A stretch of DNA of 47,669 nt, taken from a virus. The DNA lies in the IMG/VR virus record IMGVR_UViG_3300028115_000033, positions 1 to 47,669 of that record. One strand, 5' to 3'. Numbering within the stretch: the first letter of the stretch is position 1; every line of letters starts with the position of its first letter. The position numbers were made by a program, and so were the translations under genes. Shown here one piece after another: positions 1 to 47,669 of this stretch. The notes under the pieces are model-generated. The model saw only the letters and a list, made by a program, of their open reading frames with translations. It ran no database searches and had not been told where the DNA came from.

Positions 1-717
1 GCTCAACATGATGTTAATAGACTAGCACGGAATGACGCAGATGATTCGTCTATTACACTTGAAGCAAGAAAGGCCTTACGTGCTGCAAATTATACAAACA
101 TACCCACGGCCACAATACAGGCCGTATTTGATACTGCTTCTGAAGGTGATATATGGTCCTTACCTGAAAACACTTACGCCGCAGAATATCCTTACAATCA
201 TGTATATGAAACAGAAAGCGGCCATCTATTTGAATTTGATGATACACCAGACAAAGAACGTATATTGCTTTATCATCACAGTGGTACAGAAACAGAAATC
301 ACGGCCGCAGGTACACGAAATACAATTAACAAAGATTCAACCTATACGATAACCGAAAAGAACAATAAGGTCTACATTAAGGGAGACTCTGATGTCACAT
401 TAGGTGGCCGTCATAAAGTCATTATTAACGCAGACGGCCAAACAGGTAACAACTATGATATACAGATTGGTCCTAATGCAAATGTCAATATACAAGTAGA
501 AGGTGGTAACGTCAATGTATCTGCCTTTACATCACAAAACGGTCCTCAAACAGTAGGTGGTGATATTAATCTATTTGCAGGTAAAGACATTACTATGGCC
601 GCTACAGGCCAGTTAACCATTAGTGCCAATAAAATCATAGAATCATCACAGACAACGACCACAAGAAGTGCTCAACAAGAGTATCACACATACGGTAACC
701 CAATTGACCATAATTAG
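1..717 (+). CDS. gp5: Baseplate central spike/hub protein gp5, 3' part (5' truncated)
   Basis: The reading frame is open from base 1 to the TAG at 715-717, so only the C-terminal 238 residues are in the window. It contains the block YPYNHVYETESGHLFEFDDT at about residues 69-88, followed by PDKERI, typical of T4 gp5 and VgrG-type spike proteins. After that come short beta-strand repeats (GDSDVTLGGRH, GPNANVNIQVEGGNVNV, GGDINLFAGKDITM) expected of the triple-stranded beta-helix needle. In T4, gp5 sits at the tip of the tail tube and punctures the outer membrane. No lysozyme domain is visible in this part; whether one exists upstream cannot be said. GGCC tetranucleotides are much denser here than in the baseplate genes further right. 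The internal TTG at 265 is not a real start because the frame continues upstream. Confidence 0.88.
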   Translation, partial: AQHDVNRLARNDADDSSITLEARKALRAANYTNIPTATIQAVFDTASEGDIWSLPENTYAAEYPYNHVYETESGHLFEFDDTPDKERILLYHHSGTETEITAAGTRNTINKDSTYTITEKNNKVYIKGDSDVTLGGRHKVIINADGQTGNNYDIQIGPNANVNIQVEGGNVNVSAFTSQNGPQTVGGDINLFAGKDITMAATGQLTISANKIIESSQTTTTRSAQQEYHTYGNPIDHN

Positions 718-785
718 GCGAAGACTAACTTAAACACTATTAAAACTGGCTGGGCTTTCTAATCTATAAAAGTAGTAAGTAACAT

Positions 786-983
786 ATGAATATATCGAAG
801 CGGCAAACTCAAGGCAAAACCTTAGCCTCATATACAGGAATTTTTTTCGTGCTATTTTTTGTGCTATTAGTCGGATGTGTCAAAGTGTCGGTATCTTGTA
901 AAGTAGATAATGTAGAGAAAATCGCATCCGCGGTCGAAGACTGTAAAGAACAACCTAACATGGCTATCTCTAAGGAGTTCTAA
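786..983 (+). CDS. Small putative lipoprotein, 65 aa, unknown function
   Basis: I do not recognise this protein. It has a basic N-terminus (MNISKRQTQGK), a hydrophobic stretch at residues 19-30 (IFFVLFFVLLVG) and then LVGC, which fits a lipobox with Cys31 as the lipidated residue. The rest is short and polar and holds two more cysteines (VSCKVD, EDCKEQ). If processed, the mature part would be only about 35 residues and would be anchored in a host membrane. Size and layout resemble outer-membrane spanins (Rz1-like), but there is no neighbouring inner-membrane spanin and the mature part is not proline-rich, so that is only a possibility. A TATAAAAG sequence at 764-771 resembles the late box imperfectly. 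Confidence 0.6.
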   Translation: MNISKRQTQGKTLASYTGIFFVLFFVLLVGCVKVSVSCKVDNVEKIASAVEDCKEQPNMAISKEF

Positions 984-1031
984 TCTTATACATAGTTATG
1001 TTGAGTCCCAGAGGAAAGTGCTAGAGCTAGT

Positions 1032-1340
1032 ATGATTACAATTACAGAAACAGCAAAGTGGCGTCTATTTCAAGTTAAACTGAAAAACAAATCTCGTTAC
1101 ATACGTTTAGATGTAAAGGGAGGTGGGTGTGCAGGTTTTAATTATGAATGGTCTTTTACAGAGGATAAGGAAGACAATGATATGTTATTAGAAAACGTTT
1201 TATTAATATCAAAGGATTTAGAGTTTTACTTATTAGGTACAGAATTAGATTATATAGATGAGGCCTTTAAAAGCGAGTTTGTAATTACGAATCCTAATAG
1301 TAAGTCTAGTTGTGGCTGTGGGGAATCGTTTAGTATATAA
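1032..1340 (+). CDS. A-type iron-sulfur cluster carrier (IscA/ErpA/HesB-like)
   Basis: A 102-aa protein of the usual A-type carrier length. The three invariant cysteines are present with normal spacing: Cys33 in GGGCAGFNY and Cys94/Cys96 in the C-terminal SSCGCGESF. The middle has the family's ELDYIDEAF segment. In bacteria such proteins accept Fe-S clusters or iron and pass them to apo-proteins in the cytoplasm. Related genes are known from marine T4-like phages, where the recipient is unknown. It is alone, between gp5 plus a lipoprotein and a fibre gene that has its own late promoter. The nearest purine-rich ribosome-binding candidate (GAGG, 1011-1014) is 17 nt from the ATG, further than usual. 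A transfer to a phage-encoded Fe-S enzyme, such as the radical SAM protein at 25616-26263, is possible but speculative. Confidence 0.9.
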   Translation: MITITETAKWRLFQVKLKNKSRYIRLDVKGGGCAGFNYEWSFTEDKEDNDMLLENVLLISKDLEFYLLGTELDYIDEAFKSEFVITNPNSKSSCGCGESFSI

Positions 1341-1398
1341 CGCAAAAAATTTTTCGCAAAACTTCGAGTAACTTGAGTGATAACTTGTGCGGATTTCT

Positions 1399-1406
1399 TA
1401 TAAATA
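1399..1406 (+). promoter_or_regulatory. T4-type late promoter box
   Basis: Exact TATAAATA, 23 nt before the ATG at 1430. The predicted +1 lies near 1412, giving a short leader with a purine-rich GAGAGAG ribosome-binding region. The 26 bp at 1386-1411 recur exactly at 3245-3270 in front of another fibre gene. Confidence 0.82.
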
Positions 1407-1429
1407 TAGTATAGTAAAGAGAGAGATAA

Positions 1430-1810
1430 ATGAGTCGTTCCCATTTAGAACAAACACTAGGTACTAAATTACCCATTACAGATACAGGTGGTGTTAAAAC
1501 TGTCAGTATCTCTGGTGGTGTGTTAGATATTGATTTTAATTACGGTGTCCATGTTGTAGCACATGACGCCAATATTACTTCTATTACCTTTTCAAATGTT
1601 AAAACAGATTATTCTTCTAAGAATAAGGTCTTGGTTATTTTAACACAAGACGGTACAGGCAGTCGTACAATTACATCTTCAGGATTTTATACAGCAGGTG
1701 GTTTAGGTTTAGATATATCAACAACGGCAAATCATATTAATATGGTCACTTTCTTAACGACTGACGGTTCTACATTCTACGGATTTAGTAATGGCAAAAA
1801 CTTTAGTTAG
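1430..1810 (+). CDS. Small beta-rich virion protein (fibre/decoration type), 126 aa
   Basis: The product is short, rich in Gly/Thr/Ser and alternates polar and hydrophobic residues (GGVLDIDFNYGVHVVAHDAN, then ITSITFSNVKTDYSSKNKV). This fits a beta-sandwich or fibre segment. The central ITSITFSNV and VLVILTQDGTGSRTIT motifs resemble segments repeated in phage fibre proteins. No enzyme motif and no signal peptide are seen. The gene has its own late promoter (1399-1406) and GAGAG ribosome-binding region, and is 8 nt upstream of another structural gene, so a shared late transcript is likely. A virion role is inferred from composition and context only. Confidence 0.72.
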   Translation: MSRSHLEQTLGTKLPITDTGGVKTVSISGGVLDIDFNYGVHVVAHDANITSITFSNVKTDYSSKNKVLVILTQDGTGSRTITSSGFYTAGGLGLDISTTANHINMVTFLTTDGSTFYGFSNGKNFS

Positions 1811-1818
1811 AGGTTATT

Positions 1819-3228
1819 ATGCCAATAGCAGTCACTCCCACAACTAATTACGGAAACAAAACAGTATCAGGTACAACATCTGCTAATGCACTTGTATTAC
1901 TAAAAAATCCTTCTTCAGGTGAAGTCGTAGCCACCACAACAGCAGACGGTTCAGGTAATTATTCATTTACCGTTTCTAATTCAATACCTTTACAAGTTTC
2001 AGTGCCGTCATCTGTTGACCCACAATTACAAACAACAATAGATATTACTTCACCTGCTACACCGTATTCTGATTATGGTAATGACCAAGTACCTATGGCG
2101 GTTGCAGACTTTCCACAAACAACTGGTTCTGGTGCTGGATATTACATTGGAACACCTACAGTATCAATTGTAGATACTACAGGTTCAGGCTCAGGCGCTG
2201 AAGTTTCTGTAACTATGGCTAGTGTAGGTGACCCTTTTGCAAGTTATAGTAGTCGTGTCGTATTAGATAGTTTATATGGTGGTGTTGCAAAACCTTTACG
2301 ACAATATACTATTTCAAGTTTAGGTAGTGGTTATGAAACTCCTAAAATGAGAATTACAGGAACAGAAGTTTTAAGTACCGGTTTAACACCAGAACAATTA
2401 GAAGCATCATTAGGTATTACAACAGGTTTTAGACATAACGGTTTTAATTTTTATACTGAAGTAAGAACAAGAGATTTAAGTTGTATTACAAGACAGTTAG
2501 GTGTTGTTGGTGTAACAGGTGTTGAACAAGTTTTAGGTTCAGACCATTCTACTTGGGGTGATTATGATAATGACTATAGAGGCGGCCGTTGTACAGCAAC
2601 TTTTCCTGGTGAACAAGATGTTTCAGAACCAGCAGATGATAGTTCAGTTGATGGTGCAACAGCATTACAAGATGTAAAAGATGTAATAGATAATGCAAAC
2701 TATTATAATGGTTCTCAATTAGCGGCCTACTTTGCAATTATCTATGGACAAAATCCAAACGATATAACACATACAGGTAACCCAGCTGCACCATTTAGTG
2801 GTGTGCCTTCAAATGTTTTAGATGGTGGTGCTTTATGGGCATATAATCAAAATCCAAAAATTATTTCAAAACAAGAATTGGATTTATTAAAAGGGTACTT
2901 TGGTAGAAAACTTATGGTAGAACCTATATCAAGTATTTTACCTACTACTGCTTTTTGGAATTCATATACAGCAGCGACAGTTTTATTAGGTGCTTGGAAT
3001 CTAGGTCAAGGTGTTTTTCAAACTTCTATTGTAACTGAATTAGTAAGTTTTATTAGGCAATATAATGGTGTAGTAATTTCTGATATGTCACAAAGAATTA
3101 AACCTATATTAGATAAAATCACAGCAGCTGGTGGTAAAGACTTTAATACACTACAAACACAAACTAATAGTGGCCAAAGAGTGTTATGGAATTTTAATGG
3201 CACAGAACCAACAAATTCTAATCTTTAA
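1819..3228 (+). CDS. Structural protein with N-terminal Ig-like domain, 469 aa
   Basis: Residues 1-70 look like a bacterial Ig/carboxypeptidase-regulatory beta-sandwich (VSGTTSANALVLLKNPSSGE, then TTTADGSGNYSFTV), a fold common in virion proteins. Residues 85-185 carry GSGAGYYIGTPTVSI and SLGSGYETPKMRITG, similar to the GSGY-type beta repeats of the large baseplate proteins in this window. The C-terminal half changes character and is more helical, ending in a probable helical bundle (SDMSQRIKPILDKITAAGG). No catalytic motif is recognised. The start has an AGAGG ribosome-binding site at 1809-1813. A tail-fibre, decoration or baseplate-accessory role is likely from composition and late-gene context; the exact role is unknown. 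Confidence 0.72.
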   Translation: MPIAVTPTTNYGNKTVSGTTSANALVLLKNPSSGEVVATTTADGSGNYSFTVSNSIPLQVSVPSSVDPQLQTTIDITSPATPYSDYGNDQVPMAVADFPQTTGSGAGYYIGTPTVSIVDTTGSGSGAEVSVTMASVGDPFASYSSRVVLDSLYGGVAKPLRQYTISSLGSGYETPKMRITGTEVLSTGLTPEQLEASLGITTGFRHNGFNFYTEVRTRDLSCITRQLGVVGVTGVEQVLGSDHSTWGDYDNDYRGGRCTATFPGEQDVSEPADDSSVDGATALQDVKDVIDNANYYNGSQLAAYFAIIYGQNPNDITHTGNPAAPFSGVPSNVLDGGALWAYNQNPKIISKQELDLLKGYFGRKLMVEPISSILPTTAFWNSYTAATVLLGAWNLGQGVFQTSIVTELVSFIRQYNGVVISDMSQRIKPILDKITAAGGKDFNTLQTQTNSGQRVLWNFNGTEPTNSNL

Positions 3229-3257
3229 TTTTCTTAATGTTAACTGTGCGGATTTCT

Positions 3258-3289
3258 TATAAATATAGTAAAGAGATAGATTATAAATA
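3258..3289 (+). promoter_or_regulatory. Tandem pair of T4-type late promoter boxes
   Basis: Exact TATAAATA occurs at 3258-3265 and again at 3282-3289, inside a 20-bp unit repeated with a 24-bp period (3257-3276 and 3281-3300). Both point at the ATG at 3308. The second box gives a short GAGAGAGA-containing leader. The upstream half is the same 26-bp cassette as at 1386-1411. Confidence 0.82.
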
Positions 3290-3307
3290 TAGTAAAGAGA
3301 GAGATTT

Positions 3308-4084
3308 ATGCCAGGTATAATAAGAGTAGGTTCAGAACCAGCAATTACAGCAGAGAGTGCTTCTATCTATTCAAAAGATGCCGATAGTGGAAGTGGTGTT
3401 ACAAACTATGCATTGTATTCAGAGCAATTTGATCAAAGTGGAACATGGTTAGATGCTGGTGTAGGTGCACCTGCAGCTGGTGTTGTAACAGCAAATGATG
3501 GGACTGATCCAAATGGTAACACAACAGCAGATCGTATTTCTGGTGGTCGTATTCAACAAGCTTATATGAGCTACACAAGTGGAAATGATTATACGTTTTC
3601 ATTATATGTAAAAGGAACAAGTGGTCAAACGGTTGGACTAGGTTATTATAATAATTCAGGTGATATAACAACCATAAGTTATACACTTGATGGAACTTGG
3701 CAACGATTTAGTCATACCTTTACAGCAACAGCAACAAATCTTAATTCAGGTGGAGCTCGTATTGTTATATCAGGCAATGGAGACAAATCACAAACAGCAA
3801 CAAACTTTTTAGTTTGGGGTGCTCAACTTGAACAAGCATCATCAGCAAGTAATTTATATGTGCAAACCACATCATCATCAGCTACAGGTTATGAACAAAA
3901 AGCAGCGATGTATGTAAAAGATGAATCTGGTAATGAAACAAAAATCTCTCCTCACAATGCAAATGGTGAATGGGAATATTTGTCAGTAAATAAATTGACT
4001 GGAAAAACTGTAAGAGTTAATATGGAAGAAATGATAAAAGACATAGAACAACTTACAGGAAAAACCTATCTCTATAATAAATAA
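3308..4084 (+). CDS. Fibre/decoration protein with jelly-roll (carbohydrate-binding-like) domain
   Basis: A 258-aa protein. Residues about 30-185 match a beta-jelly-roll pattern frequent in phage adhesins: NYALYSEQFDQSGTW, a DPNGNTTADRISGG turn, YTFSLYVKGTSGQ, GTWQRFSHTFTATA and FLVWGAQLEQ. Such domains bind carbohydrate in other proteins, but binding residues cannot be assigned here. The last 40 residues (GEWEYLSVNKLTGKTVRVNM, then EEMIKDIEQLTGK) form a separate polar helical tail that could be a docking segment. It is preceded by two late promoter boxes and a GAGAGAGA ribosome-binding region. I favour a host-recognition or capsid/tail decoration protein. Confidence 0.75.
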   Translation: MPGIIRVGSEPAITAESASIYSKDADSGSGVTNYALYSEQFDQSGTWLDAGVGAPAAGVVTANDGTDPNGNTTADRISGGRIQQAYMSYTSGNDYTFSLYVKGTSGQTVGLGYYNNSGDITTISYTLDGTWQRFSHTFTATATNLNSGGARIVISGNGDKSQTATNFLVWGAQLEQASSASNLYVQTTSSSATGYEQKAAMYVKDESGNETKISPHNANGEWEYLSVNKLTGKTVRVNMEEMIKDIEQLTGKTYLYNK

Positions 4085-4155
4085 TACTATTAATAATTTT
4101 ATATTTTTTTTACTTCCGAACATTGTTGAATTAACCCACAAGAGGACTTACACTT

Positions 4156-4413
4156 ATGCCTAAACAGCCTAAGAAGATTACACTTACGTCTTTAAAGAAA
4201 AAGGCACCTAAAATACCTAATCATACTTGTGTCAGTATAGATAATGTAATCAGTAAATTAGAAAAGTTAGTTGAACGTAAAAAGACGTTAGATAAAAAAT
4301 CGTTAAAAGACTTAACCAAACGATTAGAAAAATTAAGAACGGCCAATGAAGACCTACGAGAAGGTGGTATCTATTGGTACGAAAAATTAAAACTGTTATT
4401 AAAAAATAGATAG
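4156..4413 (+). CDS. Small basic coiled-coil protein, 85 aa, unknown
   Basis: I do not recognise a family. The N-terminus is strongly basic (KKITLTSLKKKAPK). Residues about 27-70 are charged with leucine/isoleucine heptad spacing (VISKLEKLVERKKTLDKK, then LTKRLEKLRTANEDLREG), consistent with a coiled coil. The tail is aromatic and basic (IYWYEKLKLLLKNR). There is one cysteine and no membrane segment. An AGAGGAC ribosome-binding site lies just upstream (about 4140-4146). The next tiny ORF starts 11 nt after the stop. A nucleic-acid or virion-scaffold role is conceivable but unsupported. Confidence 0.6.
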   Translation: MPKQPKKITLTSLKKKAPKIPNHTCVSIDNVISKLEKLVERKKTLDKKSLKDLTKRLEKLRTANEDLREGGIYWYEKLKLLLKNR

Positions 4414-4423
4414 GAGGTTTCCT

Positions 4424-4501
4424 ATGAATTACTACGTTACAGGAACACTTATTATATTATTAGTTGCGTTTGCATTAATTGTTGGACCTTATCCATATTA
4501 A
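4424..4501 (+). CDS. Micro-ORF, 25-aa membrane peptide
   Basis: ATG at 4424 is preceded by a strong AGGAGG at 4412-4417 with 6-nt spacing. The reading frame gives MNYYVTGTLIILLVAFALIV followed by GPYPY and TAA. It is a single hydrophobic helix of about 15 residues, enough for one membrane span. The very good ribosome-binding site is the main reason to call it. It may act as a membrane peptide, or its translation may matter for the structured leader of pstS downstream, because its start region carries one copy of a 10-bp element discussed at 4517-4584. Confidence 0.5.
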   Translation: MNYYVTGTLIILLVAFALIVGPYPY

Positions 4502-4516
4502 ACTTTTGTTACAGTC

Positions 4517-4584
4517 GGTTTCCTATTGTTAAATACTATTGAGCATATTATTGCTCGTATCTCTAAAGTAAAACATAGGAAACC
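4517..4584 (+). promoter_or_regulatory. Inverted repeat sequestering the pstS ribosome-binding site
   Basis: GGTTTCCTAT at 4517-4526 is perfectly complementary to ATAGGAAACC at 4575-4584. The latter contains the AGGA (4577-4580) that sits 7 nt before the pstS ATG. A nested 5-bp stem GAGCA (4541-4545)/TGCTC (4552-4556) lies inside the loop. A direct copy of GGTTTCCTAT also occurs at 4416-4425, over the start of the micro-ORF, giving an alternative partner. Control of pstS translation is inference. Confidence 0.5.
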
Positions 4585-4587
4585 TAA

Positions 4588-5526
4588 ATGAGAAAATTAT
4601 TATTAGTTTTTATAATGAGTTTGATGACAACTATATCATATGCAAGGGATCAAATATCAATTGTTGGTTCTTCAACCGTATTTCCATTTTCAACAGTCGT
4701 AGCAGAAAAAGTAGGTAAAAAGGGTATTAAAACACCTGTGATTGAATCGACTGGTACAGGTGGTGGTATGAAATTGTTTTGTAAAGGTATTGGTGTAAAT
4801 ACACCTGATATGACAAACGCTTCACGTGCCATAAAACCAAAAGAAAAAAAGATGTGTTTTGAAAATGGTGTTACCGATATTTCACAAGTGATTGTGGGTT
4901 TAGATGGTATTGCAATTATTCGTTCACTTAAAAATGAACCTATAAACTTTACACAAGAACAACTATGGCAGGCCTTATCAGCAAAAGGTTCTTTACCTAA
5001 AAAATGGTCTGATATAGATTCAAGTTTACCAGATATTAAAATTCAGGTACTCGTTCCACCACCAACTTCAGGTACAAGGGATGCGTTTAATAGTTTAGTG
5101 ATGTCAAAAGGATGTCCTAAAGAAATTAAAGAAGCAAACAAAAAAGATTGTACGTTATTAAGAGAAGATGGTGCTGCTATAGAAGCAGGTGAAAACGATA
5201 CTTTGATTATTAATAAAATTGTTGCTGATCCTAATAACTTTGGTATATTAGGATATTCTTACTATGACGCAAACAAAGACAAATTAAGAGCAGCTTCAAT
5301 CAATGGTAAATCAATATCAAAACAATCCATACAAGATGGTTCGTATCCAATAAGTCGACCATTATTCTTTTATGTAAAAAATCAACACAAAGGTGTCATA
5401 CCTGGTATTGATGAATATATTAAAGAGTTTACTTCAAAAAGAGCAATTAGTAATAGAGGTTACTTAACTGATTTAGGTTTAGTGCCTTTGGCTAATCCAC
5501 AAGAAGCAATTACACAAGTAAAATAA
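4588..5526 (+). CDS. pstS: Periplasmic phosphate-binding protein PstS
   Basis: A 312-aa protein with a Sec signal peptide (MRKLLLVFIMSLMTTISYA, probable cleavage after Ala19). It then has the family's phosphate-binding hallmarks: ISIVGSSTVFPFS (about 24-35), ESTGTGGGMKLFC, NASRAIKPKEK and PPPTSGTRDAFN. The length is normal for PstS. In cells PstS delivers phosphate to the PstCAB ABC transporter; phage copies, well known in marine T4-like phages, are thought to boost phosphate uptake during infection. No pstC/A/B is present here, so the product must work with host transporter subunits. No convincing Pho box is visible. The leader contains an inverted repeat covering the ribosome-binding site. 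The gene faces convergent small genes across a hairpin region. Confidence 0.93.
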   Translation: MRKLLLVFIMSLMTTISYARDQISIVGSSTVFPFSTVVAEKVGKKGIKTPVIESTGTGGGMKLFCKGIGVNTPDMTNASRAIKPKEKKMCFENGVTDISQVIVGLDGIAIIRSLKNEPINFTQEQLWQALSAKGSLPKKWSDIDSSLPDIKIQVLVPPPTSGTRDAFNSLVMSKGCPKEIKEANKKDCTLLREDGAAIEAGENDTLIINKIVADPNNFGILGYSYYDANKDKLRAASINGKSISKQSIQDGSYPISRPLFFYVKNQHKGVIPGIDEYIKEFTSKRAISNRGYLTDLGLVPLANPQEAITQVK

Positions 5527-5534
5527 AATAAAAA

Positions 5535-5602
5535 CCTCACCGAGAGATAATTAACAAAAACAAAAGAGAACTCTCGGTAAGGAAAAATAACCCTTAAAGG
5601 GT
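5535..5602. terminator. Hairpin region between convergent genes, probable bidirectional terminator
   Basis: ACCGAGAG (5539-5546) pairs with CTCTCGGT (5571-5578), and CCT/AGG outside a single mismatch extends the stem. Next to it ACCCT (5590-5594) pairs with AGGGT (5598-5602). Read leftward, this second hairpin is followed by TTATTTTT, as in an intrinsic terminator for the genes at 5607-6778. Read rightward, it would close the pstS transcript less classically. Confidence 0.6.
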
Positions 5603-5606
5603 AACT

Positions 5607-5882
5607 CTAAATTCCGTATTCATTTAATCTAAAATCTACCACAGGCATAAAGTCATAAGCATATTCATTATCAGGCAATGCACCTGACATTTTAACTAAC
5701 GTATCATATGGTTTACGTTTGTCAAAAAACTTTTGTAAAACAGTTTTAAGATTATCAGACATTGTATGGGCAATACTATTGTTAAATTTACAAAACAAAG
5801 TACCACAGACTACGTTAACATCTGTAGCACCAACTTTCTTTGCAACTTCAATAATTTCATTTCTTAATTGTTCATTTGTCAT
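5607..5882 (-). CDS. Unknown small protein, 91 aa
   Basis: No family is recognised. The sequence is mixed alpha/beta: an N-terminal helix (MTNEQLRNEIIEVAKKVGA), a short strand with two cysteines (VNVVCGTLFCKFNNS), a helix (MSDNLKTVLQKFFDKRK) and a polar C-terminus (YAYDFMPVVDFRLNEYGI). No signal peptide or membrane segment. It is the last gene of a leftward set of five small genes and ends 5 nt before a hairpin/terminator. It is probably an early or middle host-takeover or accessory protein, judging by strand, size and promoter type only. Confidence 0.6.
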   Translation of the reverse strand: MTNEQLRNEIIEVAKKVGATDVNVVCGTLFCKFNNSIAHTMSDNLKTVLQKFFDKRKPYDTLVKMSGALPDNEYAYDFMPVVDFRLNEYGI

Positions 5883-5900
5883 AATATTACTCCCTATTAG

Positions 5901-6266
5901 TTATTTTAAATATAAAGGTCCTGTCCATTGAATTGGATAGTTACCTGTTAATACATTTCCTCTTGGTGAGTTTAAAGCAGGTTTATTATAACCAGCGGCC
6001 TTTAGTATATCACCTTTTTTAAAATGTTTAAAATCTTCTTTTACGATAAAACAAAAAACGCCAGTATCTTGTACAACTTTAATGTACTTTTTACCTTGTG
6101 ATATTTTTGTTTTTTTATCCCATAAACTAGTTTGTTCTAATGAATAACCAGTTAGTTCTTTTTTGCCATAACTAGTTGACATTGCAACATAGTCAGCTTT
6201 GGCACCAGCCATCATAAACTTAATGCCTTCTTCAAGTGTTTTACATTTTTGTGATACTTTTATCAT
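5901..6266 (-). CDS. Unknown protein, 121 aa
   Basis: I do not recognise the family. The protein looks like a small globular alpha/beta domain: an N-terminal helix (KTLEEGIKFMMAGAKADYVA), then beta-strands (KYIKVVQDTGVFCFIVKEDF), then FKKGDILKAAGYNKPALNSP. The C-terminus ends GNYPIQWTGPLYLK. An AAGGAC ribosome-binding site on the minus strand, inside the end of the upstream 42-aa ORF, supports the start at 6266. It is the second-last gene of the leftward small-gene cluster. Confidence 0.62.
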   Translation of the reverse strand: MIKVSQKCKTLEEGIKFMMAGAKADYVAMSTSYGKKELTGYSLEQTSLWDKKTKISQGKKYIKVVQDTGVFCFIVKEDFKHFKKGDILKAAGYNKPALNSPRGNVLTGNYPIQWTGPLYLK

Positions 6267-6270
6267 AGTG

Positions 6271-6399
6271 TTATTTGTCCTTTTTAGTTTTCATTATTTG
6301 TATTACTTGAAATAAAGATTTTGTTTTAAGTAATTTGTTTCCATAAGCAAGTCTTCTTTCAAGTTTTTTAATTGCAGTTTTTAATTGTTTATTATTCAT
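6271..6399 (-). CDS. Micro-ORF, 42 aa, basic helical
   Basis: Reading leftward from ATG at 6399-6397 gives MNNKQLKTAIKKLERRLAYG and a basic continuation ending KTKKDK, with the stop at 6273-6271. Its ATG shares one base with the TAA of the upstream ORF (TAATG), an arrangement typical of translational coupling. Its last codons hold the AAGGAC ribosome-binding site of the 121-aa gene. It looks like one charged helix with heptad-like leucines. Unknown function; the tight packing is the main support. Confidence 0.52.
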   Translation of the reverse strand: MNNKQLKTAIKKLERRLAYGNKLLKTKSLFQVIQIMKTKKDK

Positions 6400-6554
6400 T
6401 ATTTTTGTAATACAGCAGTTAATGTTCCAGTAAGTATTCCAGTCAATACTAACATGGCACCCATAAAAAATTGATTTTCTTCAATGGCACCAGCAGCAAA
6501 AAACATACTGAATACAAAAATCATAAAACTTATCATTGATATTTTGTCTTTCAT
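6399..6554 (-). CDS. Small membrane protein, 51 aa, two membrane segments
   Basis: Leftward ORF from ATG 6554-6552 to TAA 6401-6399. It has two hydrophobic stretches, MISFMIFVFSMFFAAGA and MGAMLVLTGILTGTLTAVL, separated by a short polar turn (IEENQFF) and flanked by a charged MKDK start and QK end. A hairpin of two membrane helices fits small phage holin-like or inner-membrane accessory proteins, but nothing specific to holins is visible and no lysis gene lies next to it. A GGAAAC ribosome-binding sequence precedes the ATG. The stop overlaps the next start. Confidence 0.55.
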   Translation of the reverse strand: MKDKISMISFMIFVFSMFFAAGAIEENQFFMGAMLVLTGILTGTLTAVLQK

Positions 6555-6568
6555 AGTGTTTCCTTTCA

Positions 6569-6778
6569 TTATTTAATTTTATATACACCAGTTTGTTGAT
6601 ATACTTTGTAATCGTGTATAATTTTATTAATAGCATTTTTCATATTAATATTAATTATATCTAAAAGTTCATTATCAACTTCGATAATTTCTTTTATGTT
6701 TTTGTTTATTTTATTGATTTGTCTATATGCAACGTTTCTAACAATTGCCATATTCATATTTGTGTTTTTGTTTTTCAT
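6569..6778 (-). CDS. Unknown small helical protein, 69 aa; first gene of the leftward cluster
   Basis: The product is Asn/Ile/Lys-rich (NKINKNIKEIIEVDNELLDI, then INMKNAINKIIHDYKVYQQT) and probably all-helical with an amphipathic pattern. No family is recognised. It is the first gene behind a good sigma70-like promoter at 6787-6815. The predicted transcription start lies only about 2 nt before the ATG, and there is no Shine-Dalgarno. Small, AT-rich and first in an early-type unit, it fits phage host-takeover genes in general, without a specific prediction. Confidence 0.58.
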   Translation of the reverse strand: MKNKNTNMNMAIVRNVAYRQINKINKNIKEIIEVDNELLDIININMKNAINKIIHDYKVYQQTGVYKIK

Positions 6779-6786
6779 ATACTATT

Positions 6787-6815
6787 AATATACCGTATTT
6801 TTATGTAAAAATCAA
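6787..6815 (-). promoter_or_regulatory. Leftward sigma70-type promoter
   Basis: On the minus strand a -35 TTGATT (6815-6810), a 17-nt spacer and a -10 TATATT (6792-6787). The ATG of the 69-aa gene follows 8 nt after the -10 box, so the leader would be about 2 nt or absent. This would be read by host RNA polymerase early in infection, unlike the late boxes around it. Confidence 0.68.
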
Positions 6816-6898
6816 CAAAAAAATGGAATATTTGTCCGATTCTTCCGTAGCTTGTCGGCATTCTGGCGTATATAGAACAAAAGTAGAACAAAAACCGT

Positions 6899-6906
6899 TA
6901 TAAATA
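6899..6906 (+). promoter_or_regulatory. T4-type late promoter box
   Basis: Exact TATAAATA, 30 nt upstream of the ATG at 6937. The predicted leader of about 25 nt carries a GAGGAAA ribosome-binding site. It starts the rightward baseplate gene series. The divergent 158-nt gap between 6778 and 6937 holds this box and the leftward sigma70 promoter and nothing else that I can see. Confidence 0.82.
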
Positions 6907-6936
6907 GTAGAAAATTAACTAAAAATTGAGGAAATT

Positions 6937-7143
6937 ATGGCAAAAATGCGTGAATTTCTGTTCTGGAACGAATCAGGACAAGAAGAAAAGAAAGAAGATA
7001 CAAGTTTTAAGAAGGCTGTTAAGTCTGTACAAGAAAATTTTAAAAATCAATTGATTGGTTATGAATATATTAGCAAAAAAGGCAAAAAAATCATAAGTTC
7101 AATCCAATTACCGATGGGTAGAAAGAAGAAAATAGGTAGATAA
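6937..7143 (+). CDS. Unknown small basic protein, 68 aa
   Basis: No family is recognised. It has a conserved-looking start (MAKMREFLFWNESGQEEKKE), a lysine-rich middle and a basic end (GRKKKIGR). It is late-expressed, with its own TATAAATA and GAGGAAA. The stop codon overlaps the ATG of the next basic gene (TAATG), so translation is probably coupled. The position directly before the PAAR tip and gp25 suggests a tail-assembly or virion-associated role, but only by context. Confidence 0.62.
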   Translation: MAKMREFLFWNESGQEEKKEDTSFKKAVKSVQENFKNQLIGYEYISKKGKKIISSIQLPMGRKKKIGR

Positions 7144-7289
7144 TGGCAAAAATGAGTAAAACGTTTGTTCCTAGAGAAAAAAACTATAAAAAGTCATCTT
7201 TAGGCAAGAAAAAACGAAGTACAAAGTTTTCATCAATGAATAAATCAAAAAGACGTAGTTGGAAAGCGTATAACGGGCAAGGAAAATAG
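7143..7289 (+). CDS. Very basic small protein, 48 aa
   Basis: ORF from ATG 7143 (sharing A with the preceding TAA) to TAG 7287-7289. The sequence is dominated by Lys, Arg and Ser (SSLGKKKRSTKFSSMNKSKR, then RSWKAYNGQGK). The C-terminal KSKRRSWKAYNGQGK pattern is, from memory, like that of short basic proteins found at this position in marine T4-like phages. Such a charge suggests nucleic-acid or membrane-surface binding, or a virion component. Function unknown. Confidence 0.65.
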   Translation: MAKMSKTFVPREKNYKKSSLGKKKRSTKFSSMNKSKRRSWKAYNGQGK

Positions 7290-7292
7290 AAT

Positions 7293-7601
7293 ATGGCAGT
7301 TAGAGAGGGCGATCCATTAACTACAGGTCACGGATGTGATGGAATTACTACTTTAGCAATATCTTTAGTAAGAACAGTTAGAGCAAATGGTATTATAGGT
7401 GCTGTAAGAGGCACTCCTACATCACCTCATACTATTTTAATCCCTGGTGACCCGCCAAAATGTATTTCACACCCAGCAGTTTTAAATCAAGGTTCACCAA
7501 GTGTTTTGATAGGCGGTATACCTTGGGGACGTGTAGGTGATAGTGCTGATGGTGGTGCAATGATCTCTGGATCCTTAAACGTTTTAGTAAACGGCAGATA
7601 A
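7293..7601 (+). CDS. PAAR-domain spike tip protein (gp5.4-like)
   Basis: A 102-aa protein with the PAAR architecture: MAVREGDPLTTGHGCDG at the N-terminus (His13, Cys15), HTILIPGDPPKCISHP in the middle (with His, Cys and His that can bind metal) and GSPSVLIGGIPWGRVGDSAD. In T4, gp5.4 caps the gp5 beta-helix, sharpening the membrane-piercing needle with a bound metal ion. The length is normal for a phage PAAR tip. It is 3 nt after the preceding basic gene and upstream of gp25, so the spike and wedge genes are grouped, although gp5 itself lies about 6.5 kb to the left. Confidence 0.9.
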   Translation: MAVREGDPLTTGHGCDGITTLAISLVRTVRANGIIGAVRGTPTSPHTILIPGDPPKCISHPAVLNQGSPSVLIGGIPWGRVGDSADGGAMISGSLNVLVNGR

Positions 7602-7605
7602 TTCA

Positions 7606-7613
7606 TATAAATA
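7606..7613 (+). promoter_or_regulatory. Late promoter box predicting a leaderless gp25 mRNA
   Basis: Exact TATAAATA ending 5 nt before the gp25 ATG (spacer TTGAT). With the T4 geometry (box at -13 to -6), +1 is the A of the start codon. No Shine-Dalgarno is present upstream of the ATG. Confidence 0.7.
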
Positions 7614-7618
7614 TTGAT

Positions 7619-8050
7619 ATGGCCTACTCAAACTATGATGCAACAACAACTAATAAGAGTAAAAGATCAAATAGAATCTATAGTGATTTAAATTTGAGTT
7701 TTACTAAAAATCCTGCTACAAAGGATGTTGCAAAAGTTTTTGATATACAGGCAATTAAAAGAGCTGTTAAAAATATAATTTTAACAAACAAATATGAAAG
7801 ACCTTTTAACTCAGACTTTGGATGTAATTTAAGAGGTTTCTTATTTGAAAATATAACTGAACCATTATTAGTTATCATTAAAGATAGAGTTGCTATGGCA
7901 ATTGAAAAATATGAACCAAGAGTTTCAGTAGAAGATGTTGTGGTTCAAAATGACGAAGAAAACAATGGATTAAATATTATGGTTTCGTTTTTAATAAACG
8001 GAACAGAAGCACCAGTTTCAGTATCAACATTTTTACAAAGAGTAAGATAA
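7619..8050 (+). CDS. gp25: Baseplate wedge protein gp25
   Basis: A 143-aa protein of the GPW/gp25 family (T4 gp25 is 132 aa). The family pattern is clear: FDIQAIKRAVKNIILTNKYE, RPFNSDFGCNLRGFLFEN, then YEPRVSVEDVVV. In T4-like phages gp25 joins the wedge to the hub and is thought to trigger sheath assembly. Despite its lysozyme-like label, it is not expected to be an enzyme. It is followed 1 nt later by gp6, the usual partner. Its start is preceded by a TATAAATA box with only 5 nt spacing and no ribosome-binding site, so a leaderless mRNA is predicted. Confidence 0.92.
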   Translation: MAYSNYDATTTNKSKRSNRIYSDLNLSFTKNPATKDVAKVFDIQAIKRAVKNIILTNKYERPFNSDFGCNLRGFLFENITEPLLVIIKDRVAMAIEKYEPRVSVEDVVVQNDEENNGLNIMVSFLINGTEAPVSVSTFLQRVR

Positions 8051-8051
8051 A

Positions 8052-9908
8052 ATGAGTTCACACAGACTAGACATATCAGAATTAGATTTTGAAAATATAA
8101 AAGGTTCACTTAAAAGATTTTTATCAAATCAAAACGAATTTAAAGATTACGATTTTGAAGGAAGTTCACTAGCAATTTTATTAGACTTACTTGCTTACAA
8201 TACACACTACTTGGCTTACAATGCTAACTTTGTTGCCAACGAAATGTTTTTAGATACAGCACAGTTGAGATCAAGTGTGGCATCGTTGGCTAAATTAGTA
8301 GGTTACACACCTAACTCTGCTCGAGCACCAATTGCTGATTTGAAATTAGTTATTAACGATGGTACAGGATCATCAATAACAATTCCAGCAGGTACAAAAT
8401 TTACATCATCAATAGATGATCTTACCTATTCGTTTGTTACAGTTGCTGATAACACAGTTCAACCTATTGATGGAGTTTATACTGCACAAAGTTTAAATGT
8501 TTATGAAGGAACTTATGTAAGTTACAACTACACTTATGATGAACAAGACATTGATCAAAGATTTTTAATCTCAAGTGATAGGGTTGATACAACTACAATT
8601 AAGGTTGTAATTCAAAATAGTGCTGCTGATGTTACTACAAATGTTTATACAAAAGCAACCTCAATTACAGAATTAGATGGCACATCAAAAGTCTTCTTTT
8701 TACAAGAAGCAGAGGATGGTCAATACGAAATTTATTTTGGTGATGGTGTAATTGGTAAAAAATTAGATGATGGAAATATTATAAATGTAAGTTATGTTGT
8801 AACCAATAAAACAGAAGCAAATGGAGCTACAGCATTTACTCTTGCAGGTTCAATTTCAGGATTTACAGACATCACCGTTACAGTAAATTCATCAGCACAA
8901 GGTGGTGCTGAACCAGAGTCATTACAAAGTATAAAGAAAAACACTCCCGATTTTTATTCATCACAAGATAGAGCTGTAACAATAGAAGATTATAAATCAA
9001 AAGTAAAACAACTCTATGCAAATACACAATCAGTTTCTGCTTGGGGTGGTGAAAACGCTGAAACACCTTTTTATGGTCGAGTTTATATTTCTATTTTACC
9101 AACAAGTGGCTCTAATCTTACTGAGTCAACAAAGGCAAGAATAGTAACAGACTTAAAAAAATATTCTGTTGCTTCAGTTACACCAGTTATTATTGATCCA
9201 GAAATTACAAATGTTTTATTAACTTCAACAGTTAAGTTTGATGAAAAATCAACAACAAAAGTAGCAGACACAATTAAATCTGATATAATAACAACTATTA
9301 CGAATTACAATTCAAACACATTACAAAAGTTTGATACAATCTTTAGACATTCAAAACTTACAGGTCTAATTGATGATACAGATGAAAGTATTTTATCAAA
9401 TATAACTACAGTACGTTTAAGAAAATCTTTTGTACCAACAATTGGCAGTTCTACAAAATATACAATTAACTTTGCAAATGCATTATATAATCCTCATAGT
9501 GGTCACGCTTCTGCTGAAGGCGGCATATTATCTTCAACAGGATTTAAAATAGATGGTGATTCCACAAACGTTTGGTTTTTAGATGATGATGGTCAAGGTA
9601 ATGTAAGAAGATATAGAATGGATGGTTCTGTAAGGTCATATGCTAATAGTACACAAGGCACAATTAATTACTTAACAGGTTTAGTTGAAGTAAATTCCTT
9701 AAATGTTTCAAACATAGAAAATATAAGGGGTGCAGCTTCAACAGTTATTGAAATCACAGTAAAACCAAATTCAAATGATTTAGTTCCAATACGAAATCAA
9801 ATATTGGAAATAGATGTTGCAAATAGTTCGGTCACAGTAGAGGCTGATACATTAGTTGGAGGCTCAGCAAACGCTGGTATTGGTTATACCACGACTAGTA
9901 GTTATTAA
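8052..9908 (+). CDS. gp6: Baseplate wedge protein gp6 (baseplate J-like)
   Basis: A 618-aa protein, close to T4 gp6 (660 aa). The N-terminus has the typical wedge pattern SSLAILLDLLAYNTHYLAYN, NANFVANEMFLDTAQLRSSV and SLAKLVGYTPNSARAP. The baseplate-J core follows with SAQGGAEPESLQSIKKNTPD, FYSSQDRAVTIEDYKSKVKQ and SAWGGENAETPFYGRVYISI. gp6 dimers form the inner ring that holds the baseplate together. The C-terminal 130 residues are beta-rich and partly specific to this phage type. It starts 1 nt after the gp25 stop and has only a weak AGAG upstream, so coupled translation with gp25 is likely. Confidence 0.92.
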   Translation: MSSHRLDISELDFENIKGSLKRFLSNQNEFKDYDFEGSSLAILLDLLAYNTHYLAYNANFVANEMFLDTAQLRSSVASLAKLVGYTPNSARAPIADLKLVINDGTGSSITIPAGTKFTSSIDDLTYSFVTVADNTVQPIDGVYTAQSLNVYEGTYVSYNYTYDEQDIDQRFLISSDRVDTTTIKVVIQNSAADVTTNVYTKATSITELDGTSKVFFLQEAEDGQYEIYFGDGVIGKKLDDGNIINVSYVVTNKTEANGATAFTLAGSISGFTDITVTVNSSAQGGAEPESLQSIKKNTPDFYSSQDRAVTIEDYKSKVKQLYANTQSVSAWGGENAETPFYGRVYISILPTSGSNLTESTKARIVTDLKKYSVASVTPVIIDPEITNVLLTSTVKFDEKSTTKVADTIKSDIITTITNYNSNTLQKFDTIFRHSKLTGLIDDTDESILSNITTVRLRKSFVPTIGSSTKYTINFANALYNPHSGHASAEGGILSSTGFKIDGDSTNVWFLDDDGQGNVRRYRMDGSVRSYANSTQGTINYLTGLVEVNSLNVSNIENIRGAASTVIEITVKPNSNDLVPIRNQILEIDVANSSVTVEADTLVGGSANAGIGYTTTSSY

Positions 9909-9913
9909 ATGAA

Positions 9914-12526
9914 ATGGCCGACTTTAAAGATAAAATATCAAATCTTCTAAATTCACAAGTACCTGATTTTGTACTTGAAGATCATCCATTATTTTTAGAC
10001 TTTGTAAAAGCATATTATCAACTTTTAGAATCAGCAGAAATTACTTTAACAAACATTGGTGATCCAGATCATCTTCAATTAGATAGTGCCACTGGTGCAA
10101 CAAACTTTATATTGTTAGATGGTACAAATGTAAACAAAGATGATTCTACAGATAGAATACTTTTAGAAGATACATCATACGGTGATTTTTTAAACGGTGA
10201 ATTAATTACAGGTGCCACATCAGGCGCTACTGCTACAATATTAGTAGAAGATGTAGATACAGGTTCTCGTTTATTTGTTACACATCAAAATAAATTTATA
10301 GAAGGTGAATTAATTACAGGTTCATCTTCAGGTGCTCAGGCAAATATTGGCAAGTACAGAGCCAATCCAGTTCAAAACATACAACAACTTTTAGATTATG
10401 CTGATGTGGATAAAACTATATCAGGATTTTTAACCAAATTTAGAAATTCATTTTTAACTTCTATACCTGATACACTAGATGATGATGTTAACAAAAGAAA
10501 CCTAATTAAAAATATTAAATCACTTTATCAAGCAAAAGGTACAAAACGTGCAAGTGAAATATTCTTTAAACTATTATTTAATGAACAGGCAGAAATAAGA
10601 TATCCAAAAGATAATATTTTAAGAGTATCCGATGGTAAATGGGATACAAAAAAAATATTACGTTGTTTAGAAATAGGAAGTTCAGACGCTACAAATCTTG
10701 TAGGACAAACAATAACTCAAGCAAATAATCCAACAAGTTCATCTATTAATCAGGCCACAGCTGTAGTTGAAGATGTATTTAAATTTATTATTGGAGGTGT
10801 CACTGTTGTTGAATTAGTTTTAGGAGATACGTCTGTAAATGGTACTTTTATTGCTGGTCAAACAATTACAGGTGTTGACAATACAGACTCAGATGTAACT
10901 GTATCTGTTACTATTACAGGTATTATTGATAATAAGATTATTACAAATGATGGTGCATTATATAATGAAGGTGATGATATTGCACTTACAGCTGGAGGTA
11001 CAGGCTCTTCATTAAAAATAGGACCAGTTGGACCAGGTTCTATACAAGAAGTTGTAATTGACGATGGTGGTACAGGATACGAAATGGGTGATGTTGTTAA
11101 CTTTAGTTCAGGTAATGCATCAGCAAAAGTTTCTGTGGTTAATGGTGGCGTTACATTAGAAGATGGAACAGGAGATGGTCAATTAATTTTAGAAGGTGGT
11201 ACTACTGTAAGTGATCCATATCATGGAGACAAAGTTGTACAAGAAAGTGGTACAGGTGTCGGAGATATTACAGACGTAAGAATGATTGATAATGGAAATG
11301 GATTTACTTCATTACCAACATTAACTATAAGTTCAACGTCTGGTACTGGTGCAAAAGTTTTAGCATACGGATCTGAAATAGGAAGAGCTTTAACAATAAA
11401 CGTTGTAGAGGCTGGTTATAATTATCAAGCTTCTCCACTACCAACTGTGACTCTTCCAACTTATCTTTTAGTTTCAGATATAGTGGGTGCTTTTACTATA
11501 GGTGAAAGTGTTTCAGGTTTAGGTTCGGATGGTTCTTCTACAATAACTGCAACAGTAGTTTCACTTAACACAAATACAAATGTTTTAAAATTATCTGATG
11601 CCTCAGGCACATTTGGTACAGATATAACAATTACAGGATCTGGTGGTGCTACAGCTACAATAAGAAGATTGCAACAAGGCACAGCTACAGTTGGTGTTTC
11701 AGCAACAATTACAACTGATGGTACTTTTTTAAATGAAGATGGTTGGGTGTCTGAAGATACAATGAGAATACAAGATAGTTTGTTGTATCAGGACTACTCA
11801 TACATTATTAGAGTTGGAAGATCAATCAATGAATGGAGAGATAGTTACATTAAAACACTTCACTCTGCTGGTTTTTATTTTCAAGGTGAGATTTCTGTAG
11901 AAACAAGATTAAATGCACAAGTAAGAAGAGTCACTGGTATAAATTCTGGTATTACAGAAATACTAAGATCAGTTCTATCTAAATTATATTCTACAATTGT
12001 TGGTCGTAGATTAGGAACTGAAACCGATGGTACTACATTAAGAGCAAATGCAAAATTAGGTGTATCAGCTGATTTAGATGATGGAACAATTACACAGTTT
12101 GATAAAACAACAAGAGATGTTACTTTAAAAACACAACCTATACATATAGATTATGTAAGTAGAGTTAGAAGAAACTTACCTAACTCATTAGGTGGTTTAA
12201 CAAATGTAAGACAAGGGTTTGCATATGCTGGGCCAAGATTTGGTGTTTTAAACAGATTTATTAATACTGCATTTGGAGTTACTGCAAATTCAGGTTTAAG
12301 TAGTAGTGGTATTACTTTTGCAATATTAAATGATATTAAAGTACAAGGAACAAGAACATCTTTAGATGGTTCAAATGCAATCTTTTTAATGACTTCAAGT
12401 GAAGAAGGAAGAAAACTTAAAACAAACTTTACAATTCCTGCACAAATAGGCGATGTATCACAAAATACAATGGATGAAACAACAACAACATTTGATAATA
12501 CTAATGTTACAATGGATGCAGGATAA
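9914..12526 (+). CDS. Large baseplate wedge protein in gp7 position, 870 aa
   Basis: The N-terminus (FVLEDHPLFLDFVKAYYQLL) and the segment YADVDKTISGFLTKFRNSFL resemble a large protein found after gp6 in marine T4-like phages. Helical blocks at the N-terminus are followed by beta modules: FLNGELITGATSGATATILV, FIEGELITGSSSGAQANIG, GGTGYEMGDVVNFSSGNA, FTIGESVSGLGSDGSSTITA. The C-terminal third (SLLYQDYSYIIRVGRSINEW, then RDSYIKTLHSAGFYFQGEIS) is again more globular. By position (after gp6, before gp8) and size (T4 gp7 is 1032 aa) it is the best candidate for the wedge-initiating gp7 counterpart, but I cannot show homology to T4 gp7 by eye. Confidence 0.75.
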   Translation: MADFKDKISNLLNSQVPDFVLEDHPLFLDFVKAYYQLLESAEITLTNIGDPDHLQLDSATGATNFILLDGTNVNKDDSTDRILLEDTSYGDFLNGELITGATSGATATILVEDVDTGSRLFVTHQNKFIEGELITGSSSGAQANIGKYRANPVQNIQQLLDYADVDKTISGFLTKFRNSFLTSIPDTLDDDVNKRNLIKNIKSLYQAKGTKRASEIFFKLLFNEQAEIRYPKDNILRVSDGKWDTKKILRCLEIGSSDATNLVGQTITQANNPTSSSINQATAVVEDVFKFIIGGVTVVELVLGDTSVNGTFIAGQTITGVDNTDSDVTVSVTITGIIDNKIITNDGALYNEGDDIALTAGGTGSSLKIGPVGPGSIQEVVIDDGGTGYEMGDVVNFSSGNASAKVSVVNGGVTLEDGTGDGQLILEGGTTVSDPYHGDKVVQESGTGVGDITDVRMIDNGNGFTSLPTLTISSTSGTGAKVLAYGSEIGRALTINVVEAGYNYQASPLPTVTLPTYLLVSDIVGAFTIGESVSGLGSDGSSTITATVVSLNTNTNVLKLSDASGTFGTDITITGSGGATATIRRLQQGTATVGVSATITTDGTFLNEDGWVSEDTMRIQDSLLYQDYSYIIRVGRSINEWRDSYIKTLHSAGFYFQGEISVETRLNAQVRRVTGINSGITEILRSVLSKLYSTIVGRRLGTETDGTTLRANAKLGVSADLDDGTITQFDKTTRDVTLKTQPIHIDYVSRVRRNLPNSLGGLTNVRQGFAYAGPRFGVLNRFINTAFGVTANSGLSSSGITFAILNDIKVQGTRTSLDGSNAIFLMTSSEEGRKLKTNFTIPAQIGDVSQNTMDETTTTFDNTNVTMDAG

Positions 12527-12528
12527 CA

Positions 12529-12536
12529 TATAAATA
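12529..12536 (+). promoter_or_regulatory. T4-type late promoter box
   Basis: Exact TATAAATA, 13 nt before the ATG at 12550. The predicted +1 near 12542 leaves a very short leader of about 8 nt containing GAGAG. Confidence 0.8.
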
Positions 12537-12549
12537 GTAAGAGAGAGTT

Positions 12550-13839
12550 ATGTCAAAACAAACAATAAACATCGGAACAATTGCAAATGACGGCACAGGT
12601 ACAACACTTCGAGCCGCTGGTGATTTAATTAACGACAACTTTAATGAAATCTATACTTCATTTGGTGACGGATCAACTTTAAGTAGTGCAAGTTTTGTCA
12701 CTTTAACTGGAACAGAAACATTAACAAATAAGACTTTAACAAGTCCTGAAATTAACTCACCTACAGGTGATTGGTTAAAAATTGGTGGTACTAACTTTAC
12801 AGATTCAATTTTAATTGGTAATGCAACAACAGGAACTTTAAACGCTGCCGAGAATAATACTGGTGTTGGAATTGGAGCTTTAGATGCAATTACTCTTGGA
12901 GATAATAACACAGCAGTTGGTAAAGATGCTGGTACACAATTAACTACTGCAACAAGAAACACAATGATTGGTTCTGGTGCTGGGGATTCAATTACTGAAG
13001 GATCCTTTAACACATTAATTGGAAGTTTAGCTGGTGCTGCAATAACAAATGCTGCTCATTATAATACACTTATTGGAAAAAGTGCCGGTCAGACCCTTAC
13101 TACTGGTGATGGTAATGTAATTATTGGAGTTGTTGATGCAGATTCAGCTACTGGCAATAGACAATTAAAAATAGCTGGTAACGATGGTTCAACAACTACA
13201 ACTTGGATTTCAGGAGATAATTTAGGTAACTTAACTTTTGCTAATGATGTAACAGTTACAGGTGACTTAACAGTTAATGGTGCAACAACAACAGTATCAT
13301 CTACAAATACTACAGTTACAGATAATTTATTAGAGTTAAACTCAGGTGTATCATCAAATGCAAATGACTCTGGTATTATTATTGAAAGAGGCTCTACTGG
13401 AGATAATGCCATAATCGCTTGGGATGAGTCAGCAGATAAGTTTATTTTAGGTACTACAACTGCCACAGCTTCTGATACAGGTAATTTAACAATAACTGCA
13501 GGAACTATTGTCGCAAATTTAGAAGGTAATGTTACAGGTAATGTTACAGGTAATGTTACAGGTAATGCTACTACAGCAACAAGTGCTACTACAGCAACAA
13601 GTGCTACTACAGCAACAAGTGCTACTACAGCAACTACATTAGCCACAGGTCGAACAATAGGTATGACAGGAGATGTAGTGTGGACGTCTGCAAGTTTTGA
13701 TGGATCAGGCAATGTTACGGGTACTGCATCTATTCAAGCAAATACTATCACATCATCTGAGTTGTCAGGTGCCGTAAGACTTGATATTTTAAACTCGTCA
13801 GGTACAATAGTTAAAACATTATTTGGATCAGGAACGTAA
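12550..13839 (+). CDS. Tail fibre with beta-roll head repeats, inserted between gp7-position gene and gp8
   Basis: A 429-aa fibre. The N-terminal INIGTIANDGTGTTLRAAGD and LINDNFNEIYTSFGDGS form a typical fibre attachment domain. Residues about 100-190 contain NNTGVGIGALDAITLGDNNT, AVGKDAGTQLTT, NTMIGSGAGDS and NTLIGSLAGAAI repeats, like the left-handed beta-roll of YadA-type trimeric adhesin heads. Next comes a 90-aa module (LTVNGATTTVSSTNTTV to ATASDTGNLTITAG) shared with the fibre at 46308. After a low-complexity stretch the protein ends SGTIVKTLFGSGT, a tail also seen at 21710-22531. It contains no cysteine, unlike the fibres at the right end. It has its own late promoter and interrupts the baseplate order, suggesting an inserted fibre cassette. 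Confidence 0.82.
   Translation: MSKQTINIGTIANDGTGTTLRAAGDLINDNFNEIYTSFGDGSTLSSASFVTLTGTETLTNKTLTSPEINSPTGDWLKIGGTNFTDSILIGNATTGTLNAAENNTGVGIGALDAITLGDNNTAVGKDAGTQLTTATRNTMIGSGAGDSITEGSFNTLIGSLAGAAITNAAHYNTLIGKSAGQTLTTGDGNVIIGVVDADSATGNRQLKIAGNDGSTTTTWISGDNLGNLTFANDVTVTGDLTVNGATTTVSSTNTTVTDNLLELNSGVSSNANDSGIIIERGSTGDNAIIAWDESADKFILGTTTATASDTGNLTITAGTIVANLEGNVTGNVTGNVTGNATTATSATTATSATTATSATTATTLATGRTIGMTGDVVWTSASFDGSGNVTGTASIQANTITSSELSGAVRLDILNSSGTIVKTLFGSGT
13525..13633 (+). repeat. In-frame tandem repeats in fibre gene (12-bp and 18-bp units)
   Basis: GGTAATGTTACA is repeated three times plus half a unit (13525-13566), encoding GNVT. It is followed by GCTACTACAGCAACAAGT three times plus a partial fourth (13567-13633), encoding ATTATS. 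The units are identical at the DNA level and in frame, so copy-number change by slippage would lengthen or shorten the fibre without a frameshift. Confidence 0.88.
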
Positions 13840-13849
13840 TAAAAATGAT

Positions 13850-13857
13850 TATAAATA
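13850..13857 (+). promoter_or_regulatory. T4-type late promoter box
   Basis: Exact TATAAATA, 17 nt before the gp8 ATG at 13875. The predicted leader of about 12 nt contains GAGGAA as ribosome-binding site. Confidence 0.82.
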
Positions 13858-13874
13858 TAAATGAGGAATAAGAA

Positions 13875-15374
13875 ATGCCAGCAATAATAACAAACAAATT
13901 TAGAATGAACAATGCGGAACAGTTTCAGGAATCATTTTCTGAGGCTTCTCCGACAGTTTACTACTTAGGAATAGGTAGAGCACAAGAATTTGGTACTTTA
14001 ACAAGACCAGACGGAAGAACAGACTACGAAGGAACTGAGTCTGCACCAATTACACCAGCAGATAGTGTATTAAACGAATTTAAAAACTATGATGATCTAT
14101 TAGCTGCAAAGAAAATTACAGGTTCAAATGTATCATTTGTAATACCTAGAAGAAATTGGACATCAGGAACAGTTTACGATATTTACAGACACGACTATGA
14201 AGAATATGTAACTGGTAACACATCAACAAAAGTTACATCAAATAGTGGTGCAACAACTTTATTTGACTCAACTTTTTATGTTGTAACTGAAGATTACAAT
14301 GTTTACAAATGTTTAGATAATAATAATAATGGTACATCTACTGAAAAACCATCAGGTACATCAACTTCAGTAATTACTACTTCAGACGATTATAAATGGA
14401 AGTACATGTACACACTTTCAGCATCTGAACAAGCAAACTTTTTATCTACAGATTTTATGGGTGTATCTACAAATTCAACTGTTTCGGCAGCTGCTACTGA
14501 TGGTGCATTAGATGTAATTAAAATTAAAGCTGGTGGTTCTGCATATACAGTTTCAGGTGGTGCAACATCAGGAACAATAACTGCTATACCAATAAGAGGT
14601 GATGGTACAGGAGGAGTTGCTTCAGTAACTTTAACTTCAGGTGTTATTACAGCAGTTACAGTTACAACAAGAGGTTCAGGATATACATCTGGTTATATTA
14701 GAAACGCTGATATAATTACAGCAACAAATGCTGGTGGTGCTGGATCAGGCGCTGAACTAGATGTTATTATTCCACCAAAAGGTGGTCATGGCAAAAATGC
14801 TGTAGAAGAATTAGGTGGTTTTTTTGTAATGTTAAATACTTCTTTAGAAGGAACTGAAAGTACAAATTCAGGTGACTTTACAGCTGCAAACGATTTTAGA
14901 AAAATTACTTTAATTAAGGATCCAAACAATGCAAGTGGAACAGCTGCTTCAGCTGCAACACTAAGAGGAACGTATGCTGTGAAGATTGCAAGTTCTCCAA
15001 CTCCAGGCACATTTACTGCTGATGAAGAAATCAATCAAGCAACTACAGGTGCTGTTGGTAAAGTTGTAGAGTGGGATTCTGTAAACGGTATTTTATATTA
15101 CATTCAGACAAGACATAATGATGCTGGTGCTGATAGTAATGGAAATGTAACTGCATTTTCAGGTGCAAACGTAATTACTGGTCAAGGTTCAAGTGCAACT
15201 GGAACACCAGAAACATCTCAAAGTGGAACAGTAAACAATGTAACATTTACTTCAGGTTATGCTGCTCCAGAATTACAACATGACTCAGGTGACATTATCT
15301 ATGTTGAAAACAGAACAAAAATTACAAGAGCAACTGATCAAACAGAAAATATAAAATTAATCATTGAGTTTTAA
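13875..15374 (+). CDS. gp8: Baseplate wedge protein gp8
   Basis: A 499-aa protein, longer than T4 gp8 (334 aa). The N-terminal region MPAIITNKFRMNNAEQFQES, YYLGIGRAQEF and NYDDLLAAKKITGSNVSFVI (then PRRNW) is the pattern I associate with gp8 of marine T4-like phages. VYDIYRHDYEEY and DDYKWKYMYTLSASEQANFL continue the family. An insertion at about residues 215-300 carries GSAYTVSGGATSGT and RGSGYTSGYIRNADIITATN beta repeats, and FTADEEINQATTGAVGKVV resembles modules of its neighbours. gp8 is part of the wedge that changes shape when the baseplate goes from hexagon to star. The start has GAGGAA and its own late promoter. Confidence 0.85.
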   Translation: MPAIITNKFRMNNAEQFQESFSEASPTVYYLGIGRAQEFGTLTRPDGRTDYEGTESAPITPADSVLNEFKNYDDLLAAKKITGSNVSFVIPRRNWTSGTVYDIYRHDYEEYVTGNTSTKVTSNSGATTLFDSTFYVVTEDYNVYKCLDNNNNGTSTEKPSGTSTSVITTSDDYKWKYMYTLSASEQANFLSTDFMGVSTNSTVSAAATDGALDVIKIKAGGSAYTVSGGATSGTITAIPIRGDGTGGVASVTLTSGVITAVTVTTRGSGYTSGYIRNADIITATNAGGAGSGAELDVIIPPKGGHGKNAVEELGGFFVMLNTSLEGTESTNSGDFTAANDFRKITLIKDPNNASGTAASAATLRGTYAVKIASSPTPGTFTADEEINQATTGAVGKVVEWDSVNGILYYIQTRHNDAGADSNGNVTAFSGANVITGQGSSATGTPETSQSGTVNNVTFTSGYAAPELQHDSGDIIYVENRTKITRATDQTENIKLIIEF

Positions 15375-15388
15375 TATAGAGGAAATAT

Positions 15389-18300
15389 ATGCCAAGTCCA
15401 ACTGATTTTAATGTCAGTCCTTATTATGACGATTTTACAGAGTCAAAAAAGTTTCACCGTATTCTTTTTCGACCTGCATTTGCTGTACAGGCTAGAGAAT
15501 TAACTCAATCCCAAACTCAAATACAAAATCAAATAGAAAGACTATCAGATCATCTTTTTGATAAAGGTGCAATGGTCATTCCAGGTGAAATTGGATATGA
15601 TTTAAATTACTATGCTGTTAAATTAACATCTAAATCAAATTCAACAATCGCTGATTATATTGGTAAAACTATAACAGGTGGCACATCATTAGTTACTGCA
15701 AAAGTAGTAAATGCTGTTGCAACTGATGGTACTGATCCAGACACTTTATTTGTAAAGTATTTTAATTCAAACGGAACAGATAATACAACAATTGCTTTTT
15801 CAGATGGTGAAACATTAACTGCTTCATCGGGTGATACAGCTGTTGTAAATACAACTGCAACTGGTTCAGCTGCACAAATACAACAAGGTGTTTACTACAT
15901 TAATGGTTTTCATGTTCAAGTTTCTGCTCAAACATTAATCTTAGACAAATATACAAATACTCCAAGTTATAGAGTAGGTTTAACGGTTACAGAATCTTTT
16001 GTAACACCTGGTGATGACACAAGTTTAAATGATAATGCACAAGGTGTTTCAAATACAAACGCACCTGGTGCTCATAGATTTAAAATAGAATTAACACTAG
16101 CTAAAAAAACTTTAACAAGTACTGAAGATAATAACTTTTATGAATTATTAAGATTATCAAGTGGTACTTTACAAAATCAAGTAAGATCAACTGAGTACGC
16201 TGTTTTAGAAGATACTTTGGCAAGAAGAACATTTGACGAGTCTGGTGACTATATTGTAAAACCATTTGACATAGATGTTAGAGAACATTTAGCATTAGGT
16301 AATAATAGAGGTATCTACACATCAGCAAATGGTGGCGATACTACTAAACTTGCTGTAGGATTTTCTCCTGGAAAAGCATATGTAAAAGGATATGAAATAG
16401 ATACTATAGCTACTACTTATATTGATGTAGATAAGGCTAGGGATTTTGATACACAAAACAACTTTAGTACAAGATTTGATATTGGTAACTATATTAACGT
16501 AACAAACGTTTATGGTACACCAGATATTGCTTCTGCATCAGGTGTTGAACCATTTAAAGGATTAACCCTACATAACGTGGCTACAAGTTCACGTGGTAGT
16601 GCTAACTCAGGATCAGATTCATCTATTACTACAATTGGTAGAGCAAAAAGTAGAGGTTTTGAATATGCAGCTGGTACTGCATCAGCAAACATATTTTCAA
16701 GTTCATCTTTAACCAGTGCAATTTACAGACATTATCTTTTTGATATTGTTTTGTTTAAACATTTAAATATAACCACTGCACAATCATTTACTGATGGAGA
16801 AATTGTAACAGGTGGCACATCAGGTGCAACAGGTGTTGTACAAGAATATTCTTCAACAGAAAGTGGAACTATATCTGGTTCAGGTGTTACACAAGCAAAT
16901 CCTGGAGTAGTTACAGTTACAGGACATAACTTTAAAGAAGGTCAACAAGTTACAATTACTGGCGTTTCAGGTATGACAGAATTAAACGGTAACGTTTATA
17001 CAGTAAGAAATCCAGGCACAAATGACTTTGAATTATATGATACAGACGGTACGACTTCGATAGATACTTCAGGCTTTTCAGCATGGAGTTCTGGTGGTAC
17101 AGTCGCTCATGGTGTTGTTGTAATATCAAACGTACAAGGTGACTTTGTTGCTGGAGAAACTATTACAGGAGGCACCTCAAGTAACACAGCTGTTATTCAA
17201 GCAGATGCTGTAGGATTAAAAGGTGTTACATCATTTGATTTACCATCAGTTAAACAAGTTGCAATGTCTGGTAGTCCAACATTTACTGCTGATACAGCAT
17301 TAGATGCTACATATGGAGATAACTTAGTGTTAACAGGATCAATTGACGTTGGTTCAGGTTCTGCTGATGTACAAGGTATTAATACAAGATTTACTGAAGA
17401 ATTAAAAGTTGGTGATTCAATTTCATTTACAAATGATAGTGGTAACACAGAAACAAAATTAGTAGAGGCAATTATATCTAATTCAAGTTTAACTTTATCA
17501 AGTGTAACTGCAGCTGCTTCTACAAAAACAATTGTAACAAGAAGAAGAGCAAAATCACAATCACCTGAAAAAAATGTTTCTATATTCAAACTTCCTTATA
17601 CAAATATTAAAACATTAAGAACAACTGCAAATGGTAATGCTTCAGATACAAGTTATACATTTAGAAAACATGAAATTAAATCACTAACTGGAGATGGTAT
17701 TGGAACATTTACTGCTGGTGTAGATGAAACATTTGCTGATTTATCAGAAAATGATTTTACTATTTCAATTACAAGTTTAGGTTCTGGCGGCTCTGGTGCT
17801 GTAGGTGATGTATTAAGTTTGACAGGAAATAACCATGAAGGAACTGCAATCTTTTCTTTAAATGTTGCTAAAACACAATTAACTATTGACTTTGGTGCTA
17901 ACTACGCTTCACATGACGTTAAAGCATTATTAACTATAAACAAATCTGTAGGAACTTCAAAAGGTAAAACATTAAATTCAAATGAAACACTTGCTGTATC
18001 AACACAGGCAACAATTGAAAGTGGAACTATTGGATTAGCAAAGGCTGATGTTTACAAAATTAATAACATTTACATGGCCGCTGATTTTAGTACAGCTGCA
18101 ACTACAAGTGATACAGACATTACAAGTAGATTTGATTTAGATAACGGTCAAAGAGATAACTTCTATGACATTGGTAGAATTAAATTAAAATCAGGTGAAG
18201 TAACACCAACAGGACAATTATTAATTGATTTTGATTACTTTTCTCACAGTTCAGGTGATTACTTTGATGTTGATTCATACTCAGGTGTTATTGATTACGA

Positions 18301-21300
18301 AGATATTCCATCTTACACTTCATCAACAACAGGTGTTAGATATGAATTAAGAGATAGTTTAGATTTTAGACCAAGAGTTGATGATGCATCAACAATAGAT
18401 TCAGGTGTACAAGACAGATCATTTGATGGTTCAGGTGCTTCAGTAGTACAACCAATTAAATTTAATTCAGACGTAAGATCAGATTTTGAATACTATTTAG
18501 GAAGAGTTGATAAAATATTTTTAGACAAAGATGGTAACTTTAAAGTTTTAAAAGGTGCAAGTTCATCATCTCCAAGAGTGCCTGGAGAGTTAGATAATGC
18601 AATGCATCTCTACACATTATTTTTACCTGCATATACTTTAGATACATCTGAAGTTGGTATTGAACATGTAGATAATAAACGATATACAATGAGAGATATC
18701 GGCCGTATCGAAAGTAGAATAGATACTGTTGAATACTACACTCAACTTTCGTTGTTAGAAACAGCTGCACAAAATTTACAAATACAAGATGCTGATGGTT
18801 TTGATAGATTTAAAAATGGATTTGTAGTAGATAATTTTACTGGTCACAATATTGGTGACGTGGGTAATAGAGATTATAAAGTTTCAATTGATTATGCAAA
18901 CGGTGAAATGAGACCTACATTCCATGAAGACGCTGTAAAACTTATTGAAAGAGATGATGATGGTACAGAAATTATTGCAACAGATAGAGCAAATGCAAAC
19001 TATACTAAAACAGGTGATCTAATAACTTTACCTTATATAGAACAAACTTTGATAGATCAACCTTATGCTAGTAAAGCTATCAATGTTAATCCATTTGGTA
19101 TATTCACATGGATAGGTGCAATCGAATTAACACCTCCAGGTGATGAATGGAAAGAAACAGAAAGAGCGCCAGAATTAGTTATTAATAATCCTAATGGTAG
19201 TTGGGATAACTTAACAAAACAAACTGGTAATAGTGGACAATTATCTGAGTTTCCTATGTCAACAGTTTGGAATTCATGGCAAGATACATGGACAGGAAGA
19301 CCTGTTGAAACAGAAAGAAGACGTGTTGGTGATACGTATAAGAAAAGAGGTGGTCATGGATGGAGAGTCATGGCAAAAGAAGAAGTAACCACAGCTCAAC
19401 AAGTATCACAAACAAGAACAGGTATTAGAGCAGTTGCAATACCAGAAACAGTTAGAACATCAATTGGTGATAGAGTTGTTTCAGTTGCATTTGTTCCATT
19501 TATTAGAAGTAAAACAATTACATTTACTGCAACAAGATTAAAGCCAAATACAAGAGTTTATCCATTTTTTGATAACATAGATATTGCTTCATATGTTACG
19601 CCTGACGGAGGATCATTAGGTGGTAATTTAATAACAGACGCAAATGGTAAAGTTGAAGGTACATTTGCTATACCTGATCCAAAAGTGGATGCAAATCCTA
19701 GATGGAGAACAGGTCAAAGATTATTCAGATTAACAAGTTCATCTACAAATAGTCAAACAAACTCGGATGTGGAAACAGCTGCAAATGCTGAATACATTGC
19801 AAGAGGTTTATTAGAAACTGTAAGAGAAACTATTTTATCAAGTAGAGAAGCTCGTGTTGAAATGAGAAGTGTAACAGAAAATCAATCTATCACAAGAACA
19901 TCTACAAGAACAAGTGAAAGACAAATTGCATACCACGATCCACTTGCTCAAACTTTTTTAATTGATGATGAGGGTGGCGTATTCTTAACTTCAATAGATT
20001 TATTCTTTCAAACAAAAGATAGTAGTATTCCAGTTACAGTACAGATACGAAATGTTGTAAATGGTTATCCTGGTCAAAAAATATTACCATTCTCAGAAGT
20101 TACTTTAAATCCTGGTTCAGTAAATACAAGTACAGATGGTACAACTGCAACTAAATTTACATTCTCTAGTCCAGTTTATATACAAAACAATGTAGAGTAT
20201 TGTTTTGTTGTAATGGCTAATTCACAAGATTATAATGCTTACGTAGCAAGAATAGGTGAAACATCATTAGACTCAAATAGAACAATATCATCACAACCAT
20301 ATGCTGGTGTGATGTTTAAATCTCAAAACGGTATGACATGGTCTGCTGAACAAAATGAAGATATGAAATTTAAATTAAGAAGAGCAGAATTTAGTAACGT
20401 TACAGGTACGGTTACACTAACTAACGATACTTTACCAACAAGAACACTTAAAACTAATCCTTTAAGAACAACAAATGCCTCTGGAGTAATTAGAGTGTTT
20501 CATCCAAATCACGGAATGCATGGTACAAATAATAGAGTTACAATTGCTGGTGTTCCAAGTGGAACATATAACGGTATTGCTCATAGTGATATTAATGGAA
20601 CATATACATCTATTTCAAACGTTACATTAGATAGTTACGATATAACAACTTCTGGAACTGCAACAGCTACTGGTGATATTGGTGGCACAGCTGTTACTGC
20701 AACACAAAATAGATTGTTTGATGTACTTAACTTAGGTGGTATACAAACAATGGTAGTGCCTGGTACAAATGTAGATTACTTTGTAAGAACAACTACAGGT
20801 AAATCAATACACGGTTCAGAATCAGAATTTACTTTAACAACAGCTGCAAATAAAGTTGCCGTAATTAATAACGATAACATTGCCTTTACAGCACCTCAAA
20901 TGGTCGCAAGTGAAATTAATGAGTCTGGAGATACTGCACTAGCAATTGCTGCTAACGTTGGTGGTAAATCATTCTTTACAACTTTAGAAATGACTACTAC
21001 AAATACTAAACTTTCTCCAGTATTAGATACTCAAAGAATGAGTATCTTTACAATTTCAAATAGATTAAATAGTGCTACATCAAGTAACACACCAGATTTT
21101 GTTGATGACATTACTAACACAGGAACATCATCAGCTGCTGTGTACTGCACTAAACCAGTTATTTTAGAAAATAACTCTAAGGCATTAGACATAAGATTAA
21201 CTGCAAATATTAGAGCAACATCTGAAGTAGAAATGTATTATAGAGTTTCAGGACCAGATGAAGAAAGACAACTTGACGATATAAGTTGGACACCATTTAA

Positions 21301-21487
21301 CACAGACGGAAGTCCTGACGCATCTATTACTCCTGCTGAAGATGATACAACATTTAGAGAATACAAATATTCTGCAAGTGATATACATGACTTTACATCA
21401 TTCCAACTTAAAATAGTAATGAAAGGAACTAATTCAGCATATCCGCCAGTATTAAGAGATATGAGAGGAATTGCATTGGCTATCTAA
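15389..21487 (+). CDS. Giant DUF4815/gp10-like baseplate protein, 2032 aa
   Basis: The N-terminal 80 residues carry the DUF4815 signature: SPYYDDFTESKKFHRILFRP, AFAVQARELTQSQTQIQNQI, then GAMVIPGEIGYDLNYY. Proteins of this type occupy the gp10 position in marine T4-like phages and link wedge and fibres. At 2032 aa it is more than three times T4 gp10 (602 aa). The extra length includes several short GE.ITGGTSGATA-type modules (about residues 90, 475, 590), a VTVTGHNFKEGQQVTITGV beta-sandwich near residue 510, and a related HPNHGMHGTNNRVTIAGVPS domain near residue 1710. The part around 1150-1600 (helical, Arg-rich, ending RTSTRTSERQIAYHDPLAQT) is probably the conserved baseplate core. The ribosome-binding site AGAGGAAA precedes the start. 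The following small gene starts 1 nt after the stop. Confidence 0.82.
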   Translation: MPSPTDFNVSPYYDDFTESKKFHRILFRPAFAVQARELTQSQTQIQNQIERLSDHLFDKGAMVIPGEIGYDLNYYAVKLTSKSNSTIADYIGKTITGGTSLVTAKVVNAVATDGTDPDTLFVKYFNSNGTDNTTIAFSDGETLTASSGDTAVVNTTATGSAAQIQQGVYYINGFHVQVSAQTLILDKYTNTPSYRVGLTVTESFVTPGDDTSLNDNAQGVSNTNAPGAHRFKIELTLAKKTLTSTEDNNFYELLRLSSGTLQNQVRSTEYAVLEDTLARRTFDESGDYIVKPFDIDVREHLALGNNRGIYTSANGGDTTKLAVGFSPGKAYVKGYEIDTIATTYIDVDKARDFDTQNNFSTRFDIGNYINVTNVYGTPDIASASGVEPFKGLTLHNVATSSRGSANSGSDSSITTIGRAKSRGFEYAAGTASANIFSSSSLTSAIYRHYLFDIVLFKHLNITTAQSFTDGEIVTGGTSGATGVVQEYSSTESGTISGSGVTQANPGVVTVTGHNFKEGQQVTITGVSGMTELNGNVYTVRNPGTNDFELYDTDGTTSIDTSGFSAWSSGGTVAHGVVVISNVQGDFVAGETITGGTSSNTAVIQADAVGLKGVTSFDLPSVKQVAMSGSPTFTADTALDATYGDNLVLTGSIDVGSGSADVQGINTRFTEELKVGDSISFTNDSGNTETKLVEAIISNSSLTLSSVTAAASTKTIVTRRRAKSQSPEKNVSIFKLPYTNIKTLRTTANGNASDTSYTFRKHEIKSLTGDGIGTFTAGVDETFADLSENDFTISITSLGSGGSGAVGDVLSLTGNNHEGTAIFSLNVAKTQLTIDFGANYASHDVKALLTINKSVGTSKGKTLNSNETLAVSTQATIESGTIGLAKADVYKINNIYMAADFSTAATTSDTDITSRFDLDNGQRDNFYDIGRIKLKSGEVTPTGQLLIDFDYFSHSSGDYFDVDSYSGVIDYEDIPSYTSSTTGVRYELRDSLDFRPRVDDASTIDSGVQDRSFDGSGASVVQPIKFNSDVRSDFEYYLGRVDKIFLDKDGNFKVLKGASSSSPRVPGELDNAMHLYTLFLPAYTLDTSEVGIEHVDNKRYTMRDIGRIESRIDTVEYYTQLSLLETAAQNLQIQDADGFDRFKNGFVVDNFTGHNIGDVGNRDYKVSIDYANGEMRPTFHEDAVKLIERDDDGTEIIATDRANANYTKTGDLITLPYIEQTLIDQPYASKAINVNPFGIFTWIGAIELTPPGDEWKETERAPELVINNPNGSWDNLTKQTGNSGQLSEFPMSTVWNSWQDTWTGRPVETERRRVGDTYKKRGGHGWRVMAKEEVTTAQQVSQTRTGIRAVAIPETVRTSIGDRVVSVAFVPFIRSKTITFTATRLKPNTRVYPFFDNIDIASYVTPDGGSLGGNLITDANGKVEGTFAIPDPKVDANPRWRTGQRLFRLTSSSTNSQTNSDVETAANAEYIARGLLETVRETILSSREARVEMRSVTENQSITRTSTRTSERQIAYHDPLAQTFLIDDEGGVFLTSIDLFFQTKDSSIPVTVQIRNVVNGYPGQKILPFSEVTLNPGSVNTSTDGTTATKFTFSSPVYIQNNVEYCFVVMANSQDYNAYVARIGETSLDSNRTISSQPYAGVMFKSQNGMTWSAEQNEDMKFKLRRAEFSNVTGTVTLTNDTLPTRTLKTNPLRTTNASGVIRVFHPNHGMHGTNNRVTIAGVPSGTYNGIAHSDINGTYTSISNVTLDSYDITTSGTATATGDIGGTAVTATQNRLFDVLNLGGIQTMVVPGTNVDYFVRTTTGKSIHGSESEFTLTTAANKVAVINNDNIAFTAPQMVASEINESGDTALAIAANVGGKSFFTTLEMTTTNTKLSPVLDTQRMSIFTISNRLNSATSSNTPDFVDDITNTGTSSAAVYCTKPVILENNSKALDIRLTANIRATSEVEMYYRVSGPDEERQLDDISWTPFNTDGSPDASITPAEDDTTFREYKYSASDIHDFTSFQLKIVMKGTNSAYPPVLRDMRGIALAI

Positions 21488-21488
21488 T

Positions 21489-21710
21489 ATGAGTAAATTA
21501 CAAGTTGAAGGTTTTGCAAGTTTAGTAAGAGATACAAACTCTAACGCAATTGTAAATGTAAATAAGTCTGAATATCAACTTTATATGAATAGACGTAAAG
21601 CAAGAGAAAAACAAAGTGATGTATTAAGAGATACAGTAAAAGAAATAAATACTTTAAAGAGTGAATTATTTGAAATTAAAAAATTATTAAAAGAGGTAAT
21701 TAAAAAATAA
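21489..21710 (+). CDS. Small virion-associated coiled-coil protein, 73 aa
   Basis: The start is placed at ATG 21489, not the in-frame upstream ATG at 21471, because 21489 lies just after the previous stop. The N-terminal half (MSKLQVEGFASLVRDTNSNA, then IVNVNKSEYQLYMNRRK) is a compact domain I recall from small genes after baseplate operons of marine T4-like phages. The C-terminal half (LRDTVKEINTLKSELFEIKK, then LLKEVIKK) is a leucine-heptad coiled coil. Its stop shares a base with the start of the next fibre gene (TAATG), so coupling is likely. Function unknown; a fibre chaperone or fibre-base adaptor is conceivable. Confidence 0.7.
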   Translation: MSKLQVEGFASLVRDTNSNAIVNVNKSEYQLYMNRRKAREKQSDVLRDTVKEINTLKSELFEIKKLLKEVIKK

Positions 21711-22531
21711 TGGCCGCAAGAACAATAGCAGCAACAGATACACTTGAAACGTTTAGAACGGAGTTTAATGCTCTATCTGAAAACGATTTTGGTGATATTG
21801 GTGCATTAAATCCAAGTATTTCTGCAACATCAGTAATTGGTGCTGTAAATGAATTGTATTCATCTATTGCAGGAAGTTTATCATTTGATATTACTGATGG
21901 CTCTAATACACAATCAATTTCAAACACTCAAGCAATTACTTTCGCAAGTACAGCTAATCAAATTAATGCTGTAGTTTCTGCCACAGATACAATTACATTT
22001 TCTTTACCAAGTGATGTAACAATTACAGGAGAATTTACTGCACAAGGAACTGGTACACATTCGTTAGGAACTATTCAAGTTGCTGGTAATACAATTAGTT
22101 CATCAGATACATCTTTAATTACAGTTAATGATAGTTTAACTGTAACTGGAACATTAACAGTAAGTACTATTAATAGCAGTTCAGGAAGTATTACAAGTAA
22201 TGCAAATATTCAAACTTCTGGTTATTTCTATACACAAAGTTCCAATGGTATTGTTTTTGAAGGTACTACAGACGATAATTTTGAAACTGATTTAGTTGCT
22301 ATAGATCCTACAGCAGATAGAACAATAACTTTACCAAATGAAACAGGTACAGTTGTAACTACAGGCAGTTCTGGTGTTGTTACAGGAACAATGATTGGTA
22401 CAGATACAGTTGGGGAAGCAAATATGGCCAATGATGCAATTGGGCAAGATCAACTTAAAAACGTTGTTACACTACAGATTTTAAACTCATCAGGTGTAGT
22501 TGTAAAAACACTATATGGAGCAGGAGCATAA
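21710..22531 (+). CDS. Tail fibre-like protein, 273 aa
   Basis: The N-terminus (TDTLETFRTEFNALSENDFG, then DIGALN) is a typical attachment segment. It is followed by a Ser/Thr/Gly-rich beta region with DITDGSNTQSISNTQAITFA and LTVTGTLTVSTINSSSGSIT. The segment DRTITLPNETGTVVTTGS is a common phage fibre motif. The protein ends GVVVKTLYGAGA, matching the end of the fibre at 12550-13839 (GTIVKTLFGSGT). A shared C-terminal tail on two different fibres suggests a common trimerisation or docking role. The start overlaps the previous stop by one base. Confidence 0.78.
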   Translation: MAARTIAATDTLETFRTEFNALSENDFGDIGALNPSISATSVIGAVNELYSSIAGSLSFDITDGSNTQSISNTQAITFASTANQINAVVSATDTITFSLPSDVTITGEFTAQGTGTHSLGTIQVAGNTISSSDTSLITVNDSLTVTGTLTVSTINSSSGSITSNANIQTSGYFYTQSSNGIVFEGTTDDNFETDLVAIDPTADRTITLPNETGTVVTTGSSGVVTGTMIGTDTVGEANMANDAIGQDQLKNVVTLQILNSSGVVVKTLYGAGA

Positions 22532-22536
22532 AATAT

Positions 22537-22544
22537 TATAAATA
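22537..22544 (+). promoter_or_regulatory. T4-type late promoter box
   Basis: Exact TATAAATA, 30 nt before the ATG at 22575. The predicted leader carries GGAG at 22566-22569 as ribosome-binding site. Confidence 0.82.
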
Positions 22545-22574
22545 GATTTATTAATATTAAATAATGGAGATATT

Positions 22575-23516
22575 ATGGCAGTTAGAAAACCTTTATATGA
22601 AGTAAGTGGAAATTTAAGAGAAATGTCAACTGCAATGGTTGACTCGATAGTAGATCAAGTAATTTATCAATATTCTTTAAATCCAAGTGTAACTTTATCA
22701 GTAGTTGGTTCAGGTGGAAACTTAGGAACAATTACAGATACTAGAAAACAAGCTGGTTCTTATTCAACAAGCACAACAGCATTCCCAAGTGAGGCTACAA
22801 CAGCAGAACCTAGTACAGTAACAGTAAGTTACTCAAAAATAAATTCATCAACAGCATCTGTATCACCAACAACTGATACAGGCAAAACTTGGCCATCATA
22901 TTATAATGCAAGTGGTCAAATTCAAGCAATGAATTTACAAGATGTAAAAGATACATTTTTACACCCAGCGATAGATTTATTAACAGCTGCAACAACCACT
23001 ACACAACAAGCAGGTACTTATTTTATTTCAAGTTCTTCATCTGTTGCTGGTGCAACTGAAGTAAGTGGTTCAGCAACAGCGATATTTACAGATACAAGAG
23101 CTGATACAAGTTTATATACTGCTGGTGGTATTCCAGAAACACTGGATCAACCAACAACAATTACAAATTATTATTTACATAGAGTAAATGGTTCAGCACC
23201 TAGTTTTACGTTGCCATATTATGTTAATGCATCAAATAATATTCAACAGTTTACATCTGCTACATTTAATTCCTTATTGCAAGAATGGATTAGATATACA
23301 GCAGCTTCATCTGCTGATGGCTATTCAATTAGTTATAATTTAGGAACATCTGGTTCTGGTAATACAAGAGGTTCTGGAATGGGTGATACTATTTTAAATG
23401 GTTCTGGTAACTATCAACAATTGTATGTAAACACAGACGACTATAGAGCACAAGAATTTCCAGATGGAACAGCAGTAACAGCGAATACTTATTATTTACG
23501 TATAAATAAATCTTAG
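22575..23516 (+). CDS. Virion structural protein, 313 aa, unknown role
   Basis: The N-terminal 35 residues (YEVSGNLREMSTAMVDSIVD, then QVIYQYSLNPS) form a helical head. The remainder is Ser/Thr-rich and beta-like, with a central segment MNLQDVKDTFLHPAIDLLTA that breaks the pattern with a helix. The C-terminal part (YYLHRVNGSAPSFTLPYYVN, then a polar end TYYLRINKS) looks like a compact beta domain. No enzyme motif. Late promoter and GGAG ribosome-binding site are both present. The last codons (RINKS) contain an exact TATAAATA that may drive the next gene. Structural role inferred from composition and position. Confidence 0.7.
   Translation: MAVRKPLYEVSGNLREMSTAMVDSIVDQVIYQYSLNPSVTLSVVGSGGNLGTITDTRKQAGSYSTSTTAFPSEATTAEPSTVTVSYSKINSSTASVSPTTDTGKTWPSYYNASGQIQAMNLQDVKDTFLHPAIDLLTAATTTTQQAGTYFISSSSSVAGATEVSGSATAIFTDTRADTSLYTAGGIPETLDQPTTITNYYLHRVNGSAPSFTLPYYVNASNNIQQFTSATFNSLLQEWIRYTAASSADGYSISYNLGTSGSGNTRGSGMGDTILNGSGNYQQLYVNTDDYRAQEFPDGTAVTANTYYLRINKS
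23501..23508 (+). promoter_or_regulatory. Late promoter box inside the end of the upstream gene
   Basis: Exact TATAAATA within the final codons of the 313-aa gene. The epimerase ATG (23518) is 9 nt further on, so the predicted leader is only 4 nt, and there is no Shine-Dalgarno. Because the box is also coding (Ile-Asn-Lys), it could be coincidental. Confidence 0.55.
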
Positions 23517-23517
23517 T

Positions 23518-24246
23518 ATGAATATATTATTGACGGGCAGTGAAGGCTTTATAGGCCAACACTTATATAATTTTCTTAAAAACAATCATAAAGTAATTTG
23601 TATAGACAAGCAAACAGGTAATGATTTATTAACCTGTGATTTAAAGTATAATGTAGATTTAGTTATACATCTTGCTGGTCTGTCGGGTGTGAGAGATAGT
23701 TTAGAAAGACCTACAGAATATTGGGAGCAAAATGTAATTGCAGGTCAAAGACTTTTTGATTATTTTAAAGATACTAGAATCTTATATGCTAGTTCATCAA
23801 CTGCACATGAGCCATGGAGAAATCCATATGCAATGAGTAAATATGGTTTAGAACAAGTAGCACATGCAAACAGTTTAGGTATGAGATTTACAACTGTATA
23901 TGGTCCTAATGCTAGAGAAAGTATGTTAATACCAAGAATATTAAGAAATGATGTTCCTTTTATTAATACAAATCATAGTAGAGATTTTATACACGTTAAT
24001 GATTTAGTGAGAGCGATAGATAGTTTGGCACACTCTAATTTAGCTGGAGTAACTGATATTGGTACAGGTGTAACAAATAAACTTTTAGATATAGTGGATT
24101 ATTTTAAAATTAATTGTCAACGTGTTGTGGGAAATATGTTTGAGCGATTAGACAATAAGGCTGATAATACTTTACTATATAATATAGGATGGCAACCAAC
24201 GATAAATTTATTTGAATATATAAAGGAGAACAAAAATGTTAACTGA
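23518..24246 (+). CDS. NAD-dependent nucleotide-sugar epimerase/dehydratase (extended SDR)
   Basis: A 242-aa extended SDR. It shows the dinucleotide-binding GSEGFIG at residues 7-13, HLAGLSGVRDS, the active-site serines ASSST (91-95) and the YAMSK pair (Tyr104, Lys108). RDFIHVNDLVRAIDSL is the usual C-terminal motif. At 242 aa it is shorter than typical 310-350-aa family members, so the substrate-binding part is reduced. It should act on an NDP-sugar in the cytoplasm; the specific sugar cannot be told. It is the only sugar gene on this strand next to the structural block, and its start region carries a late promoter box, so it is probably expressed late. Confidence 0.87.
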   Translation: MNILLTGSEGFIGQHLYNFLKNNHKVICIDKQTGNDLLTCDLKYNVDLVIHLAGLSGVRDSLERPTEYWEQNVIAGQRLFDYFKDTRILYASSSTAHEPWRNPYAMSKYGLEQVAHANSLGMRFTTVYGPNARESMLIPRILRNDVPFINTNHSRDFIHVNDLVRAIDSLAHSNLAGVTDIGTGVTNKLLDIVDYFKINCQRVVGNMFERLDNKADNTLLYNIGWQPTINLFEYIKENKNVN

Positions 24247-24724
24247 AGAATTTTTAAAAGATAATTTTTTAACTGCATATTTTATAGATAACGAAAGAAA
24301 AAATATAGAAGTGCAAACAACAACTGAAGATAAAAAATCAGTATTTACAACTATTATACCATACGAAGAAAATAATCCTCAATATCAAGCACTTACAAAG
24401 TATATGAATATTGATCAATTACATGAGTCAACATATCAAAAAAATAAAACAGAAAAAGAATTGTTTGAAAATAGTGTTATAGAGATAGCAAAGAAAAGTG
24501 GTCTTTTAATAGATAACAGTAAGGTTGATAGTAGTACTTTTTCTATGTTAATAAAAACAATGTTTGAGGATTTGGATAATACAGATCACCTTTTTGCATT
24601 AAAGTTAGCATTATTTGAAACAGATACAGTAATTAACTCTAAAAATAATGAAGAAAAAAGTAAATTAAGAAAATCAAAAAATAAATTAGAAGCGATTCAA
24701 TCAGCTTTAAATTTATTTAAATAG
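24236..24724 (+). CDS. Unknown protein, 162 aa
   Basis: No family is recognised. The N-terminal half (MLTEEFLKDNFLTAYFIDNE, then RKNIEVQTTTEDKKSVFTTI) looks alpha/beta. The C-terminal half is helical and charged, ending in a lysine-rich coil (KSKLRKSKNKLEAIQSALNL). The start at 24236 overlaps the epimerase by 11 bp and has a good AAGGAG site. The last 28 bp overlap, tail to tail, the end of the leftward glycosyltransferase gene (24697-24724), with no visible terminator between the two opposing units. Confidence 0.66.
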   Translation: MLTEEFLKDNFLTAYFIDNERKNIEVQTTTEDKKSVFTTIIPYEENNPQYQALTKYMNIDQLHESTYQKNKTEKELFENSVIEIAKKSGLLIDNSKVDSSTFSMLIKTMFEDLDNTDHLFALKLALFETDTVINSKNNEEKSKLRKSKNKLEAIQSALNLFK

Positions 24725-25626
24725 TTTGTCCACCAACCTGTCCAACCGTCTTCTAATAAATGCTGCATTTGACCAAAAGTGCATACACTAAATTTATCTA
24801 ATGGTTTTTTATCATATTGATGTTCCTTAATGGAATAACAAAAATTATCAAAAGTTTTGTACTCAATCTCTTTGTAAAAAAATTCATCTATACTTATAGG
24901 GTATTTTTTTAAATAAAAATCTTTATTTAATATAAATTTTTTCCATATATGTGAAACATCTCCAGTCCATGATATAATAGATGAATTTAAAGGTGTATGA
25001 GCAGACTCTCTCCACCATGTGTCGTCTAATAGTGTAAAATTCTTTCTTATAAGATTAGGTACTTTTTTATATATGACAACATCTAAATCAAAATATATAT
25101 TATGATGATCTCTAAATAAATCAAACATTTGAAGCTTATTATACATATTGTTAAATAGATTTTTATCTATAATTTCAAATTTATCATAGGTTATACCTGA
25201 ATAATTATCAATCATGTGTTTCAAATTATTTACATGATTGCTATTATATTTTTTGCCCCACATAGCACATATAATTCTTGTTTTTAAATTAGATTGTTTT
25301 TTAAAAGTTTCTGGTATTTTTATAATTTTTTTAGTAGAACCACTTTCTGGTTTGGTTGTACAATAATATTTACAATAATTTGGTGCATTATTAGGATTGT
25401 TTTTTAACATATACCACCACTCCTTATATAAATCACCATTTAATATATCTTCAATAGAATCATTATTGTCAATATGCCATTTTGATTCATAAAACTTACT
25501 TAAAACTGGATCGTTTCTACCAACTGGACTATCAATCCAACAACACGGTACTAAAAATCCTGTGGATGTAAATGCCATTTGTCTATTTTTGTGAATACAT
25601 TTTGGTACAAATTTTTTATTTTTCAT
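24697..25626 (-). CDS. SPASM-like Cys domain fused to a GT-A-type glycosyltransferase
   Basis: A 309-aa protein with two parts. Residues 1-95 hold Cys10, Cys28-Cys29, Cys85 and Cys89 (FLVPCCWIDSP, NYCKYYC), the pattern of the auxiliary Fe-S SPASM domain normally found at the end of radical SAM enzymes. Residues about 115-309 look like a small GT-A glycosyltransferase, with NIYFDLDVVIY (Asp180-Leu-Asp182) as the metal/nucleotide DxD motif and later GQMQHLLEDGWTGWW. The gene immediately upstream encodes the radical SAM core without a SPASM domain, in another frame and overlapping by 11 bp. A split enzyme plus transferase is therefore likely. Last gene of the leftward operon. Confidence 0.72.
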   Translation of the reverse strand: MKNKKFVPKCIHKNRQMAFTSTGFLVPCCWIDSPVGRNDPVLSKFYESKWHIDNNDSIEDILNGDLYKEWWYMLKNNPNNAPNYCKYYCTTKPESGSTKKIIKIPETFKKQSNLKTRIICAMWGKKYNSNHVNNLKHMIDNYSGITYDKFEIIDKNLFNNMYNKLQMFDLFRDHHNIYFDLDVVIYKKVPNLIRKNFTLLDDTWWRESAHTPLNSSIISWTGDVSHIWKKFILNKDFYLKKYPISIDEFFYKEIEYKTFDNFCYSIKEHQYDKKPLDKFSVCTFGQMQHLLEDGWTGWWTNYLNKFKAD

Positions 25627-26263
25627 TTTTTAAATATTCTCTTATTGATAAATCATTTTGTGGTTTTGGTATATAATATTTTTTTGATGTTGGTTTTAAC
25701 GGATCATCTTTAGTGAATCTGGATGTTAATAATAAGTCAAATTTTATTTTGTGACTTTCGCTTATTTCTTTTGCTTGTAGTATATGATTCTCGTTATAGT
25801 TAAAAACAATGTATTGCCAGACACACTTTATACCTTTGCTTTTAGCTAATAACATCATTTTAAATAATTTAACTCCATCTTGGTTAACTCTATACTTATG
25901 ACTTTCTTCAGGTAATCCATCAATACCAAAAGTCCATTGTGCATTTTTATTTGCTTCAAATGCTTCATTCCACCATTTTTCTTTTCTATGGGATGCCGCT
26001 ACGTGTACCGAAGTTGTAATTTTTTTATTATTACATATTTTTAAAAATTCTATGAAGTCATTATTCATAGTAGGATCTGATACTTGACCACAAAAATTTA
26101 TGTATTTAAAAAAATTTGCTATTTTTTTAAATTGCTCTATTGTTATATCTTTTCCAGGAATTGGCAATCCTCTTCTTCTTAATTTTGTTCTACTACATTG
26201 TGAACACTCTAAAGTACATCTAGCTCCAATGTCTATATTTACACCCTTATAAGCATTGTTCAT
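25616..26263 (-). CDS. Radical SAM core protein without its own SPASM domain
   Basis: A 215-aa protein with the radical SAM cluster motif CTLECSQC (Cys16, Cys20, Cys23), preceded by NIDIGA, and the usual downstream strands NFCGQVSDPTMNNDFIEFLK, VHVAASHRKEKWW and WTFGIDGLPEESHKYRVNQD. It lacks the C-terminal auxiliary-cluster region, which appears at the start of the next gene. I place the start at ATG 26263, sharing one base with the upstream stop (TAATG) and preceded by TGGAA; a TTG three codons earlier is less likely. In other systems radical SAM/SPASM proteins modify peptides or sugars. Here the target is unknown; overlapping glycosyltransferases suggest sugar or fibre modification. Confidence 0.85.
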   Translation of the reverse strand: MNNAYKGVNIDIGARCTLECSQCSRTKLRRRGLPIPGKDITIEQFKKIANFFKYINFCGQVSDPTMNNDFIEFLKICNNKKITTSVHVAASHRKEKWWNEAFEANKNAQWTFGIDGLPEESHKYRVNQDGVKLFKMMLLAKSKGIKCVWQYIVFNYNENHILQAKEISESHKIKFDLLLTSRFTKDDPLKPTSKKYYIPKPQNDLSIREYLKNEK

Positions 26264-27000
26264 TATTTCCAATAGTCCTTTATAAAAATTGATTTACACT
26301 CATTTACTGTTTTTCCCACACCAGTAAAATGTATTACTTTCAGATTTTCATTTACTTCATCTAATATCATATAGTCTGTATCAAATTTTTGACTATATAT
26401 TTTATTCAATTGTAAATTTTTTTTGAAATCATTTGTATATTTACCTAACCATTGTTTAGGTGTTGTAGTTAGTTTGATTTTATGTTCTTGTATTTTCCAA
26501 TTAACGTAATTTTGTTCTCCATAATATTTTGCATGTACATCACCATTATTGTAATAATGCAGCTGCCAATATTCTGGATTAAGTGAGAAGTCATCCCATA
26601 TACTTTTTAAACTACCTGATTTAAATTTGTAAAATCCACCATTTAATTTTAATTTGTTATCCCACCATTGCCCGTAACTTATTAATTCATTGTCCTGTAC
26701 AGGAAAGTTTAATAATTCATCTATGTTATTTACTATTACCTGATCTATGTCCATTATAATGATGTCATCATTAGGCTGTTGATAAGCAAATTGAGGACTA
26801 AAAAACTTTAATTTATGCCAGTGTTTTACTATATTACTATTATGGTTATAAGGTAAAACAATATCAGCTTCAACATCCGTATCACTTAAACATATAAATT
26901 GAAAAGGTATTGTACTATTTCTTTTTAATGATCTGTAAAGTTTTGAAACGTAATCGGGTGTATAGAAACCTTTAAAATAAACTGTACAAATTTTAAGCAT
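26263..27000 (-). CDS. Glycosyltransferase (GT-A fold, DxD)
   Basis: A 245-aa protein. It begins LKICTVYFKGFYTPDYVSKL, followed by a nucleotide-binding half ending in DDIIIMDIDQVIVNN (Asp84-Ile-Asp86), the DxD-type motif. ISYGQWWDNKLKLNGGFYKF marks the acceptor side, and the end contains KVIHFTGVGKTVNECK. I start it at ATG 27000 with GGAGAG upstream rather than the TTG at 27024. It overlaps the upstream gene by 8 bp. It should transfer a sugar from an NDP-sugar; donor and acceptor are unknown. Confidence 0.82.
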   Translation of the reverse strand: MLKICTVYFKGFYTPDYVSKLYRSLKRNSTIPFQFICLSDTDVEADIVLPYNHNSNIVKHWHKLKFFSPQFAYQQPNDDIIIMDIDQVIVNNIDELLNFPVQDNELISYGQWWDNKLKLNGGFYKFKSGSLKSIWDDFSLNPEYWQLHYYNNGDVHAKYYGEQNYVNWKIQEHKIKLTTTPKQWLGKYTNDFKKNLQLNKIYSQKFDTDYMILDEVNENLKVIHFTGVGKTVNECKSIFIKDYWK

Positions 27001-27856
27001 TGTATGCTCTCCAAACAATGTCAAATTTTTTGTTTATTGTGTGGCACATAATTACATCTTTTGGTATAAAATATTCAGTACCAAAAAAGTAATGCCACTT
27101 ATTGTCTAACCACTGTACATCTACTTTGTTTTCTGCAAGTTTAACTGCAAAAAGTGTTTCATTATCCCAACCAAAAAAGTTTGTTATTTTTTTTGAAAAC
27201 ATATCATGGCCTGTTGTTAGTTTACTCATTTCTTTTATATTTGAATCAAAGTTGTCAAAGTATTTTAATTGTTGTAGATATTTTTTACTTGCACCAACAA
27301 TACCTGTGTTTACAACTTTATGATTTGGATTTAAATTTCTATCTAACAACATTGCTTGAGCATTGTAGTATTTTGATGTTGGACTACGAATAGTTTGTGA
27401 ATATTCAGTTATCGCTTCCATCTTAATTACTTTATGTGTATTGTGATGAATGGTTATACCTTTTGATAAATCCCAAGTTTCAAAAAAGTTGTCTGATTTC
27501 ATAGGCACAACATCAAAATCTAAATAAAGTATTTCATCATATTCTTTTGATAATTCATATAGTAAATGTAGTTTATAAAAATTAACTATATTATAGGTTG
27601 TAAGAAATGGATATTTTGATTGTAAGTTATCTTTGTATAATATAAAATTAGTATCATATTCAAACATTTTGAAAGGCACATTTATTTGATCAGCATACCA
27701 TTGTTTGCAGGCTATTAGTTTAGTGTAGTTTTGTTTAAATGCATTTTTAGTTACATAATTTATTGGTGTATGATTTTCTTTAAGTATATTTTTGTCAAAT
27801 ATATCTAATTCATCTTTAGGAATGTCAATGTAAAAACTATATATTATTCTTTTCAT
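26993..27856 (-). CDS. Glycosyltransferase (GT-A fold, DxD), 287 aa
   Basis: It has the YDEILYLDFDVVPMKSDNFF motif around Asp113-Phe-Asp115, a classic DxD with hydrophobic strand, preceded by NIVNFYKLHLLYELSK as in small GT-A enzymes of the capsular-sugar transferase type. Downstream NHKVVNTGIVGASKKYLQQL and FFGWDNETLFAVKL fit the acceptor-binding half, and DVIMCHTINKKFDIVWRAY ends the protein. It overlaps both neighbours (20 bp upstream, 8 bp downstream). It is one of four DxD transferases in this operon, and they differ too much in sequence to be recent duplicates. Confidence 0.82.
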   Translation of the reverse strand: MKRIIYSFYIDIPKDELDIFDKNILKENHTPINYVTKNAFKQNYTKLIACKQWYADQINVPFKMFEYDTNFILYKDNLQSKYPFLTTYNIVNFYKLHLLYELSKEYDEILYLDFDVVPMKSDNFFETWDLSKGITIHHNTHKVIKMEAITEYSQTIRSPTSKYYNAQAMLLDRNLNPNHKVVNTGIVGASKKYLQQLKYFDNFDSNIKEMSKLTTGHDMFSKKITNFFGWDNETLFAVKLAENKVDVQWLDNKWHYFFGTEYFIPKDVIMCHTINKKFDIVWRAYNA

Positions 27857-28484
27857 ATTTTCCTATAATTGTAAATCGTATACCTTCTCTATTTGTTTCA
27901 ATTAATTCTTTTTTTAGTAAAATTTTTATATCTTTTGGAAGTTGGTTTTCAAATTCATCTAAAGAGTTTACACAATTAATATGATCTTTAATATTTTTGT
28001 TACTATGTGATTGAAATGCTATATAAGTATTCTGTTTAATTTTGTTCCAAAATGGCCATTCTTTCATAGGTTTCATATGTTCACAAGAAGTATTAATTAA
28101 AAGATCAGTTTTTTCTATACGATCTTTTATTGTTTCAAAAATATCTAAGTGGAAAAAATCTACGTTATTATGATTTCTAAAAATATTTTTACCAATTTGT
28201 ATTGCAGATTTGTCCATATCATATCCTGTTATATTTTTTACTTTATTAGCTAATACTCCTGCTATAATAGAGTTGAACCAACAGCCTAGGACACTTACAT
28301 TACAGTTTTTATTTACTATATCTAATAGATTAATATATTCTAGTAGTTTTAGTTTACTTTCAAACTGCGTATAGTTTAAGGAATCAAGTAAATGTTTTGA
28401 ATTATTAAATTCATTATTATATGCTTGTTTTATTATTTTTTTAAAAAAATCTAAATCTATTGTATTATTTTCTAAATCAATCAT
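27837..28484 (-). CDS. SAM-dependent methyltransferase (class I)
   Basis: A 215-aa protein. The N-terminal 60 residues are helical. Motif I is VSVLGCWFNSIIAGVLAN (63-80), followed by ITGYDMDKSAIQIGK with the acidic Asp89 that would bind the SAM ribose. Next are VDFFHLDIF and DLLINTSCEHMKPMKEWPFW. The SCEHM segment is, from memory, found in methyltransferases of marine phage sugar clusters. In this operon the likely target is a sugar or sugar-linked intermediate; a protein or DNA target is not excluded. Overlaps of 8 bp and 20 bp with its neighbours indicate coupled translation. Confidence 0.8.
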   Translation of the reverse strand: MIDLENNTIDLDFFKKIIKQAYNNEFNNSKHLLDSLNYTQFESKLKLLEYINLLDIVNKNCNVSVLGCWFNSIIAGVLANKVKNITGYDMDKSAIQIGKNIFRNHNNVDFFHLDIFETIKDRIEKTDLLINTSCEHMKPMKEWPFWNKIKQNTYIAFQSHSNKNIKDHINCVNSLDEFENQLPKDIKILLKKELIETNREGIRFTIIGKYEKNNI

Positions 28485-29226
28485 TAAAGTATTTTTCCAA
28501 TCCTATATATCCATTATCATCTAGTTTGTAAGTACCGTCTTTATATTTTTTTCTTTTCCATCCATTAAAAATACAAATATTATAATCTTCGTTATAAAAG
28601 TATTTTACCTTACTGATAGAATCATAAGGATTATAATAGTTATTTTCATCTATTCCATATAAACGTGAATATACTTCTCCTCTAGGTAACCAATTAAGTT
28701 TATCAAAATGATGAATATACAAATACGGATCCGTTCCATTGTACATTAAAGCATAATGATCTAAATTATCTTTAAATTTTTTCCAAGCCCAGGTACAATC
28801 GCCTTTCCATATCATAACCGAAGCATTCAAATCCATATCATAGTTTGGTGCTTGTGGAGTTTTTAAATGAAAATGCGGTTTCCAATAAGCTTTGACAAAA
28901 CATATTTTATTGTCAACACAGTATTTTGGTAAGTGAGTTATATCATTTTGTATAATAATATCCAAATCAAAATATATTGTTGTTTCTTTTGTAGGCTTTT
29001 CAAAAAATGAATGAAGTTTAACCCAATATGGATAGTCCTCGGTCTTGTAATCTTCCCATTCTTTTGGTAACGGTACTATTTTAATATCTTCGTAAATTTT
29101 TTCAGAATTTTCTGTGTGACAATAGAAATCAAATTTTTCTTTAAAGTTTTTTTTTACCATTCTGTACAAACGATTTACGTGTTCAAAAGAAAATTTATCA
29201 CCATACTTTATACATACTATTTTCAT
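28477..29226 (-). CDS. Glycosyltransferase (GT-A fold, DxD), 249 aa
   Basis: It begins MKIVCIKYGDKFSFEHVNRL, a common start of short GT-A proteins. TTIYFDLDIIIQNDITHLP contains the DxD (Asp87-Leu-Asp89). DLNASVMIWKGDCTWAWKKF matches the SSI/ASVMIW.GD segment also seen in the SPASM-like fusion protein (NSSIISWTGDVSHIWKKF), so these two transferases are related. KLNWLPRGEVYSRLYGID follows. It overlaps the carbamoyltransferase end by 4 bp (ATGA) and the methyltransferase start by 8 bp. Donor and acceptor unknown. Confidence 0.82.
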   Translation of the reverse strand: MKIVCIKYGDKFSFEHVNRLYRMVKKNFKEKFDFYCHTENSEKIYEDIKIVPLPKEWEDYKTEDYPYWVKLHSFFEKPTKETTIYFDLDIIIQNDITHLPKYCVDNKICFVKAYWKPHFHLKTPQAPNYDMDLNASVMIWKGDCTWAWKKFKDNLDHYALMYNGTDPYLYIHHFDKLNWLPRGEVYSRLYGIDENNYYNPYDSISKVKYFYNEDYNICIFNGWKRKKYKDGTYKLDDNGYIGLEKYFND

Positions 29227-30698
29227 TTTCTTATCATCCTATCGTTTATAACTAACAAATCTAAAGCTGTTCTGTTAAATGTATTTATTGCCTGTTTAGG
29301 ATTCTCTACTATAGGTTCCTGACAATTAAAACTAGTATTTAATAACATAGGTATACCTGTTATTTTATAAAACTCATTTATGATATTATAAAATTTTTCA
29401 TTAAATTTTTTATTAACTGTTTGTATTCTAGCAGTACCATCAACGTGTGTAATTCCAGGCACTTTATCAGTTTTAACTTTACATATTCTACTCATATACG
29501 GACTAGGTAATCTTGTATCAAAATATTCTTTGTAATGTTCTTCTAATACTGTAGGTGCAAATGGTCTAAAGTCTTCTCTCATTTTAATTGTACTATTAAT
29601 AATATCTTTAATATTTGGATTGCGTGGATCCGCAAGTATTGATCTATTTCCTAATGCACGATTACCACTTTCTGATTTTCCTTGAAACCAACCTACTATT
29701 TTACCGTCAGCAATGGCCTGTGCAACTTCTTTATAATTCACTTCTTTACCTTCATTGTATTCATAATCTTTACCTGCAAATGTTTCTGATTTATGTATAT
29801 TGTTGTTTAGTACGTAATCAGCGTGTTGATATATGCCTATTGCCTGACCTTCATCACCTACAGCAGGTGGTACAAATACATTTTCATAATGCTTTGTAAA
29901 TTCTTCGTTCATATATCCATTATAAGCAACACCACCTGCAATACAAAGATTATTACAACTCTTTAACGGATACACATGTTCTTTTATCTTATCTATTGTA
30001 AATTTTTGTAGTGTAAATGCTAAATCTTCTTTACCAAATTTTTCTAAATTAATTAGTTTACTTTTTTTTTCATTTTGTAATAGTAAATCAAAAATATTAT
30101 AGTAATAATCATTATAACTACCATATCCAACAAGTCCCATTAGTTTACTTGCGCCAAGTGATCCAAAACCTGTTAATTTCGACATATCGTTCCACAATCT
30201 TCCTAAAGGTAAATGTTTTGACATATCTATTATGTTCTCATACTTGTCTATAAAAATACTTTTAAAGTTATATCCCATACCATCTATTGCAAAAATATCA
30301 GATTCTTTAAAATTTGAGTTTAGATAGGCATATGTAGAGTGTGCTTGATGGTGATCTATGTAGTAAATATTATTTTTATTATAGTGGTCCCATAACTTTT
30401 TAGGTTTAAAATTTAATAGTTCTTTATCAAAAGGACTGTTGATACTTTTTAATCCACCTTGTGTAAAAGAAAAGGCCAGTATATAATCTTTATTTTTTTT
30501 AAAATATTCATTATAAAAATCTATACTTAATCTGTAATCATCAATGTTCATTTTTTGCTCATCACTATGGTGTGGATATGCGTCTAAATGTAACGGCACA
30601 TTGTGTTTGAATCTGGTATATCTTTCTCTTTGATTATGAAATATACCATCATACGTATTGTGATCATGTAAGTTTAATGCGACACTATAAATTTTCAT
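29223..30698 (-). CDS. Carbamoyltransferase (NodU/CmcH/TobZ family)
   Basis: A 491-aa protein. The Kae1-like N-domain has IDHHQAHSTYAYLN with the metal-binding histidines His116/117 and His120, and FAIDGMGYN. The middle has CNNLCIAGGVAYNGYMNEEF and VFVPPAVGDEGQAIGIYQHA. The C-domain has SGNRALGNRSILADPRNP, the ATP/carbamoyl-phosphate signature. Family members transfer a carbamoyl group to a hydroxyl of a sugar or antibiotic. At 491 aa it is somewhat short compared with 550-600-aa bacterial members, but all key motifs are present. It most likely carbamoylates a sugar made by this operon. It overlaps its neighbours by 14 bp and 4 bp. Confidence 0.92.
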   Translation of the reverse strand: MKIYSVALNLHDHNTYDGIFHNQRERYTRFKHNVPLHLDAYPHHSDEQKMNIDDYRLSIDFYNEYFKKNKDYILAFSFTQGGLKSINSPFDKELLNFKPKKLWDHYNKNNIYYIDHHQAHSTYAYLNSNFKESDIFAIDGMGYNFKSIFIDKYENIIDMSKHLPLGRLWNDMSKLTGFGSLGASKLMGLVGYGSYNDYYYNIFDLLLQNEKKSKLINLEKFGKEDLAFTLQKFTIDKIKEHVYPLKSCNNLCIAGGVAYNGYMNEEFTKHYENVFVPPAVGDEGQAIGIYQHADYVLNNNIHKSETFAGKDYEYNEGKEVNYKEVAQAIADGKIVGWFQGKSESGNRALGNRSILADPRNPNIKDIINSTIKMREDFRPFAPTVLEEHYKEYFDTRLPSPYMSRICKVKTDKVPGITHVDGTARIQTVNKKFNEKFYNIINEFYKITGIPMLLNTSFNCQEPIVENPKQAINTFNRTALDLLVINDRMIRK

Positions 30699-31302
30699 AA
30701 ATTAAATCAGCTATTATTTTTTGTCCTTCAGCATTTGGATGTCTGTCTTGTTCAGATATAAAATGAGTATTTTGATCTAGTTTATTATGAATAGAATAAC
30801 CTCCTATACCTTTTTCAATCGGCCAACCAATAAATCTTTTTTCATCAATTTTTTTAGAAATTGAATTGGTTAATAATGTTTTTAAATCTAAACCACTTAT
30901 CATTTGTACTTGTTTATATGGTAAATCATATCTTTCACAAAAAATTTGAAACATGTAAAAATATCTTAGACTTCTACAAGTATAATACTTTGAGTCTCCT
31001 CTATCATCATTTCTTAAATTTGTCCATATATTGTTAGTTTGATAGTCACGTCTTGGTGCTCTAGACCAGGCTGGTATAACTAGTCCTATATTTTTCATAT
31101 TGTTTGACAAATATTCAATTAACGTAGAAAAAATATATTCTTGTCCTGAGCCACTATAACTCAAATTAACACAATCCATATTGAGTTTATTTGCTAATAT
31201 TTCGGGCCATTTAGGCCAAGAACAATCCATATTAGGATGAAAAATGGAATTAAATTTTTTATAACTCCAACTGCAACCACTAACTAGTAATATTTTTTTC
31301 AT
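30685..31302 (-). CDS. SGNH/GDSL-type hydrolase or acetyl-transfer enzyme
   Basis: A 205-aa protein with block I KILLVSGCSWS (Ser11 as nucleophile), block II MDCVNLSYSGSGQEYI, and block V QDRHPNAEGQKI with Asp186 and His188 as the rest of the catalytic triad. No signal peptide: the hydrophobic start is the first strand of the fold, so it is cytoplasmic or virion-associated. Such enzymes add or remove acetyl or acyl groups on sugars. Between a carbamoyltransferase and an aminotransferase, a role in tailoring a sugar is plausible; a role in the virion cleaving host surface ester groups cannot be excluded. Confidence 0.82.
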   Translation of the reverse strand: MKKILLVSGCSWSYKKFNSIFHPNMDCSWPKWPEILANKLNMDCVNLSYSGSGQEYIFSTLIEYLSNNMKNIGLVIPAWSRAPRRDYQTNNIWTNLRNDDRGDSKYYTCRSLRYFYMFQIFCERYDLPYKQVQMISGLDLKTLLTNSISKKIDEKRFIGWPIEKGIGGYSIHNKLDQNTHFISEQDRHPNAEGQKIIADLIYENL

Positions 31303-32386
31303 TTATGTAAAATTCTTTTATTTTGTTTATTATGTAGTCTTGTTGATTAATTGTTAGACTATGATAGCATGGTAAACTTAAAATATTATTACAAACATAT
31401 TCTGTCTTAGGTAATTTTATGCTCGAGTTAAAAAGATGTGTAGGTTCTCTATAATTAATATTTGTAGATATACCATTATTCAAAAGATATTTTTTTAACT
31501 TATTTCTAGTATTAATAGGAGTTTCGATTACATAGGCATAATAAGTGTGTTTACTCCAACTTGTTTCTTCAGGTGTTTTAACAATATGTTTTAAGTATTT
31601 TGTATATCTTCTACATATTTTAATTTTTTTTTCAATCCACTGATCTAGTTTTTTTAATTTGTTTTCAATAATAACAGCTTGTATATTGTCAATACGACCT
31701 TGATAACCTATTTCTTTATACATTGAATTATGTCTTCCATGATCTCTAAACATCTTTACTTTATTAATTAATTTTTTTCTGCCTGTAACAGCACCAGCAT
31801 CTCCCATTGCACCTAAGTTTTTTATTGGATTAAAACTAAAACAAGTTAGATCAACAAGGTTTCCTACTTTTTTTCCTTTATAACTAGATCCAAAACTTTG
31901 AGCTGCATCTTCTATTAAATATAAATTATGTTTTTTTGCAAATCTCTTTAGTTTATCTATATCTGGTGTTTGACCATATAAATCTACAAATAAAATTGCT
32001 TTAGTATTTTTATAATACTTTAGTTTTTTAATATCTAAATGAAAATATTTGTCTATATCTACAAAAATTGGTTTTGCACCGACACTTAAAATAGATTCAG
32101 TAGTGGATATAAATGTATGTCCTACAGTAATAACTTTATCATTTTTACCAATGTTTAATGCCCTTAAAGCACAGATTAATGCCATAGTGCCTGAAGATAC
32201 AGAAGCACAAGATTTTGATTTTGTGTAATTGCAAATTGATTGTTCAAATTTCTCTACAGTTTTGCCTGTTAAAAAATCTGAATTAGTAATAATTTCTGTT
32301 ATAGAATTATCAATATCTTTTTTTAATTCTTTATATTGTGAATATAAATCTGTAAAAGGAATATTAATATTTTGTGATCGACTCAT
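31280..32386 (-). CDS. DegT/DnrJ/EryC1/StrS sugar aminotransferase
   Basis: A 368-aa PLP enzyme of normal family length. Seen motifs: IPFTDLYSQYKELKKDID, SCASVSSGTMALICALRALN (phosphate site), VITVGHTFISTTESILSVGA, LYLIEDAAQSFGSSYKGKKV (Asp160) and TCFSFNPIKNLGAMGDAGAV with the PLP lysine Lys189. RDHGRHNSMYKEIGYQGRID is also conserved. These enzymes transaminate keto-sugars bound to a nucleotide, giving amino sugars. The keto-sugar would have to come from a dehydratase such as the SDR next door (32364-33308) or from the host. It overlaps both neighbours by 23 bp. Confidence 0.92.
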   Translation of the reverse strand: MSRSQNINIPFTDLYSQYKELKKDIDNSITEIITNSDFLTGKTVEKFEQSICNYTKSKSCASVSSGTMALICALRALNIGKNDKVITVGHTFISTTESILSVGAKPIFVDIDKYFHLDIKKLKYYKNTKAILFVDLYGQTPDIDKLKRFAKKHNLYLIEDAAQSFGSSYKGKKVGNLVDLTCFSFNPIKNLGAMGDAGAVTGRKKLINKVKMFRDHGRHNSMYKEIGYQGRIDNIQAVIIENKLKKLDQWIEKKIKICRRYTKYLKHIVKTPEETSWSKHTYYAYVIETPINTRNKLKKYLLNNGISTNINYREPTHLFNSSIKLPKTEYVCNNILSLPCYHSLTINQQDYIINKIKEFYINEKNITS

Positions 32387-33308
32387 AATATTTTTTTAAT
32401 CCAATATCAAAAGTTATTTTTGGAATATAGTTTAACATATCTTTTGCTTTTGATATGTCTAATGTTCCTCTTGTTGGATATAAATTGTGACTACCTACAT
32501 CTTCAACTTTAGATTTACTTCCAGTTATATCTTTTACTTTTTCTGATAATGTTCTTAAAGAAAATGCTTGTCCAGCGGTTAAGTTAAAACTTTCATTTTT
32601 TACGTCCGAAAATGCAGCTTTTATAAGGCCATCAACAACATCATCTCTAAAAGTAAAATCTGCTTTATTTTTTCCATTATGTAATGTAATAGTCTGATTA
32701 TTAATTGCTTTCTTAAAAAACTTAGGAACAACTCTATCAGGTAAATCATTTAATCCATAAACAGCACTTGGTCTTATAATGATGTAAGACATATTATTTT
32801 TTTTAGCAAAAAGTTTAGTTAGTCTTTCACCTGTTAGTTTTGCTTCACCATAAATGTTTGTAGGTTTTGTATTTGCATCTTCTTTTATACCATCGGTAAA
32901 ATTACCATACACCATACTACTACTTGTATAAATTATTTTTTTCACATTAAATAAACCACAATTATAAAGTATGTTTGTTGTACCACTTATAAGTTTAGGT
33001 ACACCTAAAATAGGATTATTATCAACTATAGATGCTCTAGGATATGCTGCCAGATGTATAACAATATCAGGACTATGTTCAAAGGCCTCTAAACAAGATT
33101 TATGGTCTAAAATATCTCCATTAATAACTTGTATATTTTTGTTGATCCAATTTTTTGTTCTTTGTTTATATAATAAGTTTTCTTCTTCTTTATTCAGTAG
33201 GCCGTAAGTGTCTTTATTATCTAAAACTATTACTGAATTGTTTACACTTAACACTTCAACTAGTTTAGATCCAATAAATCCCAAACCACCTGTAATTAAT
33301 ATTTTCAT
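32364..33308 (-). CDS. NAD-dependent nucleotide-sugar epimerase/dehydratase
   Basis: A 314-aa extended SDR of full length. It shows GGLGFIGS (residues 7-14), VINGDILDH, IVIHLAAYPRAS, IIYTSSSMVYGN (Ser129-131), IYGEAK (Tyr153, Lys157), IIRPSAVYGLND and DFTFRDDVVDGLIKA. It should epimerise or dehydrate an NDP-hexose. Adjacent to the DegT enzyme, it is the likely source of its keto-sugar. It overlaps the upstream gene by 4 bp (ATGA) and the downstream gene by 23 bp. It is clearly different from the short epimerase at 23518-24246. Confidence 0.92.
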   Translation of the reverse strand: MKILITGGLGFIGSKLVEVLSVNNSVIVLDNKDTYGLLNKEEENLLYKQRTKNWINKNIQVINGDILDHKSCLEAFEHSPDIVIHLAAYPRASIVDNNPILGVPKLISGTTNILYNCGLFNVKKIIYTSSSMVYGNFTDGIKEDANTKPTNIYGEAKLTGERLTKLFAKKNNMSYIIIRPSAVYGLNDLPDRVVPKFFKKAINNQTITLHNGKNKADFTFRDDVVDGLIKAAFSDVKNESFNLTAGQAFSLRTLSEKVKDITGSKSKVEDVGSHNLYPTRGTLDISKAKDMLNYIPKITFDIGLKKYYESITKY

Positions 33309-34168
33309 AATTTTAATTCCTCTATTAATATACTTATATTATTTGAATACATTTGTTTTGTAGGTACAGGTCTCTTAAAGTAAACAGAACCACCATCTTT
33401 TATATTTTTATCTCTTAAATAAATTATTTTTTTTCTTAACCATTTACACTCTTGTATTATTCTAGGAGCGGGATCAAAATAAGGTTTTGTGTAAACGTAT
33501 GTATTAAATATTCCTAGAAGATTTTTGACGGGAACAAATATATTATTATAATCTTTATTAATGTAGCTTTCATCATAAGTTATTATACCGTGAGATTTGT
33601 AATTACTTATGACCTTTTCTATTTCTTTATAATAGATTTTATTAGTGCCTAAAAATAAATAATCAAATTGTATGTCTTGTTTTATAGGTTTATATATATC
33701 AAAGTTAATCATTTTCTCAAAATGTTTGCCTACACCATTTGGATATACATCATAATCACATAGATCAAAAACTTTTTTAGGAGTAAAGTATTTTAATGCT
33801 ATTAGATATTCTTTAGGATGATTTTCAGAATAAACTGAAACGAGATTATTTTTAAAAAGTAATCTTAACGATAATAATTGATCTGTACTATAATGATCTC
33901 TATTTAAATATGCTAAAGTTAACATACTTCTACCCATTATTAATGTTATGTCATTTGATGTGGGTGTGTATTCATCAAATATTACATTTTCGTATGTTAT
34001 ATACGACTCTTTAATAGAGTTAGTGTAATCTTCTTTATTAAAATTCTTGTGAGTAATAATAACTAATTGGCATTTAAGACCGATTGAATTTAAGTAACTA
34101 CAATGTTCATAGCTGTAATGTAAAAGGCCATCACCAGGTTTACTTGTACAAACAATATTAATTAACAT
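33305..34168 (-). CDS. Probable glycosyltransferase (GT-B-like), 287 aa; first gene of the operon
   Basis: I am less sure of this family. The N-terminus (NIVCTSKPGDGLLHYSYEHC, then SYLNSIGLKCQLVIITH) looks like a GT-B donor/acceptor half. The C-terminal part has YVYTKPYFDPAPRIIQECKW and LRKKIIYLRDKN, resembling the PR.I.E motif of GT-B enzymes. No DxD. It is preceded directly by an ideal sigma70 promoter whose -10 box is only 5 nt before the ATG, so a leaderless or near-leaderless mRNA is expected. Its stop overlaps the next start (ATGA). Confidence 0.65.
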   Translation of the reverse strand: MLINIVCTSKPGDGLLHYSYEHCSYLNSIGLKCQLVIITHKNFNKEDYTNSIKESYITYENVIFDEYTPTSNDITLIMGRSMLTLAYLNRDHYSTDQLLSLRLLFKNNLVSVYSENHPKEYLIALKYFTPKKVFDLCDYDVYPNGVGKHFEKMINFDIYKPIKQDIQFDYLFLGTNKIYYKEIEKVISNYKSHGIITYDESYINKDYNNIFVPVKNLLGIFNTYVYTKPYFDPAPRIIQECKWLRKKIIYLRDKNIKDGGSVYFKRPVPTKQMYSNNISILIEELKL

Positions 34169-34173
34169 ACTAT

Positions 34174-34202
34174 ATTATAACAGATTTTTATATAAAAGTC
34201 AA
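34174..34202 (-). promoter_or_regulatory. Strong leftward sigma70 promoter of the sugar operon
   Basis: On the minus strand: TTGACT (34202-34197), exactly 17 nt, then TATAAT (34179-34174), followed by 5 nt and the ATG at 34168. The -35 box overlaps the stop codon of the nitroreductase-like gene. It is the only promoter I see for the eleven overlapping genes down to 24697. The predicted +1 falls on or next to the start codon. Confidence 0.8.
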
Positions 34203-34816
34203 TCTTTTATCCAACTTATTACATCATCAATGTGAGGTTTTTTTTCTTTATTATAGTTTACTAATCCAGTTCTATATCCTAATTGCATACTAAAAAGTAC
34301 AGGATCTTTTATAAATGATAATTTTTTCCATAAATCTTTGTGTTTTTCATAATCTGGAAAGCATAATGTATATGAAACATTTATATTTTTTTCTAAACAC
34401 AAGCCTGTTAATATCTTACTAAACATTCCTATTTCTACACAAGTTGCTGCTTTTGCACTATTGTATAATTTAAGATCACAAACGGTATATGTATGTCCTC
34501 TTTTCATTCTATCATATATAACAGGATCAGGATTATTTACCCACCTTGTTGTAAATATTAAACAATATGGGGCTTGGAGTATATTAATATTATTGAAACC
34601 TCCTGATTGGTGACATATTACATCATATAAGTCTTTTTTAATATTTTTATGATTTGGACCTAAAACGTGTACTTTGTATGGATATAGATTTTGCTTTGAA
34701 GCTGTAATTTTAAAAGTTTCTGTTAATATTTTTTTAACAGTATCCATATCAGGATAATTTTCTTGGTCATATTTTGTGGTTTGTTTTCTTTTTTTGTATA
34801 TTTCTGCCAATGTCAT
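34199..34816 (-). CDS. Nitroreductase-like protein, 205 aa
   Basis: It resembles the FMN-binding nitroreductase fold: KITASKQNLYPYKVHVLGP corresponds to the family's A.S..N.QP motif near the N-terminus, AATCVEIGMFSKILTGLCLE to the central helix, and VLFSMQLGYRTG to the C-terminal strand (LG.R). The match is weak and the protein may use a different substrate. It has an exact late promoter box with 5-nt spacing to the ATG and no Shine-Dalgarno (34822-34829). It precedes the sugar operon, whose promoter begins in its stop codon. Role in the pathway unknown. Confidence 0.65.
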   Translation of the reverse strand: MTLAEIYKKRKQTTKYDQENYPDMDTVKKILTETFKITASKQNLYPYKVHVLGPNHKNIKKDLYDVICHQSGGFNNINILQAPYCLIFTTRWVNNPDPVIYDRMKRGHTYTVCDLKLYNSAKAATCVEIGMFSKILTGLCLEKNINVSYTLCFPDYEKHKDLWKKLSFIKDPVLFSMQLGYRTGLVNYNKEKKPHIDDVISWIKD

Positions 34817-34821
34817 ACAGT

Positions 34822-34829
34822 TATTTATA
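34822..34829 (-). promoter_or_regulatory. Leftward late promoter box predicting a leaderless mRNA
   Basis: Minus-strand TATAAATA ending 5 nt (ACTGT) before the ATG at 34816, the only exact late box I found on the minus strand. No Shine-Dalgarno upstream. The 27-bp divergent gap also holds ACTAAATA on the plus strand (34831-34838), 5 nt before the opposite ATG at 34844. Confidence 0.68.
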
Positions 34830-34843
34830 AACTAAATATACAT

Positions 34844-35272
34844 ATGAAATTTTATATAACTGGCACTCGTAGAGGCCTTGGAAAAATGTTACGTGAAAAA
34901 TACAATACAGTTGATAGTTTACAAGATTGTGATGTTTTTATAAACTGTAAACACAATGGATTTGAACAAGTTAAATTATTATATCAGGCTGCAGAATTAA
35001 ATAAAAGAATTATCAATATTGGATCTAATTCTCCTGATGAAACAAAAAAAGTCAAACATATTTACGCTGTTGAGAAATCAGCACTAGATAAAGCAAATCA
35101 TCAGTTATTCTATCAAGGAATTAATACAACAATAGTTAGATTTGGATATTTTGATTCTCCTAGAGTAGCACATATAGATAAAAAGAAAATGTCAATTGAG
35201 TATTGTATATCTGTAATAGATTGGGTACTTAATCAACCACATAGAGTAAAAGAAGTTACAGTATGTCCATAG
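34844..35272 (+). CDS. Miniature short-chain dehydrogenase/reductase-like protein, 142 aa
   Basis: The start is set at ATG 34844; an upstream TTG-initiated extension would run into the divergent gene. It has a Rossmann start FYITGTRRGLGKML (TG...GLG), DVFINCKHNG in place of the NNAG strand, RIINIGSNS (serine site) and YAVEKSALDKANHQL (YxxxK pair). INTTIVRFGYFDSPR is the typical following strand. All catalytic elements appear in only 142 aa, against about 240-250 for ordinary SDRs, so spacer helices are missing. It is first in the hydroxylase/aminotransferase series and overlaps the next gene by 10 bp. Substrate unknown. Confidence 0.75.
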   Translation: MKFYITGTRRGLGKMLREKYNTVDSLQDCDVFINCKHNGFEQVKLLYQAAELNKRIINIGSNSPDETKKVKHIYAVEKSALDKANHQLFYQGINTTIVRFGYFDSPRVAHIDKKKMSIEYCISVIDWVLNQPHRVKEVTVCP

Positions 35273-35898
35273 ATTTTTCAAAACTGCAATTTTTACCAAT
35301 AGACATTCCCAACCCTCCAAATGTTTTAAGTGTGTTAGACAGCATATCTTATGATCAAATGATTGTTGATGAATATAGAACTTGTCATCACATTCCTATA
35401 ATGACACGTGATGGAAAATGGAGTGATATAGCATTATTGATGCCTGAATTGATAGAATGGTGTGAAAAGTATTTGTTTACGTGGGCTAAAAAAAGTAGAA
35501 TAATGATAATTACAACACAAGCAAATAATCATAATGCTCCACATATAGATTGTTCTCCTGAAAAATTTAAAACATGGCAACATAAATTTAGATTTGTTTT
35601 TAGGGGTAATGTTGATTCTCTCTATTTTATATCTAAAACGGGAAAAAAATATGTGCCAAAAATAAATAAACCTTACATTATAAGTGGTAAATGGCCACAT
35701 GGAATGTTCAATACGTTTGATAAGACAAAATATACTTTTGCTTTAGGCGCTCCATGGGAACCTGAAGCTGATGATTTGGAATATATGAAAGTTCTTAATA
35801 GGTCTTATAAAAAATATAAAAAATACTATTTGTCTTTTGAAGATGAAATTTTACCCGATAATTATGAAAGTTTATATGAAAGAAAATATTTAAAATGA
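35263..35898 (+). CDS. 2OG-Fe(II)/Asp-Asn hydroxylase-like protein (1), 211 aa
   Basis: It shows the facial triad HIDCSPE (His94, Asp96) and a distal histidine in SGKWPHGMFN (His146), separated by KFRFVFRGNVDSLYFI as in double-stranded beta-helix oxygenases. A basic residue following the distal His (KTKYTFALG) could bind 2-oxoglutarate. Family members hydroxylate Asp/Asn side chains or free amino acids using 2-oxoglutarate and oxygen. It overlaps the SDR by 10 bp and the next hydroxylase by 4 bp, so the three are co-translated. Confidence 0.75.
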   Translation: MSIDFSKLQFLPIDIPNPPNVLSVLDSISYDQMIVDEYRTCHHIPIMTRDGKWSDIALLMPELIEWCEKYLFTWAKKSRIMIITTQANNHNAPHIDCSPEKFKTWQHKFRFVFRGNVDSLYFISKTGKKYVPKINKPYIISGKWPHGMFNTFDKTKYTFALGAPWEPEADDLEYMKVLNRSYKKYKKYYLSFEDEILPDNYESLYERKYLK

Positions 35899-36344
35899 AC
35901 ATAGATATAGAAAAAATAAAAAGTGAATTAAAATTACTGCCTAAGTTTGACGAACAAATTTGTCTTCAAGGTACTAAAGATAATTTAGATCCATTTTGGG
36001 GTGTAGGTAAATGGAATGAGAAATATGAAATGGGATATAAAGAAACAGATTTTAACACATTTATTTTTGATCTACCTTATGTTAACAGTATTTTATCAGA
36101 TTTAAAAATGTATCGTACAAGAGTAATGAATTTAAAATCAAAAACATGTTATACTTATCATAAAGACTTATCAAAAAGAATACACATACCTGTTGAAACA
36201 AATAAAGATTGTTTTATGATTATAAATAATGAAGTAAAACATTATCCAGCTGATGGAAACTATTATGTTGTAGATACTACACAATATCATACAGCTTTAA
36301 ATGCATCTAATCAGGATAGAGTGCACCTAGTAGGAGTTATATAA
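35895..36344 (+). CDS. Aspartyl/asparaginyl beta-hydroxylase-like protein (2), 149 aa
   Basis: The clearest hydroxylase of the three: TCYTYHKDLSKRIHIPVETN with His89 and Asp91, YYVVDTTQYHTALNASN with His132, and DRVHLVGVI with Arg142 for the 2-oxoglutarate carboxylate. The spacing matches the Asp/Asn beta-hydroxylase core, and the protein consists of little more than that core. It should be soluble and cytoplasmic. A protein substrate among the phage fibres is inference. The stop codon lies inside a TATAAATA box that serves the next gene. Confidence 0.85.
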   Translation: MNIDIEKIKSELKLLPKFDEQICLQGTKDNLDPFWGVGKWNEKYEMGYKETDFNTFIFDLPYVNSILSDLKMYRTRVMNLKSKTCYTYHKDLSKRIHIPVETNKDCFMIINNEVKHYPADGNYYVVDTTQYHTALNASNQDRVHLVGVI

Positions 36345-36347
36345 ATA
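36340..36347 (+). promoter_or_regulatory. Late promoter box predicting a leaderless mRNA
   Basis: Exact TATAAATA overlapping the stop of the preceding gene and ending 5 nt (ATACT) before the ATG at 36353. The nearest AGGAG is about 17 nt from the ATG and upstream of the predicted +1, so it would not be in the mRNA. Confidence 0.68.
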
Positions 36348-36352
36348 ATACT

Positions 36353-36646
36353 ATGACAAAAAAAATAAAACTTATACAACAAAGACCATCGGTAGATGTA
36401 GTTTTTTACGAACCAACCGAATCATTTGGAACATTAAAAACTGAGTTTATAAATGCAGGTAAAATGAAAGAAACTATTACAACCATTTCTGAAGATGGTT
36501 TAACTAGATCAACCCTTGCAGAATGGACAACCTTAGATGATTATATCAATTTCGTAAATGATGATCGAGCAATTGAAAACAATAATTTAAGAAACTCACA
36601 TAATGAAACAAATTTAATTTCTTTTAGTTTAGAAGATATTGAGTGA
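36353..36646 (+). CDS. Unknown protein, 97 aa
   Basis: No family is recognised. The sequence is alpha/beta: KIKLIQQRPSVDVVFYEPTE, a helix (TLKTEFINAGKMKET), TTISEDGLTRSTLAEWTTLD and DYINFVNDDRAIENNNLRNS. The pattern looks like a small globular domain with strands flanking a helix. It is probably expressed late from the leaderless-type promoter. Its end overlaps the next gene's GTG start (GTGA). Confidence 0.62.
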   Translation: MTKKIKLIQQRPSVDVVFYEPTESFGTLKTEFINAGKMKETITTISEDGLTRSTLAEWTTLDDYINFVNDDRAIENNNLRNSHNETNLISFSLEDIE

Positions 36647-37089
36647 TTATAAAAAATATTGATTATATAGAAGTTGATAGTTGGCTTAAACAACAAAATC
36701 TTGTAGATACTTGGCATGCAGATTTTTTTGAATGGAAAAAACATTTATTACTTGCTTCAAAAAAATGGCCTTGGATTAAAAAATTCTATAAAGGAAAAGA
36801 TAACTGGTTAGGCATTTTTGATAATGACTTAAAAGCTATATATTGGTATACTATAGTTGATAATGAAATGTATGATGGATTTTTAATTTCAGATAAAAAA
36901 ACTCCAGGTGCAGGTATAAAATTAGCAAGAGCATTAACAGACGTGACTACAAACCAGTGGACAAAAAACTGGTCTATGTGTAGTGATAAATATTTAAAAT
37001 TTAACCAAAGATTAGGTTATGTTGAGCAAGATAAAGTAAAATTAAATAATGGGTATGAGGTTTGGTTATTATGTCGTCAGAAATTTTAA
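36643..37089 (+). CDS. Acetyltransferase-like (GNAT-type) protein, 148 aa
   Basis: GTG start at 36643 overlapping the preceding TGA. The layout fits a GNAT domain: DNWLGIFDNDLKAIYWYTIV (strands 2-4), a middle GAGIKLARALTDVTTN that could be the CoA-binding region, and the C-terminal KFNQRLGYVEQDKVKLNNGY typical of GNAT ends (RLGY). No certain pyrophosphate-binding signature, so the assignment is moderate. It overlaps the aminotransferase by 19 bp. Confidence 0.58.
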   Translation: MIIKNIDYIEVDSWLKQQNLVDTWHADFFEWKKHLLLASKKWPWIKKFYKGKDNWLGIFDNDLKAIYWYTIVDNEMYDGFLISDKKTPGAGIKLARALTDVTTNQWTKNWSMCSDKYLKFNQRLGYVEQDKVKLNNGYEVWLLCRQKF

Positions 37090-38156
37090 GTTTTAAAAAG
37101 ATTAATTCATCAGCAGAACAAATATCTCACGCAGAAAATTATACACTTTACACCACAGATGGTAAAAAGTATATAGACACAATGTCAGGATTGTGGAATG
37201 TACCATTAGGATATTCAAATGAAAGTATAAAATCTGCTCTTATAACGCAAACAAAAAAACTACCTTATACAAGTAATTTTTCAGGATATCATAGTCAAGT
37301 TACTGAAACATATGCTCAACAGATATGTGAAATAACAAATATGAAAAAAGTTTATTTCACAAACAGTGGTAGTGCAGCTGTAGAAACTGCTATAAAACTT
37401 GCACAAAAACCAGTTGCTGTGTGTGGTAAAAATAGTTATCATGGATCAACAATATTAAGTGCTAACGCAAGTGATCAACAAATTAATAAATTTTGGAATA
37501 TTTCAAATCCTTTAAGTGTGTATAAATTCAAAAATAGTGAGGAATTATTTGAAGTAACAAATGGTCTATTTGATATGTCATTTGTTATAATAGAACCTAT
37601 TGTTGGTGCAGGTGGTGTTTATAGTTGGGAAAATGAAGTGTGGACAGTATTGAAAGAGTATCAACAAAAAGGTGGTGTAGTAATACTTGATGAAACGGTT
37701 ACGGGATTTGGTAAATTAGGTACAATGTTTGCTTTTGAAAAGTTTAATTTTCAACCAGATATTTTAGTTTTAGGAAAAGCAATAACAAATGGATATTTTC
37801 CTATGGGTGCTTGTTTAATAAATGAACGAATAGAAAAGTCAATTAAAATGTTTAATCATGGATTTACATATTCTGGTCACCCAATAGGTAGTGCTGTTGC
37901 TTTAGAAACTCTAAATCAAATTAAAAAAACAAATTTAGATCATATTCAAATAAAATCTGCCACACGACAATATGGATGTATGGGAGCTATTGATTTTGAA
38001 ACATCTAAACAGTCACTAACATTCATTAAAAAAATGAGAAAAGAAGGTTACATACTTGAAGATGGTTCAGAAAATATAACAACGGCCGTATTTTGTTTAC
38101 CATTTATATTTAAAGAACACAAGCAATTTGAAGAAAGTATTGAAAGATGTATTTAA
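37071..38156 (+). CDS. Compact class III PLP aminotransferase
   Basis: With the start at ATG 37071 (GAGG at 37057-37060) the protein has 361 aa. Motifs: YFTNSGSAAVETAIKLA (phosphate site), NSYHGSTIL (Tyr123-His124), IIEPIVGAGGVYSWENEV, GGVVILDETVTGFGKLGTMF (Asp207), LVLGKAITNGYFPMGACLIN (Lys236) and HGFTYSGHPIGSAVALETL. The catalytic domain is complete. The C-terminal domain is cut to about 75 residues (YGCMGAIDFE remains), so the enzyme is some 60-90 aa shorter than usual. Family members transaminate omega-amino acids or glutamate semialdehyde-like substrates. Adjacent to a second PLP enzyme and hydroxylases, it may make an unusual amino acid or amino sugar. Confidence 0.88.
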   Translation: MSSEILSFKKINSSAEQISHAENYTLYTTDGKKYIDTMSGLWNVPLGYSNESIKSALITQTKKLPYTSNFSGYHSQVTETYAQQICEITNMKKVYFTNSGSAAVETAIKLAQKPVAVCGKNSYHGSTILSANASDQQINKFWNISNPLSVYKFKNSEELFEVTNGLFDMSFVIIEPIVGAGGVYSWENEVWTVLKEYQQKGGVVILDETVTGFGKLGTMFAFEKFNFQPDILVLGKAITNGYFPMGACLINERIEKSIKMFNHGFTYSGHPIGSAVALETLNQIKKTNLDHIQIKSATRQYGCMGAIDFETSKQSLTFIKKMRKEGYILEDGSENITTAVFCLPFIFKEHKQFEESIERCI

Positions 38157-38941
38157 CACCATCATATACAATTCAGTTTCCAGAAATTAAATCTACTATA
38201 GTAAATTTTTATAACAATATTTACGACCATGAAAAACTAATAAAAAATAGATTTGAGATACAAGATAAATTTATAGAAGATTTTGTACCATGGTTAAACA
38301 AAGGACATATAAAATTTAAAGGTTTAAAAGATTTTAAGTATGTTTATATTACAAATGGCATATCTGAATCTATAACGTTATCTATGTTAGAACATAGTTT
38401 AAGACCTGTTGTAAATGTTAACGAATATCCTGGATATATGTGTCAGGCAAAAGAGTTTTTTAAATCAAATATTAGTTTAAAAAATAAAACAAACTTTTTA
38501 AGTTTACCTTTTTACAATACAGCAGATGAGCATGAAAATACAAAAAACATCTTAACAAAAAATTCATTTATAGATTTGGCTTGGGCAGGTGGATCTGGAG
38601 TAAAACAAATATATGATTTAAGTAAAGTTGGGTATGTTGCTTTTAGTTTTAGTAAAATGTACGGAATACAATATCATAGAGTTGGAATTTTATTTTCTAA
38701 AAAGAGAATAGGTACTTTTGAAATGTATAAAAAAGAGGCATATGTAAATCTTGCTGGTATAAGTTTAGCAGAACAATTGATGCATTTTGAACCTAATTAT
38801 TTTTACGATAAATATAGAAACATAGCAGATAATATCTGTGAAAAACTAAATTTAAAAAAAACTAAAAGTTTGTGGTTTGGAATGAAAGACAATAAAAAAG
38901 TACCTTTACTAAACGAATGGTTAAATGAGAAAATTAAATAA
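38147..38941 (+). CDS. Short class I/II-like PLP aminotransferase
   Basis: A 264-aa fold-type I PLP protein: YVYITNGISESITLSMLEHS (phosphate-site helix), VNEYPGYMCQAKEFF, SFIDLAWAGGSG (Asp143, binds the pyridine N) and VAFSFSKMYGIQYHRVGILF with the lysine Lys170 and Arg178. It ends about 90-130 residues short of typical class I enzymes, so most of the small C-terminal domain is missing, although the active-site core is intact. It overlaps the class III enzyme by 10 bp and the next hydroxylase by 17 bp. It could be an active mini-enzyme or need the neighbouring PLP protein as partner. Confidence 0.75.
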   Translation: MYLTPSYTIQFPEIKSTIVNFYNNIYDHEKLIKNRFEIQDKFIEDFVPWLNKGHIKFKGLKDFKYVYITNGISESITLSMLEHSLRPVVNVNEYPGYMCQAKEFFKSNISLKNKTNFLSLPFYNTADEHENTKNILTKNSFIDLAWAGGSGVKQIYDLSKVGYVAFSFSKMYGIQYHRVGILFSKKRIGTFEMYKKEAYVNLAGISLAEQLMHFEPNYFYDKYRNIADNICEKLNLKKTKSLWFGMKDNKKVPLLNEWLNEKIK

Positions 38942-39701
38942 AGATTTTTACAACATAGCAACTAAAAATGATTGGGTAGACTTATCTAGTTTTTGGTCTT
39001 GGCCTACTGAAGCTATATTAAATGACATAAAGTCGATACCAGATAGACTTTGGTCTAAACCATTTGATGGTGGAAATAAAAAAAAAGGTAAAAAATATAA
39101 TAGACAACAATCTAATATTGATTTACCTGGAACAGAAAAAAATTCTAAAAAAATACCAGCTAGTGGTTGGAAAAGTATTATGTTTTTAAATGATACAGGT
39201 TATAGTGACAATCAAATATTAACGTTTGATGCCTTATACAAAAATCAATGGGAATATAAAAAAAGATTAAAATATGTAAATAGTGTAAGAACGTGGACAG
39301 AAATGACACAGTTTAGTTCTAAATTAAAAACATTCTTTGAAGATCACATATTTCCTTATATAGGTGTTGCTTATATTTTTGTCACAAAATTAGAACCTGG
39401 TGGAATTATTACACAACATAATGATGTGCCAGACGAAGCTGTTGATTTAAAAAAAGATGGTGGGTTGTTTGCGTATGATATGTGTAATGTTTTCAATTTA
39501 TGTTTAAATAATATTCCATACTGTCATTCAGTTTTTAATAATAAAGTTATGCCCTCTTATGAAGGATGTTTGATGTGGACAAATACAGGCAAAGAACATT
39601 TTGTAGTAAACATGAATAGAGAGCCTCAGTATAAAATTATATTTCAAGGTTTTTTTAAAAAACCTTTTAGAGAAAAGGTAGTAAATGAATTTTCAAGTTG
39701 A
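38925..39701 (+). CDS. 2OG-Fe(II)/Asp-Asn hydroxylase-like protein (3), 258 aa
   Basis: The N-terminal 130 residues are specific to this protein (LSSFWSWPTEAILNDIKSIP and a basic stretch KKKGKKYNR). The C-terminal half is a double-stranded beta-helix hydroxylase: YIFVTKLEPGGIITQHNDVP with His165 and Asp167, NVFNLCLNNIPYCHSVFNNK, EGCLMWTNTGKEHFVVNMNR with His225 and Arg232, then YKIIFQGFF. This is the third hydroxylase-type protein in about 4.4 kb, with different flanks and low similarity to the others. The extra N-terminal region may select the substrate. Confidence 0.82.
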   Translation: MRKLNKDFYNIATKNDWVDLSSFWSWPTEAILNDIKSIPDRLWSKPFDGGNKKKGKKYNRQQSNIDLPGTEKNSKKIPASGWKSIMFLNDTGYSDNQILTFDALYKNQWEYKKRLKYVNSVRTWTEMTQFSSKLKTFFEDHIFPYIGVAYIFVTKLEPGGIITQHNDVPDEAVDLKKDGGLFAYDMCNVFNLCLNNIPYCHSVFNNKVMPSYEGCLMWTNTGKEHFVVNMNREPQYKIIFQGFFKKPFREKVVNEFSS

Positions 39702-40272
39702 AGTTAGTACAGATTTTAAATATTTAAAAAATATTTTATTATCAAAAGGTAAAGATAATTATCCATATACCATGGATGATTTTTTTGATGTTGATAAGGA
39801 TATATTTAGTTGTACAACAAATTTAAAAAATAGTTTTATTTTGTTTTTTAAATTGGATAATAATATAATAGGAACATATGCAGCTAAAAAATTACCAGTT
39901 TTAGTGTTTTATGAATATATTACTGGTGTAGCTGATCATAGAGCTAATTTAAAATTAAACACTTGGGAAACAAATTCTTGGTATAGTTCATGTCAGTGGA
40001 TTGATTTGAAATATAGAGGTTCTGAGTATGGAGTATATTTAGATAAATTTAAAAAAAATCTTGTCTTTGATTTGTTTAATGGTGATATTAATTATGCTAT
40101 ACATAAAGAAAGATTAACAAATTATCATTTAAAAAATTTAAGATATACAAATTCTGATTATCTTATGACTTATGATAACGGCATTGGTGGTGCAGGCACA
40201 CAAGAGGATAAACAATATAATATTTGCTATATTAATAAACAACAGTGGAAAAATGTTAAAGAGTTATACTGA
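39685..40272 (+). CDS. Unknown protein, acetyltransferase-like features, 195 aa
   Basis: The N-terminus has FDVDKDIFSCTTN, then strands SFILFFKLDNNIIGTYAAKK and a central CQWIDLKYRGSEYGVYLDKF reminiscent of the GNAT motif A (Q...RG). The C-terminal HKERLTNYHLKNLRYTNSDY LMTYD region resembles the last strands of GNAT proteins. The similarity is weak. It overlaps the preceding hydroxylase by 17 bp and the next gene by 20 bp. It may belong to the same family as 36643-37089, but that is not certain. Confidence 0.52.
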   Translation: MNFQVEVSTDFKYLKNILLSKGKDNYPYTMDDFFDVDKDIFSCTTNLKNSFILFFKLDNNIIGTYAAKKLPVLVFYEYITGVADHRANLKLNTWETNSWYSSCQWIDLKYRGSEYGVYLDKFKKNLVFDLFNGDINYAIHKERLTNYHLKNLRYTNSDYLMTYDNGIGGAGTQEDKQYNICYINKQQWKNVKELY

Positions 40273-40804
40273 TAAACCTGATAATTTTAAATATATAGAA
40301 GAATATAAACACTTTTTAAATTATATAGTAGAAAGAAAAACTGATTACTTATGGAAGAATTGGTTGGATTTTAAAATTGAAGATCAATCTGCTTTAACAG
40401 TAGGAATTGATAACGGTGAAGTTAAAGTAATTTCAAGTATTGTAAATAAACCAATTTGGAAAAAAGGTGTTTATCGTCTTTTAAACAGATATTATGTATT
40501 AGATAGTTATAGAGATGTTGGTGGAACTAAAACTCATAGAGGTGAAGGTTATAATATAGCTCATATATTACTCAATGATCAATTGGAATATTTAAATAGT
40601 AATCTAAAATATTTATTTTATTTTTTAAGTCGGCAAAAAAATAAAAGATTTTTGAACTATTGGGTAAATACATTCAACAAAAAATACGATAAAAATTTAA
40701 CAGTTTCAGATAAAAGATATTGGGTGTGTAATGGAAGTGCCTTTAATTGTCATCAAATTTTAGTTTACAATAAAGATTATGATATTCCATTTACACATAA
40801 ATAA
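40253..40804 (+). CDS. Unknown protein, 183 aa
   Basis: I place the start at ATG 40253 (GTGGA upstream). An earlier in-frame ATG at 40172 would add 27 residues lying entirely within the previous gene. The protein has YIEEYKHFLNYIVERKTDYL, then GIDNGEVKVISSIVNKPIWK and KGVYRLLNRYYVLDSYRDVG, a pattern that may be GNAT-related. It ends with a basic aromatic helical stretch (FYFLSRQKNKRFLNYWVNTF) and KRYWVCNGSAFNCHQILVYN. No catalytic residues can be assigned. Confidence 0.55.
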   Translation: MLKSYTDKPDNFKYIEEYKHFLNYIVERKTDYLWKNWLDFKIEDQSALTVGIDNGEVKVISSIVNKPIWKKGVYRLLNRYYVLDSYRDVGGTKTHRGEGYNIAHILLNDQLEYLNSNLKYLFYFLSRQKNKRFLNYWVNTFNKKYDKNLTVSDKRYWVCNGSAFNCHQILVYNKDYDIPFTHK

Positions 40805-40806
40805 AG

Positions 40807-40814
40807 TATAAATA
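40807..40814 (+). promoter_or_regulatory. Late promoter box predicting a leaderless mRNA
   Basis: Exact TATAAATA ending 5 nt (GTACT) before the ATG at 40820. No Shine-Dalgarno. It separates the modification gene series from the second fibre locus. Confidence 0.7.
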
Positions 40815-40819
40815 GTACT

Positions 40820-41152
40820 ATGGCAGCGATAGCAAACTTAATAGTAGAACAAGGTGCAACCTTTAGCTCATCAATAACAGTTAAAGACTCGGATGGTAAC
40901 GCATTAGACTTAACTGGATATACTGCGTCTGCAAAGATGGCACTTGGCTACAGTTCAACAAGAACAAGAACCACTATTACAACTACAATCAATGAACCAA
41001 CAACAGGTGTTGTTGGATTATCTTTAACTGCTGATCAAACAGCAGCTTTAGATGCACCAGCACGATATGTTTATGACGTTGATATAACTGCGTCAGATAG
41101 TACGGTCACTAGAGTTATTGAAGGAATAATGACTATAAGACCAAATGTTTAA
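40820..41152 (+). CDS. Small beta-sandwich virion protein (BppU-N-like), 110 aa
   Basis: The sequence NLIVEQGATFSSSITVKDSD GNALDLTGYTASAKM, then GVVGLSLTADQTAALDAPAR and YVYDVDITASDSTVTRVIEG, matches the pattern of small receptor-binding or baseplate-upper-protein domains in many phages (beta sandwich, LTGYT motif, YDVDI strand). It ends IMTIRPNV. The gene opens the second fibre locus and is predicted to have a leaderless late mRNA. A fibre-network or adaptor role is inferred. Confidence 0.75.
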   Translation: MAAIANLIVEQGATFSSSITVKDSDGNALDLTGYTASAKMALGYSSTRTRTTITTTINEPTTGVVGLSLTADQTAALDAPARYVYDVDITASDSTVTRVIEGIMTIRPNV

Positions 41153-41177
41153 ATTATAATATATAAAGGGAAAAATT

Positions 41178-41429
41178 ATGAGTTCTGAAACGAATACAAC
41201 ACAAACTTCTACACAAGAGCAAACTTTTAATATTGATGGCAAAGACTATAAAAGAAGTGAATTGTCACAAAAGTGTTTAAATAGTATTGCAATAAGACAA
41301 GATTTGCAAAATACTAGATTAAGACTTTCTGTTGAATTAGAAAAAACTGGTGTTTTACAAAAACACTATGACGGTATAATTGCTGAAGAAATAAAAAGTG
41401 GTGATACTAAGGAAAATGTTGTAAAATAG
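41178..41429 (+). CDS. Small coiled-coil protein, 83 aa
   Basis: The N-terminus is Thr/Gln-rich (ETNTTQTSTQEQTF), followed by NIDGKDYKRSELSQKCLNSI and a coiled coil IAIRQDLQNTRLRLSVELEK. The FNIDGKDYKRSEL pattern is, from memory, common in small phage proteins next to fibre genes. The start has AAGGG upstream. Function unknown; a fibre-assembly helper is possible. Confidence 0.62.
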   Translation: MSSETNTTQTSTQEQTFNIDGKDYKRSELSQKCLNSIAIRQDLQNTRLRLSVELEKTGVLQKHYDGIIAEEIKSGDTKENVVK

Positions 41430-41451
41430 TTATTGTATATTGCCTAACTAT

Positions 41452-41459
41452 TATAAATA
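41452..41459 (+). promoter_or_regulatory. T4-type late promoter box
   Basis: Exact TATAAATA, 29 nt before the ATG at 41489. The leader contains AAAGG as ribosome-binding site. Confidence 0.82.
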
Positions 41460-41488
41460 TTAGAAAATTATAATTTTTAAAGGCAATA

Positions 41489-41719
41489 ATGGCAAATATC
41501 ACTGCTAAAATTAATACAACTACCTCAGCAGGCCCTAAACGGGTATCTGTTACGGTACCATCAGCTTCAACTAGATTAAATAGTTTGGCTGATGTAAATG
41601 TATCAACATTAAATGATGGTGCATTATTACAATATGATAACAGTTCTAAAAAATGGACAAGTCGAAATGATATACTAACTGAAAGTGGAAACTTAATTCT
41701 TAACGGTGGCACATTTTAA
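41489..41719 (+). CDS. Small fibre-associated protein, 76 aa
   Basis: MANITAKINTTTSAGPKRVS is followed by RLNSLADVNVSTLNDGALLQ and YDNSSKKWTSRNDILTESGN. The LADVNVSTLNDGALLQYDNS segment is a fibre motif frequently met in longer phage fibres. Here it is a separate protein or a leftover of a larger fibre. It is 12 nt before the large fibre gene and has its own late promoter. No other features. Confidence 0.66.
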   Translation: MANITAKINTTTSAGPKRVSVTVPSASTRLNSLADVNVSTLNDGALLQYDNSSKKWTSRNDILTESGNLILNGGTF

Positions 41720-41731
41720 AGGGAGAGATAA

Positions 41732-44700
41732 ATGGCAACAATAATAAAAATTAAAAGAACCACAGGCGCTACGGCACCAAGTGGTCTTAATCAAGGAGAG
41801 CTAGCTTACGTTTACGATACTTCGGCAACTAATGCTGGTGCGGGCGGTAATGGATATAGATTATTCATTGGTGACCCAACTTCAACTTCAAACGCTGCAA
41901 TAGAAATTGGTGGTAGATACTATACACAATTGTTAGATCACACACCAGGTACTCTTACAGCAAGTTCTTCAATCATAACAGATTCAAATAATGCAATTGA
42001 TGATCTTTACGTTGGTAACAACGCAACTACAGGTGGTTCAATTAAGTTAAATCAAGCAACTAACAATGGTGCTGGATACATAGCACTTAAATCGCCAAAC
42101 AGTTTATCATCAAATGTAACTTATACTTTACCAAGCACATATTCAAGTGGTCAGTTTTTGACTATTGATGGTTCTGGTAACATGTCATTTGCTGCTGTTC
42201 CGTCAGGTTCATTTACAATTTCTGATGGTTCAACTACCGATACATTTACTACAGGTCAAACTTTAACGTTTACTGGTGGTACAGGTATTGACACAACCGT
42301 TTCTAACAATGAAGTTTCTTATGCTATTGATAGTACAGTTGCTACAGCATCATCAACACACACATTTACAAATAAAACTTTTGACGCAAACGGCACAGGT
42401 AACTCTTTATCTAACGTAGAGGTTGCTGATTTTGCTGGTTCAGCTATCGTTATAGAATCAGAAGGAATTGGTTCTAACGATAATGACACCACTCTCCCCA
42501 CATCAGCGGCTGTAAAGGACTATGTTGATACAGAAATTAGTGGAGTAGCTGCTTGTGATTGGACACCAACTTCAAGTAATACAAACATTGTAATTAACGA
42601 TTCTCAAAACACTACAATGACAGGTACTGAAAATGTTGTTGTTGGTAATAATGCTGGATGTTCTTTAACAACCGGTTCTTGGAATACTTTACTTGGAACT
42701 AATACAGGTAGATATATTACAACAGGTGGTGCTAATATTGGCGTAGGACAATTTGCTGGAAAAGTAACTACTGGATGTCGAAACATTACTATGGGTAATG
42801 CTTCCTTTACATGTGCTACTGCTGGATTAGACAACGTAACTGTTGGTACATACTCTGCTAGTTATTTAGGACAAAATGTAACGTCCAAAGGTAACGTAGT
42901 TATTGGTAATTCTGCAGGTAAATTTACATCTACATCAAATTATAACATTGCTATAGGACATAAATCTGCTTACAGCACGTATGTTAGTGGTACTGGCTTC
43001 TGTGGTAACATCACAATGGGTCGGGAATCAGGTAATTCTAAAAACAATAATAACATTACGATAGGTCAGTTTGCAGGATTTGCCAACGGTTCAGGTATGT
43101 CTGGTAACAATAACATTGGTATTGGTACACAGGTTTTCTGTTCTTCTGGAATGTCAATAAGTGCATATTCAAACACTGCTATTGGTGGTTATGCAATGAC
43201 ATCAATAAGTTCTGGACAAGCAAATACAGGTGTAGGTTCAAATGCGTTAAATGCTATTACATCTGGAAATGATAACACTTCAATAGGTGCTAACTCTGGT
43301 AATTACATATCAACTGGTTCATGTAACTTAAACCTTGGTAGATTTGCAAATGCTGGTTTTCTTGGCGGAACAACTACAGGTAACAATAATATAGTAATTG
43401 GTTACTCTGCAGCTCCTTCAAGTCAAGGTGCTTCTAACGAAATTACTTTAGGTAACACAACACATAATCTATTAAGAATACCTGGTATTAGTACTACATC
43501 AGGTAAATTATTAGTTCACAATGGTTCTGGTTTTGTTGAAGGTGATGTTGATGCTGATAATACAACTGTATCTAATATTGAAGTAGATAACTTTAAAGCG
43601 TCTGCTATTGTAACTGAAGGAGAAGGTATTAGTTCAAACGATAATGATACAACTATTCCTACTTCAGCTGCTGTTAAAGATTATGTTGACAATTCAGTTA
43701 CAGCACAAGACTTAGACTTTCAAGGTGATTCAGGTGGTGCATTATCTATTGATTTAGACAGTGAAACACTTACAATCGCTGGAGGAACTGGTATTGATAC
43801 ATCTGGTTCTGGTAACACATTAACTGTAGGAATTGATAATACAGTTGTTGCAACATTATCAGATACACAAACTTTAACAAATAAAGTATTAACAAGTCCA
43901 GACATTAATGGTGGTTCATTTGATGGTGGAACAATTGGTACTGGCTCTGCTGTTACAGAAGCTCAAATTGATAATTTAAATATCAATGGTAACACAATTT
44001 CTTCTACAAACACAAATGGTGACATCACTATTAATCCTGACGGTACTGGTACAGTAGATGTATCAAGTGCAAGAATAACAAATCTTGCTGAACCGACAGC
44101 AGACTCAGATGCTGCTACTAAATCATATGTTGATGCTGTTGCAGAAGGATTACATGTCCATGAACAAGTACATGCTTACATTGATACTCCTCTTGCTACA
44201 ATCACAGGAAATACTGTAACTTATAGTAACGGTAGTTCTGGAGTTGGTGCAACATTAACATTATCAACTGCTTTAGATATTGCAGGTGGTGATTTAGATG
44301 GTGATACAGATATTACTACAGGTGATAGAATTATCATTGCTGGTGAATCAACGGCTGCTCACAATGGTATCTATGTACTGACTTCAACAACAGTATTAAC
44401 TAGAGCAACAGACTTTGATACACCTACAGAAATGGCTGGTGGTGACTTTGTATGGGTAACACATGGTTCTACATATGCTGACACTGGTTGGGTATTAGGT
44501 GAGGCTGTTGGAACAGTTGGTACAAATGATGTAACTTTTGTACAGTTCTCTGGTCTTGGCCAAATCACTGCTGGTGATGGTATGACTAAATCTGGTAATA
44601 CTCTAAATGTTGTAGGAACAACAAATAGAATTACTGCAAATGCTAACAGTATTGATATTGCTGCTACATATGTTGGTCAAACATCAATTACAACATTAGG

Positions 44701-44905
44701 TACTATCGCAACTGGTACTTGGAATGGTGATGCAATTGGTGAAGTATATGGAGGTACTGGTCAAACATCATACACTACTGGTGATATTTTATATTCAGAT
44801 GGTGCAAACTCACTTGCTAAATTAGCATTAGGTGTTGATGGTAAAATCCTTCAGTCAAATGGTACAAATGTTGAGTACGGAGATTTAGACGGCGGAACTT
44901 ATTAA
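41732..44905 (+). CDS. Large tail fibre with Cys-containing beta-roll repeats, 1057 aa
   Basis: The N-terminus MATIIKIKRTTGATAPSGLN and GELAYVYDTS is an Mtd-N-like attachment domain shared with the two following fibres. Around residues 270-600 are repeats such as GNNAGCSLTTG, NIGVGQFAGKV, NTGVGSNALNAIT and NTSIGANSGNYI, the pattern of YadA-type left-handed beta-roll heads, with Asn ladders and seven cysteines in this region. A module around SAIVIESEGIGSNDNDTTLP and TSAAVKDYVD occurs twice (about residues 235-265 and 630-660). The C-terminal third has VTYSNGSSGVGATLTLSTAL and GDRIIIAGESTAAHNGIYVL, then DFVWVTHGSTYADTGWVLGE, a common host-binding fibre domain. GGGAGAG ribosome-binding site. Likely trimeric and at the tip of the tail. 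Confidence 0.87.
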   Translation: MATIIKIKRTTGATAPSGLNQGELAYVYDTSATNAGAGGNGYRLFIGDPTSTSNAAIEIGGRYYTQLLDHTPGTLTASSSIITDSNNAIDDLYVGNNATTGGSIKLNQATNNGAGYIALKSPNSLSSNVTYTLPSTYSSGQFLTIDGSGNMSFAAVPSGSFTISDGSTTDTFTTGQTLTFTGGTGIDTTVSNNEVSYAIDSTVATASSTHTFTNKTFDANGTGNSLSNVEVADFAGSAIVIESEGIGSNDNDTTLPTSAAVKDYVDTEISGVAACDWTPTSSNTNIVINDSQNTTMTGTENVVVGNNAGCSLTTGSWNTLLGTNTGRYITTGGANIGVGQFAGKVTTGCRNITMGNASFTCATAGLDNVTVGTYSASYLGQNVTSKGNVVIGNSAGKFTSTSNYNIAIGHKSAYSTYVSGTGFCGNITMGRESGNSKNNNNITIGQFAGFANGSGMSGNNNIGIGTQVFCSSGMSISAYSNTAIGGYAMTSISSGQANTGVGSNALNAITSGNDNTSIGANSGNYISTGSCNLNLGRFANAGFLGGTTTGNNNIVIGYSAAPSSQGASNEITLGNTTHNLLRIPGISTTSGKLLVHNGSGFVEGDVDADNTTVSNIEVDNFKASAIVTEGEGISSNDNDTTIPTSAAVKDYVDNSVTAQDLDFQGDSGGALSIDLDSETLTIAGGTGIDTSGSGNTLTVGIDNTVVATLSDTQTLTNKVLTSPDINGGSFDGGTIGTGSAVTEAQIDNLNINGNTISSTNTNGDITINPDGTGTVDVSSARITNLAEPTADSDAATKSYVDAVAEGLHVHEQVHAYIDTPLATITGNTVTYSNGSSGVGATLTLSTALDIAGGDLDGDTDITTGDRIIIAGESTAAHNGIYVLTSTTVLTRATDFDTPTEMAGGDFVWVTHGSTYADTGWVLGEAVGTVGTNDVTFVQFSGLGQITAGDGMTKSGNTLNVVGTTNRITANANSIDIAATYVGQTSITTLGTIATGTWNGDAIGEVYGGTGQTSYTTGDILYSDGANSLAKLALGVDGKILQSNGTNVEYGDLDGGTY
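43451..43479 (+). repeat. 29-bp exact DNA repeat shared with 47568-47596
   Basis: These 29 bases are identical at 43451-43479 and 47568-47596, at the end of the beta-roll regions of two fibres (encoding GNTTHNLLRI). Flanking DNA is diverged. Such islands could allow recombination between fibre genes. Confidence 0.88.
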
Positions 44906-44926
44906 TAGTCGTCATAAAAAATAGTT

Positions 44927-45652
44927 ATGGCGACCGTTATAAAGTTAAAACGAGGTACTACCACTCCAACTACGAGTAATATCGTAAGTGGAGAGGTAGC
45001 TGTTGATACATCAGCACAAAAGCTGTATATCAATGATGCTGGTACTATCAAAGAGATTGGTGGTGCTTCGTCAGGCTGCGACTGGTCGCCATCTTCTACA
45101 AACATTGTCATTTCAGATCAAGCAATAACGAATCTTACAGGTTCATGTACAATTGCTATTGGTTATTATACTTTAAATTCTGCCACTACAGGTTCTAATA
45201 TTGGTATTGGTGCTCGTGCATTAGAAAATGTAACAACTGGTACTTCTAATATTGCTATTGGTAATGAGGCATTAAAAACAGCAACTGGTTCTTGTAATTT
45301 AGCAATTGGTCACAATGCAGGTTGTAATATTACAACGGGAACAAATAATATTCTTTTAGGATATAATGCTCAACCAAGTAACGGTTCAGCAACAAATGAA
45401 ATTACACTAGGTGATAATAATATAAACTTATTTAGAATACCTGGTCTTGGTTCAACAGATAAACAAGTATTGGCTTACAATTCTATAACAGGTGGTTTTG
45501 AATTATCAACTGTGGATGCAAGTGTAGTTGCTGATGGATCAGTTTCAAATACAGAATTTCAATATTTAGATGGAGTGACATCTAATATTCAAACACAATT
45601 AGATGATAAAGCATCGAAAGGATTTGCTATTGCAATGGCAATAGCACTATAA
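44927..45652 (+). CDS. Tail fibre with Cys-containing beta-roll repeats, 241 aa
   Basis: A shorter relative of the 1057-aa fibre. It has the same start (MATVIKLKRGTTTPTT, then GEVAVDTSAQKLYINDAGTI) and GCDWSPSSTNIVISD as lead-in to the beta-roll. The repeats SCTIAIGYYTLNSATT, GIGARALENVTTG and SCNLAIGHNAGCNITTGTNN contain four cysteines in all. It then ends with ASVVADGSVSNTEFQYLDGV and TSNIQTQLDDKASKG, a fibre C-terminal motif. The final GFAIAMAIAL is hydrophobic and may be buried in the trimer. No clear ribosome-binding site is seen. Confidence 0.84.
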   Translation: MATVIKLKRGTTTPTTSNIVSGEVAVDTSAQKLYINDAGTIKEIGGASSGCDWSPSSTNIVISDQAITNLTGSCTIAIGYYTLNSATTGSNIGIGARALENVTTGTSNIAIGNEALKTATGSCNLAIGHNAGCNITTGTNNILLGYNAQPSNGSATNEITLGDNNINLFRIPGLGSTDKQVLAYNSITGGFELSTVDASVVADGSVSNTEFQYLDGVTSNIQTQLDDKASKGFAIAMAIAL

Positions 45653-45655
45653 ATA
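45648..45655 (+). promoter_or_regulatory. Late promoter box predicting a leaderless mRNA
   Basis: Exact TATAAATA overlapping the TAA of the previous fibre gene and ending 5 nt (GTATT) before the ATG at 45661. No Shine-Dalgarno is present. Confidence 0.7.
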
Positions 45656-45660
45656 GTATT

Positions 45661-45993
45661 ATGGCACAAAATTTTAGAAGATATGTTGCAAGAAATGTTG
45701 GAACAACAGCTTCAACACTTTTTACAGCTGATAGTTATGATACTATTATTGGCATATCTTTGTCAAATACAACAGGTTCACAAGTTTTTGTAGATGTTTA
45801 TGTTGTTGATGTAGATACTTCTACTGATGTGTATTTAATTAAAAATGCACCTATTAATACAGGTTCAACTTTACAATTAATAGACGGTGGGGCAAAGTAT
45901 GTAGTTAAAAGTGGAGACGTACTTAAAGTTAAATCTGATACTTCAAATTCAGTTGACGTATTAGTAAGTACAGTGGATGATATTTCAACGTAG
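45661..45993 (+). CDS. Small beta-sandwich virion protein, 110 aa
   Basis: The pattern YVARNVGTTASTLFTADSYD, TIIGISLSNTTGSQVFVDVY and VVDVDTSTDVYLIKNAPINT is typical of a beta-sandwich found in phage virion proteins. The end contains GGAKYVVKSGDVLKVKSDTS and NSVDVLVSTVDD. No enzyme motif. Located between two fibre genes and probably made from a leaderless late mRNA. A fibre-adaptor role is possible. Confidence 0.74.
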   Translation: MAQNFRRYVARNVGTTASTLFTADSYDTIIGISLSNTTGSQVFVDVYVVDVDTSTDVYLIKNAPINTGSTLQLIDGGAKYVVKSGDVLKVKSDTSNSVDVLVSTVDDIST

Positions 45994-46002
45994 GAATAAA
46001 AA

Positions 46003-46233
46003 ATGGCTTATATAGGAAACACATTAGGAACAATATACACACAATCAAATAGATTACACTATTTGTCTGACACTGATAAATTGTCTGGTTTATTAGATAG
46101 TTTCGATTTAGGCGGTGGGGAATCAGCACCTTCATCTTCTCCAACAGACGCATTTGGTAATGTATTAAGTATAGACACCTTTGATAATAATAATTTAGGT
46201 CATATATTGACAATGGATTTAGGTAGTTTATAG
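46003..46233 (+). CDS. Small virion-associated protein, 76 aa
   Basis: It begins MAYIGNTLGTIYTQSNRLHY, then LSDTDKLSGLLDSFDLGGGE and a Ser/Pro linker (SAPSSSPTDAFGNVLSID), ending NNNLGHILTMDLGSL. The AYIGN start occurs in phage fibre proteins as a short N-terminal attachment motif. AGGA precedes the ATG. Could be a fibre-base adaptor or a shortened fibre; function unknown. Confidence 0.64.
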   Translation: MAYIGNTLGTIYTQSNRLHYLSDTDKLSGLLDSFDLGGGESAPSSSPTDAFGNVLSIDTFDNNNLGHILTMDLGSL

Positions 46234-46264
46234 AAAAATTAAAGAGCATTGAATAACTTTCTAT

Positions 46265-46272
46265 TATAAATA
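46265..46272 (+). promoter_or_regulatory. T4-type late promoter box
   Basis: Exact TATAAATA, 35 nt before the ATG at 46308. The leader contains AGAGAGG as ribosome-binding site. Confidence 0.82.
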
Positions 46273-46307
46273 ATACTAAGTTATTCGTTAAATTAGAGAG
46301 GTAGAGA

Positions 46308-47669
46308 ATGCCAACAATATTACAATTAAGAAGAGGAAGTACCGCTGAAAATGACGCCTATACAGGTTCGGTCGGTGAACTTACAGTAGATACAACTCTT
46401 AACACAGTAAGAGTACATGATGGAAGCACAGCAGGTGGAACTGTAGTAGGTAAAACAACAGGAAATATTCAAGTCGCAGTAACAGGAGATAATGAAATTG
46501 ATACGTCTTCTGGTAATCTTACAATCGACTCAGCAGGTGGAACAGTAACAGTTGACGATAATTTAACTGTATCAGGAAACTTAACAGTTAATGGAACAAC
46601 AACAACTGTCAATTCTACCAATACAACTTTAGACGACAATTTATTAGAATTAAATTCAGGTGCATCAACAAATGCAAACGATTCTGGTATTATCATAGAA
46701 AGAGGATCTACTGGTGATAATGCTATTATTGCTTGGGACGAATCGGCTGACAAATTTGTTGTAGGTACAACTACAGCAACAGCTTCTGACACAGGTAACT
46801 TATCCATCTCTACTGGAACATTAGTTGCAAATATAGAAGCACCAACATCTCTTACTGTAAGTGGTATTAATGTTGCAACATTAACAGGTTCACAAGAATT
46901 AACAAACAAAACTATTAACGCATCATCAAACACTATTTCAAATATTGCAAACTCTAGTTTAACAAATTGTTCAATTACAATTAATGGTTCTGCTGTTGCA
47001 TTAGGTGGAAGCACAACGATTTCTAGTGGTGCTGTTAATATATGTAACTGTAGTAACATTGTATCCGATACACTAGGTGGTAATGGTGGAACAGGTACAA
47101 ACAACTTATTTCTAGGACAAAACTCTGGTTGTGTTAATAGTACAGGTGTAAATAACATAGCTTTAGGAGAAAATGCTGGTAGATATAACTCAGTAGGTCT
47201 AAACAATATATCTATAGGTAAAAATGCTGGTTGTAAAACTACAGGTAGCGGAGTTGTTTCTCTTGGTGCATATGCTGGATGGTGTGGAACTAATGCAGCT
47301 TGTAGTGTAAATATTGGTTATTTTGCTGGAAGATCCGTTAGTGGTGCATGTAACGTTGCAATTGGTTTTGCAGCAATGCTGAATAATGCTTCTCAGGCAA
47401 ATGTCGGAATAGGAGCTAGAGCAGGACAAAGTTTAGAAGATGGTGCTGCATGTAACGTTATGCTTGGGGCACAAGCTGGTTGTGAAGCTCTTAATGGAAC
47501 TAATAACATTGCCATTGGATTTAACGCTCAATTATCTACTACTACTGCTTCCAACGAAATCACAATTGGTAACACAACACATAATCTATTAAGAATTCCA
47601 GGTTTAGGTTCAACAGACGGTCAAGTTTTAACATATAGTTCATCTTGTGGTGGTATCGTATTAGCGGCT
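46308..47669 (+). CDS. Tail fibre with Cys-rich beta-roll repeats (3' truncated at window end)
   Basis: The frame stays open from ATG 46308 to the last base, so at least 454 aa. It has an Mtd-N-like start MPTILQLRRGSTAENDAYTG then SVGELTVDTTLNTVRVHDGS, followed by the module NLTVNGTTTTVNSTNTTL to IIERGSTGDNAIIAWDESAD, nearly the same protein sequence as in the fibre at 12550 but with diverged codons. From about residue 215 onward there are GQNSGCVNSTG, NIALGENAGRY, NISIGKNAGCKTTG, ACSVNIGYFAG, ACNVAIG and ACNVMLGAQAGCEALN repeats with 11 cysteines. GNTTHNLLRI near the end is identical in DNA to the 1057-aa fibre. Likely a trimeric host-recognition fibre. Confidence 0.87.
   Translation, partial: MPTILQLRRGSTAENDAYTGSVGELTVDTTLNTVRVHDGSTAGGTVVGKTTGNIQVAVTGDNEIDTSSGNLTIDSAGGTVTVDDNLTVSGNLTVNGTTTTVNSTNTTLDDNLLELNSGASTNANDSGIIIERGSTGDNAIIAWDESADKFVVGTTTATASDTGNLSISTGTLVANIEAPTSLTVSGINVATLTGSQELTNKTINASSNTISNIANSSLTNCSITINGSAVALGGSTTISSGAVNICNCSNIVSDTLGGNGGTGTNNLFLGQNSGCVNSTGVNNIALGENAGRYNSVGLNNISIGKNAGCKTTGSGVVSLGAYAGWCGTNAACSVNIGYFAGRSVSGACNVAIGFAAMLNNASQANVGIGARAGQSLEDGAACNVMLGAQAGCEALNGTNNIAIGFNAQLSTTTASNEITIGNTTHNLLRIPGLGSTDGQVLTYSSSCGGIVLAA

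Follow-up and report, generated by a model that had tools for sequence, protein, structure and literature searches.

The genes between the two fibre loci of this phage are best explained, at about even odds (probability roughly 0.5), as a swappable, late-expressed tailoring cassette that would make or decorate an amino-acid-like substituent for the surface glycan of the adjacent glycosyltransferase/carbamoyltransferase operon. The cassette is a conserved, ordered oxygenase set with PLP-type partners beside a glycan operon, and parts of it have counterparts in a bacterial cluster of biosynthetic type. Judged by its chemistry, it appears to tailor a small molecule and to be linked to glycan synthesis. 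An amino-acid-like or amino-acyl compound would be formed or transaminated by the two PLP-type enzymes, hydroxylated by between one and three oxygenases of the Fe(II)/2OG type, and condensed further by accessory proteins, perhaps acyltransferases. Building and transferring the sugar part would fall to the neighbouring operon (epimerase, DegT aminotransferase, glycosyltransferases, carbamoyltransferase, methyltransferase-like and radical SAM proteins). Late in infection, this would yield a glycan decoration of an unusual kind, the surface of the infected cell being its most likely site. We infer the catalytic activities, their order, the product, its acceptor and the biological role from the genes present, their conservation and placement, the family or fold assigned to the main enzymes, the sites resembling late promoters and the independent exchange of cassette and fibres. 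The alternative to fibre modification that the original prediction had offered, in which a hydroxy-amino acid is synthesised for use in a surface glycan, is the best fit.

The window, by which we mean the whole stretch of DNA analysed, is a virus record of 47,669 bases from a pelagimyophage-like T4-type phage, a virus of SAR11-type ocean bacteria. Baseplate wedge genes (phrog_219, phrog_438) are followed by a long ORF in the VrlC position, fibre-like genes, the divergent operon, the cassette and further fibres (Table 1), an order resembling that of the Pelagibacter phages HTVC008M and Mosig. Passages of PMC7029224 use the name "host recognition cluster" for the variable island of pelagimyophages from VrlC to the neck genes and tie its glycosyltransferases to host surface change. 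The window is such a cluster: downstream of the VrlC position lies an island with tail fibres and glycosyltransferases, the downstream boundary falling outside the window. Like the window, the published cluster is described in those passages as a large variable island holding tail fibres, glycosyltransferases and radical SAM genes, and an Asp/Asn beta-hydroxylase is listed as a core gene of pelagimyophages. However, the passages of PMC7029224 matching our search terms contain neither a cassette of aminotransferase, PLP-type protein and 38925 nor an oxygenase function. In most cyanophages examined that carry the same fibre-assembly gene, this gene sits shortly after VrlC, so the cassette and operon represent extra cargo in the window. 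All predicted ORFs are present, although the true start of ORF 40172 is probably 40253, and fibres flank the cassette on both sides, as had been proposed; the adjacent operon holds two glycosyltransferases.

Table 1. Features of the window discussed in the text; ORFs are named by their first position.
Feature	Position	Strand	Remarks
2032-aa ORF in VrlC position	15389-21487		gene order after baseplate genes
Divergent surface-sugar-type operon	24697..34816	-	
TATAAATA late promoter-like site of divergent operon	34822..34829	-	
SDR-like protein	34844..35272	+	142 aa from ATG
Putative 2OG-Fe(II) oxygenase	35263..35898	+	HID...H, Lys at +10; motif only
Asp_Arg_Hydrox family 2OG oxygenase	35895..36344	+	Pfam; nearest solved relative Cpz10
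T4-type late promoter-like TATAAATA	36340..36347	+	just 5' of ORF 36353; precedes part of cassette
Small protein, function not recognised	36353..36646	+	window only
Small conserved protein	36643..37089	+	GNAT-like by eye only; present in L004, L006, L007, L015, L017
Class III PLP aminotransferase	37071..38156	+	conserved active-site motifs; conserved core
Short PLP-type (fold type I-like) protein	38147..38941	+	SFSK...R motif; conserved core
Predicted jelly-roll oxygenase	38925..39701	+	invariant HND...H, Gln at +10; conserved core
Conserved core protein, acetyltransferase-like (unconfirmed)	39685..40272	+	homologues 33-44%
Conserved core protein	40253..40804	+	about 183 aa
TATAAATA late promoter-like site before fibre genes	40807..40814	+	
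L-shaped tail-fibre assembly-type protein	40820..41152	+	positional marker
Tail fibre with Asn-ladder (N..[IV]G) region	41732..44905	+	

Three hydroxylase-type proteins had been proposed in the cassette; a Pfam match bears this out for 35895 and a predicted fold supports it for 38925, whereas 35263 carries just the motif. ORF 35895 belongs to the Asp_Arg_Hydrox family (PF05118; E=1.3e-10, 41.7 bits against a cut-off of 22.6). It has the HxD...H iron ligands with Arg at +10: H89, D91, H132 and R142 are invariant in its family alignment and are the counterparts of H115, D117, H160 and R170 of Cpz10 (PMC9814697). Homologues at 56-57% are found in two other phage loci (L015, L017).

Profile searches with 38925 returned no family match. 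Its AlphaFold2 model, of moderate confidence (pTM 0.72, mean pLDDT 68), has a jelly-roll fold, and Foldseek matched it to 2OG-oxygenase/cupin jelly rolls, among them prolyl hydroxylases, Cpz10 and AspH, at E values of 1e-5 to 1e-3 with low or modest TM-scores. The jelly-roll 2OG oxygenase fold is also that of the protein Asp/Asn hydroxylases human AspH and factor-inhibiting HIF. Together with an invariant HND and distal His, the predicted fold supports 38925 as a probable Fe(II)/2OG-type oxygenase. The usual 2OG-binding Arg/Lys at +10 is replaced by an invariant Gln235 in seven homologues, which counts against the main reading; another residue, such as the invariant Lys207, could take its place. 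The gene is under purifying selection (dN about 0.09-0.16 versus dS about 0.9-2.7). For 35263 there was no family match, a single-sequence model reached a pLDDT of 33, similarities toward hydroxylases were weak (E=0.003-0.3), and no homologues were found outside an identical contig. HxD..H with Arg or Lys at +10 occurs only in 35263 and 35895 among the 46 window genes; the looser HxD..H means little alone because seven of the 46 have it. When the profiles of the three oxygenase families were compared among themselves, no match was significant.

The two predicted PLP enzymes fared differently. ORF 37071 is clearly a class III aminotransferase (family match E=2.3e-55), and its PLP lysine motif, LGK(A/G)ITNGYFPMG, is invariant save at one position, as befits a member of that family. 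ORF 38147 retains a PLP-type signature, SFSK...R, and shares 26% identity with a Mosig protein annotated as an aminotransferase, but has no Pfam match; that 38147 and three other core proteins match no recognised family weighs against the main reading. The SDR assignment of 34844 is weak on its own (E 0.01-0.2) but gains from a 31% homologue, an SDR-like protein in a Bdellovibrionales gene cluster. The GNAT identity proposed for 36643, 39685 and 40253 was sought and not confirmed. A class III aminotransferase, an acetyltransferase and a hydroxylase together make up an ectoine-type pathway; this candidate was dropped, as no ectoine family match appeared. DNA hypermodification was likewise dropped, with no thymidine-modifying enzyme recognised nearby.

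The cassette core, consisting of the aminotransferase, the PLP-type protein, 38925 and two small proteins, recurs in ten other environmental phage loci: homologues of 38925 lie in six other viral loci, and a search with 38147 adds four. Within the reach of their contigs, all ten loci have the aminotransferase first, followed by 38147, 38925 and finally the two small proteins, whose own order varies. Most of these cassettes sit immediately 5' of the tail-fibre assembly gene, and homologues of the core genes elsewhere are under purifying selection. The ten loci lack detectable counterparts of 35263, 36353 and the SDR-like 34844. Six of them carry an additional 2OG-type oxygenase (family A10) that is absent from the window, and L004 encodes yet another hydroxylase-like protein just 5' of the core. 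Because the order of the core is kept while the oxygenase genes differ between loci, the core is stable and the oxygenases around it turn over. Four loci (L004, L006, L007, L015) have glycan-type operon genes upstream of the cassette, which, like the recurrence of the core, argues for the main reading. So does the context in L025, where a 35895 homologue is found among glycosyltransferase-like genes and adjoins a gene whose product looks, by eye, like a radical SAM protein. The phage records searched held no match to 38925, 35263, 39685, 34844 or the A10 oxygenase, and the open-access passages matching our search terms held no description of the core cassette.

The divergent operon encodes SPASM/radical SAM proteins, two phrog_1962 glycosyltransferases (26263, 28477), a weak methyltransferase-like protein, a carbamoyltransferase (29223), a DegT aminotransferase (31280) and an epimerase (32364). 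The octamer TATAAATA lies at most 55 nt 5' of a gene start on the correct strand at 14 of its 16 sites in the window, compared with 9.9% for other octamers made up of those letters. Its occurrences at 34822, 36340 and 40807 suggest late expression with separate starts for cassette and fibre genes. These late-promoter-like sites and the constant position beside fibres also suit modification of the virion, which counts against the main reading. The product might be a glycan or amino-acyl group that the virion, on its fibre or baseplate, carries instead of the host surface; the placement between virion genes and the presence of glycosyltransferases in the operon fit this as well. We consider it rather unlikely: no acceptor site was identified, and the type of the adjacent fibre does not vary with the cassette, although the acceptor could be a different virion protein. 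Virion modification keeps some probability because part of the cassette is preceded by late-promoter-like sites. That the phage encodes a pathway for a novel hydroxylated amino-acyl substituent of a glycan, and places this substituent on its own fibres or other virion parts, seems quite improbable. The analogy with PMC7029224, whose tie between glycosyltransferases and host surface change also supports the main reading, makes the host surface the likelier acceptor.

The original prediction had favoured the fibre itself as the substrate, with the oxygenases hydroxylating Asn/Asp of the neighbouring fibre repeats and the glycosyltransferases perhaps adding sugar to the new hydroxyl. The cassette does lie beside fibres in most loci and shares the TATAAATA sites with virion genes, the predicted fold of 38925 also resembles the protein hydroxylases PHD and AspH, and passages of PMC9546862 offer Mimivirus as a viral precedent for collagen-modifying enzymes. 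The Asn ladder described with the original prediction is present in the window fibres, as an N..[IV]G pattern. No ladder was found in the ten related cassette loci, Mosig, HTVC008M or L025, several of these contigs ending early, and the expected co-occurrence of cassette and ladder fibre is therefore seen in the window alone. The histories of cassette and fibre are also discordant. Between the window and L002-L005, identity is 85-87% for 38925 and 44-47% for the fibre start; between L004 and L014-L017, it is 44-46% for 38925 and 77-88% for the fibre. The fibre start of Mosig is 93-96% identical to those of L004 and L005, while its cassette is largely different. Cassette and fibre thus recombine independently. 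Oxygenase clustering near fibres in cyanophages was tried and rejected: only 2 of 89 oxygenase domains in 15 Kyanoviridae-type records lie within 10 kb of the fibre-assembly gene, against 10.4 expected under a null that ignores the core structural genes filling this region. A mild excess within 15 kb of that gene was confined to two pelagiphages (9/19, p=0.024). With these results, hydroxylation of the fibre repeats appears highly unlikely.

Cellular relatives of the cassette genes bear on the main reading in both directions. Cpz10, the closest solved match to the 35895 family in a sequence-profile search (E=5e-20), is a caprazamycin beta-hydroxylase (7v4f) that acts on a glycyluridine intermediate in antibiotic synthesis (PMC9814697); human AspH was absent from the results of this search. 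Cpz10 shares the HxD...H and Arg ligands of 35895 but belongs to an actinobacterial nucleoside-antibiotic pathway (PMC9814697). Homologues of 35895 occur in 131 of 147 SAR11-order genomes, which makes a host function a possible source or model for the phage gene; homologues of 38925 occur in 0 of the 147. In a 413-kb Bdellovibrionales contig (L037), a 35895 homologue adjoins homologues of the A10 oxygenase and SDR 34844, in a cluster with two FA desaturases related to those of Mosig, an acyl carrier protein, a QueC-like protein and a radical SAM protein. The genome of L037 is the only one among 144 of its class with an A10 match, and no fibre was found among the ten proteins scanned there. The likeness to Cpz10, the L037 cluster and the SAR11-order homologues favour the glycan-tailoring reading; that L037 and the window have only some components in common, and that no cellular counterpart of the conserved core (aminotransferase, PLP-type protein, 38925) was found, weighs against it. 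Hydroxylase homologues occur mainly without such fibres (SAR11 hosts, L037) and Cpz10, the closest characterised relative, acts on a small molecule; in part, this is the outcome that the original prediction had named as contradicting fibre modification.

Phage 2OG-Fe(II) oxygenases could also serve auxiliary metabolism of free amino acids or of iron/2OG during infection, unconnected to the surface. Oxygenases of this kind occur at scattered positions in these phage genomes, frequently with several per genome; non-orthologous ones lie near ferrochelatases in pelagiphages (PMC9599517), and HTVC008M has four beside a ferrochelatase. For the cassette this is unlikely, as the genes of its core set stay in order and, within the host recognition cluster, next to the fibre genes and the sugar operon. 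These enzymes are widespread in marine phages, with no proven role given in the literature examined, and under the glycan-tailoring reading the cassette points to a concrete substrate class for them. It also suggests that pelagiphages carry surface-chemistry tailoring modules that are swapped independently of receptor-binding fibres.

The corresponding region of Mosig EXVC030M (47-72 kb), a cultured phage, has, like the window, a divergent operon and a forward cassette ending at the same fibre-assembly gene. Neither a class III aminotransferase nor a 38925 homologue was found in Mosig, and its cassette genes are mostly unrelated to those of the window, including an FA desaturase, FMN reductase, peroxiredoxin and methylase. 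They also include two Asp_Arg_Hydrox proteins, TauD, an aminotransferase and an acetyltransferase.

Homologues of the cassette's Asp_Arg_Hydrox gene (35895) are nearly universal in the SAR11 order (Pelagibacterales), where 131 of 147 genomes encode one or two copies each. In the Pelagibacterales neighbourhoods examined, no homologues of the phage cassette were seen around this gene. The Chloroflexi MAG L026 also carries a 35895 homologue (51%). A further contig, L025, is assigned to a Flavobacteriaceae MAG, yet is probably mis-binned phage, because its fibre genes are 75-83% similar to those of the other phages compared.

The oxygenase array of Pelagibacter phage HTVC008M, which adjoins a ferrochelatase gene, agrees with the oxygenase-ferrochelatase pairing described previously (PMC9599517). 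The Bdellovibrionales cluster is possibly a natural-product cluster. Within the window, 14 of the 16 TATAAATA sites lie directly 5' of gene starts, and the octamer reads as a strong T4-type late-promoter-like signal.

Features of the window and of compared loci
Feature	Locus	Position	Context
TATAAATA sites (examples)	Window	7606, 12529, 40807, 45648	
Four tandem 2OG-Fe(II) oxygenases	L018 (HTVC008M)	24499-27372	Downstream of fibre genes
Chromosomal cluster	L037 (Bdellovibrionales)	1623-9654	Acyl carrier protein, desaturases, QueC-like protein, radical SAM, two oxygenases
35895-type homologue (examples)	L027, L030 (Pelagibacterales)
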